Positions 1-64,000 of a DNA stretch of 64,000 bases are shown in pieces. Under the pieces are notes generated by a model that did not search any database, was not told the DNA's origin, and saw only the letters and a list, made by a program, of their open reading frames with translations. This DNA comes from Actinocatenispora thailandica (GTDB lineage: Bacteria; Actinomycetota; Actinomycetes; Mycobacteriales; Micromonosporaceae): contig NZ_AP023355.1 of assembly GCF_016865425.1 (NCBI RefSeq), positions 6,074,198 to 6,138,197 on the forward strand, read 5' to 3'. Each line of letters opens with the position of its first letter. Position 1 is the stretch's first letter. The translations under genes and the position numbers were made by a program.

Positions 1-582
1 GCCCGGGCCGTGGCTCTCGACGGCGGCACCGGCGCCCCCAGCGGCGTCCTGTGGTTCGTGCTGTTCGCGGTCGTCTCGCTGGGCGGGGCCGGGCTGTGGC
101 TGGTGCCTCCGGTACGCCGCACCCTGAGCGCGGTCCGCCACCCCGGGGACCCGAGCGCGTGGAACGCACCCGGCGCGTTCGGCGCGCTCGCCGGGTTGAC
201 GCTCTCCGGGCTGTTGTGCGGGCTTGCCGGCGCCCTCCAGGCCTACCAGTACCGGGCGATGTCCCTCAACGACGGCATCACGGTACTGACGATCGCGATG
301 GCCGCGGCGCTGCTCGGCGGCGCCAGCGTGTTCGGTCGGCGGGCCGGGCTCACCGGCACCGTGCTCGCCTCCCTGATCCTCGCCGGGATCGTGACCACGT
401 TCGCGCTGCAGGGGGTCAGCGAGCCGGGCGGTGAGCTGACCGTCGCGGGGGTCGCGATCATCGTCGGGCTCGGGGTCAACCGTGGCCTGGAGCTGCTGTC
501 CAGCCTGCTGTCCCGCCGAGCCGGCGCCCGCCGGCCGGGCCTCCCGACGGTCGCCGCCGCGCCGCCGGGTGCCCGCCCGTAG
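1..582 (+). CDS. ABC transporter permease, C-terminal part
   Basis: The reading frame is open from the first base of the window, so only the C-terminal part of the gene is present. It encodes five hydrophobic segments separated by short loops, and the order of glycine-rich helices (a GLTLSGLLCGLAGALQA-like segment, then an AAALLGGASVFGRRAG segment, then a valine/leucine-rich helix) matches BPD_transp_2 permeases of ribose/branched-chain-type ABC importers. That family forms the inner-membrane channel with an ATPase and a binding protein. Those partners would lie upstream, outside the window. The last 25 residues are an arginine/proline/alanine-rich cytoplasmic tail. The substrate cannot be told from this fragment. 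Confidence 0.7.
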   Translation, partial: ARAVALDGGTGAPSGVLWFVLFAVVSLGGAGLWLVPPVRRTLSAVRHPGDPSAWNAPGAFGALAGLTLSGLLCGLAGALQAYQYRAMSLNDGITVLTIAMAAALLGGASVFGRRAGLTGTVLASLILAGIVTTFALQGVSEPGGELTVAGVAIIVGLGVNRGLELLSSLLSRRAGARRPGLPTVAAAPPGARP

Positions 583-605
583 CGAGGGATGCGCCGCGGC
601 CGGCA

Positions 606-684
606 CCGGGCGGCTCGGGGTGGCACCCGGCGGCTCGCGGCCGGCACCCGGCGGCCCTGGGCTGGGGCGCTTCGGCGCCGAAGC
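606..684. repeat. Short direct repeats plus palindrome between convergent genes
   Basis: Three imperfect 20-21 bp copies of GGCACCCGGCGGCTCGCGG lie at about 606-666. A perfect 16-bp palindrome, GCTTCGGCGCCGAAGC, follows at 669-684 and touches the stop codon of the leftward hydrolase gene. The palindrome can form a short hairpin and may act as a terminator for one or both convergent genes, although there is no T tract. Confidence 0.5.
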
Positions 685-1419
685 TCAGGTCCTCGCCAGC
701 GCCCGCTCCAGGAACGGCAGCAGCCGGTCCCAGTGGCGGCGCAGCCCGGCCGCGCTGAATGCATCGGTGTCGGACATGGTGAAGCCGTGCACCGTGCCGG
801 GGTAGATCTCGGAGGTGTGGCTGACCCCCGCGGCGTCCAGCGCCTGGTTCAGCTCGCCGAGGCTCTCGGGTGTCAGGTCGCTCTCGGCGTGGCCGAGGAG
901 AACCGGGGCCGTGAGCCCGGTGAAGAGGTCCGGGCCGTCGGCGCCCACCGGGCCGTGGAAGGCGGCCACGGCGGCGACCCGGTCCGGGTGCGCCGCCGCG
1001 GTACGCACCGCCAGCAGGCCGCCGATGCAGTAGCCGGTCACCGCGACCGGGCCAGCGCTGACCTCGGGTTGGGCGGTGAGGAAGGCGAGGTAGCCGGCGG
1101 CGTCCCGGTGCGAGCGTTCGGCGCTGTGCGTCGCGAGCAGCGGCAGTAGCCGCGCCACGACCCGATCCCGGTCGTCGGTACCGAGGTGTTCGGGAATCTC
1201 GATCACCGGGGTCGGGCCGTGCCGGTAGAGGAAGTTGGGGACGAGCACGTAGTAGCCGTGGCCGGCCAGTTCGGCGGCCAGCTCGTGCAGCACCGGCCGG
1301 ATGCCGAAACCGTCCGGGTACATCAGCACCCCGGGGTGCGGCCCGGGACGGTCCGGGAGGGCGGCGAACGCGTCGGCCTGGCCGTCCTCGGTGGGAATCT
1401 GCAAGGTCTTGAAAGGCAC
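685..1419 (-). CDS. Dienelactone hydrolase family protein
   Basis: A 244-residue alpha/beta hydrolase of the dienelactone hydrolase family. The nucleophile motif GYCIGG carries cysteine instead of serine, as in true dienelactone hydrolases. An aspartate in HAESD and a histidine in GTVHGF complete the Cys-Asp-His triad. The family opens lactones or esters in aromatic and chloroaromatic breakdown, but many members have unknown substrates. I chose the GTG at 1419 because AGGAG lies about 5 bases upstream; the frame stays open another 38 codons, but that extension is arginine-rich and lacks a ribosome site. No signal peptide is seen, so it is cytoplasmic. No neighbouring gene points to a specific pathway. 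Confidence 0.85.
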   Translation of the reverse strand: MPFKTLQIPTEDGQADAFAALPDRPGPHPGVLMYPDGFGIRPVLHELAAELAGHGYYVLVPNFLYRHGPTPVIEIPEHLGTDDRDRVVARLLPLLATHSAERSHRDAAGYLAFLTAQPEVSAGPVAVTGYCIGGLLAVRTAAAHPDRVAAVAAFHGPVGADGPDLFTGLTAPVLLGHAESDLTPESLGELNQALDAAGVSHTSEIYPGTVHGFTMSDTDAFSAAGLRRHWDRLLPFLERALART

Positions 1420-1656
1420 GAGATCTCCTGTCGTGGTCGAGGTGAACCTGCTATCCACACGACGGAGGTGGAGCCCGCGCGGCGGCGTGGGCTCCCGGAT
1501 CGAACGGCGGGCCGGCGCCGGCCCGACCGGCACTCAGAACGGCACCGGGTCACCGATCCGTGCGCGGCGTGACGCCATCCCGGTCATCATGACCACAACG
1601 TATCCGACCGCCCGAGGCGCCCGGCAGGAGCGCTGGCCGGGCGCCCCCGGATCCCG

Positions 1657-3516
1657 TCAGCGGTGTGGCGGCACCGGCATCCGGTGGCCGTCCAGCTGGG
1701 ACAGCGTGAGCACGGCGAGGGAGTCGGTCCAGGCCAGCGGGGCGACCGAGGCCGGATAGCCCTCCGGAGTGAGTTGCTCGGGGAACGCGCCGAGCGTGGT
1801 CCGGTGGTCGGCGAGCCAGCCGACCAGCTCGGTGGCCCTGCCGCGTTCCCCGGTGCTCGCCCAGGCCAGCGCGAAGAACATCGTCTCCGGCGTCCAGGTG
1901 GTGGGGTGCGTCCAGGACTCGCCCGGGACGACCCCGCCGTTCGGGCGGCGCAGCACGTCGAACGTGTGCTGCAGGGCGGGGCGCAGGCCGGCCGGTGCGA
2001 TCGAGAACGGTGGCGCGAGGAACGCGATCGCCGAGTCGACGCCGCTGCCATCGGTGACGGTGCGCTGGTAGCCGTTGCGGCCGAAGGTGTCCGCGATACC
2101 GGCCGCGAGCCGGTTGGCGGCGTGCTGCCAGCGGCGGGCGTCGTCGGCCCGGCCGAACCGGCGGGCCAGGTCGGTCGCCGCGCGCAGCCCGGCGAGCAGC
2201 GGCGCCGCGGTGCCGAGGTTGGGCGCGTCGGTATCGACCTCCCAGTAGTCGGGGCTCGCCGGGGGCAGGCCGGACGCGTCCAGGCTGGCCGCCGCGTAGT
2301 CGGCGGCCCTGCGCACGGTCGGGTAGAGCACCTTCGTGTGGGCCGCGTCGCCGCTGGCGCGCAGCCACTGCCAGACCGCCCACGGCACCCAACCGTTGGC
2401 GTCCAGTTGCCAGTGCCGGCCGTCCGGCGGCCCCGCCCCGTCCAGCGTGGTACGCGCCTCCCAGGTGCCGTCGGCCCGCTGGGTGGACGCGTCGAACGCC
2501 AGGATCCGGTACGCCTCGGCGAGATGGCCGGTGCGCATCAGTGCCGCGGCGACGAAGCTGGAGTCGCGCGGCCAGGAGTAGGTCCAGGCGCCGTACCACG
2601 CGGCGGCGACGGCGCCGTTGCGCTGGGTCAGCAGCCGCATGTCGAGCAGCGCGCGGGCGGACATCTCCCGTTGCCGCGCGGTGCGGCCCGGCACCGTACC
2701 AGCGGCGAGCCAGGCTCGGCTCTCCCGGACCGCCGCGGCGGCACCGGGATCGTTCGCCGGCACCGTCACCGGTGTCGTGGCGCCGGACGGCAGGTAGCGC
2801 AGCCGCCCGTCCGGCAGCCGCAGCACCGAACTGCCCGGCAGGTACGACGCGCCGGCCGCCTCCAGCGGGCTGAGGGCGACGACGTGGTCGGCGTTGCCGA
2901 GCAGGCCGGCGGTGGTCACCGACAGCTCGCTCGGCGGCAGGTGCCGGTAGCAGGTGTTGTCGGCGGCGCAGTCGATCCCGTCGTTCACGCCGAAGGCCAG
3001 GTGCCGGCCGGTCTCCCGGTGCCAGCCGCCCCAGTACGCCCGGTCGTAGTTCCAGCTCGGCAGCGCACCGCCGGCCGCGGATCGGGTGCCCTGCCAGACC
3101 ACGGTGTCGTCGGCACCGGACACCGAGAGGGTCAGGTAGTCGGTCTGCCCGGCCGGCACGGTGGCCGACAGCGGCACCCGGACCCAGCCGCTGCCCGTCC
3201 CGCCGAGCGCCGCGAGGTCGACGTGGCCGCTGCCCACCGCACTGTCCGGGTCGTCCACCGCGGTGCGCACCGAGACGTCGACGGTGCCCACCGAGGCGTG
3301 GCTGACCAGGAAGACGCTGACCGAGGTCAGCTGGCCGGCGTCGGTGTCGAACTCCTGCGCGCCGCCGTGGCCGGGCGCGTCGACCAGGTAGAGCGCGGCG
3401 TCGTGCGCCGGCTGCCGGTCGTGCGCCTCGGACGCGTGCGCCACGGTCGGCGCGACCGCGAGCAGTGCCACCACGAGCCCCGCCGCGACTCCGCGGCGCC
3501 GCCACCGACCGGCCAT
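1657..3516 (-). CDS. Secreted glycoside hydrolase family 15-like enzyme
   Basis: A 619-residue exported protein. Residues 1-28 are a signal peptide with an arginine-rich start, a hydrophobic core and an AHA-type cleavage region. Residues about 35-270 are beta-rich. From about 280 the sequence follows the helical toroid of GH15 (glucoamylase, glucodextranase, trehalase-like): the YSWPRDSSFVAAAL segment, QLDANGWVPWAVWQW, and a final LAWTDSLAVLTL. GH15 enzymes release glucose from alpha-glucans or related sugars by inversion. Which polymer is cut here is not evident. The start is supported by AAGGGTGAG about 9 bases upstream. It appears to be a single-gene unit, though it points the same way as mqnC upstream. 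Confidence 0.75.
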   Translation of the reverse strand: MAGRWRRRGVAAGLVVALLAVAPTVAHASEAHDRQPAHDAALYLVDAPGHGGAQEFDTDAGQLTSVSVFLVSHASVGTVDVSVRTAVDDPDSAVGSGHVDLAALGGTGSGWVRVPLSATVPAGQTDYLTLSVSGADDTVVWQGTRSAAGGALPSWNYDRAYWGGWHRETGRHLAFGVNDGIDCAADNTCYRHLPPSELSVTTAGLLGNADHVVALSPLEAAGASYLPGSSVLRLPDGRLRYLPSGATTPVTVPANDPGAAAAVRESRAWLAAGTVPGRTARQREMSARALLDMRLLTQRNGAVAAAWYGAWTYSWPRDSSFVAAALMRTGHLAEAYRILAFDASTQRADGTWEARTTLDGAGPPDGRHWQLDANGWVPWAVWQWLRASGDAAHTKVLYPTVRRAADYAAASLDASGLPPASPDYWEVDTDAPNLGTAAPLLAGLRAATDLARRFGRADDARRWQHAANRLAAGIADTFGRNGYQRTVTDGSGVDSAIAFLAPPFSIAPAGLRPALQHTFDVLRRPNGGVVPGESWTHPTTWTPETMFFALAWASTGERGRATELVGWLADHRTTLGAFPEQLTPEGYPASVAPLAWTDSLAVLTLSQLDGHRMPVPPHR

Positions 3517-3640
3517 GACGTCTCACCCTTCCGTGGACAGACAGCACGGGCAGGACGAAACCTAGCCGTAGGGCACGGATCTGGGAAGGACGTGGCCCAA
3601 CCTGTGGACAACGGCTGTGGACGACCCGGTGGGCGGTGGG

Positions 3641-4828
3641 TCAGGTGGCGTCGGCGAGGTCGAGGCTGGTGCGGCCGCCGGGGTCCAGCGCGATCGACGA
3701 GACGTGCGAGTGCACCCGCTCGTCGGTCGGGTCGTCCGCCGGGGTGTGGTGCACCCGCAGGTGCCGGTACAGCGTGTCGCGCTGGGCCGGGACGCGATCC
3801 GCGTCGCGGATCATCCACACCAGTTGCAGCAGGTTGGAACGGTGCCGGGCGCCGGCCGAGGAGATCACGTTCTCCTCCAGCATGATCGAGCCGAGGTCGT
3901 CGACACCCATGTGCAGGGACAGCTGGCCGACGTCCTTGCCGGTGGTCAGCCAGGACGACTGCAGGTGCGGGACGTTGTCCAGGAACAGCCGGGCCACCGC
4001 GAGCAGCCGCAGGTACTCGACGTTCGTCGCCTGGGTGCGGCCCTTCAGATGGTTGTTCTCCGGCTGGTACGTGTATGGGATGAACGACCGGAAACCACCG
4101 GTTCGGTCCTGTACCTCACGGATCATCCGGAGGTGTTCGATCCGCTCGGCGTTCGTCTCGCCGGTGCCCATCAGCATCGTCACGGTCGACTCGATGCCCT
4201 GCCGGTGCGCCTGCTCCATCACCTCCAGCCACCGCTCGCCGGACTCCTTGAGCGGCGCGATCGCGGTACGCGGCCGGGCCGGCAGGATCTCCGCCCCGGC
4301 ACCGGCGAGCGAGTCGAGCCCGGCGGCGTGGATGCGCCGCAGCGCCTCCTCGGTGGACACCCCGGAGATCTTCGCCATGTGCACGATCTCGCTGGCCCCG
4401 AGCGAGTGGATCACCAGCTGCGGGTAGTGCTTCTTGATCGCGGCGAAGTGCTCCTCGTAGTACTCCACGCCGAAGTCCGGGTGGTGGCCGCCCTGGAACA
4501 TGATCTGGGTGCCGCCCAGCTCCACCGTCTCCGCGCAGCGGGCCAGGATGTCGTCGAGGCTGCGCACCCAACCCTCGGCGTGCTTCGGCGCCCGGTAGAA
4601 CGCGCAGAACTTGCACGCGGTGAGGCAGACGTTCGTGTAGTTGATGTTGCGCTCGATGATGTACGTGACGATGCCGTCCGGGTAGCGCCGGCGCCGCACC
4701 GCGTCGGCCGCCGAGCCCAGCGCGTGGAACGGCGCGTCGGTGTAGAGCAGCAGCGCCTCCTCGGGCGTGATCCGCCCGCCGTCCGCCGCACGCTGCAGAA
4801 TCTCGTCGATCTCCCGGTGCTCAGTCAC
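3641..4828 (-). CDS. mqnC: Cyclic dehypoxanthinyl futalosine synthase MqnC
   Basis: A 395-residue radical-SAM enzyme of the futalosine route to menaquinone. It converts dehypoxanthinyl futalosine to its cyclic form. The CxxxCxxC cluster motif is C68, C72 and C75 in CLTACKFCAFYR, following the ERNINYTNVC segment typical of MqnC/CofH-like proteins. Length and N-terminus (DEILQRAADGGRITPEEAL) fit MqnC well. I chose the GTG at 4828, since an ATG at 4861 would add 11 residues not usual for the family. mqnA lies some 26 kb away, so the pathway genes are dispersed, as in other actinomycetes. The neighbour in the same direction is NAD kinase, 90 bases upstream. Confidence 0.93.
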   Translation of the reverse strand: MTEHREIDEILQRAADGGRITPEEALLLYTDAPFHALGSAADAVRRRRYPDGIVTYIIERNINYTNVCLTACKFCAFYRAPKHAEGWVRSLDDILARCAETVELGGTQIMFQGGHHPDFGVEYYEEHFAAIKKHYPQLVIHSLGASEIVHMAKISGVSTEEALRRIHAAGLDSLAGAGAEILPARPRTAIAPLKESGERWLEVMEQAHRQGIESTVTMLMGTGETNAERIEHLRMIREVQDRTGGFRSFIPYTYQPENNHLKGRTQATNVEYLRLLAVARLFLDNVPHLQSSWLTTGKDVGQLSLHMGVDDLGSIMLEENVISSAGARHRSNLLQLVWMIRDADRVPAQRDTLYRHLRVHHTPADDPTDERVHSHVSSIALDPGGRTSLDLADAT

Positions 4829-4918
4829 GACCCCGAGGGTACGCGTCGCCGCACCCGGCACCGCCGCACCGGGGCACGGATCACGCTCGCCAGGCCCGGC
4901 GGACGGCGACGGGATCGG

Positions 4919-5836
4919 TCACGGCGACTCCCGCCGGGCCAGCTGGTCGCGGACCTGCGGGGGCAGCAGTTCGCGCAGCTGGTCGGGCAGCAGCGGCAGG
5001 TCGAGCAGGCTCAGCTTCGCCTGGCTGCGCTGCCGGTGCCGGCGCACGTCCAGCCGCACCACCAGACCGGCGTCGCGGCGCAGCTCGGCCCGTACCGTCC
5101 GGCCCGGTTCGAGATCGCCCAGCAGCAGGCCGTCCGCCTCGATCGCCGGCCGTCCGGCGTCGGACAGCAGGGAGAACTCGACGCGCTCGCCGGCGCCGAG
5201 GACCAGCGGGCGGCTGATCCCGGACATGGGTGCGACCGGCGTGATGACCATGGCGTCGGTCACCGGCGACAGCAGCGGCCCGCCGGCCGAGTAGCTGTGC
5301 GCGGTGGAGCCGGTCGCGGTGGCCATGATCACCGCGTCGGCCCGGAAGTACCCGTACTGCTGGCCGTCGATGGTGAGGATCGCGTTGACGGTGCCGTCGC
5401 CCGGGCGGCGGGACAGCGCCAGGTCGTTGAACGCGACGCGGCCGTCGCCGCCGGACGTGATCCGCAGGCAGCTGTGCCGCTCCAGCGTCACGTCGCCGGT
5501 GGCGAGCCGGTCCAACGCGGTGACGAGTTCGGCCGGTTCGATCTCGACGAGGAAGCCGAGCCGGCCCATGTTGACCCCGAGTACCGGCCGTGGATCCTCC
5601 GCGACCAGCCGCAGTGCACCCAGCATCGTCCCGTCGCCGCCGATGCTGAGGACCGCGTCGCTCGTCGCCAGCTCGTCGTCCGGCACCGGATGGGCGTCCG
5701 GCGCGCGGGCGGCGTCCGCGGCACCGATCCGTACCGCGACGTCGTGCGCGGCCGACCAGTCGAGCACCGCGGACACCGCCGACGTCACGTCCCGGGTGGG
5801 GTGCAGCACCAGTCCGAGCGTTTCCACCTTCGCCAT
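4919..5836 (-). CDS. nadK: NAD kinase
   Basis: A 305-residue ATP/polyphosphate-NAD kinase, which phosphorylates NAD to NADP in the cytoplasm. The GGDGT motif is at residues 66-70, followed by the NMGRLGFLVEIE segment and the conserved block around TATGSTAHSYSAGGPLLSP that binds NAD. Length matches bacterial NAD kinases. The ATG at 5836 gives the usual KVETLGLVLHPTRD opening. It stands alone here and is not next to recN/tlyA as in many actinobacteria, so it may be a second copy; that cannot be judged from this window. Confidence 0.92.
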   Translation of the reverse strand: MAKVETLGLVLHPTRDVTSAVSAVLDWSAAHDVAVRIGAADAARAPDAHPVPDDELATSDAVLSIGGDGTMLGALRLVAEDPRPVLGVNMGRLGFLVEIEPAELVTALDRLATGDVTLERHSCLRITSGGDGRVAFNDLALSRRPGDGTVNAILTIDGQQYGYFRADAVIMATATGSTAHSYSAGGPLLSPVTDAMVITPVAPMSGISRPLVLGAGERVEFSLLSDAGRPAIEADGLLLGDLEPGRTVRAELRRDAGLVVRLDVRRHRQRSQAKLSLLDLPLLPDQLRELLPPQVRDQLARRESP

Positions 5837-5938
5837 GTGCCCAGCTCACCACACTCGCCACGGCCGGCGGGTGCGGGTCGGCCGCCCGGCGTGCCGGCCC
5901 CGCCCGGTCCGGACCCGTCGAGCGACCCGCCCCGGGCC

Positions 5939-6119
5939 GGGTCAGCGGCCCTCGCGCGCCGCGACGTTGTCACCGGGCCGGGGCAACGGCCGGCGCCGCG
6001 ACACTGTCGCCGGGTCAGCGGCCTTCGCGGGCCGCGATGCTGTCGCCGGGTCAGCGGCCTTCGCGGGCCGCGACGCTGTCGCCGGGTCAGCGGCCTTCGA
6101 GGGCCGCGACGTTGTCGCC
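5939..6119. repeat. Tandem 36-bp repeats copying the chitinase 3' end
   Basis: Five head-to-tail units at 6084-6119, 6048-6083, 6012-6047, about 5975-6011 (degenerate) and 5939-5974. The first unit is the last 11 codons of the chitinase plus its TGA and one more base. The others are non-coding copies, most of which keep the TGA. In the coding sense each unit contains GCGGCC, a 6-base loop and GGCCGC just before TGA, so each can fold into a small hairpin. Confidence 0.9.
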
Positions 6120-7433
6120 GAACGTCCAGCCCTTCGAGCCGTCCCAGTTGATCGACCAGGTCATCAGGCCCTTCAGCGAGCTGTCCGCCTGCCACGCCGC
6201 GGAGACCAGCGCCGGTGACAGGTACCCGCCGCCGGCGCCCGGCTGCGCGGGCAGCCCCGGCACCTGCTTGTCGTACGGGACGCGGATCGTGGTGCCCTGC
6301 ACGGTCAGCCCGGCGTTCAGGCAGTCGGTCTGCTGGGTGAACCCTTCGACCGTACCGGCCTGGTAGGAGTCGCCGGAGCAGCCGTACATGCTGCCGTTGT
6401 AGTACTGCATGTTGAGCCACCACAGCCGGCCGCTGTCCAGGTACTTCTTGATGATCGGCAGGTAGGCGCCCCAGATCGAGCCGTAGGTGACGCTGCCGCC
6501 GGTGACGTACGCGGTCTCCGGCGCCATGGTGAGCCCGAAGTTGGCCGGCATCCGCGCCAGGATCCCGTCGATGATGCGTTCCAGGTTGGCCTGCGAGTCC
6601 GACAGCGTGCCGATGTCGCCGCTGCCGGTCAGGCCGGTCTCGATGTCGATGTCGACGCCGTCGAAGTTGTACTCCTTGAGGATCGGCACGATCGTCTCGA
6701 CGAACCGGTCCGCCACCTGCGCGGAGCCGAGGTCGATGCCGGCCGCCGCGCCGCCGATCGACATCAGGATCGTGGCGCCGGACGCCTTCGCCGCGCACAT
6801 CTCCGCCGGGGTGGGCACCTTGACGGTGGAGTCCATCCCGTCCTGCCACAGCACCGTGCCGTCGGAGCGGATGACCGGGAACGCCGCGTCGATGACGTTG
6901 TAGCCGTGCGCGCCGATCCGCTCGTCGGTGATCGGGATCCAGCCCAGCGGCGGGTGCACCCCGTTCGCCGCACCGTCCCAGTTCTCCCAGTACCCCTGGA
7001 GCACCCGGCCGGCCGGCCGCGACTTGACCGGGCAGCTCTCGGTACCGGTGGTGGGCGTCGGGGTGGGTGACGTCGGCGTCGGCGACGCGGTGGGGGACGC
7101 GGTCCCGGTCGGCGACGGGGACGCGGTGCCGGTCGGCGAGGGGCTGGTGGTGGCGTCGCAGGGACCGAGGTCGGTCCACAGCGAGGGGGTTGCGGCGGGG
7201 TTCCACCCGGCGCCGGCCGGCGCGGTGTGCGCGACCAGTGCCTGATACCGGCGGCCGTGGTAGCCGACCTGGTCACCCACCGCGTAGGCGGTGCCCTCCG
7301 ACCAGGCCGCCGGGCAGGCCACCTGCGGGGTGCCGGCCATGGCCGGCCCGCCGGCCGATCCCACCAGCAACGCCGCGGCAAGCACCAGGGCCGCGCCGAG
7401 CACCACGACGATCGCCGAACGTCGAGCTCTCAT
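6087..7433 (-). CDS. Secreted chitinase, CBM5/12-type module plus GH18
   Basis: A 448-residue exported chitinase. Residues 1-33 form a signal peptide. Residues about 40-92 are a chitin-binding module of the ChtBD3/CBM5_12 type (AWSEGTAYAVGDQVGYHGRRYQ and a terminal W). Residues about 95-132 are a Pro/Thr/Ser linker of PSPTGTAS-type repeats, and residues about 138-448 are a GH18 barrel. The catalytic motif DGVDIDIE is complete, with D258, D261, D263 and E265. GH18 enzymes cut chitin by substrate-assisted catalysis outside the cell. The start has GGAGA upstream. The upstream DNA (about 7470-7500) is an AT-rich promoter region, unlike its surroundings. Tandem copies of the gene's last 36 bases follow the stop codon. 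Confidence 0.92.
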   Translation of the reverse strand: MRARRSAIVVVLGAALVLAAALLVGSAGGPAMAGTPQVACPAAWSEGTAYAVGDQVGYHGRRYQALVAHTAPAGAGWNPAATPSLWTDLGPCDATTSPSPTGTASPSPTGTASPTASPTPTSPTPTPTTGTESCPVKSRPAGRVLQGYWENWDGAANGVHPPLGWIPITDERIGAHGYNVIDAAFPVIRSDGTVLWQDGMDSTVKVPTPAEMCAAKASGATILMSIGGAAAGIDLGSAQVADRFVETIVPILKEYNFDGVDIDIETGLTGSGDIGTLSDSQANLERIIDGILARMPANFGLTMAPETAYVTGGSVTYGSIWGAYLPIIKKYLDSGRLWWLNMQYYNGSMYGCSGDSYQAGTVEGFTQQTDCLNAGLTVQGTTIRVPYDKQVPGLPAQPGAGGGYLSPALVSAAWQADSSLKGLMTWSINWDGSKGWTFGDNVAALEGR

Positions 7434-7585
7434 GGCTTCTCCAACCGGTACAGAGTGGACAGGCCGTGAGATTAACAGTAAAGATTCTTAATTGTCATTG
7501 GCTGGCGGCAACCCGCCAGGTTCGCATCCCACGGCACTGCCGCCGGCCCCACCCATCGGGACCGGCGGCACTGCGGCGCCGGCGC

Positions 7586-7651
7586 GCCGCGGTCGGCCGC
7601 GTCGGTCAGGCCGCGGTCGGCCGCGTCGGTCAGGCCGCGTCGGCCGCGTTG
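7586..7651. repeat. Tandem 24-bp repeats across the protease stop codon
   Basis: Two identical 24-bp units (7586-7609 and 7610-7633), GCCGCGGTCGGCCGC plus GTCGGTCAG on the plus strand, and a partial third unit inside the gene. The stop codon of the leftward protease gene (7630-7632) is part of the second unit. The unit is rich in GCGGCC/GGCCGC and can form hairpins. Confidence 0.85.
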
Positions 7652-8703
7652 TAGGCGTCGTGCGCCTCGGACCCGTAGTACGGGTGCCACTCGTTGCTGC
7701 CGCTGCTGACGCTGATGTTGCCGATCTGGGTACCGATGCCGGTCGAGGTGTCGAAGTTCTGCAGGAACGGGCCGCCGGACGAGCCGCCGGTCTGCACGCA
7801 GTCGATGCCCCAGATGCCGCCGCCGGGGTGGCCGCTCTCGAAGAACTCGGTACCGGCGCACCAGTTCAGCTGCTCGCCGTTGCCCTCGGCGTCGGAGCCG
7901 CCGTAGCCGAACGAGTAGACGTACTGGCCGGGGGTCTGGTCGAAGCCGATGCCCTCGCCGCCGACCGCGTCCACCAGCTTGGTTCCGTTCAACGGACTCA
8001 TCGTGGCGAACGCGGCGTCCCAGGTCGGGTCGGGATCGCCGATCCGCTGCGACATCCAGTGCAGCGAGCTGGCCGTGAAAGTCCCATGTGGACGGTTACC
8101 GTGGTCGTAGCCGGGGATGAACACCCAGTTCTGGTAGACCTCGCCGGTGTTCGCGTCGACGACGCAGTGTCCCGCGGTCGCCACGATCGACTTGTTGCCG
8201 CTGTTGACCGCGTCGCCGGAGCACGCGTAGGTGCCGGACGAGTTGGAGAAGAACACCTTCCCGGCGGTACTGGAGATCAGCCCGCCGCCGGTCCAGCGCT
8301 GCGGCGACGTGGTCTGCGGGCGTACCCCACCGGTGGCGGGCGCGCCGCTGGCCGGCAGTGCCGGCGGTACCGCGGTCGGGGCGGTGGTCGCCTCCGGTGG
8401 AGCGCTCGCCGTCCCCGGCCGGGCGCCGGTACCGGCAGGGCGGCCGGAGGTGGGCAGGGCGTCGAGGTCGACGGCCGCGGCGAGCCGGGCCGGCGTCCAG
8501 AAAGCCCGTGCGGCCCGCTGCTGGGCCGCGCTGAACCGCGCCGACTCCTGGTGCCCGGCGGAGGCGGCGGACCGCACGGTGGGGGCGGCGGACTGTGCAG
8601 CCGCCGCGGTCGACTGCGCGGCGGCCGCGGTGGACGTGAGCGCGGCGGCGAACGTGGTGGCGGCGACGCCGACACCGAGCAGCAGGCGGGGGATCCGTCT
8701 CAT
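7630..8703 (-). CDS. Secreted trypsin-like serine protease (glutamyl endopeptidase-like)
   Basis: A 357-residue exported protease. After a signal peptide (about residues 1-30) comes a low-complexity Ala/Pro/Ser/Thr region to about residue 135, probably a pro-region. A chymotrypsin-fold domain follows: TAGHC carries the catalytic histidine, WDAAFA the aspartate, and GGSSGGP the nucleophilic serine. The overall pattern resembles V8/glutamyl endopeptidase-like enzymes of actinomycetes, and specificity is not predictable. I prefer the ATG at 8703 over the GTG at 8712, because AAGG then lies at a workable distance. The gene diverges from a methyltransferase gene, and an inverted repeat sits between them. 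Confidence 0.88.
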   Translation of the reverse strand: MRRIPRLLLGVGVAATTFAAALTSTAAAAQSTAAAAQSAAPTVRSAASAGHQESARFSAAQQRAARAFWTPARLAAAVDLDALPTSGRPAGTGARPGTASAPPEATTAPTAVPPALPASGAPATGGVRPQTTSPQRWTGGGLISSTAGKVFFSNSSGTYACSGDAVNSGNKSIVATAGHCVVDANTGEVYQNWVFIPGYDHGNRPHGTFTASSLHWMSQRIGDPDPTWDAAFATMSPLNGTKLVDAVGGEGIGFDQTPGQYVYSFGYGGSDAEGNGEQLNWCAGTEFFESGHPGGGIWGIDCVQTGGSSGGPFLQNFDTSTGIGTQIGNISVSSGSNEWHPYYGSEAHDAYNAADAA

Positions 8704-8726
8704 GTCGATCACCCTTCGAGGCTTGT

Positions 8727-8744
8727 GGTGACAACGGTGTCACC
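8727..8744. promoter_or_regulatory. Inverted repeat in divergent promoter region
   Basis: GGTGACA and TGTCACC, 7-bp perfect arms with a 4-base spacer, lie in the 95-bp gap between the protease and methyltransferase starts. This is a plausible operator; no regulator gene is adjacent. Confidence 0.45.
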
Positions 8745-8798
8745 CAGTAAGACGCATCGGACAAAACATGTCAATCCCCGGTTTCCGTCGGAAAGCGG

Positions 8799-9569
8799 TT
8801 GCCGAATCCGGACCGGCGGCCGACACTGCACCGCGTGTACTCCGACGCGGCCGCCGCCGCCCTCTACGACGTGCTGAACCCCTGGAACCCCGAGACCTAC
8901 CCCAGCGACGCGTTCCACCACCGGCTAGTGCTGGCGGCCGGCTCGGTACTCGACGTCGGCTGCGGCACCGGCACGATGCTCGGCTACGCCCGCGACCACG
9001 GGCACACCGGGCGGCTCGTCGGCATAGACCCCGACCGCGCCGCACTGGACCGGGCCCGCCGCCGTACCGACGTCGAGTGGTTCGAGGCCACCGCCGCCGA
9101 GGCCGACACCCGTACCGGCGGTGGGTTCGAACTCGCCGTGATGACCGGACACGCCTTCCAGGTGCTGGTCACCGACGAGGAGCTGCGTCGCTCGCTGGCC
9201 GCGATCCACGCGTCGCTCGCACCGGGCGGCCGGTTCGCCTTCGAGACCCGGCATCCGCAGGCGCGGGCCTGGCTCGACTGGATCCCGGCGAACGCCGCGG
9301 ACGTGGTCGACCCGACCGGCCGGACGCTGCGGACCTGGCACGACGTCGAGTCGGTCGACGCCGACGTGGTCACGTTCACCGGGACGACCGCCGACCCGGA
9401 CGGCACCGTGCTGCGGGTCGACCGGTCCCGGCTCCGGTTCCTCGACGTACCGGCGCTCAACGGATTCCTGGTCACCGCCGGTTTCACCATCGAGGCACAG
9501 TACGGCGACTGGGAGCACGGCCGGGTCACCCCGAGCAGCCGCGAGATCGTCACCATCGCCCGCCGCTGA
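8799..9569 (+). CDS. Class I SAM-dependent methyltransferase
   Basis: A 256-residue methyltransferase. Motif I is VLDVGCGTGTMLG near residues 50-62, followed by an acidic LVGIDPD strand end that binds the SAM ribose, and a later LAPGGRFAFETRHP segment typical of small-molecule class I enzymes. The TTG at 8799 is chosen because GGAAAG lies about 5 bases upstream. A GTG at 8835 is an alternative start that would still keep the whole fold. No substrate clue is seen in the neighbourhood; the gene diverges from the protease and is followed by an unrelated transcription unit. Confidence 0.82.
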   Translation: MPNPDRRPTLHRVYSDAAAAALYDVLNPWNPETYPSDAFHHRLVLAAGSVLDVGCGTGTMLGYARDHGHTGRLVGIDPDRAALDRARRRTDVEWFEATAAEADTRTGGGFELAVMTGHAFQVLVTDEELRRSLAAIHASLAPGGRFAFETRHPQARAWLDWIPANAADVVDPTGRTLRTWHDVESVDADVVTFTGTTADPDGTVLRVDRSRLRFLDVPALNGFLVTAGFTIEAQYGDWEHGRVTPSSREIVTIARR

Positions 9570-9616
9570 CGCGCCCCGGCCAACCGCGCCGATCGCGGTG
9601 ACCCGGCGACGACTCT

Positions 9617-9650
9617 GTCCACAGTGCACTGTTCGAAACACACCGTGGAC
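9617..9650. promoter_or_regulatory. Inverted repeat upstream of hypothetical/M16 operon
   Basis: GTCCACAGTG (9617-9626) and CACCGTGGAC (9641-9650) pair at 9 of 10 positions around a 14-base centre. The repeat lies in the 234-bp gap before the gene at 9804. It could be an operator or a leader hairpin. Nothing else recognisable is in this gap. Confidence 0.35.
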
Positions 9651-9803
9651 GCATGCCGGCCGTGGCAGGCCCGCTCGTACGGGGCACCGCGCTCAGCCTG
9701 GGATTCCGGGACGGCCGCCACATCGCAACAAGCCGGACGGATCCCTCGCTATCGCACGGGCTCACCGCCGCCCGTGGTTTCAACTTCGCATCGAGGCACA
9801 TCC

Positions 9804-10769
9804 ATGTCCCCGAGTGCCGCTACGCTCCCGCCCGTGCCTGATCCCCTCCCTTCGACCGACGCCGCCGTCGCCTATCCGAAACTCCGTACGCTGCGGCGAG
9901 CCATCGCCGACAGCAACGGCGGTGCCGCGATCGCCTTCATCGACGCGGAACCCGACCCGACCGGCCGAACCTTCGTGCTGCGGTACGCGGCCGGGCTCGA
10001 CGGAGCGCTCCCCGTCGCCGCGGAACAGCACGCGCGACGGCCGGACGATCCGACCGCTGCGGCGCTCTACGCCGCGACACTGATCGAGGCCGGCTGGCAG
10101 ATCCGCTCCGGCCGACGCGCGCGCGAGGTGTCCACCGAGCAGTTCCACGGACTCCACGACCACCTGCGCCGCGCCGAGCAGATCCTCATCGACCGCACCG
10201 CTGCCGATCCCGACGACGCCACTGCCTGGGTACTGCGCCTGATCACCGCCCGAGGCCTGGAACTCGGTGCGAACGAGTGCCGCCGTCGCTACGATCGGTC
10301 GGTCGCCGCGCAGCCGCACAACCTGCCGGCGCAGCAGCAGTTCCTGCAACAGCTGTGTCCCAAGTGGACGGGTACCTTCGACGAGGTGCACGAGTTCGCC
10401 CGGCAGTGCTGGCTCGCCTCGCCGCCGGGCAGCCCCAACGGCTTCCTCGTCGCCATCGGCCATCTGGAACGGTGGCTGGAACTCGGTGACGCGGGCGGCG
10501 CACACCTCCGGCAGCAGTCGGTGCACGACGAGGTCGTCCAGGCGGCGGAACACTCGGTCTGGTATCGGGGCGCGGACACCGGCTTCTATGGGTTGACCGC
10601 GCACAGCACGTTCGCGATGTACTTCAGCCTCGTCGACGACCGGGCGGCCGCCGCGCGGCACTTCGCCGCCTGCGGCGGCGCCATCAGCGAACTGCCCTGG
10701 GCATACCTGGGCGATGCCGCACGGCAGGCGGCCCGACACCGCGCGCGCGTGACGGGAGCGGGCCAGTGA
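9804..10769 (+). CDS. Hypothetical helical-repeat protein
   Basis: A 321-residue protein that I do not recognise by name. It is mainly alpha-helical, rich in Ala/Arg/Glu, with helix pairs such as AATLIEAGWQIRSGRRAREV, AEQILIDRTAADPDDATAWVL and FLVAIGHLERWLELGDAGGAH that resemble tetratricopeptide-type repeats. No signal peptide or membrane segment is visible. The ATG at 9804 is preferred because GAGG lies 8 bases upstream; the frame is open 60 codons further, but that part is composition-poor. Its stop overlaps the next start by four bases (GTGA), so it is translated together with the M16-like peptidase and probably works with it. Confidence 0.6.
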   Translation: MSPSAATLPPVPDPLPSTDAAVAYPKLRTLRRAIADSNGGAAIAFIDAEPDPTGRTFVLRYAAGLDGALPVAAEQHARRPDDPTAAALYAATLIEAGWQIRSGRRAREVSTEQFHGLHDHLRRAEQILIDRTAADPDDATAWVLRLITARGLELGANECRRRYDRSVAAQPHNLPAQQQFLQQLCPKWTGTFDEVHEFARQCWLASPPGSPNGFLVAIGHLERWLELGDAGGAHLRQQSVHDEVVQAAEHSVWYRGADTGFYGLTAHSTFAMYFSLVDDRAAAARHFAACGGAISELPWAYLGDAARQAARHRARVTGAGQ

Positions 10770-12436
10770 CACGCGACGACACCGAGGTCGAGATCGACGG
10801 CGTACCCGTACTGCGGGCTCCCGCACCGGACGGGGTCTGCCGGGCCGGGCTGATGTTCCGAGTCGGTTACGCCGACGAGACCCTGACGCAAAGCGGCATC
10901 ACCCATCTGGTCGAGCATCTCGCGCTGCACGGGACAGACCTCGCCGATCGCCGCTCCAACGGGTTCACCTCCATGCTCGACACCCAGTTCGCGGTCACCG
11001 GCAGCGAGGACGAGGTGGTCACGTTCTTCGACACCCTCTGCGGCACGCTGTCCGACCTGCCGGTGGACCGGCTGGACACCGAGCGGCAGTTGTTGCGGGC
11101 GGAGCGACGCAGCCGGGGCGGCCTCACCGTGGGGCCGATGCTGCGCGAACGGTACGGCGCGCAGCGCCACGGACTCCCCGCGTACCAGGAACTCGGGCTG
11201 CACACCGTCGACGCCGACGCGCTGCGGGAGTGGGCGGCCCAGTGGTTCACCAGGCAGAACGCGGTGCTCTGGCTGATGGGTGACGCGGTACCGGACAAGC
11301 TGCGGCTCGCCCTGCCGGACGGGCGTCGGATGCCGGCACCGCCCGCCGTCGACCTGCTCGTCGAGACGCCGGCGTACTTCCACGAGGACCACGATCGCAT
11401 CCTGTGCACCGCGGTCGTGCCCCGGAGCCCCGCGGTGCCGGTCTTTCGCCGGGCACTGGAGCGATTGCTGTACCGGGAACTGCGCGAGAACGGCGGTTAC
11501 TCGTATGCGGTGGAAGTCGCCGCCGAGCCGCGCGGCGACGGGTACAGCACCGTGACGGTGGCCGCGGACACGGTGCCGGACCGACAGGACGCCGCGGTCG
11601 GCCAGTTCCTCGACGTCATGGCCGCGCTGCGGCGCGGTCGCGTTCCGGCCGGCGACGTCACCGCGGCGTTGGACGACGCACGGCGGCAGGTGTCGCACCC
11701 GAACTGGGCCGCCGAGTCGTTGCCCGCCCGGGCTCTCGACCTGCTGCTCGGACAGACCTCCGGCACGGCCGAGGGGGTGCTGGGCACCACGATCGAGGAT
11801 CTCGCCGGGGTCGCCCGCGAATTCGCCGGCTCGGCGCTGCTGTCCCTGCCGGTGCGCCGGCAGGCGGACTGGGCCGGCTTCGCACCGGTGCCCAGCGGGT
11901 CGACGCACTGCGTCGTCGGTACCCGGTACGCCAGCCGTTCCGGCACCGGTACCGAACTCGTGGTCGGGCCCACCGGAGTCACGGCGTGCGGCGCATCCGG
12001 CCGCGCCCGTACGGTCGAGTACGCGTCCTGCGCCGCGGTCGTGGTGTGGCCGGACGGCGGCCGGGTCCTGGTCGGCGACGACGGATTCGAGATCGCCGTC
12101 GAACCGACCCTGTTCGATCTCGACGCCGCGGCACTCGACTCGCTCGCCGCCGTACCCGCGCAACTGCTGGTGCCGCTGCCGGCCCGCGACCCGCGGGAGA
12201 TCCCACAACCAGCCGAGCCGGCGGCACCAGCCCCCGACCAGGAACCCGATCGGCGCGGACAGCTTCGACCGCTGGTGTTGCTGCTGGTACTGGCGCTTGC
12301 CTTCGCCGCGCTGTTCGGGTTCGCCGCCGTGGCCGACCAGTGGGGTGGCGGAGCGCTCGGCGCCGCCGGCAGCGCGGCCGGTTCGGGAGTGCTGATCGGT
12401 TTGATCGCCCGGCTCAAGCGTCGTGATCGGAAGTAA
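10766..12436 (+). CDS. M16-family zinc peptidase-like protein with C-terminal membrane anchor
   Basis: A 556-residue protein. The inverted zinc motif HxxEH is intact as HLVEH at residues 47-51, in the usual context ([14 protein letters not shown]), and E113 in LLRAERRS is a candidate third zinc ligand. The second half (from about 190) looks like the paired M16 domain, including [13 protein letters not shown]. Near the C-terminus (about residues 500-550) there are two hydrophobic segments and a basic RLKRRDRK end, so it is probably anchored in the membrane. M16 peptidases degrade or process short peptides, often peptide-natural-product or pilin-like substrates. Unlike most bacterial M16 genes it is not paired with a second M16 gene. 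It starts with a GTGA overlap. Confidence 0.72.
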
Positions 12437-12561
12437 CGGAGGTCGGACCGGGGCCACCCGTACCGTGGTCGGCCGCACGGACCATGGCGGCCTGGGGCGC
12501 GGGCGGCCGTCCGGGTCCCGAGCGCCGGGCGGTGAGCCGGCTGACCGCGTCTGTCCGTTCG

Positions 12562-12590
12562 TTGACACGGATGGGTGGTTCGGCTAGAAA
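12562..12590 (+). promoter_or_regulatory. Housekeeping-type promoter of the orphan paaA-like gene
   Basis: TTGACA at 12562-12567, a 17-base spacer and TAGAAA at 12585-12590 form a near-consensus sigma70-type promoter. Transcription should start near 12597, giving a leader of about 43 bases. Confidence 0.7.
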
Positions 12591-12639
12591 CATCACGTCG
12601 ACCACGTTGTTCCCGCATTGCCGCCCGGGGAGAGATGTC

Positions 12640-13638
12640 ATGCGACACGGACGCCAGGAGGCGGGCGGTGAACAGCTTCGGCTGATCGACGACCCCGGCC
12701 CCGACGAGGCCGCGCTGCAGCGGTACTTCGAGGACATGGTCGCGGCCGATGCGAAGATCGAGCCGCGGGACTGGATGCCCGAGGCGTACCGGTCGATGAT
12801 GGTCCGCCAGATCGGCCAGCACGCGCACTCCGAGCTGATGGGCATGCAACCGGAGTCGAACTGGCTGTCCCGGGCGCCGAGCCTGCGGCGCAAGACGGCG
12901 CTGCTGGCCAAGGTGCAGGACGAGGCCGGCCACGCGATGTACCTGTACGCGGCGGCCGAGACGCTCGGCGTCACCCGCGACGAGCTGCTCGACCAGTTGC
13001 ACGACGGCCGGCAGCACTACAGCGTCGTGTTCAACTTCCCGGCCGCCAGCTGGGCGGACATCGGCGCGATCGGCTGGCTGCTGGACGGCGCGGCGATCGC
13101 CAACCAGGTGCCGCTGTGCCGCTGCTCGTACGGGCCGTACGCGCGGGCGATGGTCCGGATCTGCAAGGAGGAGTCGTTCCACCAGCGGCAGGGCTACTCG
13201 ATCCTGCACACGCTGGCCGGCGGCACCCCGGCGCAGCACCGGATGGCGCAGCAGGCCGTCGATCGCTGGTGGTACCGGGCGCTCGCGCTGTTCGGCCTGC
13301 CGGACCGGGCGTCCCGCAACACGTCGCGCTCGATGGCGTGGAAGATCAAGCGGCTGACCAACGACGAGGTGCGGCAGAAGTTCGTCGACACGATCGCCGA
13401 GCAGGTCGGTTCGCTCGGCCTGACGCTCCCGGACCAGGCGCTGCGCTGGAACGACGAGCGCGGCCACTGGGACTTCACGCTGCCCGACTTCGACGAGTTG
13501 AGCACCGTGCTCAAGGGGTACGGCCCGTGCAACCGGCAACGGATGGAGCGCCGCCGCCGCACCCACGACGAGGGCGCCTGGGTTCGGGAGTCCGCGCTCG
13601 CCTACGCCGAGAAGCGACGGCGACGCCGCGCCGGCTGA
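12640..13638 (+). CDS. PaaA-like di-iron epoxidase subunit, orphan paralogue
   Basis: A 332-residue homologue of PaaA, the catalytic subunit of phenylacetyl-CoA epoxidase. It keeps two ExxH di-iron motifs, DEAGH in [20 protein letters not shown] and EESFH in [13 protein letters not shown]. It is visibly close to the PaaA encoded at 26864-27955 (shared [38 protein letters not shown]). It lacks the N-terminal extension of that copy and has no paaB, C, D or E beside it. It could use the subunits of the full operon, or act on a different CoA thioester in this locus. The ATG at 12640 has GGGGAG about 7 bases upstream and a strong promoter further up. The next gene is convergent. Confidence 0.85.
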
Positions 13639-13654
13639 CCGGCGCGGCGCGGCG

Positions 13655-14824
13655 TCACGGCGGTCGCATCCGGTCCTGGAACGGGTGGCCGCACAGCGAC
13701 CGGAAGAACCCGCCGGCCCGGACCGGATCCTCGGACACGGCTCGCAGCGACGCCAGCCGGCGCGGCGGCAGCTCCAACCGGGCGAGCGTCAGGGTGTGCT
13801 GGTACTCGTCGCGCAGCAGCTCGTCGCGCCGGTCCGCGAAGCGCCGCAGCGCCGGCCGGAGCCGGTCCGGGCTGCCCAGGTCCAGGCCGGTGCCGATGCT
13901 GTCGGCGAGCAGCCGGGCCTGGTGGAACGCGTCGGTGATGCCGCGTGCGGTCAGCGAATCCTTGTGGTGGCCGGCATCGCCGACCAGGGCCCAACCGGCA
14001 CCCACCGGCTGCCGGAAGAAGTTGAGCTGGGCGCCGGTGCCGTAGAGCCGTTCGGCGCGCTGCACCGCCATCATCCGGGCCTGCACGTCCGGTGCCGTGT
14101 CGCGAACCGCGGCCAGGTAGGCGGCGCCCGCGTCGCGCCGCACGCCTGGGTACTCGGACTGCGGGAAGTAAGCCGCGACGAGGGTCAGGCCGTCGTTGGT
14201 CGGCACCACACCGATCCACCGGCCGGGTGCCTCGTGGATCTCGAACCGGTCCGAGACACCGGGCCAGTAGCTGTAGTAGACGCAGGTACGCGGCGGGTCG
14301 GTGACCCGGACGGCGGCACCGGCCCGGGCCGCCACCACCGACCGCATCCCGTCGGCGCCCACCACCAGCGGCGCGCGGAGCCGCTCCGGCGCCCCGGTGC
14401 CGGCCCGCAGCAGTACCCCCGCGACCCGGTCGTCCTCGACGATCAGGTCGGTGACTCGCCGGCCGGGGCGGAAGTCCACCCCGGCGGCCACCGCGGCCTC
14501 CACCAGCAGCTGATCGAGCAGGTACCGGCGGGGCCCGAGCGCGTATCCGATGCCGTCGAACGTCCACAACGGACCGTCGATGGAGACGCCGCCCGCGCGG
14601 TACCGCAGGCGCGCGATGTGCGGGCATCCGGTGCCGTGCACGGCATCCAGCAGTCCCCAGTCGCGCAGCAGCGCGACCGCCGGCTGCTGGAGGTAGTGCG
14701 TGGAGAGCGTGTCGCGCGGGAACCGGGCCCGGTCGACCAGCGTGACCCGGTACCCGGCGCGCGCCAGCAGCATCGCCGTCGGCGCACCGGCGCAGCCGGC
14801 GCCGACCACGACCACGTCAGGCAC
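13655..14824 (-). CDS. FAD-dependent oxidoreductase, group A monooxygenase-like
   Basis: A 389-residue flavoprotein. The dinucleotide-binding motif GAGCAG is at residues 8-13, a second FAD motif (VVGADGMRS) lies near the middle, and the GD motif is in WALVGDAGHHKDSLTARG at about residues 275-290. This is the layout of PHBH-type monooxygenases and geranylgeranyl-reductase-like enzymes. The halogenase signature WxWxIP is absent (GRWIGVVPTNDG instead), so halogenation is not predicted. Its GTG start overlaps the stop of the PrnB-like gene by eight bases, so the two are translated together. It is the last gene of the operon, and it probably oxidises the product or the substrate of the PrnB-like enzyme. 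Convergent with the orphan paaA-like gene. Confidence 0.83.
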   Translation of the reverse strand: MPDVVVVGAGCAGAPTAMLLARAGYRVTLVDRARFPRDTLSTHYLQQPAVALLRDWGLLDAVHGTGCPHIARLRYRAGGVSIDGPLWTFDGIGYALGPRRYLLDQLLVEAAVAAGVDFRPGRRVTDLIVEDDRVAGVLLRAGTGAPERLRAPLVVGADGMRSVVAARAGAAVRVTDPPRTCVYYSYWPGVSDRFEIHEAPGRWIGVVPTNDGLTLVAAYFPQSEYPGVRRDAGAAYLAAVRDTAPDVQARMMAVQRAERLYGTGAQLNFFRQPVGAGWALVGDAGHHKDSLTARGITDAFHQARLLADSIGTGLDLGSPDRLRPALRRFADRRDELLRDEYQHTLTLARLELPPRRLASLRAVSEDPVRAGGFFRSLCGHPFQDRMRPP

Positions 14825-15944
14825 GAGACAACGGCTCCGGCTCGGCGTTCGCGGTGGGCGCCGCCGGCCGCGGCCGGATCAACCGCGCGTTGTCCCGGGT
14901 GAGCCGGACGATGCTGGACAGCAGTTCGACGCTGCCGCCGCTGCTGCCCACCGGGAACAGCCGGACATCCTCCTGGTAGGACTTGCGCGCGACGCCGAGA
15001 TGCTTGGCGCGAAACGACAGCAGGGCGCGCAGCGACTGCTCCACCGCGGTCGCGGCGGCCCGCAGCCGCTCGTCCAGCGGGCCGTCGCCCGCCTCGTCCA
15101 GCGCGGCGGTGACCCGCGCGACGAGCGACGGCACCCCGGCCAGTTCGGCGTAGCGGCGCCGCCACTCCGGCAGGGCGTACGGGACCCCCTCGGCCCAGAA
15201 CTCGGCGTAGTCGACGGAGTCCTGATCGGTCTGGTCGTGGTCGGCGGCCCACAGCATCAGGTCGAGCAGCGGTACCGGCAGCCCGGCGCCGGCCCCGCCG
15301 CGCCACAACCGGCCGTCGACGAGCACCTCGTCGAAGTACGGCCGCAGCTCGTTGGCGAAGAACGCCGGGTTCACCCGGCCGATCACCAGCTCGATCGCCT
15401 CGTCCAGGGAGGCCAGCAGGGCGCGGAAGCTGCCCATCGCGGTCAGGAACTCCGGGTCGGTCAGCGCGGCCCCGGTCAGCGGGCCGGCCAGCTCGACCGC
15501 CTGGGACAACCGCGGCAGGCTGAGCCGGACCGAGTCGATGAGCGCGGCCTCCTGCGACGATCCGGTGTAGCTTCGTTGCCGCTCGCCGTACGGGTTCCAG
15601 ACGCTGTAGTGGTGCACGGTGTCCCGGGGCACCACGTCGCCGCGCGCGGCCAGCCGCAGCAGCACCGGCTCGACCTCCGGTACCGCCGTCACCGGCTCGA
15701 CGCCGTGCCGCTTGACCGACCCGAGCAGCAGGCCGAGATCCCGCATGGCCGCGCGACACTCGTACGGGGTGCCGTCGGGCACCGCCGCCGCGTTGCCGGC
15801 CAGCCGGCGCAACGCGACGACCAGCGCGTCGAGGTCCGCGGCGGCGTTCATCTCGGGCAGCCTGCGGTACGTCTCGTCGGCGTCGAGCGGATCGAGCGCG
15901 CGGACCAGCCTGCTGTCGCGATGGTTGCCCGGCCCGGACGTCAC
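14817..15944 (-). CDS. PrnB-like haem enzyme (monodechloroaminopyrrolnitrin synthase family)
   Basis: A 375-residue protein that resembles PrnB, the pyrrolnitrin enzyme that rearranges 7-chlorotryptophan and belongs to the indoleamine/tryptophan dioxygenase superfamily (DUF1864). Shared blocks, compared from memory, include CRAAMRDLGLLLGSVKRHG, VEPVLLRLA, SVWNPYGERQRSYTG, FFANELRPYFD and FRAKHLGVA. H315 in that last block is in the place of the PrnB haem-ligand histidine. No halogenase is nearby, so the product is not pyrrolnitrin. The GTG at 15944 has GGGGAG 8 bases upstream, inside the end of the preceding gene. The gene sits between a binding lipoprotein and an FAD oxidoreductase in one operon. 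Confidence 0.82.
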   Translation of the reverse strand: MTSGPGNHRDSRLVRALDPLDADETYRRLPEMNAAADLDALVVALRRLAGNAAAVPDGTPYECRAAMRDLGLLLGSVKRHGVEPVTAVPEVEPVLLRLAARGDVVPRDTVHHYSVWNPYGERQRSYTGSSQEAALIDSVRLSLPRLSQAVELAGPLTGAALTDPEFLTAMGSFRALLASLDEAIELVIGRVNPAFFANELRPYFDEVLVDGRLWRGGAGAGLPVPLLDLMLWAADHDQTDQDSVDYAEFWAEGVPYALPEWRRRYAELAGVPSLVARVTAALDEAGDGPLDERLRAAATAVEQSLRALLSFRAKHLGVARKSYQEDVRLFPVGSSGGSVELLSSIVRLTRDNARLIRPRPAAPTANAEPEPLSRA

Positions 15945-15948
15945 GACG

Positions 15949-17154
15949 TCACTCCCCGATCGTGGGTAGCTCGTTGACGAGAACGTTGGACAGTACGGAG
16001 CCGTCCATCCGCACCTGACGCAGGTAGAACTTCTGTACCGGGGCGTGTTTCTTGCTGAACTGCCAGCTGCCCCGGGGGTCGTTCTGGATGCCGAGGTTGG
16101 CGATGGCGGTGTTCACCGCCTGCCCGGTCAGCTTCCGGCCGTCCGCGGTCAGCGACGAGATCGCCTGGTCGAGGATGGACGCCGCGCTGTAGCCGTACGC
16201 CGCGGGCTCGTTCGGCGCGGTGCCGTACGCGTGCTGGTAGGCGACGACGAACTCCCGGTTCGCGTCGTTGTCCAGGGTCGGCGTGTAGTCCAGCGAGCTG
16301 TAGATTCCCAGCGCCGCCGGGCCTTCGACCTGGAGCAGGTCGCAGCAGGTCAGCGGCCCCGAGGCGTACACCCGGATGCCCTGTGACTTCAGCCCGAGCT
16401 GCTGGTAGTCCTTGACGAACTGGACCGCCTGCAGCCCGGTCGCCCAGACGTAGATGGCCTTGGCGCCGTTCTGCTGCGCCTCGGTCAGGTACGACCGGTA
16501 GCTGGTCTTGTTGCTGTACGGCGCGTAGGTGGGCTGCCCGTTGGGGTTGGCCAGCTTCCCGCCGGCCGCCTTGAAGGTGCGGACGAAGGTCTGGGTGGTG
16601 TCTCCCTTGGCGGGCCCGAGATCGGTGCCCAGCACGTAGACCTTGCCGCCGGCGTTCTTGGCGACGTAGGCGCCGAGCGCCTCCGGCGGATCGGAGGTGA
16701 GGTTCGAGGCACACCAGAGGTAGGTCAGGTCGGGCACCTGGTCGGTGCAGGCCAGCGTGCTGACCAGCGGGAGCTTCCGCTTGGTGACCGGCGCCTGCAT
16801 CGCGAGGACGGTACGCACGTCGCTGATTCCGGTGATGGCGAGCAGATCCCGCTGGTCCAGCAGGCTCTTCTCCGCCTTCGTCGCCTTCGTACTGGTCGGG
16901 TCGTCGCCGGCGTCGCGCTGCACGACCCGGACCCGCCGCCCACCGAGCCGGCCGTTGTGCAGCTTGAGATAGAGGTCGAGCCCGTCCCGCATGGACCGGC
17001 CGATGCCCTTCTGGATCCCGGACATGTCCGCGATGAAGCCGATCTTGATCGGGGCGGACGACACGCCCTTGCCGCCGTCGCTGGTACACCCGGCCGCCAG
17101 GAGCAGCAGCACACCTGGTGCCGCGAGCCCGGCCAGCACTCTCCTGACGCCCAA
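15949..17154 (-). CDS. ABC-type solute-binding lipoprotein, LivJ-like
   Basis: A 401-residue periplasmic-binding-protein type 1 protein (Peripla_BP_6), the family that binds branched-chain amino acids, amides and aromatic compounds. A lipoprotein signal ends in LLLAAGC, with the lipidated cysteine at residue 23. The mature part starts with IKIGFIADMSGIQKGIG and contains VYVLGTDLGPAKGDTTQTFV and AAYGYSAASILDQAI, typical of the fold. No permease or ATPase gene is adjacent, so it either borrows a transporter or works as a sensor. The TTG start is supported by GGAAGGA about 7 bases upstream. Its stop is four bases from the PrnB-like start, so the two are tightly co-expressed, which suggests it binds the PrnB-like enzyme's substrate or product. 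Confidence 0.85.
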   Translation of the reverse strand: MGVRRVLAGLAAPGVLLLLAAGCTSDGGKGVSSAPIKIGFIADMSGIQKGIGRSMRDGLDLYLKLHNGRLGGRRVRVVQRDAGDDPTSTKATKAEKSLLDQRDLLAITGISDVRTVLAMQAPVTKRKLPLVSTLACTDQVPDLTYLWCASNLTSDPPEALGAYVAKNAGGKVYVLGTDLGPAKGDTTQTFVRTFKAAGGKLANPNGQPTYAPYSNKTSYRSYLTEAQQNGAKAIYVWATGLQAVQFVKDYQQLGLKSQGIRVYASGPLTCCDLLQVEGPAALGIYSSLDYTPTLDNDANREFVVAYQHAYGTAPNEPAAYGYSAASILDQAISSLTADGRKLTGQAVNTAIANLGIQNDPRGSWQFSKKHAPVQKFYLRQVRMDGSVLSNVLVNELPTIGE

Positions 17155-17231
17155 GACGATTCCTTCCGACAGGCACGACGTTGCCCGGGGCCGGCCCGTC
17201 CCGGCCGACCCCGTCTATCCACTGTGGATCG

Positions 17232-17960
17232 TCAGCGGCCGGCGACGACCGAGCCGATGATGTCGGCGACCCGCTTCGGTGCGGCGAGCATCGGGGAGTG
17301 GCAGGAGTCGGCCAGCTCGACCACCGAACCCGCCCGCTTGCACAGCTCCCGCTGCACCACGGTCGGCGTCGCGTTGTCCTGACCGGTCAACACGTAGGTC
17401 GACGGGATGTCGCGCCAGGCGATCGCGGTCGGCGACTGCTCCAGCACGGCGGCGGACATCGGCCGCAGCTGCGCCACCGCCGCCTCGGCGGCCTCCGGCG
17501 GCATGCCGTTGTAGAACAGCGTCGCCGCCCGCTCGGTCTTGACGCCCATCATCCCGTTCTCGCCCATCGTCAGGTCGAGCGGCGGGTTGAGCACGTCCGG
17601 ACCCGGGTTCGGCACGGCGTAGCCGCCCAGCGCCTCGCCCTCGTCGGCGTTGTAGGCGGCGACGTAGACCAGGTGCCGCACGGCCGGATGGCCGGCCGCT
17701 CCCTCGGTCGCCGGAATTCCCCCGTACGAGTGGGCCACCAGCACCACGTCCTGGTACCGGTCCAGGGTGCGCCGGATCTCGGCGGCGTCGGCGTGCATGT
17801 CACCGGCCGGCGCACCGTCGACGGTGCGGCAGCTCGGCAGGTCGACCGTGACGCTGTGGATGCCGTACTGGTCGAGTTCGGCGATCACCGGGGTCCAGCA
17901 CCATGGGCTGTGCCAGGCGCCGTGCACCAGGACCACCGTCGGGTTGTCGTTTGTTGTCAT
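17232..17960 (-). CDS. Alpha/beta hydrolase, small esterase type
   Basis: A 242-residue alpha/beta hydrolase. The oxyanion region VLVHGAWHSPWCW, the nucleophile elbow AHSYGG and a late histidine in ADSCHSPML are all present. This pattern resembles plant and bacterial small-molecule esterases of the salicylate/methyl-ester type, but the substrate is unknown. No signal peptide is seen. It is the first gene of the leftward operon; the solute-binding lipoprotein gene follows 77 bases downstream. It diverges from a PaaI-like thioesterase, so both units share the 199-bp region 17961-18159, in which I see no clear operator. Confidence 0.82.
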   Translation of the reverse strand: MTTNDNPTVVLVHGAWHSPWCWTPVIAELDQYGIHSVTVDLPSCRTVDGAPAGDMHADAAEIRRTLDRYQDVVLVAHSYGGIPATEGAAGHPAVRHLVYVAAYNADEGEALGGYAVPNPGPDVLNPPLDLTMGENGMMGVKTERAATLFYNGMPPEAAEAAVAQLRPMSAAVLEQSPTAIAWRDIPSTYVLTGQDNATPTVVQRELCKRAGSVVELADSCHSPMLAAPKRVADIIGSVVAGR

Positions 17961-18159
17961 GCTGTTCGCCTTCCGTACGTCCTCGTGCCGGTTGCGAAAT
18001 ACGAACCGCTGTCACGTCAGGGATCCCAGACGATGCTTTTGCACGGTTCCTGGCGAGCGCCTATTTTGCCTACGCCGGGTCGTCACCGAAAGACCCCCAG
18101 CGAAACTACGTCACGCATCCGCGCGATCACGGTCGGACAGTTTCGGAGGAGAGCAGCCC

Positions 18160-18612
18160 GTGGAACCGTTCGATCAGAACGCCATCGCCGGAGTCGGCCC
18201 GCTCGGTCCGGCGGTCGATCGGACCGGGGTCGAGATCCGGCAGGCCAGCGCCGACCGGGTGGTCGGCACGATGCCCGTCGCCGGCAACACCCAGTCGTAC
18301 GGGATGCTGCACGGCGGCGTGTCCTGCGTGCTGGCCGAGACGCTCGGCACCATGGCCGCGGCGCTGCATGCCGGGCCGCGACGGCGCGCCGTCGGCGTCG
18401 AGATCAACGCCACCCACCACCGGCCCGCCGTGGCCGGCACCATCACCGGGACCGCCACCCCGCTGCATCGCGGCGACACCCTTGCCACGTACCGGATCGT
18501 GCTCACCGACGACGCCGGCCGGACGGTCTGCACCGCCCGGCTGACCTGCCTGATCCGGGACCTGGACAGCGCGGCCGGCGGCCCCGGAGGCGGCGAGATC
18601 TCGGCGCGGTAA
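18160..18612 (+). CDS. PaaI-like hotdog thioesterase
   Basis: A 150-residue hotdog-fold thioesterase. The signature QSYGMLHGGVSCVLAET, with the HGG turn, is that of the PaaI/YdiI group, which hydrolyse aromatic acyl-CoA thioesters in the cytoplasm. GVEINATHHRP and a final strand ending in TARLTCLIRDL fit the fold. The GTG at 18160 has a strong GGAGGA 9 bases upstream. In this context it may release CoA from intermediates of the paa pathway (operon 6 kb away) or of the nearby acyl-CoA synthetase. It is the first of three rightward genes, with a gap of 144 bases to the next. Confidence 0.82.
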   Translation: MEPFDQNAIAGVGPLGPAVDRTGVEIRQASADRVVGTMPVAGNTQSYGMLHGGVSCVLAETLGTMAAALHAGPRRRAVGVEINATHHRPAVAGTITGTATPLHRGDTLATYRIVLTDDAGRTVCTARLTCLIRDLDSAAGGPGGGEISAR

Positions 18613-18756
18613 CGGCCGCCGGCGAGGGTTGCGGACCGGGTACCGCTGGTCAAACATTGCAAATCACGGCCCCGAGCGCATCGATCGCATAGCGCGCTAG
18701 GTGGCATGCAAGCGTATCCACTTCCCGAAGGGAACGTTCGGACTGGAGCCGCCCAG

Positions 18757-19581
18757 ATGCCCACCGGATACAGCTTCGACAACGCCGGCGCGGCCGGCGC
18801 GAGACAGCTCGATCAGCTCAGCGAGGCGTTCGACGGGCACACCACGTCCGTCCTCACCGAGTACGGGGTGGGCCGCGGCTGGCGGTGCCTGGACATCGGG
18901 GCCGGGGCCGGCTCCATCGCCGGCTGGCTCGCCGACCGGGTCGGGCCGCAGGGGCACGTCACCGCCACCGACGTGAAGCCGCAGTACCTCACCGAGCGGG
19001 ACAACCTGACGGTGCTCACCCACGACATCGGCAGCGATCCGGTACCGGCCGGCGAGTACGACCTGATCCACGCCCGGATGGTGTTCGTCCACCTGCCGAA
19101 CCGGCAGGAGGTACTCGCCCGGCTGGTCTCCGCGCTGCGCCCGGGTGGCCTGATCGTCGTGTCGGACTGCGACTGCCGGGAACGCGACCCCATCCTGGCC
19201 GCTCCCGACCCCGCGGCGGCGAAGACGTTCGAGCTGTTCAACGACCTCATCCGGGACCTCGGCTGGCGCAACGGCGCGGACCTCGGCTGGACCAGGTACA
19301 CCTACTCCGCGATGCGCGCCGCCGGGCTGCTGCCGGACCGGACCGTGGTGTTCGGCCGGTCCTGGGCCGGCGGCAGCGCCGGATGCGGCCTGTACCAGGC
19401 GTTGGCGTACCAGATCGAGCCGGTGCTGCGCGCCGGCGGGATGACCGACGAGCAGATCGCGGAGCTGCACCGGCTGCTCGACGATCCCGGGTTCGTACTC
19501 TCCGCCTGGCTGATGCACACCACGGTGGGGCGGCGTCCCGGGCCGGTGGTACCGGCCGGGCGGCGGCAGGGCGGGTCCTGA
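18757..19581 (+). CDS. Class I SAM-dependent methyltransferase
   Basis: A 274-residue methyltransferase. Motif I is CLDIGAGAGSIAGWLADRVG, the acidic ribose-binding residue is in VTATDVKP, and ALRPGGLIVVSDCDCRERDP is the usual post-motif strand. It resembles the many small-molecule methyltransferases of actinomycete natural-product loci. The ATG at 18757 has GGAG 8 bases upstream and gives the natural MPTGYSFDNAG start; an ATG at 18706 would add 17 residues. Its stop codon overlaps the start of the acyl-CoA synthetase by one base (TGATG), so the two are translationally coupled and probably act in one pathway. Confidence 0.83.
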   Translation: MPTGYSFDNAGAAGARQLDQLSEAFDGHTTSVLTEYGVGRGWRCLDIGAGAGSIAGWLADRVGPQGHVTATDVKPQYLTERDNLTVLTHDIGSDPVPAGEYDLIHARMVFVHLPNRQEVLARLVSALRPGGLIVVSDCDCRERDPILAAPDPAAAKTFELFNDLIRDLGWRNGADLGWTRYTYSAMRAAGLLPDRTVVFGRSWAGGSAGCGLYQALAYQIEPVLRAGGMTDEQIAELHRLLDDPGFVLSAWLMHTTVGRRPGPVVPAGRRQGGS

Positions 19582-21212
19582 TGCGCGACGGGTACCGCAG
19601 CCCACCGGTGCCGACCGCGAGCGGGCTGTCCAGCATGGCCGACCCGGTGTTCCGGAACGCCGCGGAGCATCCCGACGCGGTCGCCTTCGTCCCGTCGGTG
19701 GGCGCCGCCCCGATCCGCGCGGCCGAGTTCGCCGCGCTGGTGACCGCCGTGGCCAAGGGCCTGATCGCGGTGGGAGTCCGCACCGGCGACCGGGTCGCCC
19801 TGCTGTCCGCGACCTGCTACGAGTGGACCGTCTGCGACTACGCGCTCTGGTCGATCGGCGCCGTCAGCGTGCCGATGTACGACACCGCGAGCGTCGAGCA
19901 GGTCGGCTGGATCCTGCGGGACTCCGGCGCCGGTTGGTGCCTCGTCGGCGGAGCCGCCGAGGCCGGCGTCGTCGAGACGGCGGCCGGCACGATCGACGGC
20001 CCCCCGCCGCAGCTGCTGCGGCTGGACGACGGTGCACTGGCGGCGCTCGCCGCGCGGGCCCCGGAGGTCGACGACGAGGTGTTCGGGCAGCGCCGGAAGG
20101 TGCCACCGGAGTCGGTCGCGACCATCATCTACACCAGCGGGACGACCGGGCCGGCCAAGGGCGTGACGATCAGCCACGACAACTTCCTGTCGAACCTGGA
20201 CGGGTTCCTGCACCGGCTCGACCCGGTGTTCGCGCCGGGCGGTGCGATCGTGCTGTTCCTGCCGCTCGCGCACATCTTCACCCGGACGATGCAGTGCGCT
20301 TCGGTGCTGCGCCGGGTCCGCATCACCCACCTCTCCCGTACCGCGGAGCTGGCGGCCGGCCTGGCCGCGGCCCGGCCGACGGTGCTGCCGCTGGTCCCCC
20401 GGTTCATGGAGAAGCTGCGGGACGCGGCGCCGAACGGCGATGCCCGGGCGGTACTCGGCGGCCGGTGCGGCGCGATCGTGGTCGGCGGCGCCCCGCACGA
20501 CGAGCGGATCGGCCAGTTCTACCGGTCCGCCGGGATCGCCGTCTACGAGGGGTACGGGTTGACCGAGGTGGCCGGCCCGGCCACCATCAACGGACCGGAC
20601 GCGACCCGGCTGGGTACGGTGGGCCAGCCGCTGCCCGCAGTTTCGGTACGCATCGCCGCCGACGGTGAGGTCCTGGTGCGCGGCGACTGCGTGTTCGGCG
20701 GCTACCACCGCAATCCGGCGGCGACCGCCGGCGCGCTGGTGGACGGCTGGTTGCACACCGGTGACATCGGGGCGCTGGACGACGACGGCTTCCTGTCGAT
20801 CACCGGGCGCAAGAAGGACCTGGTCATCACCGCCGGCGGCAAGAACGTCGACGTGACGACGCTGGAGAGCCGGCTGCGGGCGCACCCGCTGATCAGCCAG
20901 GCGGTGGTGGTCGGCGACCGCCGGCCGTTCGTGTCCTGCCTGGTCACGCTGGACCGGGTGGCGCTGCGCGAGCGCGGTCACCCCGGTGGGCCGCTCGATC
21001 GGGATCCGCTGCTGCGGGCCGAGATCCAGGCGGCGGTGACGGCAGCCAACCAGGCGGTGTCGCGCGCCGAGTCGATCCGCGCGTTCCGCATCCTGGACGG
21101 CGAGCTGACCGTCGCCGGCGGCGAGCTCACCGCCTCGCTGAAGATCCGCCGCGAGACGGTCGCCTCCCGCTACCGGGCCGAGATCGACGCGATGTACCTG
21201 CCGGATTCGTAA
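19581..21212 (+). CDS. AMP-dependent acyl-CoA synthetase, FadD15-like
   Basis: A 543-residue adenylate-forming ligase. The ATP-binding loop IIYTSGTTGPAKGV is at about residues 183-196, the A5-type motif is YEGYGLTEVAGP, A7 is GWLHTGDIG and A8 is SITGRKKDLVITAGGKNVDV. These are features of long-chain or aromatic acyl-CoA ligases of the FadD15/AMP-forming group; it is somewhat shorter than FadD15 (about 600). It activates a carboxylic acid to its CoA thioester. Coupled to the methyltransferase and next to a thioesterase, it may load the substrate of this locus. The A10-like lysine is probably the one in TASLKIRRE near the C-terminus. Confidence 0.87.
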   Translation: MRDGYRSPPVPTASGLSSMADPVFRNAAEHPDAVAFVPSVGAAPIRAAEFAALVTAVAKGLIAVGVRTGDRVALLSATCYEWTVCDYALWSIGAVSVPMYDTASVEQVGWILRDSGAGWCLVGGAAEAGVVETAAGTIDGPPPQLLRLDDGALAALAARAPEVDDEVFGQRRKVPPESVATIIYTSGTTGPAKGVTISHDNFLSNLDGFLHRLDPVFAPGGAIVLFLPLAHIFTRTMQCASVLRRVRITHLSRTAELAAGLAAARPTVLPLVPRFMEKLRDAAPNGDARAVLGGRCGAIVVGGAPHDERIGQFYRSAGIAVYEGYGLTEVAGPATINGPDATRLGTVGQPLPAVSVRIAADGEVLVRGDCVFGGYHRNPAATAGALVDGWLHTGDIGALDDDGFLSITGRKKDLVITAGGKNVDVTTLESRLRAHPLISQAVVVGDRRPFVSCLVTLDRVALRERGHPGGPLDRDPLLRAEIQAAVTAANQAVSRAESIRAFRILDGELTVAGGELTASLKIRRETVASRYRAEIDAMYLPDS

Positions 21213-21370
21213 CGATGCACCGGACAACACCTGAAGACATCGACAACGGTCTTTCCTCCGGCGGACATTCATGATGCAATCCAGCGGTTCATAACTCCTT
21301 GCGCTGTTGGTAATGCATAACCGTATTCATCGATGACTGCGTTGTATGCCCGTCTCGGAGGGGTGGCCGG

Positions 21371-24112
21371 TTGAGCGAGCGGCAGAGCACCACGGAACGG
21401 TCCGGCACCCCGGAGCGACCCGGCACCCCGGAACGACCCGGCACCGCAGAGCGATCAGGCACCGCAGAGCGGCCGACCACCTCGGGGCGACGGCGGGGCC
21501 CGGTGGCCCGGCTGCGTGACGCCCGGATCCGTACCAAGCTCGGGCTGATCCTGATCGTGCCGATCACCGCGCTGATCGGGGTCGCCGCCGTCCAGCTGGT
21601 CGGCACCGGCCAGGACGTGCTGCAGGCCCGGCAGGCGATCCAGCACGCCCGGCTCGCCGACCGCGCCAGCGCGCTGACGACCGACCTGCAGACCGAACGA
21701 ACGCTCGCCGCGACCCTGCTCACGACGCCGAAGCAGAAGCAGGGCCCCGCCGCCCGGGCGTACCGGGCGCAGATCGCCCGGGCCGACAAGCAGGTCCGGG
21801 CGTACCGGGCGGCGCGCGCCGACCTGGACAGCTCGGAGAGCAGCCTGACGGACCTGCTGGGGCGCATCGACACCCAGCTCGACGAGCTCGACCCGCTGCG
21901 CCGGTCGATCGAGAAGCGCGACATCATCCCGCTGTCCACCGCGGTGTTCAGCTACCGCAGCCTGATCGCGGACCTGCTCGCCTACCGGCAGACGCTGGCC
22001 AACGTCGCCGGGTCCGACGAGGCGGCCAACCTGGCCCGCGGCGCGAGCGCGATGGCCTCGCACACCGAGATGACCTCGCAGGAGCAGGAGGTCGGCATCG
22101 TCATGCTGGCCGGCGGCGCCGACGTGACCTCCGCCCAGCACGAGTCGTTCCAGGCCAACCTGGAAGGCCAGGCCGAGGCGCTGCGCGCGTTCCGGGACGC
22201 CGTCGACGCCGACCACGTCACCGCCATGGAACGGACGATCGCCGGCCGGGGTGTCGGAGCGAACGCCGGTACCCCGCTGCCGGGCGACCGGCGCACGATG
22301 ACCAACGCCCAGGCCCAGAGCGACATCATCGCCGCCCAGCGGTACGAGGGTGATCTGAGCCGGGCCAGCGCCGGCGACGCCGTCACGTTCCCGGACAAGG
22401 CCGGTGCCGCGCAGTGGACGGAGACGATGGGCACCCGGGTCGCGCTCAGTGGCCTGGTGGACAGCCGGCTCCGGGCGCAGTTCCGCGCCCTCGTCCAGCG
22501 ACAGGAGAACGATCTGCTCCGCCAGCTCATCGCCGAGTCCGCGGCGGTGTCGCTGATGGTGCTGGTGGCGATCGCGATCGCGCTGCTGACCGCCCGCTCC
22601 ATGGCCCGGTCGCTGCACCGGCTGCGGGCCGGTGCGCTGTCCGTGGCGTACCAGGAGCTGCCGGCCACCGTGAGCCGGCTCCGGGACCCGGGCACCCTCG
22701 GCGCGCTCACCGCGGACGACATCGCCGCCGGCGTGGAGGACGCGGTGGCGCGGCCCAGCCAGGACGAGATCGGCCAGGTGTCCGAGGCGTTCAACGTGGT
22801 GCACCGGGAGACGGTCCGGATCGCCGCCGAGCAGGCCACGCTCCGCAACAGCGTGTCGACGATGTTCGTCAACCTGGCGCGCCGGTCCCAGCTGATGGTC
22901 GACCGGCTGATCCGGCGCATCGACCAGATGGAACAGGGCGAGCAGAACCCGGACCGGCTCGGCCAGCTGTTCCATCTCGACCACCTGGCCACCCAGATGC
23001 GCCGCAACGACGAGAACCTGCTGGTACTGGTCGGGGTGGACGTGAGCCGGGCGCGCCGGGAGCCGGCGGCGCTGGGTGACGTGCTGCGCGCCGCGCAGTC
23101 CCAGGTGGAGCAGTACACCCGGGTCGAGCTGGGCGTCGTGGACATGGGTGTGGACGTCGTCGGCAGCGCGGTGAACGACCTGGTCCATCTGATCGCGGAG
23201 CTGCTGGACAACGCGACGTCGTTCTCGCCGCCGGACACCGTCGTGACGGCGGAGGCGTGTTGGATCGGCAACCGGGCCTACGTCACGATCACCGACTACG
23301 GCACCGGCATCCGCGCCGACCGGCTGCGCGAGCTCAACCGGCGGCTGGCCGACCCGCCGTCCGTGGACGCGTCGCTGTCCCGGAACATGGGCCTCGCCGT
23401 GGTGGGCCGGCTGGCCAAGCACATCGGTGCCACCGTCGAGCTGCGCTCCCCGGCGCAACGCGGCACGCTGGCCGAGGTGGTCATCCCGCAGGAGATCCTG
23501 GAGTCGCCGGGGCACCGGACGTTCACGGACCCGGCGGCGGCACGCCAACCGGTCGAGCCGCCGCGGGCCGCGCGGGCGGCGCAGCCGGTGCCGGCGCGGC
23601 CGTCCATCGGGCTGCCACCGCGCGCCGCGGTCGCCGAGGCACCGGTGCGGGAGCCGGCGCCGGTGGGTGCCGACCGCTGGGCGGGCACCGCCGAGGCGGT
23701 CGACCAGACCTCGGAGCTGCCGCAGTTGCGGCCGGCCGAGTCGGCATGGTTCCAGACCGCGTCGCCGGCGCCCAGGCACGAGCAGGCCCCCGAGGTACCC
23801 GAAATGCCGCGTGGCGGGCCCGAGCGGCAGCCACGGGCGGCGGCGACCGGGCGCTGGCAGTCGCCCGCCGACGACGGGTGGCGGCTGGCCGCGACGGCCC
23901 CGCAGCTCGGCGACCGGCGCACGTCCGGCGGCCTACCGCGGCGCGACCCGCAGGCGCAGCTGGTGCCCGGCAGCGTGACCGGGCGACCGGCACCGGCCAG
24001 CCGGCAGCGGTCGGCCGAGGCGGTTCGCGGCACGTTGTCGTCCTATCACCGGGGCCTGCAACGGGCTCGGGTCGGCGACCGGTACCAGTCGGACGAGTCG
24101 GAGCCGCGCTGA
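21371..24112 (+). CDS. Nitrate/nitrite-sensor-like histidine kinase, CvnA type, orphan
   Basis: A 913-residue membrane sensor. Residues 9-38 are six-residue repeats (ERxGTx). One transmembrane helix is at about 58-77, an extracytoplasmic NIT-like helical domain runs to about 385, a second helix is at about 386-410, and a HAMP-like linker follows. A kinase core has LFHLDHLATQMRRNDENLLVL (candidate H-box near 533), the N-box AELLDNATSFSPP near 606-620 and G1 DYGTGI near 641. About 200 low-complexity Pro/Ala/Arg residues end the protein. This is the architecture of CvnA kinases of actinobacterial conservons, whose partners are a roadblock protein, a DUF742 protein and a small GTPase. None of these follows here. 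The TTG start has GGAGGGG upstream. Confidence 0.82.
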   Translation: MSERQSTTERSGTPERPGTPERPGTAERSGTAERPTTSGRRRGPVARLRDARIRTKLGLILIVPITALIGVAAVQLVGTGQDVLQARQAIQHARLADRASALTTDLQTERTLAATLLTTPKQKQGPAARAYRAQIARADKQVRAYRAARADLDSSESSLTDLLGRIDTQLDELDPLRRSIEKRDIIPLSTAVFSYRSLIADLLAYRQTLANVAGSDEAANLARGASAMASHTEMTSQEQEVGIVMLAGGADVTSAQHESFQANLEGQAEALRAFRDAVDADHVTAMERTIAGRGVGANAGTPLPGDRRTMTNAQAQSDIIAAQRYEGDLSRASAGDAVTFPDKAGAAQWTETMGTRVALSGLVDSRLRAQFRALVQRQENDLLRQLIAESAAVSLMVLVAIAIALLTARSMARSLHRLRAGALSVAYQELPATVSRLRDPGTLGALTADDIAAGVEDAVARPSQDEIGQVSEAFNVVHRETVRIAAEQATLRNSVSTMFVNLARRSQLMVDRLIRRIDQMEQGEQNPDRLGQLFHLDHLATQMRRNDENLLVLVGVDVSRARREPAALGDVLRAAQSQVEQYTRVELGVVDMGVDVVGSAVNDLVHLIAELLDNATSFSPPDTVVTAEACWIGNRAYVTITDYGTGIRADRLRELNRRLADPPSVDASLSRNMGLAVVGRLAKHIGATVELRSPAQRGTLAEVVIPQEILESPGHRTFTDPAAARQPVEPPRAARAAQPVPARPSIGLPPRAAVAEAPVREPAPVGADRWAGTAEAVDQTSELPQLRPAESAWFQTASPAPRHEQAPEVPEMPRGGPERQPRAAATGRWQSPADDGWRLAATAPQLGDRRTSGGLPRRDPQAQLVPGSVTGRPAPASRQRSAEAVRGTLSSYHRGLQRARVGDRYQSDESEPR
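21395..21484 (+). repeat. In-frame 18-bp tandem repeats in the sensor kinase N-terminus
   Basis: Five consecutive 18-bp units (21395, 21413, 21431, 21449, 21467) encode ERSGTP, ERPGTP, ERPGTA, ERSGTA and ERPTTS. They form a charged, disordered cytoplasmic tail before the first membrane helix, and unit number could vary between strains. Confidence 0.85.
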
Positions 24113-24236
24113 GGGCGAACCGGGCCGCCGGCCGGCGACGTCCGCACCGCTGCCCCGGATCGTGTTCGCGCAGCTCCGGTTTCGCCCGGCGAGGCTGCGC
24201 GGGCACCTGCCGGGCCGCCGTCACGGCCGCGAGCGA

Positions 24237-25343
24237 TCAGCCGTCGTAGTCGACCTCGACGTGCTCGCTGACCGGGCTCGACTGGCAGGTCAGCACGTAG
24301 CCGGCGGCCAGCTCGTCGGGTTCCAGGGCGAAGTTGCGGGCCATCCGGACCTCGCCGCTGGTCACCTTCGCCCGGCAGGTGGAGCAGACCCCACCGCGGC
24401 ACGAGTACGGCAGCTCACCGCGCACGTCGAGCGCCCGGTCCAGGATCCGCTCGTGGTAGGCCATCCCGAACGTGCTGGCCCGGCCGTCCAGCGTGATGGT
24501 CACCTGCGCCTCCCCCGCCGGTACCGGGGTGTCCGACGGTGCGGCGGGCGGCTCGGCGCTGACGTGGAACAGCTCGCTGTGCACCGCCCGGTCGTCGATC
24601 CCGGAGTCCGCGAGCAGTTGCTGCGCGCCGACGACCATCCCGTACGGGCCGCACAGGAACCATTCGTCCACTGTGGACGGATCGAGCAGGGTGGCCAGCA
24701 GCCGGCCGATCCGGTCGGTGTCCAGCCGGCCGGACAGCAACTCCGAGCCACCCGGCTCCCGGGACAGCACGTGCACCAGGTGCAGCCGGTCCGGGTACCG
24801 GTCCTTCAGGTCGGCCAGCTCGTCGACGAACATCACCGAGCGCACGAACCGGTTGCCGTACAGCACGGTGAACCGGCTCGCCGGCTCGACCGCCAGCGCG
24901 GTGGCGACCAGCGACAGTACCGGCGTGATCCCGCTGCCGGCGACGATCGCGGCGTAGTGCCGGGACCGGTTCGGGGTCAGCTCGGTGGTGAAGTGGCCCA
25001 GCGGGGGCAGCACCTCGACCCGGTCGCCGACGGCGAGTTCCTCGGCCACGTACCGGGAGAAGACCCCGTCCGGGATCAACTTCACCCCCACCTGCAGCTC
25101 GCCGTCGGCGGCAAGCAGCGCCGGCGTGGAACAGATCGAGTACGAGCGGCGCGCGTCGGTGCCGGCCACGAGGTGCCGCACCGTCAGGTGCTGGCCCGGC
25201 CGGAACGCGAACGTGTCGCGCAGCTCCGGCGGTACCGCGAACCCGAGCAGGTAGGCGTCGTCGGTCAGCCGCTCCAGCCGGGCGACGGCCAGCTTGTGGA
25301 ACTCCGGGCGGCGGCGCGTCGGCCGGCGCAGCGTGACCGCCAT
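24237..25343 (-). CDS. paaE: Phenylacetyl-CoA epoxidase reductase subunit PaaE
   Basis: A 368-residue oxidoreductase that passes electrons from NADPH through FAD and a 2Fe-2S centre to the di-iron PaaA subunit. The FAD-binding region has RSYSICST, the nucleotide-binding region has AGSGITPVLSL, and the plant-type ferredoxin domain at the C-terminus has CRGGVCSTC near residues 316-324 plus a last cysteine in VLTCQSS. The ATG at 25343 overlaps the PaaD stop by one base (TGATG). It is the last gene of paaABCDE. Length matches PaaE of other bacteria. Confidence 0.94.
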   Translation of the reverse strand: MAVTLRRPTRRRPEFHKLAVARLERLTDDAYLLGFAVPPELRDTFAFRPGQHLTVRHLVAGTDARRSYSICSTPALLAADGELQVGVKLIPDGVFSRYVAEELAVGDRVEVLPPLGHFTTELTPNRSRHYAAIVAGSGITPVLSLVATALAVEPASRFTVLYGNRFVRSVMFVDELADLKDRYPDRLHLVHVLSREPGGSELLSGRLDTDRIGRLLATLLDPSTVDEWFLCGPYGMVVGAQQLLADSGIDDRAVHSELFHVSAEPPAAPSDTPVPAGEAQVTITLDGRASTFGMAYHERILDRALDVRGELPYSCRGGVCSTCRAKVTSGEVRMARNFALEPDELAAGYVLTCQSSPVSEHVEVDYDG

Positions 25344-25819
25344 CAGTGCTCCTTGATCCGGTCGAACGGCTCGCCGCAGGCTCGGCACCGCCACAGCGCG
25401 GTACAGGCGGTCGACGAGTAGCGGGACAGCTCCTCGGTGTCCGGCGACGCGCAGTTCGGGCAGCGCACCGACAGCCGTAGCGGGACCGTGCCGTCGCCGC
25501 GCGGTCCGGGTGGGGCGATGCCGGCGGCGTCGAGCTTCGCCCGGCCGGCCGCGCTGATCTGCTCGGTCGTCCAGGGCGGCGACAGCTGGGTCTCGACCGC
25601 CACGTCGGACACGCCGATCTCGGCCAGCCGGGACCGGATGTCGGCGCGGATCACGTCCATCGCCGGGCACCCCGAGTACGTCGGCGTGATCGCGACCAGC
25701 ACCCGGCCGTCCACCACCGACACGGTACGGAGGATGCCCAGGTCGTCGATCGTCACCACCGGCAGCTCGGGGTCGGCGACGGCGGCGACCGCGGCGCGGG
25801 CCGCAGCCTCGGTCACCAT
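25343..25819 (-). CDS. paaD: Phenylacetyl-CoA epoxidase assembly factor PaaD
   Basis: A 158-residue member of the MIP18/DUF59 family, thought to help mature the metal centres of the epoxidase. The N-terminal part carries DPELPVVTIDDLGILR and YSGCPAMDVI, and the C-terminal part has a zinc-ribbon-like pair CPNC and CRAC typical of PaaD. Start ATG at 25819 overlaps the end of paaC by seven bases; a GTG one codon later is possible. Confidence 0.92.
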   Translation of the reverse strand: MVTEAAARAAVAAVADPELPVVTIDDLGILRTVSVVDGRVLVAITPTYSGCPAMDVIRADIRSRLAEIGVSDVAVETQLSPPWTTEQISAAGRAKLDAAGIAPPGPRGDGTVPLRLSVRCPNCASPDTEELSRYSSTACTALWRCRACGEPFDRIKEH

Positions 25820-26556
25820 GTCGCACCCGGGTGGGCCCGGTGCAGGTACTGCATCTCGGCGAGCAGGTAGCCCATCGCCTCGGTGTGCACGCCGTGCCGG
25901 CCGCCGGTCGGCGCCCAGTCGTCGTCCGGTACCGCCAGCGTCGCCTCGGTCAGCACCTTGTCCACCGTGGACAGCCAGGGCTCGCGCAGGGTGGCCGGAT
26001 CGACCGCGACGCCCTCGGCCAGCAGCGCCGCATCGATCCAGTCGGCCTGGAACAGCTCGTGCGAGTACGGCCAGACCCGGTCGAGCGCGGCCGCCATCCG
26101 CTGGTGCGCCTCGGGGGTACCGTCCCCGAGCCGCAGCGTCCACAGCCGGGCGTGATCCACGTGGTACTCGGTCTCGGTGACCGCCTTGGCGGCGATCGCG
26201 GCGAGCCGCTCGTCGCTGCTGCGGCGCAGTGCGGAGTACAGCTCGTGCTGGTAGGCGGCGAAGCACAGCAGCTTGGCGATGGTCACCGCGAAGTCGCCGT
26301 TGTCCAGCTCGACCAGCTGGCAGTTGCGGAAGTCCTGCTCGTCGCGGAGGAAGGCGAGGTCGTCCTCGTCCCGGCCGGCACCCTCCAGCTCGCCCGCATA
26401 GCTCAGCAGCAACCGCGCCTGCCCCAGGGTGTCCAGGGCGATGTTGGCCAGCGCGACGTCCTCCTCCAGCTCCGGAGCGCGGGACGTCCACTCGGCGAGC
26501 CGTTGCGCGGCGATCAGGCCGTCGTCGGCCAGCGCCAGCACGTAGTCGGATCTCAC
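25813..26556 (-). CDS. paaC: Phenylacetyl-CoA epoxidase structural subunit PaaC
   Basis: A 247-residue ferritin-like protein that pairs with PaaA in the epoxidase core but lacks the complete iron site. Signature segments are ALANIALDTLGQARLLLSYAGELEG, DFRNCQLVELDNGDFAVTIAKLL and TETEYHVDHARLWTLRLGDGT. The GTG start overlaps the paaB stop by four bases (GTGA), so translation is coupled. Length and order match known paa operons. Confidence 0.94.
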   Translation of the reverse strand: MRSDYVLALADDGLIAAQRLAEWTSRAPELEEDVALANIALDTLGQARLLLSYAGELEGAGRDEDDLAFLRDEQDFRNCQLVELDNGDFAVTIAKLLCFAAYQHELYSALRRSSDERLAAIAAKAVTETEYHVDHARLWTLRLGDGTPEAHQRMAAALDRVWPYSHELFQADWIDAALLAEGVAVDPATLREPWLSTVDKVLTEATLAVPDDDWAPTGGRHGVHTEAMGYLLAEMQYLHRAHPGATW

Positions 26557-26867
26557 AGGTGCTCGACCCCCTCCGGTACCGGGTAGAACGTCGGATGCCG
26601 GTAGACCTTGTCGGCGGCCGGCTCGAAGAACGCGTCCTTCTCGTCCGGGCTGGACGCGGTGATCGCCGCCGCCGGCACCACCCAGATCGACACCCCCTCC
26701 TGCCGTCGGGTGTACAGGTCGCGCGCGTTGCGCACCGCCAGCTCCGCGTCCGGCGCGTGCAGGCTACCGACGTGCGAGTGCGCCAGCCCGCGCCGCGGCC
26801 GGACGAACACCTCCCACAGCGGCCAACCCTGGCCGTTCGTTCCAGGCTGCGTGTTCTCGACGGTCAT
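26553..26867 (-). CDS. paaB: Phenylacetyl-CoA epoxidase subunit PaaB
   Basis: A 104-residue small subunit of the phenylacetyl-CoA epoxidase. The core [36 protein letters not shown] is characteristic of PaaB, which bridges PaaAC heterodimers. The start ATG overlaps the paaA stop by four bases (ATGA), and its own stop overlaps the paaC start. Confidence 0.94.
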
Positions 26868-27955
26868 GCCGCGACCTTCCTCGCGCGCTGCTTCGCCGCG
26901 TACGCGGCGGCCGACTCCCGTACCCAGGTGCCGTCGTCGTGCGCCCGGCGCCGGTGCTCGATCCGCTGCCGGTTGCACGGCCCGTCGCCCGCGATGACCC
27001 GCGTCAGCTCGGCGAAGTCGGGCTGGGTGTACCGCCAGTGCCCGGTCTGCTCGTCGTAGCGCAGCGCCTCGTCCGGCAGCCGCAGGCCGAGCACGCCGGC
27101 CTGCTGGGCGGTCATGTCGACGAACTTCTGCCGCAGCTCGTCGTTGCTGAACCGCTTGATCTTCCAGGCCATCGACTGCGCGGAGTGCGTCGAGTCGGCG
27201 TCCGGCGGCCCGAACATCGCGAGCGACGGGTACCACCAGCGGTCGATCGCGTCCTGCGCCATCGCGCGCTGCTCGTCGGTGCCCCGGGCCAGCGTGTACA
27301 GCAGGTCGAACCCCTGCCGCTGGTGGAACGACTCCTCCTTGCAGATCCGGATCATCGCCCGCGCGTACGGCCCGTACGAGCAGCGGCACAGCGGCACCTG
27401 GTTGACGATCGCCGCACCGTCCACCAGCCAGCCGATCGCACCGACATCCGCCCAGGTCAGCGTCGGGTAGTTGAAGATCGAGCTGTACTTCTGCCGGCCG
27501 GCGAGCAGCTTGTCGAACAGCTCCGCCCGGGAGGTCCCGAGCGTCTCGGCCGCCGCGTACAGGTAGAGGCCGTGGCCCGCCTCGTCCTGCACCTTGGCGA
27601 GCAGGATCGCCTTGCGGGACAGCGACGGCGCCCGGCTCAGCCAGTTGCCCTCCGGCTGCATCCCGATGATCTCCGAGTGGGCGTGCTGCGCGATCTGCCG
27701 CACCAGCCCCTTCCGGTACGCCTCGGGCATCCAGTCGCGCGGCTCGATCTTCTGGTCCGCGCCGATCACCGCCTCGAAGTACGCCGCCAGCTCGTCGCCG
27801 GCCGCCCGCTCGTCGCCGGCCACGGTCCCGGCGCGGCCCGGTTCGCCGCCGGCGACCGCGCCGCGGTCCCGGTCGGCGGCGGCGCGCAGCTCCGCCTCGG
27901 CCGCCGCCACTTCGGACAACAGCCCGGACGCGCCGGGCACCTCCTGCCGCTCCAT
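26864..27955 (-). CDS. paaA: Phenylacetyl-CoA epoxidase catalytic subunit PaaA
   Basis: A 363-residue di-iron oxygenase subunit that makes the ring-1,2-epoxide of phenylacetyl-CoA. ExxH motifs DEAGH and EESFH supply metal ligands, with [14 protein letters not shown] upstream of them. An extra N-terminal stretch of about 45 residues (acidic, Ala-rich) precedes the core and is missing from the orphan paralogue at 12640-13638. The ATG at 27955 lies just below an inverted repeat, and only about 7 bases separate start and repeat, so the transcript may be nearly leaderless. First gene of paaABCDE; thiolase, hydratase and ligase genes of the pathway are not in this window. Confidence 0.94.
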
Positions 27956-27962
27956 GCCCCCA

Positions 27963-28003
27963 GTGTTACAGCACTGCGTCACCACGGCAATAATCTGTAA
28001 CAC
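27963..28003 (-). promoter_or_regulatory. Inverted-repeat operator of the paa operon
   Basis: GTGTTACAG (27963-27971) and CTGTAACAC (27995-28003) are perfect 9-bp arms separated by 23 bases, immediately upstream of paaA. On the minus strand the DNA between them holds TTGCCG and TGTAAC, which may be promoter elements. A TetR-family PaaR-type repressor responding to phenylacetyl-CoA would be expected, but no such gene is next to the operon. Confidence 0.6.
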
Positions 28004-28046
28004 GCGATGCCGGACAATCCGGCCGGACACCGGCGCCGGACACGCC

Positions 28047-28076
28047 GGTGGCCGCGACGCGTGCGTCGCGGCCACC
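28047..28076. terminator. Long GC-rich hairpin, possible terminator
   Basis: GGTGGCCGCGACGC, a two-base centre and GCGTCGCGGCCACC give a perfect 14-bp stem. It lies between the paa promoter and the end of the LPVTG gene, both on the minus strand, and could stop transcription coming from the LPVTG gene. No T tract follows. Confidence 0.5.
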
Positions 28077-28108
28077 GTGAACCCGCTGGTCGGCGCGGTA
28101 CCGACCGG

Positions 28109-28313
28109 ACCGCCCGACGATGCGGTTCGAGCACACCGCCCGACGGTCCCGTTCGAGCGAACCGCCCGACGGTCCGGTTCGAGCGGACTGCCCGACGTCC
28201 GGTTCGAGCGAACCGCCCGACGGTCCGGTTCGAGCCCACTGTCCGGCCGTCGAGTTCGAGCAGACCGCCCGACATCCGGTTCGAGCAGGCCGGAACCCGA
28301 TCTGGTCGAGCGG
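28109..28313. repeat. Array of about eight 26-bp tandem repeats
   Basis: Units of 25-26 bp with core ACCGCCCGACGGTCCGGTTC plus GAGC start at 28109, 28135, 28161, 28187, 28212, 28238 and 28264, with a degenerate unit at 28289. There are no spacers between units. The array begins 5 bases beyond the stop codon of the LPVTG-protein gene and fills the rest of this 363-bp intergenic stretch together with the hairpin and the paa operator. Confidence 0.9.
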
Positions 28314-28318
28314 TTTGG

Positions 28319-29911
28319 TCAGTCGCGCACCCGGCGCCGCCGGGCTGCCACCACCAGGCCGAGACCGGCCAGCAGCACGCCCAGCCCGACCCCGCCGTAC
28401 AGCCCGAGCCGGGCACCGGTCACCGGCAGCGACCCGCCGGCACTGCCACCCTGCCCGCCGGTACCGGTGGACCCGCTCGCGCTGGGCGACGGCGTCGCGC
28501 TGCCGCTCAGCACCGTCACCGTGATCGCCCCGTGGTCGTTCTTCGGGTTCCGGTCCGGAATGTTGCCCGCCGCGGTGACCAGCGTCCCGTCCGACCCGAC
28601 CGCCGACTTCTCGATCTTCACCGTGAACGTCAGGTACTGCGTCTTGCCCGGCTTCAGGATGTTGCGCCAGCTGCAGTAGTAGCTGCGCCGGCCCGGGGTC
28701 CGGTGCCAGTCCGTGTCGGAGTTGGCGCACCAGGCGTAGTCGCCGTCCGGGACCGAGGTGGCGACGGTGCCGGACGGGAGCGTGACGTACGCGTGGCCCG
28801 GGTCGCCGCCGTCGAGATGGCCGGTGTCCGCGGGCCCGTCGTTCTTGACGCCGACCCGGAGCTTCACCGACTGGCCGACGTGGCCGCTGGTCTTGCCGCC
28901 GACGGCGGCGAGGTCCGCCGGGTTCTCGCCGACCCGAACCGGCATCATGGTCTGGTTGTCACCGGAGTCGGCGTCCTTCACCCGCGGCTGGCGCGGTGAG
29001 GTCGCAACGAACGACGCATGCAGGCTGCCCTCGCCGGCGCCCGCCCGGCGCGTGGCGTCGCTGTTCTCGCCCGACTTGCCGGGTGAGACCTTGAACCACA
29101 GGTTGTACGAGAGTGGACCCGGGGTGGCCGCCGCGACGTCCACCGGCAGGCCGGCCTTCCCGCCGACGGTCATCACGTAGGTCCGGCCTGGTTCGAACTG
29201 CCCGTCGAACACGCAGCTCATCGCATAGTTCTGGGGCAGCGGCGCGTACTTGCAGCCCTGGATCTTCTTGACGATCTCCAGGTATCCCGGGGACATGTTG
29301 TAGAAGTTGACGCTGACCCCGTCGGCCGCCTCGTCGCCCTGGTTGGTGAACGCCACCGAGGTGCGGATCTGCTCGCCGGCCTTCGCGTCGACCGGTGCGG
29401 GCTTGATCGCCATCAGGTCCGGTGCCGAACCCACGACCTTGACGCTGCCGTAGCTGACGTCCGAGCCAAGGTTGGACGAACTGATCGAGATCGACGGGGT
29501 GACCACGGTGCCGACCTTCACCCCGGGCTGGACCCGGAGCCGAACCGACATCAGGTCGTACGACCAGGTGTCCGCCGGCACGTCGTCCAACTTGCAGGTG
29601 ATGACGCCCTGCTCGGTGGCGCAGCCGGAAGCCGGCTTGGCCACCTCGATCTGCAGCAGCTTGGCGGTCTCGGTGGTGTCGATCGTGACGACGACGTCGT
29701 GCGCGGCCTCGTCACCGGTGTTGCGAATCGACAGGGCGGTGACCTTGCCGGCCGAGTCGGGGCCGACATTCTGTGCGATCGAGATTTCGTCCAGGTCGAC
29801 GCCGACCTGCGGGGGGTCGTCGTCGGCGGCGGCCGGGGTGGCGAGGGCGCCGGCGACGAGGACGGCGCCGACGACGGCGAGACCGCGGCGTAACAAGCGA
29901 GGCAGGTGCAT
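28319..29911 (-). CDS. LPVTG-anchored cell-surface protein
   Basis: A 530-residue exported wall protein. A signal peptide (about 1-29, ending ATPAAAD) is followed by three beta-sandwich-like segments that each resemble DUF11/CARDB-type adhesin repeats: LSIRNTGDEAAHDVVVTID, TSVAFTNQGDEAADGVSVNF and LRVGVKNDGPADTGHLD. A Ser/Gly/Thr spacer then leads to LPVTG at 495-499, a hydrophobic helix and a basic RRRRVRD tail, which is a complete sortase sorting signal. Function beyond wall attachment is unknown; stalk or adhesive roles are common for such repeats. No sortase gene is near. Start ATG at 29911. The 235-bp upstream gap is GC-rich, and I see no clear promoter in it. Confidence 0.85.
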   Translation of the reverse strand: MHLPRLLRRGLAVVGAVLVAGALATPAAADDDPPQVGVDLDEISIAQNVGPDSAGKVTALSIRNTGDEAAHDVVVTIDTTETAKLLQIEVAKPASGCATEQGVITCKLDDVPADTWSYDLMSVRLRVQPGVKVGTVVTPSISISSSNLGSDVSYGSVKVVGSAPDLMAIKPAPVDAKAGEQIRTSVAFTNQGDEAADGVSVNFYNMSPGYLEIVKKIQGCKYAPLPQNYAMSCVFDGQFEPGRTYVMTVGGKAGLPVDVAAATPGPLSYNLWFKVSPGKSGENSDATRRAGAGEGSLHASFVATSPRQPRVKDADSGDNQTMMPVRVGENPADLAAVGGKTSGHVGQSVKLRVGVKNDGPADTGHLDGGDPGHAYVTLPSGTVATSVPDGDYAWCANSDTDWHRTPGRRSYYCSWRNILKPGKTQYLTFTVKIEKSAVGSDGTLVTAAGNIPDRNPKNDHGAITVTVLSGSATPSPSASGSTGTGGQGGSAGGSLPVTGARLGLYGGVGLGVLLAGLGLVVAARRRRVRD

Positions 29912-30146
29912 GCAGGTCCTTCGCGCGAGTTGGGGAGGTCCGCACGGGAAGGCCCCTTCCGCACGCCGATGGGGACGACGGCCTTCCCGGGGAGATCCTT
30001 AGGAAACCTTCCGGTTTGAAGGGCCCGAGCACTCTATCGGAGCCGACAGACGGCTGGGAGTCGTCCGAAAGGTGGATGCGCGAAATACGTGAACGGCAGC
30101 GAACCCGGACCGACCGGGCGTGCGCTGGGTCACCGCACCGAGCGGG

Positions 30147-30998
30147 TCAGGCGTCGGCGAAGAAGGTGGGGCCACCTGCGGGCAGGGCCGGCACGGCGCC
30201 GGCGGCGGCGGCGCGGCGGGCGAACTCGCGCAGCCCGGCCACCTTCCGGTCGCTCAGGTCGAACTCCAGCGCCTGGTAGTAGCGGGCCAGGATCGCCTTG
30301 TCGAACGGCTCCCAGCGGACCGCCGACTCGACGACCGCGTCCAGTTCGGTGCGGGCCAGCGCGGTGGACCGCAGGAACGCCTGGTGCACGTCCTTGACCA
30401 GGCCCGGGTTCGCGGTGGCGTAGTCACGCCGGGCCGCCCACACCGCGAACACCATCGGCAGGCCGGTCCAGTCCTTCCAGGCCGAGCCGAGGTCGGTGAC
30501 GGTCAGCCCGTCGTGGTCGCCCTCGTACATCGCGCGCAGCGCCACGTCGCCGATCACCACGGCGGCGTCCGCGTCCGCCAGCAGTACGTCGAGGTCCGGC
30601 TCGCCGCGCACGTACTCGGGACGCACCCCGTACCGCTCGGCCAGCAGCAGTTGGGCGAGCAGCACGCCGGTGCGGCTGGTCGAGCCGAGCGCGACCCGGC
30701 ACCCGGAAAGCTCCGCGAGCGGGCGCTTGTGTACGAGGTTGACCGACAGCACCGGTCCGTCGCTGGTCACCGCGATGTCCTTCAGCACCAGCAGTTCGTC
30801 GGCGTGCCGGAGGAACTCGACCAGGCTGATCGGCGCGACGTCCAGCTCGCCGGCGACCAGCTTGTCGTTCAGCACGTCCGGCGGCGCCTTCGTCAGGTCG
30901 ACGTCGGCCAGCGTGCCGGAGCGCATCAGCCCCCAGTAGATGGGCAGGCAGTTGAGGAACTCGATGTGCCCCACCCGGGGCCGCCGCAACACGCTCAC
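30147..30998 (-). CDS. mqnA: Chorismate dehydratase MqnA
   Basis: A 283-residue periplasmic-binding-protein-like enzyme that dehydrates chorismate to 3-enolpyruvyl-benzoate, the first step of the futalosine menaquinone route. Family features are VGHIEFLNCLPIYWGL near the N-terminus, LDVAPISLVEFLRHAD, SVNLVHKRPL, GSTSRTGVLLAQLLL and WKDWTGLPMVFAVWAAR. Length is typical. The GTG at 30998 gives the usual short N-terminus. It is a single gene here; mqnC is at 3641-4828. Confidence 0.93.
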   Translation of the reverse strand: MSVLRRPRVGHIEFLNCLPIYWGLMRSGTLADVDLTKAPPDVLNDKLVAGELDVAPISLVEFLRHADELLVLKDIAVTSDGPVLSVNLVHKRPLAELSGCRVALGSTSRTGVLLAQLLLAERYGVRPEYVRGEPDLDVLLADADAAVVIGDVALRAMYEGDHDGLTVTDLGSAWKDWTGLPMVFAVWAARRDYATANPGLVKDVHQAFLRSTALARTELDAVVESAVRWEPFDKAILARYYQALEFDLSDRKVAGLREFARRAAAAGAVPALPAGGPTFFADA

Positions 30999-31159
30999 GG
31001 CCCGAACCCTAGCCTCGTGACCACCGTCTCCCGGCCCAGGGTGGCCGAGACGTCACCCGCTTCACCGCCGGTCCTTGCAAGGATCCCCCCGGGGCGACCC
31101 GTGGGGCAGCGTCGCCGGACCCGGCCGGCCGGCCGCACTCCGCGCCCCGTTCGCCGGAC

Positions 31160-31242
31160 GGGTCGACGGCGCGGTCGCACCTCGGGTCCCGGCCACGGGG
31201 CGGGTCGACCGGGCGGCTGCGCCCGGGCCCCGGTCACGAGGC
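31160..31242. repeat. Two 41-42 bp direct repeats across the MFS stop codon
   Basis: Copy one (31160-31201) and copy two (31202-31242) both start GGGTCGAC and share roughly four fifths of their bases. Copy two contains the TGA of the leftward MFS gene (31234-31236); in copy one the same place reads TGG in the coding sense. The 235-bp gap to mqnA otherwise holds only a CCTTGCAAGG palindrome near 31073. Confidence 0.7.
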
Positions 31243-32472
31243 GGCAGCGGCCGGTACCGGGTCGTCGGCGGTGATCGTCGCCGGGGCGCGGCGCAGGCCG
31301 CGCAGCACCGGTACCGCGAGGGCGGCGATCACGGTGAGGGCGAGCAGCCCGCTGCCGGTGAACAGCACGCGGGGGCTGACCACCGAGAGCAGGCCGCCGC
31401 CGACCGCGTAGCCGATCAGGGTGCCGCTGTTGATGAAGGCGTTGAAGGTGGCACCGACCCGGCCGCGCTCGTCGGGCCGGACCCGGCGCCCGAGCAGTAC
31501 GCCGATGGCCAGGTTGAGGCCGCCGTTGGCGAGCCCGCCGACGAGGTAGACCGGGATCAGCCAGGACACCGTGGGCGCGGTCGCGAGACCGAGCATGACC
31601 AGCCCGAACACCCCGAGCAGCACCAGCAGCAGCCGCACCACGCCGCGGTCGTCGGGAGCGCGCCTGCCGAGCAGCCAGCCGCCGGCGATCGCGGCGGCGG
31701 ACCACAGCGCGCTGAGCAACCCGTACGCGCTGGAGCTGCCGTGCAGGGTCTCCCGGACCAGGTAGACCTCCCCGACGTTGTCGCAGGTCACGGCGGTGAT
31801 ACCGACGGCGATGAGGACCAGCGCGATGGTCAGCAGCCGGTCGGCGCGCACCAGCGACAGCCCGCCGCGGACCCGGCCGGTACTCGCGTCCCGGCGCAGC
31901 GGCCCGCCGCCGTGCGCGGTGCGCAGCAGCAGGCCGGCGGCGATCACCGCGAGGAAGCTGACGGCGTCGACGAGCAGCGGCACGGTCTGGCCGAACCGGC
32001 CGACGAGGATGCCGGCGAGGGCCGGGCCGGCGAGGATGCCGAGCCCGCGGACGGTCTGCACGGCGGCCTGGGCCTGCGGGAGGCGGTCCCGGTCGACGGC
32101 CCGCGGGACGATCGCGCCGAGCGCCGGACCGGTGATCGCGAGGCCGCTCGCGACCAGCGCCATCAGCGGGATGATCAGCGCCGGCTGCCGCGCGTACGCG
32201 AGGCCGACGCACAGGAGCGCCTGGATCGCGCCGACCGTGACCAGCAGGGTACGGGTGCGGAACCGGTCCACCAGCCGCCCGGCGAGCGGCGCCAGCAGGA
32301 CGGCCGGGGCGACGCCGGCGATCAGCAGCGCGGCGACGGCGTACCCGGCGGCGCCGTGCTGTTGCAGGGTCAGCACCAGGGAGGTGTCGGCCATGAAGTC
32401 GCCGGCGAAGGTGACGGCGGTGCAGCCGGCGACGATCGTCAGCTCGCGGCGCTCCGAACTCGTGAAGGACAT
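31234..32472 (-). CDS. MFS transporter, enterobactin/multidrug-exporter-like
   Basis: A 412-residue membrane protein with about 12 hydrophobic helices and the MFS loop motif LAGRLVDRFRTRTLL between helices 2 and 3, repeated weakly in the second half (LGRRVRPDERGRV). The overall pattern is that of EntS-type exporters for siderophores or drugs; the substrate cannot be named. The ATG at 32472 gives a short SFTSSERRE cytoplasmic start. Upstream DNA is AT-rich (ATATTTCGAAAATAATCC around 32471-32488) and contains the palindrome TTTCGAAA, a possible operator shared with the divergent peptidase gene. Confidence 0.8.
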   Translation of the reverse strand: MSFTSSERRELTIVAGCTAVTFAGDFMADTSLVLTLQQHGAAGYAVAALLIAGVAPAVLLAPLAGRLVDRFRTRTLLVTVGAIQALLCVGLAYARQPALIIPLMALVASGLAITGPALGAIVPRAVDRDRLPQAQAAVQTVRGLGILAGPALAGILVGRFGQTVPLLVDAVSFLAVIAAGLLLRTAHGGGPLRRDASTGRVRGGLSLVRADRLLTIALVLIAVGITAVTCDNVGEVYLVRETLHGSSSAYGLLSALWSAAAIAGGWLLGRRAPDDRGVVRLLLVLLGVFGLVMLGLATAPTVSWLIPVYLVGGLANGGLNLAIGVLLGRRVRPDERGRVGATFNAFINSGTLIGYAVGGGLLSVVSPRVLFTGSGLLALTVIAALAVPVLRGLRRAPATITADDPVPAAAAS

Positions 32473-32542
32473 ATTTCGAAAATAATCCTTCACAACTTCG
32501 GGCGCAAGCTCCTCCCGGATTCCGGTACCGGCGCGGGCGCCA

Positions 32543-32548
32543 GATACT
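32543..32548 (+). promoter_or_regulatory. -10 element of a leaderless S66 peptidase transcript
   Basis: GATACT lies 8 bases before the ATG at 32557, so transcription would start at or next to the start codon. No ribosome-binding site is present, which fits a leaderless mRNA. Confidence 0.5.
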
Positions 32549-32556
32549 GTCCCGAC

Positions 32557-33600
32557 ATGGCTCAGCGCAGCACTCCCCCGAAGCCCCGACCCGGCGACGC
32601 CGTCGCGGTGCTCTCCCCGTCGTCCGGGTTGCCCGGACTCTTCCCCGCCCCGTACGAGCTGGGGCTGCGGCGGCTCCAGGACGACTTCGGCCTGCGGGTC
32701 GTCGAGTACCCGGCGAGCCGGAAGATGGGCTCCACCCCGCAGGAGCGGGCCGCGGACCTGCACGCCGCGTTCGCCGACCCGCAGATCGCCGCGGTGTTCG
32801 CCAGCATCGGCGGCGACGACCAGCTCACCGTCCTGCGACACCTGGACCGGGCACTGCTCGCGGCCAACCCGAAGCCGTTCTTCGGCTACAGCGACAACAC
32901 CAACCTGCTGCTGACGCTGCGCAACCTCGGCATGGTCAGCTACCACGGCGGCTCGGTGATGGTCGAACTCGGCCGGCCGGGCGCCATGCACCCGATCACC
33001 GCCGCCAGCCTGCGGGCCGCGCTGTTCGACACCGGCGCGTACGAGCTGACCGAGACGAGCACCTTCACCGAGGTCAACTCGCGGTGGGAGGACCCGCGTA
33101 CGTTCGACTCCGAGCCCGCCACCGACCCGGCCACCGGCTGGTACTGGCACCAGGGCGACCGGGTGGTCGAGGGCCCGGTCTGGGGCGGCAGCCTGGAGAT
33201 CCTGTCCTGGCTGCTGATGGCCGGCCGGGAGATCGAGCCGGCCGACAGCTACGCCGGCAGCGTGCTGTTCCTGGAGACCTCCGAGGAGATGCCGGCCGCC
33301 ACCGAGGTCTACCGGATCCTGCGCAGCATGGGCGAGCGCGGGCTGCTCCAGCAGTTCCCGGCGCTGCTGATGGCGCGGCCGAAGGCGTGGTCGTTCGAGC
33401 AGCCGCTGGACGCCGAGGGGCGGGTCCGGTACCGGGCCGACCAGCGGGAGGCGGTGCTGCGTGCGTTCGGCGAGTACGCACCGGACACCATGATCGTGTT
33501 CGACGTCGATCTGGGCCACACCGATCCGCAGCAGGTGATCCCGATCGGCGGCCAGGCCCGGGTCGACGGCCCCGCCCGCCGCATCACCGTCACCTACTGA
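32557..33600 (+). CDS. S66-family peptidase (LD-carboxypeptidase/MccF-like)
   Basis: A 347-residue serine peptidase of family S66. The nucleophile is S112 in FFGYSDNTNLLL, and GGSLEILSWLLM and a late GHTDPQQVIPIGGQ block fit the family, where Glu and His complete the triad. S66 enzymes either trim D-Ala from L,D-linked murein peptides or, in the MccF branch, inactivate microcin C-type peptide-nucleotides. Length and the PKPRPGDAVAVLSPSSGLPG start are closer to MccF-like proteins, so a self-protection or detoxification role is possible; this is inference. It probably has a leaderless transcript and stands alone, 40 bases before a Nudix gene. Confidence 0.85.
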   Translation: MAQRSTPPKPRPGDAVAVLSPSSGLPGLFPAPYELGLRRLQDDFGLRVVEYPASRKMGSTPQERAADLHAAFADPQIAAVFASIGGDDQLTVLRHLDRALLAANPKPFFGYSDNTNLLLTLRNLGMVSYHGGSVMVELGRPGAMHPITAASLRAALFDTGAYELTETSTFTEVNSRWEDPRTFDSEPATDPATGWYWHQGDRVVEGPVWGGSLEILSWLLMAGREIEPADSYAGSVLFLETSEEMPAATEVYRILRSMGERGLLQQFPALLMARPKAWSFEQPLDAEGRVRYRADQREAVLRAFGEYAPDTMIVFDVDLGHTDPQQVIPIGGQARVDGPARRITVTY

Positions 33601-33640
33601 CCGCACCCGCCGCGCTCCGGTGGGCCCATAGGATGCCCGG

Positions 33641-34144
33641 ATGGCGATATCCGAATACCTGGGCGGGTTGCGGGCGGTGGTCGGTCACGACCTGCTGCTG
33701 GTGCCGAGCGCGGCGGCGGTGGTGCACGACGACGCCGGCCGGATCCTGCTGGAACAGCGCAGCGACACCGGCAGCTGGGCGCTGCCGGCCGGCGGGATCG
33801 ACCCGGGCGAGCAGCCGGCCGCCGCGGCGCTGCGCGAGGTCGAGGAGGAGACCGGGGTGCTCGCCGAGATCGAGCGGCTGGCCGGGGTGGCGATGCACCC
33901 GGTCCAGTATCCGAACGGCGACCGGTGCGAGTACCTCAACGTCTGGTTCCGGTGCCGGGCGATCGGCGGTACCGCCCGCCGCGACGAGGACGAGACGCTC
34001 GACGTGCGGTGGTTCGACCCGGACGCGCTGCCGGCGATCCACCCGTTCACCCAGCTGCGGATCGACACCGCGCTGCGCGAGGGCGCGCCGTGGTTCGTCC
34101 CGCCGGGCGAGCCGCTCGACGCGGTGCGGATCAGGTATCCGTAG
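33641..34144 (+). CDS. Nudix hydrolase
   Basis: A 167-residue Nudix protein. The Nudix box is complete: GGIDPGEQPAAAALREVEEETGV around residues 47-69, with the REVEEE metal-binding helix. Family members hydrolyse nucleoside diphosphates linked to other groups, and the substrate is not apparent. It starts 40 bases after the S66 gene and may be co-transcribed. Its 3' end overlaps the 3' end of the convergent ArsR-type regulator gene by 14 bases. Confidence 0.88.
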   Translation: MAISEYLGGLRAVVGHDLLLVPSAAAVVHDDAGRILLEQRSDTGSWALPAGGIDPGEQPAAAALREVEEETGVLAEIERLAGVAMHPVQYPNGDRCEYLNVWFRCRAIGGTARRDEDETLDVRWFDPDALPAIHPFTQLRIDTALREGAPWFVPPGEPLDAVRIRYP

Positions 34145-34766
34145 GCTGCTCGTCCGGTCCCGGCACGGGGAACGCGCGGATCTCCAGCAGCACGTCGCGG
34201 GCGTCGGGCCGGCCGGCGCGCGCCTTGCGCGGGTACCGCTTGGCGAACGACTCGACCAGCTCCACGCACGCGGCGGTCAGCTCGCGAAGCTCGTCCAAGG
34301 TCAGCCGCATCCGCGACTCGCTGAAGTTCGCCGCGTCCCACCATTCCGGGTCGGCGTGCGGGGTGGCGGCGAAGAACCTCCGGGCCTGTTCGTCCCCGCG
34401 GGCCAGCACCAGCGGGGCGAGCAGCTGCGTCGCGGCGCGCGCGGCCGGGTCGGTGCCGGCGTCGTCGCCGACCCGCCAGCCGCCCGAGGAACGCCACCGG
34501 CGCTCCCGGCGGTCGGTGCCCGGCGCCTCCTGGACCAGGCCGTACTTGGCGAGTTCGCGCAGGTGGTAGCTGGTCGCGCTGGGTGACAGGCCGACGATGT
34601 CGGCGCACTCGGTCGCGGTCGCCGACTCACGATCGCCGAGATAGTCCAGGATCGCCAACCGCGCCGGGTGCGCCAGGGCCCGGATCGCCCGCGGATCGGT
34701 CAGGTTCGGTTTGTCGGGTCCTGCCCCGGTATTGGTGGGATCGTCGCCGCCGCTGTCACCGCTCAC
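34131..34766 (-). CDS. ArsR-type winged-helix transcriptional regulator
   Basis: A 211-residue regulator. After a polar N-terminus, residues about 24-85 form a winged helix of the HTH_20 group: IRALAHPARLAILDYLG, then TATECADIVGLSPSATSYHLRELAKYGLV. The C-terminal part, with helices such as TLDELRELTAACVELVESFAKRYPRKAR, is probably for dimerisation. Metal-binding cysteines are absent, so it is unlikely to sense metals. I chose GTG at 34766 because the frame upstream is only antisense to the helicase gene. It overlaps the convergent Nudix gene by 14 bases. Confidence 0.82.
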   Translation of the reverse strand: MSGDSGGDDPTNTGAGPDKPNLTDPRAIRALAHPARLAILDYLGDRESATATECADIVGLSPSATSYHLRELAKYGLVQEAPGTDRRERRWRSSGGWRVGDDAGTDPAARAATQLLAPLVLARGDEQARRFFAATPHADPEWWDAANFSESRMRLTLDELRELTAACVELVESFAKRYPRKARAGRPDARDVLLEIRAFPVPGPDEQPTDT

Positions 34767-34845
34767 CGTCCCATCATTGCGCGTCGAACGGACCGAGCCG
34801 GTACGGGCCGCGTACCGCCGGCGACTCGACCCCGCACCGTGCCAC

Positions 34846-34956
34846 CTTTGCTCTGCGCACCGTGATGCACCGCCGGGTGGTGCCCGCAGGTGCGCAGAGC
34901 CGGCTCTGGACACCCAGATGCACCGGAACTGGTGCAGCTGAGTGCGCAGAGCAAAG
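34846..34956. repeat. Palindromic intergenic element, copy A
   Basis: Outer arms CTTTGCTCTGCGCAC (34846-34860) and GTGCGCAGAGCAAAG (34942-34956) are perfect 15-bp inverted repeats. An inner GTGCGCAGAGC / GCTCTGGACAC pair and a GCACC...GGTGC hairpin lie between them. The same arm sequences occur at 50953-51038. It has no coding content and lies in the 492-bp gap between the ArsR-type regulator and HelR. Confidence 0.85.
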
Positions 34957-34975
34957 GAGGCGGGAAAGACAGGGG

Positions 34976-35023
34976 CGCGCCGGCGCCCGCCGAATAGGCA
35001 GGTGACGGGCGGGCGCCGGCGCG
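34976..35023. terminator. Strong GC-rich stem-loop
   Basis: CGCGCCGGCGCCCGCC (34976-34991) pairs perfectly with GGCGGGCGCCGGCGCG (35008-35023), giving a 16-bp stem with a 16-base loop, 236 bases before HelR. It may be a terminator or an attenuator in the HelR leader. I see nothing else recognisable between it and 35258. Confidence 0.5.
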
Positions 35024-35258
35024 ATAAGCTTTCGGACTCGCGCGCCGTGGTGGCGCGCCCCGTTGAACGGCACCGACCGCGCCGCGAACAGCAGCGGCGC
35101 CCGCGCCGGGCGGCGACAGCCGACCCAGGACACGCCTCGGAGCGCCGGGCGGCGGAGGACGAGCCGACACCCGGCTCGGTTGCCTTCGCCAGGGATCGCG
35201 GCGAGCAGTGCGCCGCCGCCGACCGGACGATCGTCGACGTGACGTCAGATGGGGCGAC

Positions 35259-37319
35259 ATGACCGTGCAGAAGACCGACCCTGCCCTCGACGCGGAACTC
35301 GCCGCCGAGCGGCACCACCTGACCTCCTCCCGGGCCGCGCTGCGCCGGATGCGCGAGCGTGCCGAGGGGCTCTACCGCACCGGCGACGGCGTCGGCGGTG
35401 ACCCGTTCGCCGCCGAGTCGCTGGGCCGGGCGCTGGCCCAGCGGATCGCCGAACTCGCGGACGATCCGGACACCCCGCTGTTCTTCGGCCGGCTGGATCA
35501 CGCCGACGACACCGAGCACGCCGACAACGCCGGGACGCGCTTCCACATCGGCCGCCGGCACGTGGTGGACGACTCCGGCGAGCCGCTGGTGATCGACTGG
35601 CGGGCCCCGGTCTCCCGGGCGTACTACCAGGCCAGCGCGCGGCAGCCGATGGGCGTGGCGCGCCGCCGGCGGTATGGCTTCGCGGCCGGCGCGCTGACCG
35701 GCTTCGAGGACGAGCACCTGACCGCGGGCGAGGAGCTCGGCACCGCGAGCCGCATCCTGACCAGCGAGATCGAGCGGCCGCGTGTCGGGCCGATGCGCGA
35801 CATCGTGTCGACCATCCAGCCCGAGCAGGACGACCTGGTCCGGGCCGAGCTGGCCACCTCGCTGTGCGTGCAGGGCGCCCCGGGTACCGGGAAGACCGCC
35901 GTCGGCCTGCACCGTGCCGCGTTCCTGCTGTACCACCACCGCGAGCAGCTGCGCCGGTCCGGAGTGCTGGTGGTCGGGCCGAACGCGGCGTTCCTCGGCT
36001 ACATCGCCGCGGTGCTGCCGGCGCTCGGCGAGGTCGGCGTCGACCAGTACACGGTGGACGCGCTGGTCGCGCACGCACCGGTGCGGGCGGTCGATCCGCC
36101 GGCAGCCGCCGCGGTCAAGCACGACGTGCGGATGGCGCGGGTGCTGCGCCGCGCCCTGTACGGGCGCCTGGTGAAACCGGCCGAGTCGCTGGTGGTGTCG
36201 GACGGTTCGGCCCGCTGGCGGCTGTCCGCGGAGGCGCTGCGCCGCATCGTCGACGACGCCCGCCGGGAGGGCCTGCCGTACGCGACGGGCCGGGAGCGGG
36301 TGCGCGCCCGGGTGGCGAGCGGGCTGCGCCGGCAGGCCGAGGCGCGCGGCGAGTCGCCCGGCGACGCCTGGGTGCGCAAGGTCGGCCGGTCCGGGCCGGT
36401 CCGCGAGTTCCTGGACACGTGCTGGCCGGCGGTCGACCCGACCGGGCTGGTCGTGGCGCTGCTCGGCGACCGGGAGCTGCTCGCGGGCGCGGCGGACGGC
36501 ATCCTGACCGACGCCGAGCAGGACTCGATCGCCTGGCCGCGACCGCTGCGCAACGCCCGGCTGGACCGGGCGCCGAAGGCGGCGAAGCTGACCGCGGCGG
36601 ACAACGTGCTGATCGACGAGGCGGCCGGGCTGATCGACCGGGTCGGCAGCTACGGGCACGTGGTGGTGGACGAGGCGCAGGACCTGTCGCCGATGCAGTG
36701 CCGGGCGGTGGCGCGGCGCAGCGAGCACGGCTCCATCACCGTGCTCGGTGACCTGGCCCAGGGCACCACGCCGTGGGCGGCCCGCCGCTGGCCGGACTCC
36801 CTTGCCCACCTGGGCAAGCCGGACGCCGCGGTGGCGGCGCTGACCACCGGGTTCCGGGTGCCCGGCGCGGTACTGGACCTCGCCAACCGGCTGGTGCCGG
36901 CGCTCGACGTGGCGGTACCGGCGGCGACCTCGCTGCGCGCGGACGGGTCGCTCCGGCTGCGCCGGATGTCCACAGTGGATGAAGAGCTGCCCGACGCGGT
37001 ACGGTCCGCGCTGGCCGAGGAGGGCTCGATCGGGGTCATCGCGCCGGACGCGGCGATCGAGGCATGTGGCGTCGCACTGGCCGCCGCCGCGATCCCGCAT
37101 TCCACGGTGGACGATCTGGCGGCCGCGGAGCGGGTGGTGCTGGTGCCCGCCACCCTCGCCAAGGGCCTGGAGTACGACCACGTCATCGTGCTGGAGCCGG
37201 CCGACATCGTCGCCGCCGAGCCGCGCGGCCTGCACCGGCTGTACGTGGTGCTCACCCGCGCGGTGTCCCGCCTGGTGGTGCTCTACTCGACCGACCTGCC
37301 CGCGGAACTGGTCGGCTGA
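35259..37319 (+). CDS. helR: HelR-type RNA polymerase recycling ATPase (UvrD/Rep-like)
   Basis: A 686-residue superfamily-1 helicase-like protein. Walker A is GAPGTGKT at 206-213, Walker B is VVVDEAQD near 470, and the C-terminal half has GYxxV-type motor motifs including ATLAKGLEYDHVIV and LYVVLTRAVSRL. The N-terminal coiled-coil-like region followed by VIDWRAPVSRAYYQA is typical of actinobacterial HelR/HelD. These proteins bind RNA polymerase, release stalled complexes and, in mycobacteria and streptomycetes, displace rifamycins to give resistance. The ATG at 35259 follows GGGGCGAC. I did not see a rifamycin-associated element upstream. A family-level alternative is a general HelD. Confidence 0.85.
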   Translation: MTVQKTDPALDAELAAERHHLTSSRAALRRMRERAEGLYRTGDGVGGDPFAAESLGRALAQRIAELADDPDTPLFFGRLDHADDTEHADNAGTRFHIGRRHVVDDSGEPLVIDWRAPVSRAYYQASARQPMGVARRRRYGFAAGALTGFEDEHLTAGEELGTASRILTSEIERPRVGPMRDIVSTIQPEQDDLVRAELATSLCVQGAPGTGKTAVGLHRAAFLLYHHREQLRRSGVLVVGPNAAFLGYIAAVLPALGEVGVDQYTVDALVAHAPVRAVDPPAAAAVKHDVRMARVLRRALYGRLVKPAESLVVSDGSARWRLSAEALRRIVDDARREGLPYATGRERVRARVASGLRRQAEARGESPGDAWVRKVGRSGPVREFLDTCWPAVDPTGLVVALLGDRELLAGAADGILTDAEQDSIAWPRPLRNARLDRAPKAAKLTAADNVLIDEAAGLIDRVGSYGHVVVDEAQDLSPMQCRAVARRSEHGSITVLGDLAQGTTPWAARRWPDSLAHLGKPDAAVAALTTGFRVPGAVLDLANRLVPALDVAVPAATSLRADGSLRLRRMSTVDEELPDAVRSALAEEGSIGVIAPDAAIEACGVALAAAAIPHSTVDDLAAAERVVLVPATLAKGLEYDHVIVLEPADIVAAEPRGLHRLYVVLTRAVSRLVVLYSTDLPAELVG

Positions 37320-37391
37320 CCGTGGGCCGGAGCGAGGCGGCCGGGACGCTGGTGCCGGGCCGCGGCCCACGGCGGCCCGGCACCAGCGGGA

Positions 37392-38591
37392 TCAGTTCGG
37401 CAGCGCGGCCGGCGACCCGGTCGCGGCGGCGACCGGCTCCGGCCGCGGCGACCGTGCCAGGGGGTAGAGCATCCCGGTGGACAGCGCGCCGCTGCCGGCC
37501 GCCCAGGCGGCGGCGCGGCAGACCAGGTCCTTGCCGGCCGCGCCGGCCCGACCGGCAACGAGCAGCCCGGTGGCCCGGTCGTCCGCCCGCACCACCTGCA
37601 CCACGCCGTCCCGGCGGCCGAGGCTGATGCACAGGTCCATGAACCGGTACCGGTACGGCTTCGGGTCCCGGCCGGCGAGGCGCGCGGCGACCGCGTCGGC
37701 CGCGTACAACCCGGTCGGCAGGCCGGCCTGGCAGGACATCCGGGGCACCCCCCACGGCATCTCGATCGCCGCGGCATCGCCGATCGCGTACACCTCGGGG
37801 TGGCCCGGCACCCGCATCGTCGCCTCGACCGGGATCCGGCCCATCTCGTCGGTGCGCAGCCCGGCGTCGGCGGCGAGCGACGGCGCGACGAACGACCCGC
37901 ACCAGACCGCCACGTCCGCGGGCAGCGTGCCGCCGCCGGCCAGCGTCACGGCACCCGGCTCGACCGCGGCGACCGTCGTGTTCTCCCGCACCGTCACGCC
38001 GAGCCGGCGCAGCGCGGCGGCAAGGTGCCGGCGGGTCCGCGCCGAGACCGTCTCCGCGATCCGCCCGCGGGTCGCCAGCGTCACCGCCAGCCGCGGGTAC
38101 GCCTCGGCGATCTCGGTCGCCGCCTCGATCCCGGTGAGGCCGCCGCCGCACACCACCACGGTGCCGGCGCGGCCGACCGCCGCCCGCAGCGCCGCCGCGA
38201 GCCGGCCGGCGACCGGCCCGTCCAGCCGGTACGCGTGCTCGGCGACGCCCGGCACCGCGTCGGTGCGGGTGTGGCTGCCCACCGCGTACAGCAGGGTGTC
38301 GTAGCCGACCGGGCCGCCGTCGGAGAGCCGCAGCGTGCCGGCGGCCAGGTCGATCGCCTCGACGGTGCCGACCCGAAGGGATACGTCGGTACCGGACAGC
38401 AGTTCGGCGAGCGGGCGGGACGCGGCACCGGTGCCGGCGGCCACCTGGTGCAGCCGGATCCGCTCCACGAAGTCGGGGCCGGCGTTGATCAGCTGGATCC
38501 GCACGTCCCGGCCGTGGGTGCGGCGGGCCAGCCGGCTCGCGGCGGCGAGCCCGGAATACCCGGCGCCGACAATGGCCACCTGAGTTGACAT
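37392..38591 (-). CDS. NDH-2-like FAD/NAD(P) oxidoreductase
   Basis: A 399-residue two-dinucleotide-binding flavoprotein of the pyridine nucleotide-disulfide oxidoreductase fold. The FAD motif is GAGYSGL at residues 9-15, the NAD(P) motif is VVVCGGGLTGIEAATEI, and the second FAD motif is VYAIGDAAAIE. No redox CxxxxC pair is present, as in type II NADH dehydrogenases and related quinone reductases. No C-terminal membrane helix is obvious. The ATG at 38591 has GAGGGGGAACG directly upstream. A 51-aa gene lies 156 bases upstream on the same strand. Confidence 0.82.
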   Translation of the reverse strand: MSTQVAIVGAGYSGLAAASRLARRTHGRDVRIQLINAGPDFVERIRLHQVAAGTGAASRPLAELLSGTDVSLRVGTVEAIDLAAGTLRLSDGGPVGYDTLLYAVGSHTRTDAVPGVAEHAYRLDGPVAGRLAAALRAAVGRAGTVVVCGGGLTGIEAATEIAEAYPRLAVTLATRGRIAETVSARTRRHLAAALRRLGVTVRENTTVAAVEPGAVTLAGGGTLPADVAVWCGSFVAPSLAADAGLRTDEMGRIPVEATMRVPGHPEVYAIGDAAAIEMPWGVPRMSCQAGLPTGLYAADAVAARLAGRDPKPYRYRFMDLCISLGRRDGVVQVVRADDRATGLLVAGRAGAAGKDLVCRAAAWAAGSGALSTGMLYPLARSPRPEPVAAATGSPAALPN

Positions 38592-38678
38592 CGTTCCCCC
38601 TCGTCACCTCGTCGAAGAAGGCTTCCCTCCTCGGACGAGACGGTCGGCGGAAACGTGACGCGGCCGGCGTCGCCGGCT

Positions 38679-38755
38679 TCAGTGCCGGCCGGACACCACC
38701 GGCGCGGGTGGCCTCAGCGCCGGCCGGAACCCACCGGCGCGGGTGGCTCAGCGCC
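38679..38755. repeat. 34-35 bp tandem repeats across a stop codon
   Basis: Units at 38679-38713 and 38714-38747, with the start of a third at 38748. Each begins TCAG(C/T)GCC on the plus strand, so each carries a copy of the TGA stop of the leftward 51-aa gene. Each unit also contains CCACCGGCGCGGGTGG, able to form a hairpin. Confidence 0.85.
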
Positions 38756-38903
38756 AGAGGAAACCGCCGGCGGAGAACTCGATGCGCCGGCGGGACATGA
38801 ACGGGTTGGGCTCGATGCGGCCGCCGCCACGCTGTCGCGGCACCGCTGGCGCGAGTCGCGCGGTACGGGCCCGGTTCGTGGCGTTGGTCATCGTGGCGGT
38901 CAT
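38748..38903 (-). CDS. Small basic protein, 51 residues
   Basis: A short gene that is easy to miss: 52 codons with G or C in the third position of nearly all of them. ATG at 38903 has GAGG 6 bases upstream. The peptide opens MTATMTNATNRARTARL, is arginine-rich, and ends RIEFSAGGFLWR. No membrane segment or signal peptide is evident. I do not recognise the family. It lies 156 bases upstream of the NDH-2-like gene on the same strand, and its stop codon is repeated in the tandem array just downstream. A ribosomal-peptide precursor or a small regulatory protein are both conceivable, without direct support. Confidence 0.55.
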   Translation of the reverse strand: MTATMTNATNRARTARLAPAVPRQRGGGRIEPNPFMSRRRIEFSAGGFLWR

Positions 38904-39082
38904 CGTGCACCTCGCTCATCGTTCATCCGGTATGCCCCCAGGGTGGGACGGCGGCGGCCTGCGCGAATCCACGTTTCGTGCCAGCGCCCGGTTTTCCCCG
39001 CCCGCCGTGATGCCGCGCACGTACCCGCAGCTCAGCCCCGCCGGCAGCGGCGGGTGCCGGCGGCCCGGACGGCGCCCCCGTA

Positions 39083-39880
39083 TCACCGGCGGCGTACCGG
39101 AACCACCAGCGGGCCGTGATCGCCGGCCACGACCCGGACCCGGGCCCGGTAGTGGGTGGCGAGCAACTCCTCGGTGAGCACCTCGTCGGGCGTACCGAGC
39201 GCGACCCGGCGGCCGTCGGCCAGCAGCAGGATGCGGTCGGCGTACTCGCCGGCGACGGACAGGTCGTGCATGGTCGCGACGACGGTGAGCGGCTCGTCCG
39301 CCGGCCCGCTGGTCCGCAGTTCGTCGACGAGTTCCAGCACGTCCTGCTGGTGGCCGATGTCCAGCGCGCTGGTCGGTTCGTCGAGCAGCAGCAGCCGGGC
39401 GCCCTGGGCGAGCGCGCGGGCCAGGAAGACCCGCTGGCGCTCCCCGCCGGACAGGGTGGACAGTTCCCGGTCGGTGAGCGCGGTGAGGTCCAGCCGGGCC
39501 AGCACGTCGCGCACCGCGGCCAGGTCTGCGGCGCTCTCGACACCCAGCGGCGGAATGTACGGGGTGCGGCCGAGCAGCGCGTAGTCGAACACCGACATGC
39601 CGGCGGGTACCACCGGGTCCTGCGCCACCAGGGCGATCTGCCGGGCCCGGTCCCGGCGGCGCAGCGCGGTCACCGGGGTGCCGCCGATCCGCACCTCGCC
39701 GGCCGCCGGCAGCAGCCCGGCCAGCACCCGCAGCAGGGTGGACTTCCCGGCTCCGTTGGGCCCGATGACGGTCAGCCACTCACCGGGCGCCACGTCGATG
39801 TCCACATCGGACAGCAACGCCGCGGCGCCGATCCGGACGCCGACGCCCCGGGCGGACACCATCGCCTCGTCGATGCTCAT
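39083..39880 (-). CDS. btuD: Vitamin B12 ABC importer ATPase
   Basis: A 265-residue ABC ATPase. Walker A is GPNGAGKST near residues 40-48, the signature motif is LSGGERQR, Walker B is LLLLDEPTSALD, and the switch histidine is in ATMHD. The protein belongs to the FecE/BtuD group that drives uptake of cobalamin and iron chelates. The substrate is assigned from the cobalamin riboswitch at the head of the three-gene unit. The permease gene upstream ends 76 bases before this start. Confidence 0.88.
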   Translation of the reverse strand: MSIDEAMVSARGVGVRIGAAALLSDVDIDVAPGEWLTVIGPNGAGKSTLLRVLAGLLPAAGEVRIGGTPVTALRRRDRARQIALVAQDPVVPAGMSVFDYALLGRTPYIPPLGVESAADLAAVRDVLARLDLTALTDRELSTLSGGERQRVFLARALAQGARLLLLDEPTSALDIGHQQDVLELVDELRTSGPADEPLTVVATMHDLSVAGEYADRILLLADGRRVALGTPDEVLTEELLATHYRARVRVVAGDHGPLVVPVRRR

Positions 39881-39956
39881 GCCCGGCCCTCGCTGCGGCC
39901 CGCCCGGACAGCAGGCGACACCGCACGGTCCCGGCCGGTCGCCCGCGCACGCCCGG

Positions 39957-40991
39957 TCACGGCGCGACCCGCTTCGTGGTCCGCAGCACCACGACGAAGA
40001 ACGGCGCGCCGAAGAACGCGGTCACCACGCCGATCGGGATCTCCGCCGGGGCCTGCACGGTACGCGCGAGCAGGTCGGCGAGCGCCAGGAACGCGGCGCC
40101 GAACAGCAGCGACAGCGGCAGGATGATCCGGTAGCTGGAACCGGCGAGCAGCCGCACCGCGTGCGGCACGATGATGCCGACGAACCCGATCAGGCCGGAC
40201 ACCGCGACCGCCGCGGCGGTACCGAGGGTGGCGGCGAGGATGAGCACCACCCGGATCCGCTGCGGGTGCAGGCCGAGGCTGGCCGCCTCCTCGTCGCCGA
40301 CGCTGAGCACGTCCAGGGCCCGGCGCTGGGCGAGCACCACCACCGAGGTGACCGCCACGTACGGCAGCAGCATCAGCACCTCGTGCCAGCCGGAGGTGGT
40401 GAGCTGCCCGAGCAGCCAGGAGTACACCTCCTGGATGGTGTCGCTGTGCGCCTGCAGCAGGTAGGTCTGGATGGCGGTGCAGAACGCGGCGATCGCCACC
40501 CCGGCGAGGATCAGCGTCACCGTCGAGCGGAACCGGGAGCCGGCCGCGCCGAGCAGGTAGGTACCCGCGACCGCGGCGAGCGCGCCGACGAACGCGGCGA
40601 GCGGGACCAGCAGCGGCGCGGTCACCGAGGAGCCGGGCCGCAGCACGATGACCGTGGTGGCGCCGAGACCGGCCCCGGCCGCCACCCCGAGCAGGTACGG
40701 GTCGGCCAGCGGGTTGCGGAACACCCCCTGGTAGCAGCCGCCGGACAGCGCCAGCATGGCGCCGACCAGCAGCCCGAGTACGACCCTGGGCAGCCGCAGC
40801 TGGGTCAGGATGGCGTCGTCGCGGGCGGACAGCCCGGTCGGTACCGCGCCGCCGGTCAGGTGGTGCACCAGGTCGGTGACCACGTCGACCGGCGACAGCG
40901 ACACCGGCCCGAACGCGAGGCCGGCGACGAGCGCCACCGCCACCGCGACGAGCCCGGCGAGCACCCAACGCAGCCGCAGCCGGCTGGTCAC
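39957..40991 (-). CDS. btuC: Vitamin B12 ABC importer permease
   Basis: A 344-residue FecCD/BtuC-type permease with about ten membrane helices. Family segments include RLPRVVLGLLVGAMLALSGGCYQGVFRNPLADPYLLG and SGLIGFVGIIVPHAVRLLAG. GTG start at 40991 overlaps the btuF stop by four bases (GTGA), so translation is coupled. It forms the channel for cobalamin with BtuD and receives the vitamin from BtuF. Confidence 0.9.
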   Translation of the reverse strand: MTSRLRLRWVLAGLVAVAVALVAGLAFGPVSLSPVDVVTDLVHHLTGGAVPTGLSARDDAILTQLRLPRVVLGLLVGAMLALSGGCYQGVFRNPLADPYLLGVAAGAGLGATTVIVLRPGSSVTAPLLVPLAAFVGALAAVAGTYLLGAAGSRFRSTVTLILAGVAIAAFCTAIQTYLLQAHSDTIQEVYSWLLGQLTTSGWHEVLMLLPYVAVTSVVVLAQRRALDVLSVGDEEAASLGLHPQRIRVVLILAATLGTAAAVAVSGLIGFVGIIVPHAVRLLAGSSYRIILPLSLLFGAAFLALADLLARTVQAPAEIPIGVVTAFFGAPFFVVVLRTTKRVAP

Positions 40992-41944
40992 GTCGCCGGT
41001 ACCGCCTGGACGGCGTTGGCGGCGGCCTGCACCAGCTGGACGACGCGCGGGCCCCAGCGGGACGCGATGTCGTCGTTCAGCCCGTACACGTGCTTGTCCT
41101 TGACCGCGGTGAGGGTGTTCCAGCCGGGCCGCTTGCCGACCGTCGCGGCCGACGCCGCGCAGCACTTCGTGTCGGCCAGGAAGACCAGGTCGGGGTTCGC
41201 CTCGACCAGGTACTCCTTGGACAGCTGCGGGTAGCCGGTGCCGCCCTTGTCCGCCTTGTCGGCGATGTTGGTCAGGCCGAGCTGGCGCAACAGCGATCCG
41301 ACGAACGTCTTGCTGGTCGCGGTGTGCAGCTGCGGGTCCAGCTCGTAGTAGTAGCTGAGCTTGGCGGTGCGCTTCGGCAGCCCCTGCTCCGCCTTGGCGA
41401 TGCCGGACTTCATCTTCTGGACGGTGCGCTTCGCGCCGTCGGCGTGCCCGGTCAGCGTGCCGAGGTCGGTGATCTCCCGGTAGCTGTCGTCGATGGTGGT
41501 CGCCGCGCTCGCCACGTACACCGGGATCTTGAGTTTCCGCAGGCCCTTGACCACGCCGCCGGTGTCGTACGACAGGACCACCAGGTCCGGGTCGTACCCG
41601 GCGATGGCCTCCACGTTCGGCTTGAAGCCGGACAGCTTGGTGCGCGGCGCGCTCGCCGGGTAGTTCGACTGGTCGTCGACCGCCTTGACCTGGCCGTCGG
41701 CTCCGATGTAGTGCAACATTTCGGTCGTCGTCGGCGACAGCGAGACGATGTGCGTGGGCCGGCGGTCGACGGTGACGCTGCCGGCCGAGCCCTTGACCGT
41801 GGCCGGGAACGAGCCGGTGCCGGCGGACGCGCTGGCCCCGGCGTCGGTACCGGCGGAACCGGACGAACCGCAGCCGGCCAGCGCGACGGCCGCGGCGGTC
41901 AGCGCGACGAGCGCCGGGGCGAGCCGGCGCAGTGACGTTCTCAT
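40988..41944 (-). CDS. btuF: Vitamin B12-binding lipoprotein
   Basis: A 318-residue cluster III binding protein (BtuF/FepB fold). Lipobox ALAGC puts the lipidated cysteine at 25. The fold starts with HIVSLSPTTTEMLHYIGA and has FKPNVEAIAGYDPDLVVLS, both typical of this class. AGGAG lies six bases before the ATG and can be covered by a hairpin in the leader, in line with riboswitch control. First gene of btuFCD. Confidence 0.9.
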   Translation of the reverse strand: MRTSLRRLAPALVALTAAAVALAGCGSSGSAGTDAGASASAGTGSFPATVKGSAGSVTVDRRPTHIVSLSPTTTEMLHYIGADGQVKAVDDQSNYPASAPRTKLSGFKPNVEAIAGYDPDLVVLSYDTGGVVKGLRKLKIPVYVASAATTIDDSYREITDLGTLTGHADGAKRTVQKMKSGIAKAEQGLPKRTAKLSYYYELDPQLHTATSKTFVGSLLRQLGLTNIADKADKGGTGYPQLSKEYLVEANPDLVFLADTKCCAASAATVGKRPGWNTLTAVKDKHVYGLNDDIASRWGPRVVQLVQAAANAVQAVPAT

Positions 41945-41949
41945 GGTGT

Positions 41950-42150
41950 CCTCCTGTCGGTCGAAGAACGGCTGTCGCCGACAGGGGATGCTGTCTGCGG
42001 GGCGCCCGTTCCTCGCAAGCGCAGTACGCGATCCGTGCCGGAGGCGACCTGGCTCGTACCGCCCCCGGATCGGGGCCGGTCATCACAGTTGCGGGACAGC
42101 GCCGGGTTCACACCGGCTTCGCTTCGACACGGTCCGCCAAGACCGTAGCG
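41950..42150 (-). promoter_or_regulatory. Cobalamin riboswitch with translational expression platform
   Basis: The minus strand carries the conserved cobalamin aptamer core: GGTGTGAACCCGGCGCTGTC followed directly by CCGCAACTGTGATG (about 42081-42116), and the B12 box GAGCCAGGTCGCC (about 42044-42056). Downstream, CCTGTCGG (minus strand, 41978-41985) can pair with CCGACAGG (41953-41960), which overlaps the btuF ribosome site AGGAGG. B12 binding would thus block translation of the importer. The rest of the 375-bp gap up to 42319 holds the promoter region of both divergent genes. Confidence 0.9.
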
Positions 42151-42300
42151 CATTCCCGGTACCGTGCTTCCCCGCGCTACGCCCGCGGGCGGGCCGCATC
42201 GCCGCACCGTGCTTCCCGCCACAGCGGCGGCGGGGCCGCTGCCGGTGCCGGCCGGCCGGGTGTCCAGATGGCGGGCCGCGCGAGCAATGCTGGCGCGGAT

Positions 42301-42315
42301 TGCATACCGTATGCA
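42301..42315. promoter_or_regulatory. Palindromic operator at the GntR regulator start
   Basis: TGCATACCGTATGCA is a perfect palindrome of 7-bp arms around one base. It lies 5 bases before the regulator's ATG at 42320, a position that suits autorepression. GTAT/ATAC-type half-sites are common for FadR-subfamily regulators. Confidence 0.6.
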
Positions 42316-42319
42316 GATC

Positions 42320-42985
42320 ATGTCCGAGCACACGCTGGGTTCGTCCCATGTCCCGCTGCGCGATCTGGTCACCGACGAGATCCGGCAGCGGATCCTGACC
42401 GGGCTGCTGCCGCCCGGCGAGCGGCTGGTCGAGGACCGGCTGGCGGAGGATCTCGGCGTGTCCCGCAACCCGGTCCGGGAGGCGATCCGGGTGCTCGCCA
42501 CCGAGGGCCTGGTCGAGGTCGCGCCGCGGCGCGGCGCGGCGGTCGCGCGGCCCCGGCCGGCGCACGCGGAGGAACTGTTCGACATCCGGATGGCGCTGGA
42601 GGGGCTGGCCGCCCGGCTCGCCGCCCGGCGGCGGGACGGCGCGGCGCTCGCCCGGCTGCGCAGCGTGCTGGACGAGCAGCGGGACGCCGACCAGGTCGGG
42701 GCGGTCGCGGATCTGAACACGCGGTTCCACACCGAGGTGGCCGCCGCCTCCGGCAACGAGCACCTGCACCAGCTGGTGGGGCCGCTGTTGCGGCGGGCGC
42801 AGTGGGTGTTCCTGCAGACCGCGTACACCCGGGCGGGCGAGTCGCTGACCGAGCACGAGCGGATCTACGCGGCGATCGTGGCCGGCGACGAGGAGTCCGC
42901 GCAGGCGCTGGCGATCGCGCACGTGGCCGCCGCGCGCCGCTCCTATCTCGCGCACGCGGCCACGCACACCGACCCCACCCCCTGA
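42320..42985 (+). CDS. GntR-family regulator, FadR/FCD subfamily
   Basis: A 221-residue regulator. Residues about 8-75 are the GntR winged helix (IRQRILTGLLPPGERLVEDRLAEDLGVSRNPVREAIRVLATEGLVE). Residues about 90-215 form the all-helical FCD ligand domain, with the metal/ligand residues in LNTRFHTEV, HL..LV and TEHERIYAAI. Such regulators respond to small organic acids or amino acids. The ATG at 42320 is preferred over the one at 42311 because the latter lies inside a palindrome. It is followed by the peptide-importer operon and probably controls it; a second palindrome, CTGTATACAG, lies in that operon's upstream region. Confidence 0.88.
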   Translation: MSEHTLGSSHVPLRDLVTDEIRQRILTGLLPPGERLVEDRLAEDLGVSRNPVREAIRVLATEGLVEVAPRRGAAVARPRPAHAEELFDIRMALEGLAARLAARRRDGAALARLRSVLDEQRDADQVGAVADLNTRFHTEVAAASGNEHLHQLVGPLLRRAQWVFLQTAYTRAGESLTEHERIYAAIVAGDEESAQALAIAHVAAARRSYLAHAATHTDPTP

Positions 42986-43026
42986 CCCACCCCACCCCGC
43001 GCTCCCCCGGCGCTCCCTCCGGCTTT

Positions 43027-43086
43027 GTTGATCATGGCGTTGTCCGCTGGCGCATGCGCTCTCGCCGAGACAACACCATGATCAAC
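43027..43086. repeat. Long palindrome between gntR and the peptide-importer operon
   Basis: GTTGATCATGGCGTTGTC (43027-43044) pairs with GACAACACCATGATCAAC (43069-43086) at 17 of 18 positions, around a GC-rich centre that can also fold. It is a candidate bidirectional terminator or an intergenic palindromic repeat. Confidence 0.65.
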
Positions 43087-43179
43087 GAGGCCAGGTGTTG
43101 CTGTGGGTGATGCTGAAGTGCCCTGGTGTCACGGCGATGTTCACATAGTAGGAAGATCCTGGTGCCGGTACTTGGATCC

Positions 43180-43189
43180 TGTATACAGA
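43180..43189. promoter_or_regulatory. CTGTATACAG palindrome upstream of peptide-importer operon
   Basis: A perfect 10-bp palindrome, 57 bases before the start of the binding-protein gene. It shares the GTATAC-type core with the palindrome at the gntR start, so it may be a second binding site of the same regulator. Confidence 0.45.
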
Positions 43190-43246
43190 AGCCGTTGGCG
43201 GCGACCCGAGTGGCGCAGCACACCCCCAAGGTTCGAGGAGTCCCCC

Positions 43247-44854
43247 ATGCGTACCCGTCGGCTGGTGGCCGCGCTGGCGGTCGTCCCGCTGCTGTTGACG
43301 GCAGCGGCCTGCTCGGGCACCGAGACCAGCGTCGGCAAGCAGCTCACCGGGTCGGCACCGTTCGACGCCCGACCGGTACGAGACGGCGGCACACTCACCG
43401 TCGGGCTGTCCCAGGATCCCGACGCGCTCGACCCCACCACCGCGAACACCTTCGTGGCCCGCGAGGTGTTCGCCAACATGTGCGAGAAGCTGTACGACGT
43501 CGACGAGAACCTGAAGATCGTCCCGCAGCTCGCCGCGGCGCTGCCCAAGCTCTCCGACCACGGCCGCACCGCGACGATCGCGGTGCGGCAGGGGCTGAAG
43601 TTCAACGACGGCACCACGATGGACGCGCAGGCGGTGCGCACCACCCTGGTCCGGGACCTCACCCTGCCGACGTCGTCGCGCAAGAGCGAGCTGGGCGCGG
43701 TGACCTCGGTCGAGGTGGTCGACGACCACACGGTACGGCTGCACCTGAGCCGCCCGTTCGCCCCGCTCGCCGCGCAGCTCGCCGACCGGGCCGGGATGAT
43801 CATGTCGCCGGCCGCGCTGCGCAAGTACGGCAAGAACTTCGGCGCGCACCCGCAGTGCGTCGGCCCGTTCTCGTTCGTCAGCCGCACCTCCGGCAGCCAG
43901 ATCGTGCTGAAGAGGTCGCCGTACTACTACGACAAGGCCAAGGTGAAGCTGGACCGGCTGGTCTACAAGATCGTCACCGACGCGAACGTCCGGTCGGCGA
44001 ACCTGCAGTCCGGTGACATCCAGGTGGCGGAGCGGCTCGCGACCTCCGACGTCGGCACCCTGTCGGCGGACAAGAGCCTGAAGATCCTGCCCGGCGGCGG
44101 CATCAGCTACCAGGGCATCACGATCAACACCGCCAACGTGCACGGCACCGACAAGAAGCCCGGCAAGGTCGACACCCCGCTCGCCCAACATCCCGAGCTG
44201 CGCGAGGCGTTCGCGCTGTCACTGGACCGGGACGTGATCAACCGGGTGGTCTTCAACGGCCTGTACGACCCGGACTGCTCACCGCTGCCGAAGAACTCCC
44301 CGTACCGCGACCCGAAGGCCACCTGCCCGAAGCGGGACCTGGCCAAGGCACGCCGGCTGGTCAAGAAGGCCGGGGTCGAGACGCCGGTACCGGTGACGCT
44401 GTCGCTGACCGCCGACCCGGTCTCGGAGCGGCTCGGCCAGGTCATCCAGGCGATGGCCAAGGAGGCCGGCTTCGCGGTCAAGGTGGTACCGGGCGAGTTC
44501 GTCACCACGCTCAACCAGGCCCGGGCCGGCAAGTTCGACACCATCCAGGTCGGCTGGTCGGGCCGGGTGGACCCGGACGGCGACATCAACGACCTGGTCA
44601 CCTCGGGCGGCTCGAACAACTACAGCGGCCTGCACGACCCGGTGATCGACAACGGCGTGCACGCCGCCGCGACCACCGACACCGCGCAACGACGCGCGTT
44701 GTACAGCAAGGTGATCGCGCGCGAGCACGAACTCAACGGAATCATCTACCTGTACCACGAGCGGTACTTCCTCGGTACCGCGGCGAACGTGGCAGGCATC
44801 CGGTACTACTCCGACGGCATCCCGCGGTTCGCCACCGCGGGCTTTGCGAAGTAG
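43247..44854 (+). CDS. Peptide/glutathione-type ABC importer, binding lipoprotein
   Basis: A 535-residue extracellular binding protein of family 5 (DppA/OppA/GsiB type). A lipoprotein signal ends at C22 (TAAAC). Family segments are LTVGLSQDPDALDPTTANTF, KFNDGTTMDAQAV and GPFSFVSRTSGSQIVLKR, and residues near 380-400 include CSPLPKNSPYRDP. GAGGAG lies 6 bases before the ATG. It is the first gene of a six-gene unit with two permeases, two ATPases and gamma-glutamyltransferase, so short gamma-glutamyl peptides such as glutathione or mycothiol-derived peptides are plausible ligands (inference). Confidence 0.88.
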   Translation: MRTRRLVAALAVVPLLLTAAACSGTETSVGKQLTGSAPFDARPVRDGGTLTVGLSQDPDALDPTTANTFVAREVFANMCEKLYDVDENLKIVPQLAAALPKLSDHGRTATIAVRQGLKFNDGTTMDAQAVRTTLVRDLTLPTSSRKSELGAVTSVEVVDDHTVRLHLSRPFAPLAAQLADRAGMIMSPAALRKYGKNFGAHPQCVGPFSFVSRTSGSQIVLKRSPYYYDKAKVKLDRLVYKIVTDANVRSANLQSGDIQVAERLATSDVGTLSADKSLKILPGGGISYQGITINTANVHGTDKKPGKVDTPLAQHPELREAFALSLDRDVINRVVFNGLYDPDCSPLPKNSPYRDPKATCPKRDLAKARRLVKKAGVETPVPVTLSLTADPVSERLGQVIQAMAKEAGFAVKVVPGEFVTTLNQARAGKFDTIQVGWSGRVDPDGDINDLVTSGGSNNYSGLHDPVIDNGVHAAATTDTAQRRALYSKVIAREHELNGIIYLYHERYFLGTAANVAGIRYYSDGIPRFATAGFAK

Positions 44855-44865
44855 GTGGCAGGACG

Positions 44866-45816
44866 ATGGGTTGGTATCTGCTGCGCCGCCTCGGCGCGGC
44901 CGTGATCGTGGTACTGATCGCGAGCGTCGTGGTGTTCCTCGGCGTCCGCGCGCTGCCCGGTGACCCGGCCGTGGTGCTGGCCGGGGAGAACCCGACACCG
45001 CAGGTGATCGCGTCGATCCGGGCGGAGTACGGGCTGGACAAGCCGCTGCCGGTGCAGTACCTGGACTATCTGAAGCACCTGGTCACCGGCGACCTCGGCA
45101 CCTCCACCCAGGACAAGCTGCCGGTGAGCCAGATCCTGGCGAACCGGATCCCGGTGACGCTGGAACTCGCGGTACTCGCGATGCTCGTCGCGATCGTCGT
45201 CGGCGTGCTGTTCGGCACGATCGCGGCGGCCCGGCGCGGCAAGTTCGCCGACTACACCGCGACCGGCTTCGGGCTGCTCGGGCTGTCGGTGCCGCACTTC
45301 TGGCTGGGGCTGCTGGCGATCCTGCTGTTCGCGGTGAAGCTGCGCTGGCTGCCGGCGTCGGGGTACGTCCCGTTCACCGAGGACCCGGGGCAGAACCTGG
45401 AACGGATGATCCTGCCGGCGCTGGTACTCGGCACCGGCTTCGCCGCGGTACTGATGCGCCAGACCCGCTCGGCGATGCTCGGCGCGCTGTCCGCCGACTA
45501 CGTGCGTACCGCGCGGTCCAAGGGGCTGTCCGCCCCGCGGGTGGTCGGCGTGCACGCGCTGCGCAACAGCCTCACCACCGTCGTCACCGTACTGGGCCTG
45601 CAACTGGGCGCGCTGATCTCCGGCGCGGTGGTGACCGAGCAGATCTTCGTCATCCCCGGCTTCGGCAAGCTGACCGTCGACGCGGTACTGACCCGCAACT
45701 ACCCGGTGATCGAGGCGGTCGTGCTGGTGACCGTCGTCGGGTACATCGTGGTCAACCTGCTCGTCGACGTCGCCTACGCCGCACTGAATCCGCGGATCCG
45801 GCTAGGGGGCATCTGA
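44866..45816 (+). CDS. Peptide ABC importer permease, DppB type
   Basis: A 316-residue membrane protein with six helices and a conserved loop ADYVRTARSKGLSAPRVVGVHALRNSL, the EAA motif that touches the ATPase. N-terminal YLLRRLGAAVIVVLIASVVVFLGVRALPGDP is typical of DppB/GsiC. It starts 11 bases after the binding-protein gene. Its stop codon lies within the stem of an inverted repeat that separates it from the second permease. Confidence 0.9.
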   Translation: MGWYLLRRLGAAVIVVLIASVVVFLGVRALPGDPAVVLAGENPTPQVIASIRAEYGLDKPLPVQYLDYLKHLVTGDLGTSTQDKLPVSQILANRIPVTLELAVLAMLVAIVVGVLFGTIAAARRGKFADYTATGFGLLGLSVPHFWLGLLAILLFAVKLRWLPASGYVPFTEDPGQNLERMILPALVLGTGFAAVLMRQTRSAMLGALSADYVRTARSKGLSAPRVVGVHALRNSLTTVVTVLGLQLGALISGAVVTEQIFVIPGFGKLTVDAVLTRNYPVIEAVVLVTVVGYIVVNLLVDVAYAALNPRIRLGGI

Positions 45817-45865
45817 TGGATCTTCAGCCGGCTGCGCCGGGCTCGCTCGGCCAAGATCCATCAGA
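45812..45865 (+). promoter_or_regulatory. Intra-operon hairpin between the two permease genes
   Basis: TCTGATGGATCTT (45812-45824) and AAGATCCATCAGA (45853-45865) are perfect 13-bp arms with 28 bases between them, and the stop codon of the first permease lies in the left arm. In RNA this would be a stable hairpin in the only large gap of the operon. It might stabilise or attenuate the downstream message, or bind a protein as DNA. Confidence 0.6.
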
Positions 45866-45885
45866 CACCCCCACGGGAGCGACCC

Positions 45886-46776
45886 ATGGCTGACGTGCTC
45901 ACCACCCCGGCGCCCACGGCCGTCGCGGCCACCGGCCGGTCGGACCGCTGGCGGCGGATGTGGCGCCGGTTCTACCGCAAGCCGATGTCCCTCACCGGAC
46001 TGGTCCTGGTCGTACTGTTCCTGCTGCTGGCGCTGCTGGGGCCGGCGTTGTTCGGTGACCCGACCGCGGTGCACTTCGACGACGTGCTGGGTGCGCCGTC
46101 CGGCGCGCACCTGCTCGGCACCGACGACCTCGGCCGCGACCAGCTGGCCCGGATCGCGTCCGGTGCCCGGGTCTCGCTGCAGGCGGGGGTGCTGTCGACG
46201 GCGCTGGCGATGGTGATCGGCATCCCGGTCGGCCTGGTCGCCGGGTTCTACCGGCGCTACCTCGACTCGGTCGTGATGCGCACCGTGGACGTCGTACTCT
46301 CCTTCCCGTTCCTGGTGTTCGCGGTCGGGCTGGCGGCGATCCTCGGCCCGTCGCTGCGCAACGTGGTGTTCGCGCTGGGCGTCGCGCAGATCCCGGCGAT
46401 CGTCCGGATCACCCGCGGCGAGGTGCTGTCGGTGCGCGAGCAGGACTTCGTCGCCGGTGCGATCGCCGACGGCGCCAACGACGCCACGATCCTGTTCCGG
46501 TACGTGCTGCCGAACGCGGCGAACGCGCTGATCGTGCAGGCGACGGTGGCGATCCCGGCGGCGATCATCGGCGAGGCGACGCTGTCCTTCCTGGGGCTCG
46601 GGGTACAGCCGCCGACCCCGTCCTGGGGCGTCATGCTGACCACCGCCCAGCAGTTCCTCTCCCAGGCGCCGTGGCTCGCGGTGTGGCCCGGCGTGATGAT
46701 CGCGGTGACCACGCTCGGGTTCAACCTGCTCGGCGACGGCCTGCGCGACGTGATCGACCCCAGGAGCGCCCGATGA
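45886..46776 (+). CDS. Peptide ABC importer permease, DppC type
   Basis: A 296-residue membrane protein with an N-terminal cytoplasmic stretch (FYRKPMSLTGLVLVVLF), six helices and the EAA loop VREQDFVAGAIADGANDATILFRYVLPNA. The block HLLGTDDLGRDQLARIASGARVSL is typical of DppC/GsiD. GGGAG precedes the ATG. The stop overlaps the start of a 19-codon reading frame that leads into the first ATPase gene. Confidence 0.9.
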   Translation: MADVLTTPAPTAVAATGRSDRWRRMWRRFYRKPMSLTGLVLVVLFLLLALLGPALFGDPTAVHFDDVLGAPSGAHLLGTDDLGRDQLARIASGARVSLQAGVLSTALAMVIGIPVGLVAGFYRRYLDSVVMRTVDVVLSFPFLVFAVGLAAILGPSLRNVVFALGVAQIPAIVRITRGEVLSVREQDFVAGAIADGANDATILFRYVLPNAANALIVQATVAIPAAIIGEATLSFLGLGVQPPTPSWGVMLTTAQQFLSQAPWLAVWPGVMIAVTTLGFNLLGDGLRDVIDPRSAR

Positions 46777-46832
46777 CGAGCACCGGACGAGCGTGCCGCG
46801 TCGGCACTGCGGTCAAGGAGGAACGTCGATGA
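46773..46832 (+). CDS. 19-residue bridging reading frame
   Basis: ATG at 46773 overlaps the upstream permease stop (ATGA), and its own TGA overlaps the ATG of the ATPase gene at 46829 (ATGA). It encodes MTSTGRACRVGTAVKEERR, and contains the AAGGAGG ribosome site of the next gene. The peptide looks unimportant, but translation through it could pass ribosomes on to the ATPase gene. Presence of the frame is clear; expression is a guess. Confidence 0.3.
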   Translation: MTSTGRACRVGTAVKEERR

Positions 46833-47863
46833 GCGAGCGAGTGAACCGCGCGCGCGGTGCGGCCGACACCGCGCTGCTGTCGGTGGCGGACCTGCACGTC
46901 TCGTTCGGTACCGAGGACGGCCTGGTGCAGGCGGTCAAGGGTGTCTCGCTGACCCTGGCGCCGGGCGAGATCCTGGCCCTGTGCGGCGAGTCCGGCTCGG
47001 GCAAGTCGGTGACCGCGATGTCGGTACCGCGGCTGCTGCCGCCGACCGCGCGGGTGTCCGGCGAGGTCCGGCTCGACGGGCGGGACCTGCTGCGGCTCGA
47101 CGGCCGCGAGCTGCGCGCGCTGCGCGGGTCGGACGTCTCGGTGGTGTTCCAGGAGCCGATGACGTCGCTGAACCCGTCGTTCACCGTCGGCTTCCAGATC
47201 ACCGAGGTGCTGCACCGGCACCAGAAGCTGTCCCGGCGCGCCGCGCGGGCCCGTGCGGTCGAGCTGCTGGACCTGGTGGGCATCCCGGACCCGGCGGGCC
47301 GGCTGCGGGAGTACCCACACCAGCTGTCCGGCGGGATGCGGCAGCGGGTGATGATCGCGATCGCGGTCGCCTGCGAACCGCGGATCCTGATCGCGGACGA
47401 GCCGACCACGGCGCTGGACGTGACGATCCAGGCCGGCGTGCTGGACGTGTTCCGTTCGCTGCGGGACCGGCTCGGTACCGCGATCGTCCTGATCACGCAC
47501 GATCTCGGGGTGGTGGCGGACATCGCCGACCGGGTCGCGGTGATGTACGCGGGCCGGATCGTCGAGCAGGCGACGGTGACCGAGCTGTTCGCCCGGCCGC
47601 TGCACCCCTACACCCGCGGGCTGCTCGGCGCGCTGCCCAGCGCTGCGCAGCGGGACGGTACGGACCGGCGCCGGCTGCGGGAGATCCCCGGCATGGTGCC
47701 CGCGCCGTACGCCGATCCGGACGAGTGCCCGTTCGCGCCGCGCTGCCCGATCGCCGCCGACGACTGCACCGCGGCCCGGCCGGCCCTCGACCCGCAGGGC
47801 GACGGCCACTTCGCGGCCTGCTTCCATCCCGGCGTGTCCACTGTGGAGGCTGTCGATGCCTGA
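46829..47863 (+). CDS. Peptide ABC importer ATPase, DppD type
   Basis: A 344-residue ABC ATPase. Walker A is GESGSGKS, the signature is LSGGMRQR, Walker B is ILIADEPTTALD and the switch is LITHDLGVV. The C-terminal oligopeptide-transporter extension has a cysteine-containing CPFAPRCPIAADDC region that binds an Fe-S cluster in some members. AAGGAGG lies 7 bases before the start. Its stop overlaps the next ATPase gene by eight bases. Confidence 0.9.
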   Translation: MSERVNRARGAADTALLSVADLHVSFGTEDGLVQAVKGVSLTLAPGEILALCGESGSGKSVTAMSVPRLLPPTARVSGEVRLDGRDLLRLDGRELRALRGSDVSVVFQEPMTSLNPSFTVGFQITEVLHRHQKLSRRAARARAVELLDLVGIPDPAGRLREYPHQLSGGMRQRVMIAIAVACEPRILIADEPTTALDVTIQAGVLDVFRSLRDRLGTAIVLITHDLGVVADIADRVAVMYAGRIVEQATVTELFARPLHPYTRGLLGALPSAAQRDGTDRRRLREIPGMVPAPYADPDECPFAPRCPIAADDCTAARPALDPQGDGHFAACFHPGVSTVEAVDA

Positions 47864-48839
47864 TCTGCTCACCATCACCGACCTGGTCAAGCACTACCCG
47901 TCCGGGCGCGGCCGGGTGGTGCACGCGGTGGACGGTGTCTCGCTGTCGATCGGCGCCGGCGAGGTGCTGGGGCTGGTCGGCGAGTCCGGCTCCGGCAAGT
48001 CGACGATCGGCAAGTGCATCCTGCGGCTGACCGAGCCCACCTCGGGCCGGATCGTGTTCGACGGTACCGACGTGACCCACCTGTCCCGCCGGGGCATGCG
48101 GCCGCTGCGGCGGGACGTGCACATCGTCTTCCAGGACCCGTACTCGTCGCTCAACCCGCGGTTCTCCATCGGCCAGATCGTCGCGGAACCGCTGCGGCAG
48201 CACCGGATCGCGTCCGGTCGTGCCGCCACCGACAAGGTCTGCGAGATGCTGGAACGGGTCGGGTTGCGCGCCCAGATGCGGCACCGGTACCCGCACGAGC
48301 TGTCCGGCGGCCAGCGGCAGCGGGTCGGCCTGGCCCGCGCGCTGGTGTGCGGGCCGAAGCTGGTGGTGGCCGACGAACCGGTCAGCGCACTGGACGTCTC
48401 GGTGCAGGCGTCGGTGCTCAACCTGCTCACCGACCTGCAACGGGACATGGGCTTCTCGTGCCTGTTCATCACGCACGACCTGTCGGTGGTCGAGTTCCTC
48501 GCCGACCGCATCGCGGTGATGTACCTGGGCAGCGTGGTCGAGTCCGGCCCGCGCGAGCAGATCTTCACCGACCCGCAGCACCCGTACACGAGGGCGCTGC
48601 TGTCGGCGGCGCCGGTACCGGATCCGGCGGCGCAGCGCGATCGGCGCCGGGTGGTGCTGTCCGGCGACGTACCGTCGCCGCTGGCGCCGCCGTCCGGCTG
48701 CCGGTTCCACACCCGCTGCCCGGTCGCGATCGACCGGTGTGCCACGGTGGTACCGAGCCTGACGCCGGTCCGCTCCCCCGACCATCCGGTTGCCTGCCAC
48801 CTGGTGACCGAGGACTCGGTACCGAGCCTCGCGCAGTAG
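47856..48839 (+). CDS. Peptide ABC importer ATPase, DppF type
   Basis: A 327-residue ABC ATPase, partner of the preceding one. Walker A is GESGSGKST, the signature is LSGGQRQRVGLARAL, Walker B is LVVADEPVSALD and the switch is FITHDLSVVEFL. The C-terminal extension includes GCRFHTRCPVAIDRC, again with the cysteine pattern of this family. It starts within the last eight bases of the upstream gene (ATGCCTGA) and ends 11 bases before the gamma-glutamyltransferase gene. Confidence 0.9.
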   Translation: MPDLLTITDLVKHYPSGRGRVVHAVDGVSLSIGAGEVLGLVGESGSGKSTIGKCILRLTEPTSGRIVFDGTDVTHLSRRGMRPLRRDVHIVFQDPYSSLNPRFSIGQIVAEPLRQHRIASGRAATDKVCEMLERVGLRAQMRHRYPHELSGGQRQRVGLARALVCGPKLVVADEPVSALDVSVQASVLNLLTDLQRDMGFSCLFITHDLSVVEFLADRIAVMYLGSVVESGPREQIFTDPQHPYTRALLSAAPVPDPAAQRDRRRVVLSGDVPSPLAPPSGCRFHTRCPVAIDRCATVVPSLTPVRSPDHPVACHLVTEDSVPSLAQ

Positions 48840-48850
48840 AAGGGATGCCC

Positions 48851-50707
48851 ATGTTCACCACCCGGCCCGAGTTGTCCGGCGATCACGGCATGGTGGCCAG
48901 TACGCACTGGTTGGCGTCGGCCGCCGGGATGAGCGTGCTGGAGCGCGGCGGCAACGCGTTCGACGCGGCGGTCACCGCCGGCTTCCTGCTGCAGGTCGTC
49001 GAGCCGCACCTGAACGGCCCGGGCGGCGAGGTGCCGGCGCTGGTGTGGCCGGAGGCCGAGCAGCGGGTGTCGGTGGTGTGCGGGCAGGGCGTGGCGCCCG
49101 CGGCGGCCACCGTCGCCGCGGTCCGCGGGCTGGGCGTCGACCTGATGCCCGGCACCGGGCTGCTGCCGGCGACGGTGCCCGGCGCGTTCGGTGGCTGGCT
49201 GCTGATGCTGGAGCGCTGGGGCACCTGGCGGCTGCGGGACGTGCTGGAGCCGGCGATCTGGTACGCCGAGCACGGCATCCCGGTGCTGGAGCGGATCGCG
49301 AACACGATCGGTACGGTCGCGGACATGTTCCGGGCCGACTGGCCGACCTCGGCGGTCACCTGGCTGCCCGCCGGCGCGGTACCGGTCACCGGTGGCCGGT
49401 TCGCCAACCCGGTGCTGGCCGCCACGTTCCGGCGGGTGGTCGCCGAGGCCGAGGCGCACGGCGGGGCCGGCCGGGGTTCCAGCCGGGAGAGCGAGATCGA
49501 GGCGGCCCGATCGGCCTGGTACTCCGGGTTCGTGGCCGAGGCGATCGCCGAGTTCTGCGCCGGCCGCGGCTGGCGGGACACCTCCGGCGCCGAGCACACC
49601 GGGCTGCTCACCGGCGACGACCTGGCCGGCTGGCGGGCGACCGTCGAGGAGCCGGTGCACCTGGACTACCGCGATCACACGGTGTACAAGACGGACAGCT
49701 GGGGTCAGGGGCCGGTGTTCCTGCAGCAGCTGGCGCTGCTGTCCGGGTTCGACCTGGACGCCGCCGCACCGGCCGAGTTCGTGCACACGGTCACCGAGTC
49801 GGCCAAGCTCGCCTTCGCCGACCGGGAGGCCTGGTACGGCGACCCGCGGTACGCCGACGTGCCGCTGACCGCGCTGCTGAGCAAGGAGTACAACGAGGCG
49901 CGGCGCGGCTTGATCGGCGCGGCGGCCAACGCCGAGCTGCGGCCCGGCAGCCCGGCCGGCCGCACCCCGCGGCTGCCGGAGTACCCGGGGCCGATCACGG
50001 CGACCGCCGCCGCCGGCGTGGTGGGCGGCGTGGGCGAGCCGACGGTCTCGATGCCCGCCCCCGACTCCGCGGAGCCGGGCGAGGCGCGGACCGGAGCGAA
50101 CGGCCGGGTCAACGGCGACACCTGCCACCTGGACGTGGTGGACCGGTGGGGCAACATGGTGTCGGCGACGCCCAGCGGCGGCTGGTTGCAGTCCTCCCCG
50201 ACGATCCCGTCGCTCGGTTTCTGCCTCGGCACCCGCGGGCAGATGTTCTGGTTGCAGGACGGCCTGCCGGGCAGCCTGCGGCCCGGCGCCCGGCCGCGCA
50301 CCACGCTGACGCCGTCGTTCGCGACGCGCGACGGCCGGCCGTGGCTGGCGTTCGGCACCCCGGGCGGCGACCAGCAGGACCAGTGGAGCGTCAACTTCTT
50401 CCTCTCGCTCGTCCACAGTGGACTGAACCTGCAGGAGGCGATCGACGCGCCGATGTTCCACTCGATGCACTTCCCGTCGTCGTTCTACCCGCGGGGCAGC
50501 CGCGCCAACGTGTTGCTGGTCGAGGACCGGATGGACGCCGCGACGATCGCCGAGCTGCGCCGCCGCGGGCACCAGGTCGAGACGCAGCCGCCGTGGTCGC
50601 TCGGCCGGCTGTCCGCGGTCGCCCGGGACGCCGACTGGCCCGGTACCGGCTTCCTGCGGGCGGCCGCCAACCCGCGCGGCGCCCAGGGCTACGCCGTCGG
50701 CCGCTGA
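48851..50707 (+). CDS. Gamma-glutamyltransferase family hydrolase
   Basis: A 618-residue Ntn-hydrolase precursor of the gamma-glutamyltranspeptidase family. The self-cleavage and catalytic threonine is T424 in NGDTCHLDVVDRWGNMVS, where the usual second Thr is replaced by Cys. The N-terminal domain has the family blocks ASAAGMSVLERGGNAFDAAV and LNGPGGE. The glycine-rich GGSxS loop region is PSGGWLQSSP. No signal peptide is visible, so it probably acts inside the cell, on gamma-glutamyl peptides brought in by the importer encoded just upstream. ATG at 48851 has GAAGGG at a good distance; ATG at 48845 is too close to it. Confidence 0.87.
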   Translation: MFTTRPELSGDHGMVASTHWLASAAGMSVLERGGNAFDAAVTAGFLLQVVEPHLNGPGGEVPALVWPEAEQRVSVVCGQGVAPAAATVAAVRGLGVDLMPGTGLLPATVPGAFGGWLLMLERWGTWRLRDVLEPAIWYAEHGIPVLERIANTIGTVADMFRADWPTSAVTWLPAGAVPVTGGRFANPVLAATFRRVVAEAEAHGGAGRGSSRESEIEAARSAWYSGFVAEAIAEFCAGRGWRDTSGAEHTGLLTGDDLAGWRATVEEPVHLDYRDHTVYKTDSWGQGPVFLQQLALLSGFDLDAAAPAEFVHTVTESAKLAFADREAWYGDPRYADVPLTALLSKEYNEARRGLIGAAANAELRPGSPAGRTPRLPEYPGPITATAAAGVVGGVGEPTVSMPAPDSAEPGEARTGANGRVNGDTCHLDVVDRWGNMVSATPSGGWLQSSPTIPSLGFCLGTRGQMFWLQDGLPGSLRPGARPRTTLTPSFATRDGRPWLAFGTPGGDQQDQWSVNFFLSLVHSGLNLQEAIDAPMFHSMHFPSSFYPRGSRANVLLVEDRMDAATIAELRRRGHQVETQPPWSLGRLSAVARDADWPGTGFLRAAANPRGAQGYAVGR

Positions 50708-50952
50708 GGCACGGCCCGCCCCAGCGACGGGTCTCGTCCGCCACGCGCGGCGGGACCCGTTCGGTTTGCACCGCTGGGCCGGCCGCGAACCGGTCGCCGA
50801 CGGATCCGGTGCGCCACCGCCGAACCGTTTCTGTCCGCAACCGGCCGATCTGGTCGGTGCCGCCGGGCCAGATGCATGCGAACACCGCGGCGCGGGTATG
50901 CCCCGACACATGCCGCCTACTGCGCCCCACCCGCCCCACCCCGTCGACGTTC

Positions 50953-51038
50953 CTTTGCTCTGCGCACCTGAGCGCACCACCTTTGCTCTGGACACCTGAG
51001 CGCACCACAGGTGGTGCATGGAAGTGTCCAGAGCAAAG
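50953..51038. repeat. Palindromic intergenic element, copy B
   Basis: CTTTGCTCTGCGCAC (50953-50967), then CTTTGCTCTGGACAC (50981-50995), a GCACCAC/GTGGTGC hairpin (51002-51017) and GTGTCCAGAGCAAAG (51024-51038). The last two long arms are perfect 15-bp inverted repeats. The first arm is identical to the left arm of copy A at 34846. It is in the 489-bp gap 50708-51196; the rest of that gap shows no gene or clear motif. Confidence 0.85.
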
Positions 51039-51196
51039 GGTGGCGCACAGGTGGCCTGTCGGTGACCGGCGCCGGGCGCACCCGGCGTGCGATCGGGATC
51101 ACGATTCGCCCGCCAGACCGAATGGCGTTGGGCACCCGGGTCCGCTTGCCAGCCAGCACCCAGCCGGCACACATCCAGCGTTGATACCGGAGAGGC

Positions 51197-53299
51197 ATGG
51201 ACGTCCAGCAGACATCGACCAGTGCCGATCGATCCGCCGCGGTGGCGCCCCGCACCGAACCCTCGACGCGGACGGATTCGCCGCCACCGCACCGGTTCCG
51301 GCCGGACGTCGAGGGACTGCGCGCGGTCGCCGTGCTGGCCGTGCTCGGGTACCACGCGGGCATCGCCTGGCTGGGCGGCGGGTACGTCGGTGTCGACGTG
51401 TTCTTCGTCATCTCCGGCTTCCTGATCACCGGCATGCTGGTACGGGAGGCGGAACGGCGCGGCACCGTGTCGGCGGCGGCGTTCTACGCCCGCCGGGCCA
51501 AGCGGCTGCTGCCGCTGACCGTTCCGGTGCTGGTCGCGGTCGTGGTGGCGTCCTGGTGGGTGCTGTCGCCGGTCGGCGGCAAGTCGGTGTTCGCCGACGT
51601 GATCGCCGCCGGGCTGTACGTCATCAACTGGCGGCTGGCCGGCCAGTCGGTCGACTACTCGGCGCTCGGCGCCGATGCCAGCCCGGTGCAGCACTTCTGG
51701 TCGCTCGCCGTCGAGGAGCAGTTCTACCTGGTCTGGCCGATCGTGGTGATCGCCGTCGTGCTGTGGTGCCGGTACCGGCACGTCGCCCTGCGGCCCCGCC
51801 TGGCGGTGGCGCTCGGGGTGCTCGCCGCCGCCTCGTTCGGCTACGCGGTGGTCGAGGTCGCCGATGCCGCCGGCGCCGCGTACTTCTCCACGCTGACCCG
51901 CGGCTGGGAACTCGCCGCCGGCGGGCTGCTCGCCCTGGTCCCGGCCGCCGCGTTCGGCCGGCTGCGGCGGTTCGCGACGCCGGCCGCCGCGCTCGGGCTG
52001 GTCGCGATCGCGATCTCCATCGTCGGCTACCGCGACGACACGCCGTTCCCCGGCGCCACCGCACTGCTGCCGGTACTCGGCACCGTCGCGGTCATCGCGG
52101 CCGGCACCGCCGTGGTCGACACCGCCCCCGGCCGGCTGCTGTCGCTGCCGCCGGTGCGCTACGTGGGCCGCATCTCGTACTCCTGGTACCTCTGGCACTG
52201 GCCGGCGATCGCGCTGGTCACCGCCTGGTTGGGCGACCTGCCGGCGTCCCAGCTCGCGATCGTGGTGCTGCTGTCCGGCATCCCCGCCGCGATCAGCCAC
52301 CATCTGGTGGAGGACCGGCTCCGGCACGCCAGGGCGCTCGCCCGGCCGCGCCGCGCGCTGCCGCTGGGCCTCGCCTGCACCGCGGTCTCGGTGCTGGTCG
52401 GGGTCGGTGCGCTGGTGGCGGTACCGACGGTGCCGCAGGCCTCGCCGCGGCAGGCGATCGGGGCGAAGGCGCTGAAGGACGGCGACGGCATGCAGCGCAC
52501 CGCCCGCGCCCTCGCGCCGGTACCGGCGAAGGCGGTGCAGGACGACGGGCAGGCACAGGACGACCACTGCCTGGTGCGGCAGAAGGAGACCCGCACCCCG
52601 GGCGACTGCGTGTACGGCGACCCGAACGGCGACACCACCGTGGTGCTGTACGGCGATTCCCATGCCCTGCAGTACTTCGCGGCGATGGACACGATCGCGA
52701 AGGACCGCGGCTGGCGGCTGGTGGCGCTGGGCAAGGCGGCGTGCACCCCGGCGCAGGTCCGCACGTACAACTACCAGTTCAAGCGGGAGTACAGCGAGTG
52801 CGACGACTTCCGGGACGCGGCGTTGAAGCGGATCGCCGACGAGCATCCGGCGCTGGTGGTGACCGGCAACCTGGCCACCGAGTCGGTGATCGAGGGCGGC
52901 GACCGGCTCACCGGTGACGCCAGCGCCGACGCGCTGCGCGACGGGTACGTCAAGACGCTGGACCGGCTGCGCGGCACCGGCGCGAAGATCGCCGTGATGC
53001 AGGACAACCCGCGCCCACCGACCGACATCCCGTCCTGCGTGTCGAAGTCGATGCGGGACCTGACCGACTGCGCCTTCCCGGAGAGCAAGGCGCTCGACTT
53101 CCAGCCGGTCAACGGGGAGGCCGCCGACGAGGTACCGGGCGTGCGGTCGATCGACGTGGCGCCGATGCTGTGCCGGGACGGTACCTGCCCGGCGGTGATC
53201 GGCAACGTCATCGTCTACCGCAACGACGCGCACCTGACCGCCACCTACGTGCGCAGCCTCACCGGTTGGCTGGCGCACCAACTGCCCGCGGTCGCTTGA
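51197..53299 (+). CDS. OafA/YrhL-type membrane acyltransferase with SGNH domain
   Basis: A 700-residue protein. Residues about 35-385 are the acyltransferase 3 domain with about ten helices (RPDVEGLRAVAVLAVLGYHAG, FFVISGFLITGML, FYARRAKRLLPL, FWSLAVEEQFYLVWP). Residues about 450-695 are an extracellular SGNH domain, with the serine in LYGDSHALQY near 484 and the Asp/His pair in YRNDAHLTA near the C-terminus. Such fusions acetylate cell-surface sugars, transferring the acyl group across the membrane. Substrate unknown. Start ATG has GGAGAGG upstream. It stands alone. Confidence 0.9.
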   Translation: MDVQQTSTSADRSAAVAPRTEPSTRTDSPPPHRFRPDVEGLRAVAVLAVLGYHAGIAWLGGGYVGVDVFFVISGFLITGMLVREAERRGTVSAAAFYARRAKRLLPLTVPVLVAVVVASWWVLSPVGGKSVFADVIAAGLYVINWRLAGQSVDYSALGADASPVQHFWSLAVEEQFYLVWPIVVIAVVLWCRYRHVALRPRLAVALGVLAAASFGYAVVEVADAAGAAYFSTLTRGWELAAGGLLALVPAAAFGRLRRFATPAAALGLVAIAISIVGYRDDTPFPGATALLPVLGTVAVIAAGTAVVDTAPGRLLSLPPVRYVGRISYSWYLWHWPAIALVTAWLGDLPASQLAIVVLLSGIPAAISHHLVEDRLRHARALARPRRALPLGLACTAVSVLVGVGALVAVPTVPQASPRQAIGAKALKDGDGMQRTARALAPVPAKAVQDDGQAQDDHCLVRQKETRTPGDCVYGDPNGDTTVVLYGDSHALQYFAAMDTIAKDRGWRLVALGKAACTPAQVRTYNYQFKREYSECDDFRDAALKRIADEHPALVVTGNLATESVIEGGDRLTGDASADALRDGYVKTLDRLRGTGAKIAVMQDNPRPPTDIPSCVSKSMRDLTDCAFPESKALDFQPVNGEAADEVPGVRSIDVAPMLCRDGTCPAVIGNVIVYRNDAHLTATYVRSLTGWLAHQLPAVA

Positions 53300-53363
53300 G
53301 CCGCCGGTCGGGCGGCCGTCGAACCGGGTGTCGTGCCGGACCGATCCGGGCCGGCCCGCGCGG

Positions 53364-54626
53364 TCAGTGCGGGGTCACCGTGGTGGTCGGGACGTGCAGC
53401 ATGCCGTCGAACGCCCGGGTCACCGGGGTGTGCAGGTAGCCGCCCTGCAACCGGATCCGATCGGGGGCAGGCGCGTCCGGCGGTCCGCCGCGGAGGTCGG
53501 CGAGGCTGCGTCCGAGTCCGGCGCCGGTGAACGCCGCCTCGATGCTGCCCGGCTCGGGGTCGTCCAGCGCGGTCTCCTCGATGGTGAAGCCGAACGGCAC
53601 GCTCTCGTCCCGGACCATCTCGGCGGTGTGCCCGGCGCTGCCGGTCAGGCCGAGGCTGTAGTACCCGTCGCCGAGCTCGCGGCGCAGGTAGTGCCCCATC
53701 GGCAGGCCGGTGAGCCGGCCGTCGAAGGCGATCGGCTCGGTCTGGATGTGCGCGTTGTGCGCGGCGAGCACGATCCTGGCGTCCGGCCCGAGACGGTCCA
53801 GGTGCCAGCGCACCGAGCCCGCCAGGTACGCGTCACGCGCCGAGGTGTCCGCGGTCAGCCCGGTACCGGCGAACAGCTCCGCCATCGCGCGGAAGCCGTA
53901 GTCGCCGGCCCGCGCACCCTCCAGCCGCCGTACCGCGACGTGGTAGTCGTCCCGGTCGCTGCGCGAGACGTACCGCGGTTCCATCGCGCGCATCCGGACC
54001 AGCAGCCGGGACAGGATCGCGGTGAGCGCGTTCTGCTCCGCAGCGGGCAGCCGGGCCCAGCGCGGCGCCGCGTCCGCGGCCGATCCACCGGCGAACGAGC
54101 CGGCGATCCGCACCGCTTCCGCCAGCGTCGGGGCGATCTCCGGATCCACCCGGCGCAGGTAGTCGGCGACCGGTTCCAGCGCGGGCAGCAGCGACCCGCC
54201 GGCCGACGGCACGTCGAGCCCGGCGAACCGCACCGGCCGCGCCGCGTCCCGGTTGTACCGGCGGAGCCAGCGCAGCGGCCCGTCCACCCCGATCGGGACG
54301 GTGCCGGCCAGCAGGTCGTCGAGGTCGCCGTCCGCGCCGTCGCCGCGCGCCCAGGCGTCGAGCCCGAACCCCTCGCTGAACCCGTACTCGAAGGCCAGCG
54401 CGGTGAAGCCGCATTCCTCGACCAGGTACCGCAGGAGGCGCTCGCGCAGCGTCGCGAACTCCCGGATGAAGTGCGCGTTCTCCCCGATCGCGACGACCCG
54501 GGCGGTACCGATGGCGGCTTTCAGCGGCGCCAGGTCGTCCAGCGGCGCGGCGGGGTCGAGGTGGCCGAGCGGCGTGGCGTGCTCGCGCAGCCAGTCGACG
54601 AACGGTTCGGATGGTGCAGTGGGCAT
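53364..54626 (-). CDS. Erythromycin esterase family protein
   Basis: A 420-residue protein of the EreA/EreB family. The active-site blocks are present: VAIGENAHFIREF (E49, H52), LAFEYGFSEGF (E80) and, later, VLAAHNAHIQTE. Characterised members hydrolyse the macrolactone of 14-membered macrolides, but many homologues have other or unknown roles. The ATG at 54626 has GGAAG upstream and gives the natural start; the frame is open 11 codons more. It lies 66 bases after a Vat-like acetyltransferase gene in the same direction, and both diverge from a TetR gene, which supports a role in antibiotic modification. Confidence 0.82.
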   Translation of the reverse strand: MPTAPSEPFVDWLREHATPLGHLDPAAPLDDLAPLKAAIGTARVVAIGENAHFIREFATLRERLLRYLVEECGFTALAFEYGFSEGFGLDAWARGDGADGDLDDLLAGTVPIGVDGPLRWLRRYNRDAARPVRFAGLDVPSAGGSLLPALEPVADYLRRVDPEIAPTLAEAVRIAGSFAGGSAADAAPRWARLPAAEQNALTAILSRLLVRMRAMEPRYVSRSDRDDYHVAVRRLEGARAGDYGFRAMAELFAGTGLTADTSARDAYLAGSVRWHLDRLGPDARIVLAAHNAHIQTEPIAFDGRLTGLPMGHYLRRELGDGYYSLGLTGSAGHTAEMVRDESVPFGFTIEETALDDPEPGSIEAAFTGAGLGRSLADLRGGPPDAPAPDRIRLQGGYLHTPVTRAFDGMLHVPTTTVTPH

Positions 54627-54692
54627 GTGTCTTCCGTTTCTCGGTACCGCGCGGCGCATCGGTGCCGGCCGGCGGATGCTGCGGTGCGCCGG

Positions 54693-55340
54693 TCAGCGAG
54701 GTCCGGGTGCGGCGCGGACCAGGTCGTCGACGGTGCCGGACATGATCGTGGCCAGCTGCCGGGTCAGGTGTTCCAGTGGCCAGTCCCACCAGGCGATCTC
54801 GAGCAGTCGGGCGATGTCGGCGTCGTCGTACCGCCTCCGGATCAGCCGGGCCGGGTTGCCGCCGACGATGCCGTAGTCGGGCACGTCGGCGACGACGACC
54901 GAACCGGATGCGACGATCGCGCCGTGCCCGATGCGCACGCCCGGCATGACCATCGCCTGGTACCCGAGCCACACGTCGTTGCCGATCACGGTGTCGCCGC
55001 GGCCGGGCAGCCCGGTGATCAGGTCGAAGTGCTCGCGCCAGGCGCCGCCCATGATCGGGAACGGGAAGGTGGACGGGCCGTCCATCCGGTGGTTGGCGCC
55101 GTTCATGACGAACCGCACCCCCTCGCCGAGCGCGCAGAACTTCCCGATCACCAGCCGTTCCGGCCCGTAGTGGTAGAGCACGTTGCGGGTCTGGAACGCG
55201 GTCGGGTCGTCCGGATCGTCGTAGTAGCTGAACTCGCCGACCTCGATCAGCGGCGACGTGACCAGCGGTTTCAGCAGCACCACCCGCGGCGCTTCGGGCA
55301 TCGGGTGCAGCACGGTCGGGTCGGGCGGGGCCATCGGCAC
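54693..55340 (-). CDS. Vat-like xenobiotic acetyltransferase
   Basis: A 215-residue left-handed beta-helix acetyltransferase. IGKFCALGEGVRFVMNGANHRMDGPSTFPF is the hallmark block of Vat/CatB enzymes and includes the catalytic histidine. Hexapeptide repeats follow (TVIGNDVWLGYQAMVMPGVRIGHGAIVASGSVV), then the family's end segment IAWWDWPLE. Vat enzymes acetylate streptogramin A; CatB types act on chloramphenicol. Without biochemical data the drug cannot be named. GTG start with GAAGGGA 7 bases upstream. First gene of a two-gene unit with the esterase-family gene. Confidence 0.87.
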   Translation of the reverse strand: MPMAPPDPTVLHPMPEAPRVVLLKPLVTSPLIEVGEFSYYDDPDDPTAFQTRNVLYHYGPERLVIGKFCALGEGVRFVMNGANHRMDGPSTFPFPIMGGAWREHFDLITGLPGRGDTVIGNDVWLGYQAMVMPGVRIGHGAIVASGSVVVADVPDYGIVGGNPARLIRRRYDDADIARLLEIAWWDWPLEHLTRQLATIMSGTVDDLVRAAPGPR

Positions 55341-55396
55341 GGTCGGTCCCTTCGACGACGGATGGAGCCTGCCCGTCGACGACCGTCACCGGACAG

Positions 55397-55417
55397 GCCA
55401 GTATTGCGACAACTGGC
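55397..55417. promoter_or_regulatory. Inverted-repeat operator in divergent promoter region
   Basis: GCCAGT and ACTGGC are perfect 6-bp arms with a 9-base centre, in the 125-bp gap between the Vat-like gene and the TetR gene. Position and spacing suit a TetR dimer controlling both directions. Confidence 0.55.
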
Positions 55418-55433
55418 GCGTTAAGATGCTGCC

Positions 55434-55469
55434 ATGACCGCGCCCGCCGAGCAATCGGAAACACCGTGA
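55434..55469 (+). CDS. 11-residue leader reading frame before the TetR gene
   Basis: ATG at 55434 opens a frame for MTAPAEQSETP and ends in a TGA that overlaps the GTG of the TetR gene (GTGA). TAAGAT at 55422-55427 sits 6 bases before this ATG, so the transcript would start at the leader ATG with no other leader. The regulator has only a weak ribosome site and may depend on translation of this frame. Existence of the frame is certain, its use is inferred. Confidence 0.4.
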   Translation: MTAPAEQSETP

Positions 55470-56167
55470 CGTCCCTCGCCCCTGCACCGCGCTCGGACGG
55501 TTCGCGGCACCCGGCGGATGTGCCCGACCCAGGCCGTTCGCCACACCCGGCGGACGTGCCGCCCGGCCGGGGCGGCGGTGCACCCCGCCGGCGCCCCGGT
55601 GGCCGGACCGCCCGGGTGCGGGCCCAGGTGCTCGACGCCGTCCGCGCCGAGCTGGGCGAGCACGGCTACGACGGGCTCACCGTCGACGCGGTCGCGGCCC
55701 GGTCCGGCGTGCACCGGGCCACCGTCTACCGGCGCTGGGGCGACGTCGGTGGGCTGCTCGCCGACGTCCTCGACGCGGCCGGCGACGACGGCTGGCAGCC
55801 GCCGGACACCGGCTCGCTGGCCGGCGACCTGGCGGCGCTGAACCACGAGATCCAGGCGGCGATGACCGCCGAACCACCGGTGATGGCGGCGCTGATCGCC
55901 GCGTCGTTCCGGTCCGCGCAGGCCGACGCGGCCCAGCGACGCCTCTGGGCCGACCGGTACGCGCGCTGCGAGGTCATCGTGGACCGCGCGATCGGCCACG
56001 GTGAGCTGCCCGCCGGTACCCGGGCCCGACCGCTGCTGGTCGCCTCGACCGCGCCGGTCTACCACCACCTGGTGCTGCTGCGGCTACCGCCGGACCCGGC
56101 ACTGCCCGACCAGGCCGCCCGCACCGCCGCGCTCGCCGCCCGGCACGGCGCCTTCACCGACCGCTGA
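55466..56167 (+). CDS. TetR-family regulator
   Basis: A 233-residue repressor-type protein. The first 45 residues are low-complexity and include a repeated HPADVP segment. Residues about 50-100 hold the TetR helix-turn-helix (RAQVLDAVRAELGEHGYDGLTVDAVAARSGVHRATVYRRW). The rest is the helical ligand and dimer domain. It diverges from the Vat-like and erythromycin-esterase-like genes, and an inverted repeat between them could be its operator. It therefore most likely controls those genes and itself in response to a small molecule. Confidence 0.87.
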   Translation: MTSLAPAPRSDGSRHPADVPDPGRSPHPADVPPGRGGGAPRRRPGGRTARVRAQVLDAVRAELGEHGYDGLTVDAVAARSGVHRATVYRRWGDVGGLLADVLDAAGDDGWQPPDTGSLAGDLAALNHEIQAAMTAEPPVMAALIAASFRSAQADAAQRRLWADRYARCEVIVDRAIGHGELPAGTRARPLLVASTAPVYHHLVLLRLPPDPALPDQAARTAALAARHGAFTDR

Positions 56168-56193
56168 CCAGCGGGCACAGTCGGATGCCGCCG

Positions 56194-57021
56194 TCAGCGC
56201 AGGCTCGCCAGCAGGTCGCCGGCCAGCAGGGACACCGCGACGGCAACCTGCTCCGGCTCCCCGACCCCTTCCTCGGCGCGGCCGGCCATTGTGCACCCGA
56301 GGGCATCCGGGCCCGCCGCGAACAGGGAATCGAGATACTCCAGGGCTTGCCGGGTGACATCCCCGCACAGCTCGTGTTCGAGCAGGCACTCGAAGGACGT
56401 CCGGAGAGTTGATGTATCGCTGGCTCGGAGCAACCGGTAGGAGTCGTGCGCATCCTTGTCGTTGAGCCTGGTGGGACTGCCGACACGCTCCGCGATCTTG
56501 TGCAGTTTCGCGACGAGCAGCGCCGCTGCGCCGGCGACGTTCACGGTTACGGCACGCTGGTCGACGGAATCGAGAGAACGCACGACCAGCGGGTCATGAT
56601 CGACCAGCACTGCCTCGATGCCTCGGGCGCGCCGTGTTGCTCGACTGCCATGTGGCGGAATCCGCGCGCCACGTCGTCCGCCAGCTCCAGCGAGTTGTTC
56701 CGGGACCATGAGATCGACAGGAATACCGTCCGGATTCACCCAGGCGCCCGGCTGCCCGTTCACATCGGGAGCGAACCCCGCGTCCTGCATCGCCGCTTCC
56801 ACCCTGGGCACGTCGACGAGAAGACGCGGGTCGAGCGCGACATCGCTGTCCTTGGTTGCCTCCGCCAGAGCCACGTCGATGCCGCCCGTTCTCAGGTAGA
56901 CGGCCTGGGCGCCAATGACGATGACGGCTGCTCGTTGCTCGGCGAGTGCTTCGAGCGAATCGAGCAGTGCGGCTCGCGCACGCACCAGCAGGTCGGCCTG
57001 CTCATCGCCAGGCGTCCTCAT
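56194..57021 (-). CDS. Nucleotidyltransferase-like protein, AbiEii-type toxin candidate
   Basis: A 275-residue protein. VIGAQAVYLRTGG followed by ATKDSDVALDP gives the G...DxD pattern of minimal nucleotidyltransferases, the fold of AbiEii-type (type IV) toxins that modify tRNA. The middle and C-terminus are helical (AALLVAKLHKIAERVG, KDAHDSYRLLRA). It overlaps the upstream gene by 20 bases; that gene encodes a winged-helix protein like the partner antitoxin. GC content and third-position bias are lower than in flanking genes, which points to horizontal transfer. A housekeeping nucleotidyltransferase role is less likely but not excluded. Confidence 0.62.
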   Translation of the reverse strand: MRTPGDEQADLLVRARAALLDSLEALAEQRAAVIVIGAQAVYLRTGGIDVALAEATKDSDVALDPRLLVDVPRVEAAMQDAGFAPDVNGQPGAWVNPDGIPVDLMVPEQLAGAGGRRGARIPPHGSRATRRARGIEAVLVDHDPLVVRSLDSVDQRAVTVNVAGAAALLVAKLHKIAERVGSPTRLNDKDAHDSYRLLRASDTSTLRTSFECLLEHELCGDVTRQALEYLDSLFAAGPDALGCTMAGRAEEGVGEPEQVAVAVSLLAGDLLASLR

Positions 57022-58084
57022 GACGTTCCATCCAATCCAAAAGTTCGGCAGCTTCGGAAGGCGCCCGCCCCGGTCCCGTCATCAGATCCACGGCAACCTG
57101 GGTTGGCGCGGCCACGACGAGCCCGTCAAGCGCTTCGGTCGTGCGATCGAGAACGACCGGATAGGCCGGCCGGGCGATCAGTACGTTGGTCCCGGCGTCC
57201 GTCGCGCGCGCGCCCCATGCGTCCGCCGCTTGCTCGGGGTCACCGGCATACACCATGACGGAACGGACCGGCGCGTACGGCTGCCACGCCGCGGCGGCCA
57301 CGGAACCGGTCAACGCGTAGTTGTCCACTCCGGCACCCCGGATCTGATCGAGAAACGCGGGCAGGCCACGCGGCGCGATGCAACGCAGGACGGCATTCGT
57401 GCCCAGAAACCGGTAGTCCTCGCTCCAACGTCGTAACAGCGCCCGCCAGTCCGGAACGCTGATGAGCCCTGCACCGTCACGTCGAACCAGATCTTCGGAC
57501 TCCAGGAACGCGAGCACCCGGTACGCCGAGCCGGTCGACACGGCAGCGGCACGCACCAGCTCACGAATCTTCCATGGCCCGGCGAGATCGGCCAACGCTC
57601 GGACCACCTTGGCCGCGGGCTCTCCGGCCAAGGTTTGTCGAGGACGCCCCGGGCCGCGCCACGGATCCCGGTCCGCGCCACGGTCCGAGAGGAACAGGCC
57701 CGGCTCGTCGGCGCGCACCAGCATGTTCCCGGAGGCGTCCGCATAGGACAGGCCCGCCTCGGCAAGGCGCGCGCGAGCGGAGGTCGACAGGTACCGCGAC
57801 ACGACCAAGCCGATGCTTCCCGGGTGCCGGGAGAGCAGCCTGACGAGCCGGTCCTGCATTGCGGCAACATCCCGCGGCTCGACGACACTCTTGACCTCGA
57901 CGATCACGGCTACCTCAGCGCCGTCGGGCGAGCGGAGCGACAGCACCGAGTCGGCATCCGGGGCCCACGGCTGCGGCGCCTCGCCGAGAGACAATGCCCA
58001 GGTCGACGGCAACCGCTCCTGCAGCGCCCGGGTAGCCGTCGTGACCAGCTCACGATCCGTGGGCAGCGATGCCCTGTCAGTCAT
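57002..58084 (-). CDS. Winged-helix protein with nuclease-like N-terminus, AbiEi-type antitoxin candidate
   Basis: A 360-residue protein. Residues about 30-125 contain D...(X)n...EVAVIVEVKS, the pattern of PD-(D/E)XK-fold domains, and LVVSRYLSTSARARLAEAGLSYADASGNMLV. Residues about 150-215 form a winged helix (KIRELVRAAAVSTGSAYRVLAFLESEDLVRRDG). The C-terminal part (PAYPVVLDRTTEALDGLVVAAPTQVAVDLMTG) resembles AbiEi-like proteins. ATG at 58084 has TATTAT about 7 bases upstream, so the mRNA is probably leaderless. It leads the two-gene unit. The N-terminal nuclease-like part is unusual for a simple antitoxin. Atypical base composition fits transfer. Confidence 0.6.
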   Translation of the reverse strand: MTDRASLPTDRELVTTATRALQERLPSTWALSLGEAPQPWAPDADSVLSLRSPDGAEVAVIVEVKSVVEPRDVAAMQDRLVRLLSRHPGSIGLVVSRYLSTSARARLAEAGLSYADASGNMLVRADEPGLFLSDRGADRDPWRGPGRPRQTLAGEPAAKVVRALADLAGPWKIRELVRAAAVSTGSAYRVLAFLESEDLVRRDGAGLISVPDWRALLRRWSEDYRFLGTNAVLRCIAPRGLPAFLDQIRGAGVDNYALTGSVAAAAWQPYAPVRSVMVYAGDPEQAADAWGARATDAGTNVLIARPAYPVVLDRTTEALDGLVVAAPTQVAVDLMTGPGRAPSEAAELLDWMERHEDAWR

Positions 58085-58334
58085 GTTCAGATAATAACGC
58101 AGTTCCGCCGCGGACGGAGAGCACCTATTTGCTGAACACTGACACGCTTCGCAAACAGCATGGCTCGTCCAGCTTCGGTGGTTCCGGCGACGGGCGGACA
58201 ACCCGACCCAAGTTGCCGCCCACGGGACGATGCGCCGCCGCGACGGGGATACGCACCCTGGCCCACCCCCGCCGGAACGCCGTATCCCTTGCCGCCGGGA
58301 CTCGGTGTCGTCATTGGGCTCGGGACCGGCGCCA

Positions 58335-58571
58335 CTACTCCTTGACCCAGGAGCCCCGGGCGGGAGCGGTCACGATCAGCCCCTTGTCCCGCAACGTTTC
58401 CAGGGCATGCCGCACGGTCATCCGTGCGGCCCCGGTCTGCTGCACGAGCGTCGACTCGCTGGGCAGCTTCTCCCCCGGTTTGAGATGGCCCGAGCGGATG
58501 AGCATCTCCAGCTGATCCGCGATCTGCCGGTAGACCGGAGTCGGGTCCTTGATATCGACCGTGATCTCCAC
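58335..58571 (-). CDS. Small GntR-type regulator, DNA-binding domain only
   Basis: A 78-residue protein that is just a GntR winged helix: PTPVYRQIADQLEMLIRSGHLKPGEKLPSESTLVQQTGAARMTVRHALETLRDKGLIV. No ligand domain follows. Short regulators of this kind are typical of integrative and conjugative elements of actinomycetes (KorSA-like) and of YtrA-type regulators. The GTG at 58571 is the natural start for this domain. It diverges from two small genes, and inverted repeats lie between. Confidence 0.82.
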   Translation of the reverse strand: MEITVDIKDPTPVYRQIADQLEMLIRSGHLKPGEKLPSESTLVQQTGAARMTVRHALETLRDKGLIVTAPARGSWVKE

Positions 58572-58598
58572 GCCGCCAGCGTATGAGCAGGTCAAGAC

Positions 58599-58652
58599 GT
58601 CTATACCGTCTACGACGCCTTAGATACCTAAGACTGGCTAGACAGGATAGAC
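58599..58652. promoter_or_regulatory. Nested inverted repeats in the GntR divergent promoter
   Basis: GTCTATACCGTCTA (58599-58612) and TAGACAGGATAGAC (58639-58652) pair at 12 of 14 positions. Inside them is CTTAG-ATAC-CTAAG (58619-58632). This AT-rich stretch is the likely binding site of the adjacent small GntR protein and promoter region for both directions. Confidence 0.6.
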
Positions 58653-58745
58653 CGAATGACGTAGCGTAGCCAGCACAGCATCAGGCGGCTCTCCGGGAGT
58701 CGGGCAAGACGCCCGGGAGCACGACCGGTAGTGGAGGTACCGGCT

Positions 58746-59003
58746 GTGGCGAAGTCCAGGCCAACCGCGACATACGTGCTCTCCGCGGACGACATCCGGG
58801 CCGGCGACCAGGTGTTCATCTCGCCGGCCGCCGGCGTGCACGGGCACGGCTGCTGGTGGGCGATGGTGGTGTCCCGGATGCCGGCGCTGGTCGACGGCGC
58901 GGTCTACCTGCGCGTCGTACCGGTCGATCAGCTCGACGCCGACCCGGCGGTCACCGTGTTCTACGCGCGGCTGTCCGGCCTGCTGGTGCGGCGGATGCCG
59001 TGA
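58746..59003 (+). CDS. Hypothetical protein, 85 residues
   Basis: A small protein of unknown function with SRPTATYVLSADDIRAGDQVFISP and a compact, mixed alpha/beta-looking sequence ending LSGLLVRRMP. No signal or membrane helix. GTG at 58746 is chosen because GGAGG lies 8 bases upstream. It diverges from the small GntR gene, and its stop overlaps the start of a 26-residue membrane peptide by four bases, so the three genes look like one module. Codon bias is normal for the chromosome. Confidence 0.7.
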   Translation: MAKSRPTATYVLSADDIRAGDQVFISPAAGVHGHGCWWAMVVSRMPALVDGAVYLRVVPVDQLDADPAVTVFYARLSGLLVRRMP

Positions 59004-59080
59004 CCGTGCCGCTCGCGCTCGGCTGGCTGTTCACCCTGGTGCTCGCGTTCGTGCTGGGCGCCGCCCACGGCCGCCGCTGA
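59000..59080 (+). CDS. 26-residue single-helix membrane peptide
   Basis: GTG at 59000 overlaps the stop of the 85-residue protein gene (GTGA). The product has one hydrophobic helix (LALGWLFTLVLAFVLGAA) and a basic end HGRR. Third positions are nearly all G or C. Its short length explains why automated callers would miss it. It may anchor or regulate a membrane complex; function unknown. Confidence 0.55.
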   Translation: MTVPLALGWLFTLVLAFVLGAAHGRR

Positions 59081-59200
59081 CGGCCCGGCGCTCCGGTCCC
59101 TACCGTGCGCGAACCCCGCGCACCCTGTCCCCACGCCGCGCGAGATCCGGGCACCCGCGGCTCGCGGTGGGTGCCCGGCGCACCCACCGCGACCGTGGCG

Positions 59201-61543
59201 TCATTCGCGGCTGGCCATCGCGACCGCTTCCTTCTCCAGGTCGACGAACGGCTCGCCGGACACGTCGACGATCGCCTGGTGGATGGTGCCGCCGACGAAC
59301 TCGTACGGCGAGACGCCCGGGTAGTCGTCGGTCACCGGCTCGGCCGGGTCCCGGCCGACGTTGAGCCCCTCGCCGACCAGCGAGAAGTTGCCGGGCTGGG
59401 TGGTGATCCGGCCCTCGCCGACCTTCCGGTCGTTGAGGTAGAGCGTCAGCGTGCCGGTGGCCGGCATCGCGTCCCCCTCGCGTTCGAACACCGCCGCCGC
59501 GACCACCTCGCCGGTCGGCAGGTCGGTGTCCGCCTCGACGACCTGCAGGTTGCTGCCGACGAAGTTGTACACGTACTTCAGCCGGCGGTCCCTGACGTAG
59601 AGGCTGTGCCCGCCGAACCGGGCGCCCTGCGAGAACAGCACCCCGTTGGCGTCGGGCGAGTCGACGTCGAGAGACACCGCGATCTGGTAGCTGCGGTTGC
59701 GGATGTTGACCGCGGCGGATTCGGGCACCTCGGCGGCGTCCGGGTAGTAGACGTACCGGTCCCGGGGCGGCGAGATCTGCGGCCGGGTCGGGTCGGCCAG
59801 CACCTCCACCGCGGTACGGTCGTCCAGCGGCAGGCCCTGGTACTTGCCGGCCTCGTTGAACCAGATGTTGATCATCTCGTGCAGCTTGGCCGGGTGCTCG
59901 GCCGCCAGGTCGTGCATCTCGGTCGGGTCCTGGCTGGTGTCGTACAGCTCCCAGCGGTCGTGCTCGAAGTTGCTCCACCCGGCGATCGTCGGGTGCACCG
60001 AGACCGCCTTCCAGCCGCGGTGCCAGATCGCCCGGGAGCCGAGCATCGAGTAGAACGCGGTCTGCTTGGGGGTCGGCGCGTTCGCGTCCTCGAACGTGGC
60101 GCGCAGGCTGACGCCCTCCAGCGGGATCTGCTGGAACCCCTTGACCTCCGCGGGCAGTTCGATGCCCAGGCAGTCGTACACCGTGGAGACGATGTCGGTG
60201 GCATGGCAGTACTGGTGGCGCAGCTCGCCGTGCGCGGAGATGCCGCGCCGCCAGGAGATGATCAGCGGGTCCGCGACGCCGCCCTCGAAGTTGTAGCGCT
60301 TCCACAGCTTGAACGGCGTGTTGAACGCCCACGCCCAGCCCGACGGGTAGTGGTTGTACGTCGCCGGCGAGCCGATCCGGTCGAGGTAGCGGAGGTTCTC
60401 CGCCATGTCGTCCGGGATCGAGTTGAAGAACTTGTTCTCGTTGACCGACCCGTTCGGCCCGCCCTCGGCGCTGGCGCCGTTGTCGGACACGAACACCACG
60501 AGGGTGTTGTCCAGCTCGCCGGAGGACTCCAGGAAGTCCAGCAGCCGGCCGATCTCGTGATCGGTGTGCGACAGGAAACCCGCGTACACCTCCGCCATCC
60601 GGCAGAACAGCCGCTGTTCGTCGGCCGACAGCGAATCCCAGGGCCGCACCACGTCCAGGTCCGGCCACTTCTTGCCGTCCGCGCTCGTCTCCTCGACGTA
60701 CGGGTTGATCGGCGTCAGTTCGGCGTTGTCCGGCAGCACGCCGAGCTGCTTCTGCCGCTCGAAAACCAGCTCCCGGTACCGCTCGTAGCCCATGTCGAAC
60801 TTGCCGGCGTACTTCTCGATCCACTCGGCCGGCGCGTGGTGCGGGGCGTGCGTGGCGCCGGGACAGAAGTACATGAAGAACGGCTTGTCCGGCGCGATCA
60901 CCTTGGCGTCCTTGACGAACTCGATCGCCTTGTCGGTGAGATCGGTGGTGAGGTGGTAGCCCTCCTGCGGCGTCGCGGGCTGCTCGACCGGGTGGTTGTC
61001 GTACACCAGATCCGGGTACCACTGGTTGGTTTCGCCACCGAGGAAGCCGTAGTAGCGCTCGAATCCGCGGCCGATCGGCCAGTTCCGCTTGGTGGACGCC
61101 ATGTTCATCTCGTCGGACGCGCACAGGTGCCACTTGCCCAGCATGTACGTGTTCCAGCCGCGCTCGCCGAGCACCTCGGCGATCGTCGCGCACTCGAACG
61201 GGATGTGCCCGTTGCCGTTGGGGAATCCGGTGGTGGCCTCGGCAATGCAGGCCATCCCGTTCGTGGTGTGGTTGCGCCCGGTGAGCAGGCTGGACCGGGT
61301 CGGCGAGCACAGCGCGGTGGTGTGCCAGTTGGTGTAGGTCAGCCCGGACTCGGCCAGCCGGTTGATGTTGGGCGTGTCGATCAGCCCGCCCCACGGCTGG
61401 GCGGCCGAGAACCCCATGTCGTCGAGGACGATGTAGAGGACGTTGGGCGCGCCCTCCGGTGCGGTCGGCTGCCCGTACGGCTCCCAGTCCGGCTCGGAAT
61501 CGCGGATGTCGACGTTGATCACGCCGTTGAACTGCTTGGCCAC
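59201..61543 (-). CDS. Arylsulfatase, formylglycine type
   Basis: A 780-residue sulfatase. C79 in the motif CSPTR (79-83) is the residue converted to formylglycine, D41 and D42 are the first calcium ligands, and LTGRNHTTNGM continues the active-site block. Other metal-site blocks are KWHLC and FVSDNGAS. The length, and the C-terminal domain with YVYNFVGSNLQ and GEGRITTQPGNFS, match large bacterial arylsulfatases similar to that of Pseudomonas. No signal peptide is visible. It would free sulfate from aromatic or sugar sulfates. GTG start with GGGGAG about 9 bases upstream. The maturation enzyme is not nearby. Confidence 0.9.
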   Translation of the reverse strand: MAKQFNGVINVDIRDSEPDWEPYGQPTAPEGAPNVLYIVLDDMGFSAAQPWGGLIDTPNINRLAESGLTYTNWHTTALCSPTRSSLLTGRNHTTNGMACIAEATTGFPNGNGHIPFECATIAEVLGERGWNTYMLGKWHLCASDEMNMASTKRNWPIGRGFERYYGFLGGETNQWYPDLVYDNHPVEQPATPQEGYHLTTDLTDKAIEFVKDAKVIAPDKPFFMYFCPGATHAPHHAPAEWIEKYAGKFDMGYERYRELVFERQKQLGVLPDNAELTPINPYVEETSADGKKWPDLDVVRPWDSLSADEQRLFCRMAEVYAGFLSHTDHEIGRLLDFLESSGELDNTLVVFVSDNGASAEGGPNGSVNENKFFNSIPDDMAENLRYLDRIGSPATYNHYPSGWAWAFNTPFKLWKRYNFEGGVADPLIISWRRGISAHGELRHQYCHATDIVSTVYDCLGIELPAEVKGFQQIPLEGVSLRATFEDANAPTPKQTAFYSMLGSRAIWHRGWKAVSVHPTIAGWSNFEHDRWELYDTSQDPTEMHDLAAEHPAKLHEMINIWFNEAGKYQGLPLDDRTAVEVLADPTRPQISPPRDRYVYYPDAAEVPESAAVNIRNRSYQIAVSLDVDSPDANGVLFSQGARFGGHSLYVRDRRLKYVYNFVGSNLQVVEADTDLPTGEVVAAAVFEREGDAMPATGTLTLYLNDRKVGEGRITTQPGNFSLVGEGLNVGRDPAEPVTDDYPGVSPYEFVGGTIHQAIVDVSGEPFVDLEKEAVAMASRE

Positions 61544-61585
61544 TTCGCTCTCCCCGTGACGAATCTCGCCGGGGCATGGCAGCTC

Positions 61586-61624
61586 GAGAGATCGCTACGA
61601 AAAGCTGTGCCCTGCAGATCTCTC
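61586..61624 (-). promoter_or_regulatory. Inverted repeat in the arylsulfatase leader
   Basis: GAGAGATC (61586-61593) and GATCTCTC (61617-61624), perfect arms with 23 bases between, about 45-80 bases upstream of the arylsulfatase start. Could be an operator or leader hairpin. The rest of the 284-bp gap to the CAP gene shows nothing clear. Confidence 0.4.
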
Positions 61625-61827
61625 CACGGTTCCGGCACCACCGGCGAACAACAAGAGACCACCTGTCGCAGTACGTTCGACTTGCCGATTCGACTGTAGT
61701 TGAGCGGGTTTCGGGTCGACGGCGGAACGCGTGAACGGGTTCCGCGACCGCGCCGGCAACCTGCCGCCAGGTGGACCGGACGGGTGCGGTACCGGACGCC
61801 GGATCCGTCCCGGCGGCCGGCAGCCGA

Positions 61828-62706
61828 TCACACGTAGCCGAACAGCTCGGTCCAGTAGTAGCCGTAGGACCCGCCGCGGGCGAAGCCGATGCCGGTGGCG
61901 TGCGAGTCGCAGTTCATGATGTTGGCGCGGTGCCCGGAGCTGTGCAGCCACGCCTGCACCGCATCGTGCGGGGTGCGCTGGCCGGCGGCGATGTTCTCCG
62001 CCGATGGCTGGTCGTAGCCGGCGGCCTTGGCCCGGTCCCACGGGGTGCTGCCGTTCGGCGCGGTGTGGTCGAAGTAGTTGTGCGCGGCCATGTCCGCGCT
62101 GTGCCCGCGGGCGGCCTTCGCCAGCCGCGCGTCGTACCGCAGGGCGCCGCAGCCGGCCGACGACCGGGCCGCGTTGATCTCCGTCAACACCTGCTGCTCG
62201 TACCGGCTGGCGAGGCTGGTGCCGGTCGACTCGGCGGACGAACCGGAGCCGGTCGAGTGCGACGCCGAGCCGCCACCGGAGTGCCTCGGCGTCGCGGACG
62301 CCGAGGCGCGCTTCGACGGGCTGGCCGACGCGGAGGCCGAGGCGGACCGGGACCCGCTCGGCGACCCGGACGGGGTGGTACGGGCACCGCCACGGCTGGC
62401 GCGGTCCGGCGCACCCCGGCCGTCGTTCACCCCCAGCGCGGTACCGACGACACCGTCCGGGTGCTGGTGCACCCAGTGCCAGCCGTACCCGCCGGCGGCC
62501 GGCACGGCGATCGCGAGCGTGACCGCGACCAGTACCGCGATGCGGCGGCCGCGGTGCCGGCGGGTGCGGTGCCGGCCGGGACCGGGCGACGGGCTGCCCG
62601 GCCGCGGCGCGCCGGCCTCGCCGGGTGGCGTCCAGCCGAAGTCGCGCAGGGTGCGGCGGATCTGCGGTGTCTCTTCGGATCGTGCCGATCGGCGTGCCCC
62701 GCGCAT
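61828..62706 (-). CDS. CAP/SCP-domain membrane-anchored extracellular protein
   Basis: A 292-residue protein. A basic N-terminus (residues 1-50) precedes one hydrophobic helix at about 52-72, then a Ser/Ala/Thr/Gly-rich low-complexity linker to about 165. The C-terminal CAP domain has LTEINAARSSAGCGALRYDARLAKAARGHSADMA, NYFDHTAPNGSTPWDRAKAAGYD, the histidine-containing WLHSSGHRANIMNC and final YYWTELFGY. CAP proteins of bacteria are extracellular and of uncertain activity, often linked to cell-wall or spore surfaces. The ATG at 62706 starts a region with arginine clusters like other anchored CAP proteins. Diverges from a Tat-exported protein. Confidence 0.85.
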   Translation of the reverse strand: MRGARRSARSEETPQIRRTLRDFGWTPPGEAGAPRPGSPSPGPGRHRTRRHRGRRIAVLVAVTLAIAVPAAGGYGWHWVHQHPDGVVGTALGVNDGRGAPDRASRGGARTTPSGSPSGSRSASASASASPSKRASASATPRHSGGGSASHSTGSGSSAESTGTSLASRYEQQVLTEINAARSSAGCGALRYDARLAKAARGHSADMAAHNYFDHTAPNGSTPWDRAKAAGYDQPSAENIAAGQRTPHDAVQAWLHSSGHRANIMNCDSHATGIGFARGGSYGYYWTELFGYV

Positions 62707-62968
62707 CGCGTCACCGTATCGGGCGACCCGGCGCAAGCGCAGCCCATAGGTGGCGTTGACCACCCGCCCGCCGGCGGGTGGTAAACGGTGATTCGACCGG
62801 TTTCCTGCCGCTACGGGCCGGTCAGGCTGGGCTGTTCCCGGTGCGGCACTGGTCCGTACCGCTTTGCCGGTAACGAGAAATCTTCCATCCAACCGAAGCT
62901 CTGGCGAAAGTTCTCGACCTGGAGAATAGTGACGGGCGTCGTGGAACCTTTGCGCATATGGAGCTGCA

Positions 62969-64000
62969 ATGACACGTTCCCTCTCGGTCAGCCGACGCAC
63001 CCTCCTCGGTGGCGCGGCCGCGGTCACCGGGGCACTGGCGGTGCCCGGTAGCGCCCTCGCCGCGCCGGGCCGCGGCAAACCCGCGACCGACGACGTCCCG
63101 ATCAACTACCACGGGTACACCAAGCTCGCCGACTGGTGGCGCGGCCACAACGACGGCACCGTGGTGTGGCCCGGCCGCAAGCCCGGCGTCGTGATCGCCC
63201 GTCCCGTCGGTACCACCAGCTACACCGACCCGCACACCAGCACCACCCGCGAGTACGAGTACGCGACGTGGACCTCGCCGGTGTACAAGCTCGACTTCGG
63301 CGCCACCGAGCTGGTCTCGTCGTGGAACGCCGACACCCCCGAAGGCACCTGGATCCAGGTCGAGATGCAGGGCAGCTACACCACGGGCAACAAGACGCCG
63401 TGGTACGTGATGGGCCGCTGGACGGCCGGCGACAGCGACGCCGACATCCGCCGCACCTCCCTGGACGGGCAGGGCGACGAGTGGTCCGGGGTGTACACCG
63501 ACACGTTCGCGGTCGACTCCGACGACGCCGCGAACGGCGTGCTGCTCACCGACTACCAGCTGCGACTCACCCTGTACCGGCCGAAGGGCAGCCACGCGAC
63601 CCCGCTGGTGTACCGGCTGGGCGCGTTCGCCTCCACCATCCCGGCGCGGTTCGACGTGCCGGTCTCCACGTACGGGCTGCGCGGCCACGTCGAGATCGAC
63701 GTCCCGACGTTCTCCCAGGACATCCACGCCGGCCAGTACCCGGAGTACGACAACGGCGGCGAGGCCTGGTGCAGCCCGACCTCGACCACCATGGTCCTGT
63801 ACCGCTGGGGCAAGCACCCGACCGCGCGGCAGCTGGCGTGGGTGGACCCGAGCTACGCCGACCCGCAGGTCGACTACTCGGCCCGGTACACCTACGACTA
63901 CCAGTACGAGGGCTGCGGCAACTGGCCGTTCAACGCCGCGTACGCCGCCACCTACGGCGGGCTGGACTGCATCGTCACCCAGATCCGCTCGCTGAACGAG
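62969..64000 (+). CDS. Tat-exported C39-like peptidase family protein, partial
   Basis: The gene runs off the end of the window after 344 codons. The N-terminus SVSRRTLLGGAAAVTGALAVPGSALAA is a twin-arginine signal with a clear cleavage region, so the protein is exported folded. Residues about 45-230 form a beta-rich domain. From about residue 230 the sequence resembles Peptidase_C39_2, with the candidate catalytic cysteine near residue 268 in GGEAWCSPTSTTMVLYRWG and the block GCGNWPFNAAYAATYG. Members are thought to act on peptides or murein outside the cell. GGAG lies 7 bases before the ATG. Promoter region upstream is relatively AT-rich (62870-62960). Confidence 0.82.
   Translation, partial: MTRSLSVSRRTLLGGAAAVTGALAVPGSALAAPGRGKPATDDVPINYHGYTKLADWWRGHNDGTVVWPGRKPGVVIARPVGTTSYTDPHTSTTREYEYATWTSPVYKLDFGATELVSSWNADTPEGTWIQVEMQGSYTTGNKTPWYVMGRWTAGDSDADIRRTSLDGQGDEWSGVYTDTFAVDSDDAANGVLLTDYQLRLTLYRPKGSHATPLVYRLGAFASTIPARFDVPVSTYGLRGHVEIDVPTFSQDIHAGQYPEYDNGGEAWCSPTSTTMVLYRWGKHPTARQLAWVDPSYADPQVDYSARYTYDYQYEGCGNWPFNAAYAATYGGLDCIVTQIRSLNE

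Follow-up and report, generated by a model that had tools for sequence, protein, structure and literature searches.

What does a haem enzyme of the PrnB family do in an operon that lacks the other genes of pyrrolnitrin synthesis, and what might such an operon make? The question is raised by four leftward genes of Actinocatenispora thailandica, in the order hydrolase, lipoprotein, PrnB-like protein and FAD enzyme, found in a stretch of 64,000 nucleotides (the window). The PrnB reaction is among the stranger ones in haem chemistry, and since PrnB activity was not reconstituted with the purified enzyme (PMC11791213), the reaction is not readable from sequence. The operon of this soil actinobacterium suggests a tryptophan-derived pathway not yet characterised; the literature matches listed include no paper on these four genes together.

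Organization and conservation of the operon

The coordinates (Table 1) confirm the compact four-gene leftward operon of the original prediction, and the sequence agrees with both of the junctions it had described: the GTG start of the PrnB-like gene follows the lipoprotein stop after a 4-base gap, and the gene overlaps by 8 bases with the FAD gene, which starts with GTG as well. In two sister species the PrnB-like gene has an ATG start 7 bases past the lipoprotein stop, and the overlap with the FAD gene is identical in length. The lipoprotein gene has a TTG start, with a lipobox LLAAGC visible in the translation; it is separated from the hydrolase gene by 77 bases, so that this junction looks looser.

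Table 1. Operon genes and nearby features, numbered by position in the window
Feature	Position	Strand	Remarks
Second PaaA-like gene	12484..13638	+	TIGR02156 444.8 bits; convergent with the operon
FAD-dependent oxidoreductase, class A type	13655..14824	-	PF01494 7e-26
PrnB-family haem enzyme	14817..15944	-	PF08933 124.7 bits; 2v7i 8.4e-59
Lipoprotein, amino-acid/amide-type ABC substrate-binding protein	15949..17154	-	PF13458 1.5e-60
Alpha/beta hydrolase (Abhydrolase_6)	17232..17960	-	Operon gene 1; PF12697 5e-30
Hotdog (4HBT/PaaI-like) thioesterase	17767..18612	+	TIGR00369 4.6e-26; PF03061
51-base block upstream of hydrolase	18023..18073	-	Identical in three species
SAM methyltransferase	18706..19581	+	31-35% relatives adjoin PrnB in L055, L064, L070

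A survey of gene neighbourhoods, which the original prediction had suggested, found the same four-gene order in three of the four Actinocatenispora genomes; the fourth has 2.9 kb where the others have an 18.4-kb segment. The lipoprotein is 92-93% identical in the two sister species and the hydrolase 93% identical in A. comari (dN/dS 0.19). In one sister species (locus L027, genome G005) the hydrolase aligns as two pieces in different frames, which is either a frameshift or an assembly error. The dN/dS values of the four genes lie between 0.14 and 0.30, where the hydrolase was compared with one sister species only. Such conservation in three species, together with the Pfam and PDB E-values, excludes a chance origin. 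As a separate observation, the operon is part of an accessory segment adjoining the phenylacetate (paa) operon, and an AMP-binding ligase is nearby.

As for regulation, the first 33 bases of the 51-base block occur once in each of the three PrnB-bearing genomes and are absent from the one genome without PrnB, and the block is probably a promoter or operator. A scan for sigma-70-type promoters found none, and one terminator-like site was found, no more than in shuffles. An RNA element in the operon region was rejected, for positions 9000-30000 hold no Rfam match at gathering scores and shuffled versions of the operon leader fold just as well (z -0.04).

The PrnB-family protein

The product of the third gene is a true member of the PrnB family, in line with the PrnB/IDO superfamily membership claimed for it before. 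The profile search that had been proposed gives PF08933 at 124.7 bits over residues 64-353, against a Pfam cut-off of 27 bits, and PfPrnB, the Pseudomonas fluorescens enzyme, matches among PDB sequences. The AlphaFold model, likewise proposed, reached a pLDDT of 89.5 from a 38-row alignment (69.6 in an earlier model from 7 rows) and has the PrnB fold, at 2.0-2.2 Å from the PrnB crystals including the Trp and 7-Cl-Trp complexes (TM 0.82-0.92). In a Foldseek search with this model the top 12 matches are all PrnB (TMt 0.89-0.92), and the IDO-type matches listed have TMq of 0.59-0.70 with 13-17% identity. By this comparison the protein resembles PrnB in fold more than it does IDO.

Moreover, H315 in FRAKHLG does stand at the haem-ligand position named in the original prediction: its counterpart in the alignment is residue 313 of chain 2v7i, the haem ligand of PfPrnB, and it is likely the proximal ligand here. 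Together with R79, H80, P106 and R201 it is invariant in 38/38 rows of the alignment, which reach as low as about 20% identity and are a chosen subset of 80 loci from which L121, with a stop codon in its reference, was excluded. Under a numbering offset of our own reading, Y113 aligns with Tyr104 of the Flavobacteriales enzyme (FbPrnB) and Val117 of PfPrnB, and the GSSGGS loop is kept and aligns with the Ser319 loop of FbPrnB. Where FbPrnB contacts the carboxylate, the aligned glycine-rich loop has the sequence GGAGAG in this protein, GPAAA(Q/H) in the majority of rows and GAGGGQ in FbPrnB; because FbPrnB also departs there, this loop is a weak argument against a PrnB-type reaction.

The FAD enzyme

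The best PDB sequence matches of the FAD enzyme are halogenases (3e1t, E 1.9e-15, residues 3-314), flavin halogenases of the CndH/Bmp2 type. However, the position of the catalytic lysine of flavin-dependent halogenases is Ile in this enzyme and Ile, Leu or Val in 12/12 aligned relatives, and at the place of WxWxIP, the motif of these halogenases, it has WIGVVP, the second Trp being Gly here and Gly, Ala or Ser in all 12 relatives. A halogenase was rejected on these grounds, and the operon is thus without one, as had been claimed. The enzyme carries GAGCAG at 8, VVGADGMRS at 154 and LVGDAGHHKDS at 280, the GxGxxG, DG and GD motifs of class A flavoprotein monooxygenases, and by its motifs it is a class A type oxidoreductase, related to halogenases in sequence but without their residues. 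The QhpG model scores 87.5 bits, below its cut-off of 240.

Relatives of the FAD gene at 1e-20 are present in at least 154 of 354 host-family genomes, with at most 5 candidates scored per genome. Their use as PrnB markers was rejected, since 13-kb surroundings of strong relatives from other genera, retrieved in ten cases, gave no PrnB match in any (10/10).

PrnB loci in other actinobacteria

That the enzyme is isolated is not supported: its relatives are numerous among actinobacteria, where they stand in different surroundings, and PF08933 is found in 24 of the 354 host-family genomes. A flavoenzyme directly after PrnB is a recurrent arrangement. Among 79 other loci, 71 have a PhzS-like flavin monooxygenase (PDB match 3c96, 8.4e-93) directly downstream, and five have no PhzS-like match. 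The two genes are estimated to overlap in 28 of 69 loci; for this estimate no start was found in 4 of 74 loci, and L109 gave an impossible value. In Actinocatenispora the slot is held by a flavoenzyme of another subfamily, whose orthology with the PhzS-like monooxygenase was rejected because the alignment is limited to short fragments. None of the 79 loci, 18 of which lose more than 2 kb to contig ends, has a gene related to that of the lipoprotein, FAD enzyme or hydrolase (1e-12 and 90 bits). The loci with a PhzS-like gene often carry HpaB, MFS and NmrA genes as well, and sometimes a ketosynthase.

In three Glycomyces-genus loci (L029, L098, L115), whose PrnB is 44-49% identical, a tryptophan halogenase stands directly ahead of PrnB, an arrangement that speaks for (chloro)tryptophan as the substrate of such enzymes.

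A proposed pathway and its alternatives

Our favoured explanation, to which we give about an even chance, is that the operon serves to build a small molecule from tryptophan through a PrnB-type aminophenylpyrrole product followed by flavin oxidation. We infer the substrate, product and order of steps as follows. The PrnB-like protein, its haem ligated by H315, would bind L-tryptophan, or an indole amino acid close to it, so that the amino group of the substrate sits on the iron, and ring rearrangement with decarboxylation would give a 3-(2-aminophenyl)pyrrole-type product, as with PrnB. The FAD enzyme, whose reading frame overlaps that of the PrnB-like gene, would oxidise this product by hydroxylation or dehydrogenation, standing in the slot of the flavin halogenase PrnC in prnABCD and of the PhzS-like monooxygenase in other actinobacteria. 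As a guess, the lipoprotein might bind an extracellular aromatic or amino-acid-like ligand and the hydrolase might trim an ester or amide; the weak PDB relatives of the latter are an esterase, a pyrethroid hydrolase, hydroxynitrile lyases and salicylic acid-binding protein 2. The original prediction had coupled the lipoprotein to the enzyme as a sensor or importer, which is not supported: lipoprotein relatives are present in at least 268 of 354 host-family genomes, and profile scans of the neighbours revealed neither a permease nor an ATPase; for the latter reason a transport unit was rejected as well.

Counting against the favoured explanation are the broken hydrolase frame in L027, the lack of an exporter or regulator in the operon, and the lack of neighbours like prnA, prnC or prnD, those scanned including neither a full-length halogenase nor a member of a Rieske family. 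Moreover, PdnC of Paenibacillus, a PrnB homologue, is a predicted indole hydroxylase (PMC13036774).

The surroundings of the operon suggest a catabolic role instead, which we consider unlikely. An aromatic acid or indole compound would be imported or sensed by the lipoprotein, and its ring would be opened or oxygenated by the haem enzyme and flavoenzyme (IDO/TDO-like, hydroxylase), feeding the paa operon with the aid of the second PaaA, the thioesterase and the CoA ligase. This agrees with an accessory segment that lies beside the paa operon and holds an extra PaaA retaining its iron-ligand motifs KVQDEAGH and EESFH, a PaaI-like thioesterase and an AMP-binding ligase, and with the absence of an exporter among the scanned neighbours. 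Besides, the closest solved relatives of the lipoprotein (first 4ey3, 3.7e-31) include binders of benzoate-type acids, the search itself naming no ligands. However, many PrnB relatives adjoin efflux pumps, HpaB, ketosynthase or halogenase genes and so look biosynthetic, the fold is nearer PrnB than IDO, and no ABC permease was found adjoining. The second PaaA-like gene (two PaaA matches each in G003 and G005, one in G004, which has no operon) appears to be an accessory neighbour and a candidate associate only, and the SAM methyltransferase is possibly a distant associate of the pathway. The flanking protein at 6087-7433 has no match in G004. As listed, the thioesterase frame starts within the hydrolase gene, and its true start is probably downstream of 18120.

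It is distinctly unlikely, in our view, that the haem enzyme is a plain hydroxylase of tryptophan (or peptide-bound tryptophan) or an oxindole-forming monooxygenase without rearrangement. Such reactions are known for His-ligated haem enzymes, for example MarE of the same superfamily, and for bacterial tryptophan hydroxylases, which according to PMC12921851 are not classed in that family; the carboxylate-contact loop is also unlike that of most rows. Nevertheless the nearest structures are PrnB, and the nearest relatives include halogenase-linked ones.

We think it improbable that the FAD enzyme serves the PrnB-type haem enzyme as a dedicated electron or oxidant partner rather than in tailoring, with the flavoprotein in the slot varying by lineage. 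PrnB shows no activity once purified, and the authors of that work suspect that a component is missing, for which partner proteins are one possibility (PMC11791213); the frequency and estimated overlap of the downstream flavoprotein fit with this, as does the fact that the Actinocatenispora and Streptomyces flavoproteins have only short fragments in common yet hold the same slot. However, PrnC is a flavoprotein halogenase acting after PrnB in pyrrolnitrin synthesis (PMC6769897), so that a tailoring role explains the slot equally well; E. coli with prnABCD produces pyrrolnitrin with no monooxygenase of this kind (PMC11791213); five loci lack a PhzS-like match; and the loci share descent. Highly doubtful is an extended form of this idea. 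In it the flavoprotein encoded directly behind would be the partner that PrnB-type enzymes need and that in vitro work lacks; the Actinocatenispora flavoprotein, of another subfamily than the usual PhzS-like one, would point to this by filling the same overlapping position, and together with the haem enzyme it would produce a new metabolite or signal from tryptophan that the operon lipoprotein recognises.

Comparison with known systems

The PrnB loci, with a flavoprotein after PrnB in 71/79 and one genus differing, directly supply candidates for partners and tailoring enzymes and mark a group of tryptophan-derived pathways of actinobacteria that are apparently uncharacterised; the Actinocatenispora operon offers a clue to the partner apparently missing from purified PrnB. 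PrnB of P. fluorescens (2v7i; 34-35% identity by structural alignment) and of a Flavobacteriales bacterium (9dfg; 27-28%) share with our protein the Pfam family, fold, histidine position and substrate-closing loop. In contrast to both, it has no PrnA, PrnC or PrnD adjoining but a binding lipoprotein and a hydrolase, while in the pyrrolnitrin operon prnABCD the genes prnA, prnC and prnD are neighbours of prnB. Indoleamine 2,3-dioxygenase has the superfamily fold and a His-ligated haem in common with it, at only the low identity given above for the matches listed. The loci of Streptomyces, Kitasatospora and Plantactinospora (40-49% identity) likewise have a flavoprotein directly downstream, though of a different subfamily, and many of the Streptomyces loci have an exporter or regulator, unlike the present operon. 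The Glycomyces-genus loci are tree neighbours of the Actinocatenispora PrnB with weak support (84/67), and differ in having the tryptophan halogenase upstream and the PhzS-like monooxygenase.

Family, fold and residues of the PrnB-like protein

Membership of the PrnB/IDO superfamily, as the original prediction proposed for the PrnB-like protein, is borne out by the profile search, in which PF08933 (PrnB family) matches at 124.7 bits against a cut-off of 27. The PDB sequence search returned, up to E 10, nothing besides the PrnB of Pseudomonas fluorescens (PfPrnB, 2v7i, E 8.4e-59) and that of a Flavobacteriales bacterium (FbPrnB, 9dfg, E 1.4e-44). With the structure predicted from a 38-row alignment (pLDDT 89.5, pTM 0.86), the 12 best Foldseek matches are all PrnB crystals at 2.0-2.2 Å, including the tryptophan and 7-chlorotryptophan complexes, and IDO-type proteins rank after them at a distance.

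H315 aligns with PfPrnB residue 313, which we take to be the haem ligand, and belongs to a set of five residues that do not vary in any of the 38 rows, the window protein counted. Neither outcome that would have refuted the original prediction occurred: the PrnB match is strong, and the model is PrnB-like and has the conserved histidine. The model carries no haem, so the pocket expected around H315 is placed by superposition. PrnB is described as His-ligated, with no residue named, in the available part of PMC11791213. When the PDB alignment is read against the published description of FbPrnB, as far as that text is available, Tyr113 is the counterpart of Tyr104 in FbPrnB, and GSSGGS matches the FbPrnB loop closing over the substrate. 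Close to the substrate carboxylate the window protein has GGAGAG as its glycine-rich loop, where the 38-row alignment has Pro at the second place (31/38) and Gln at the sixth (23/38); the difference is common to the three Actinocatenispora proteins, and the FbPrnB loop is likewise unlike the common form.

Operon layout and accessory segment

In the 7.43-Mb genome the four genes all read leftward (see table), and the 4-base gap between the lipoprotein and PrnB-like genes as well as the 8-base overlap of the latter with the FAD gene, both noted originally, are confirmed. The overlap recurs in two sister species, where PrnB starts with ATG 7 bases past the lipoprotein stop; the hydrolase-to-lipoprotein spacing is 77 bases. 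The dN/dS of the four genes is 0.14-0.30, with the hydrolase value from one sister species only, because the hydrolase of the sister-species locus L027 aligns as two pieces in different frames, by frameshift or assembly error.

Coordinates of the features (window positions unless a locus is named)
Feature	Position	Strand
Operon of four genes	13655-17960	-
Alpha/beta hydrolase	17232-17960	-
Amino-acid/amide substrate-binding-type lipoprotein	15949-17154	-
PrnB-like protein	14817-15944	-
FAD enzyme	13655-14824	-
Segment between paaE and NAD-kinase gene	5837-24236	
51-base block upstream of hydrolase	18023-18073	-
Second PaaA-like gene; further stretch listed with it	12484-13638; 26864-28075	+; -
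Methyltransferase	18706-19581	
Sister-species hydrolase	L027:7341-8065	
PrnB-like gene over two frames	L043:9476-11427	
Glycomyces halogenase-PrnB genes	L029:7649-14406	

Three Actinocatenispora genomes (G000, G003 and G005) retain the operon together with its flanks, while in a fourth, G004, neither a PF08933 match nor, among the 5 of 62 candidates scored, a match to the FAD gene at 1e-20 was found. On one contig of G004 the distance from paaE to the NAD-kinase gene is about 2.9 kb against 18.4 kb in the window, the replacement holding three called ORFs of which one is a WYL regulator; the 18.4-kb segment is therefore accessory, through either gain or loss. A second gene resembling PaaA, which retains the motifs, adjoins the PrnB operon and is separate from the paa genes; it has 62-69% identity to the other PaaA copies of three sister genomes, and G004 has a single PaaA match.

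The 51-base block is identical in three species despite a synonymous divergence of about 0.2-0.37 in the operon, and a single copy of its first 33 bases is present in each operon-bearing genome and none in G004. Because of this identity and this restriction to operon-bearing genomes, the block is likely to be a control site; small dyads, TGCAAAAGCA and GGCGCTCGCC, can be seen in it by eye.

Distribution and partners of PrnB-family proteins

In the family search PF08933 was found in 24 of 354 genomes and 9 of 44 genera, the genome's own match counted. A divergent PF08933 group in the same set (L002-L006) scores far higher with Pfam (276-319 bits) and has about 20% identity to the window protein, and in one genome (L043) the PrnB-like gene is spread over two frames, which may reflect either a broken copy or an error in sequencing. 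A wider scan with a 7-row alignment as query and one genome per species confirmed 99 stretches, the best 80 of which were kept: one from Actinocatenispora comari and 79 other loci, of which most are Streptomyces; Kitasatospora, Glycomyces, Micromonospora and their relatives contribute some, and Proteobacteria four. L026 and L046 are one and the same locus, with all four operon genes.

Relatives of the lipoprotein, FAD protein and hydrolase are found near PrnB in none of the 79 loci (E 1e-12 and 90 bits), 18 of which lose more than 2 kb to contig ends in this count, nor in the family loci L028-L043. Lipoprotein relatives occur in at least 268 of 354 genomes (E 1e-30), and some of its closest solved relatives are presumably aromatic-acid binders; no permease or ATPase was found among the neighbouring genes scanned.

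What most of the other loci share is a flavoprotein monooxygenase belonging to a single subfamily (NCBIfam PRK07538). In 71 of 79 its gene shares the strand of PrnB and follows the matched PrnB stretch by no more than 300 bases; the loci are related by descent, the Streptomyces ones most, and so are not 71 independent events. The monooxygenase is present anywhere in the locus in 74 and has no match in five (L055, L064, L070, L075, L120). Its start could be usefully estimated in 69 loci, and in 28 of these it overlaps the PrnB stop. Its closest solved structure is 3c96 (E 8.4e-93), which we take to be PhzS. Other genes vary: NmrA-like in 63 loci, HpaB in 59, an MFS pump in 58, a ketosynthase in 17 and a berberine-bridge-type oxidase in 7. 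The pair of PrnB and PhzS-like monooxygenase persists while the surrounding genes change. In a bolder reading, the flavoprotein may be the missing partner of PrnB.

In the PrnB branch of L055, L064 and L070 a methyltransferase with 31-35% identity to the one in the window (see table) adjoins PrnB, and L070 also has a P450-like gene. L033-L037, L118, L119 and L125 have, after the PhzS-like monooxygenase, a leucine-carboxyl-methyltransferase-like domain, the two sharing a single ORF in L035.

In Actinocatenispora the position downstream of PrnB is held by a different flavoprotein, which aligns with the PhzS-like one in short fragments only. Among proteins of solved structure, its best sequence matches are the halogenases 3e1t (E 1.9e-15), 5bul and 5bva (about 1e-13); unlike these, it has Ile at their lysine position and WIGVVP at the WxWxIP motif, and 12 of 12 aligned relatives likewise lack both the lysine and the motif. 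In NCBIfam it scores best with QhpG, though the 87.5 bits fall far below the cut-off of 240. At least 154 of the 354 genomes contain relatives, and all ten neighbourhoods fetched outside the genus contain no PrnB, so the probable origin of this protein is recruitment out of a generic family. It may have replaced a PhzS-like gene, or the pairing may have arisen independently: in the tree of 49 rows, flagged for long branches, the three Actinocatenispora proteins come together as a single branch (100/100), which groups weakly (84/67) with Glycomyces, Micromonospora and some other rows, and PfPrnB and FbPrnB form a separate branch in the same unresolved fan, so the tree favours neither.

A putative pathway

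A 2019 paper in ACS Chemical Biology reportedly concerns aminophenylpyrrole-derived alkaloids. Among the full-text literature matches listed, a scope outside which most subscription journals fall, there is no report of PrnB with a binding lipoprotein or of the PrnB-PhzS-like pair in actinobacteria; a PrnB homologue in another cluster has already been noticed, according to the available part of PMC13036774.

A tryptophan halogenase occurs in two of the 79 loci, both Glycomyces, and a third (L029) belongs to the family set. In all three (L029, L098, L115) the genes for the halogenase, PrnB and the PhzS-like monooxygenase share one strand with a ketosynthase-like gene; these are candidate chlorinated aminophenylpyrrole clusters.

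Lying beside the paa operon, the four Actinocatenispora genes may have a catabolic role; the reading we favour is a putative biosynthetic pathway from tryptophan, in which the haem enzyme would convert tryptophan to an aminophenylpyrrole-type product and the flavoprotein would then oxidise it. Biosynthesis is preferred because the Glycomyces relatives are linked to a halogenase and the fold resembles that of PrnB, and because of the order prnA-prnB-prnC-prnD in which the pyrrolnitrin steps run, as given in the available part of PMC6769897.
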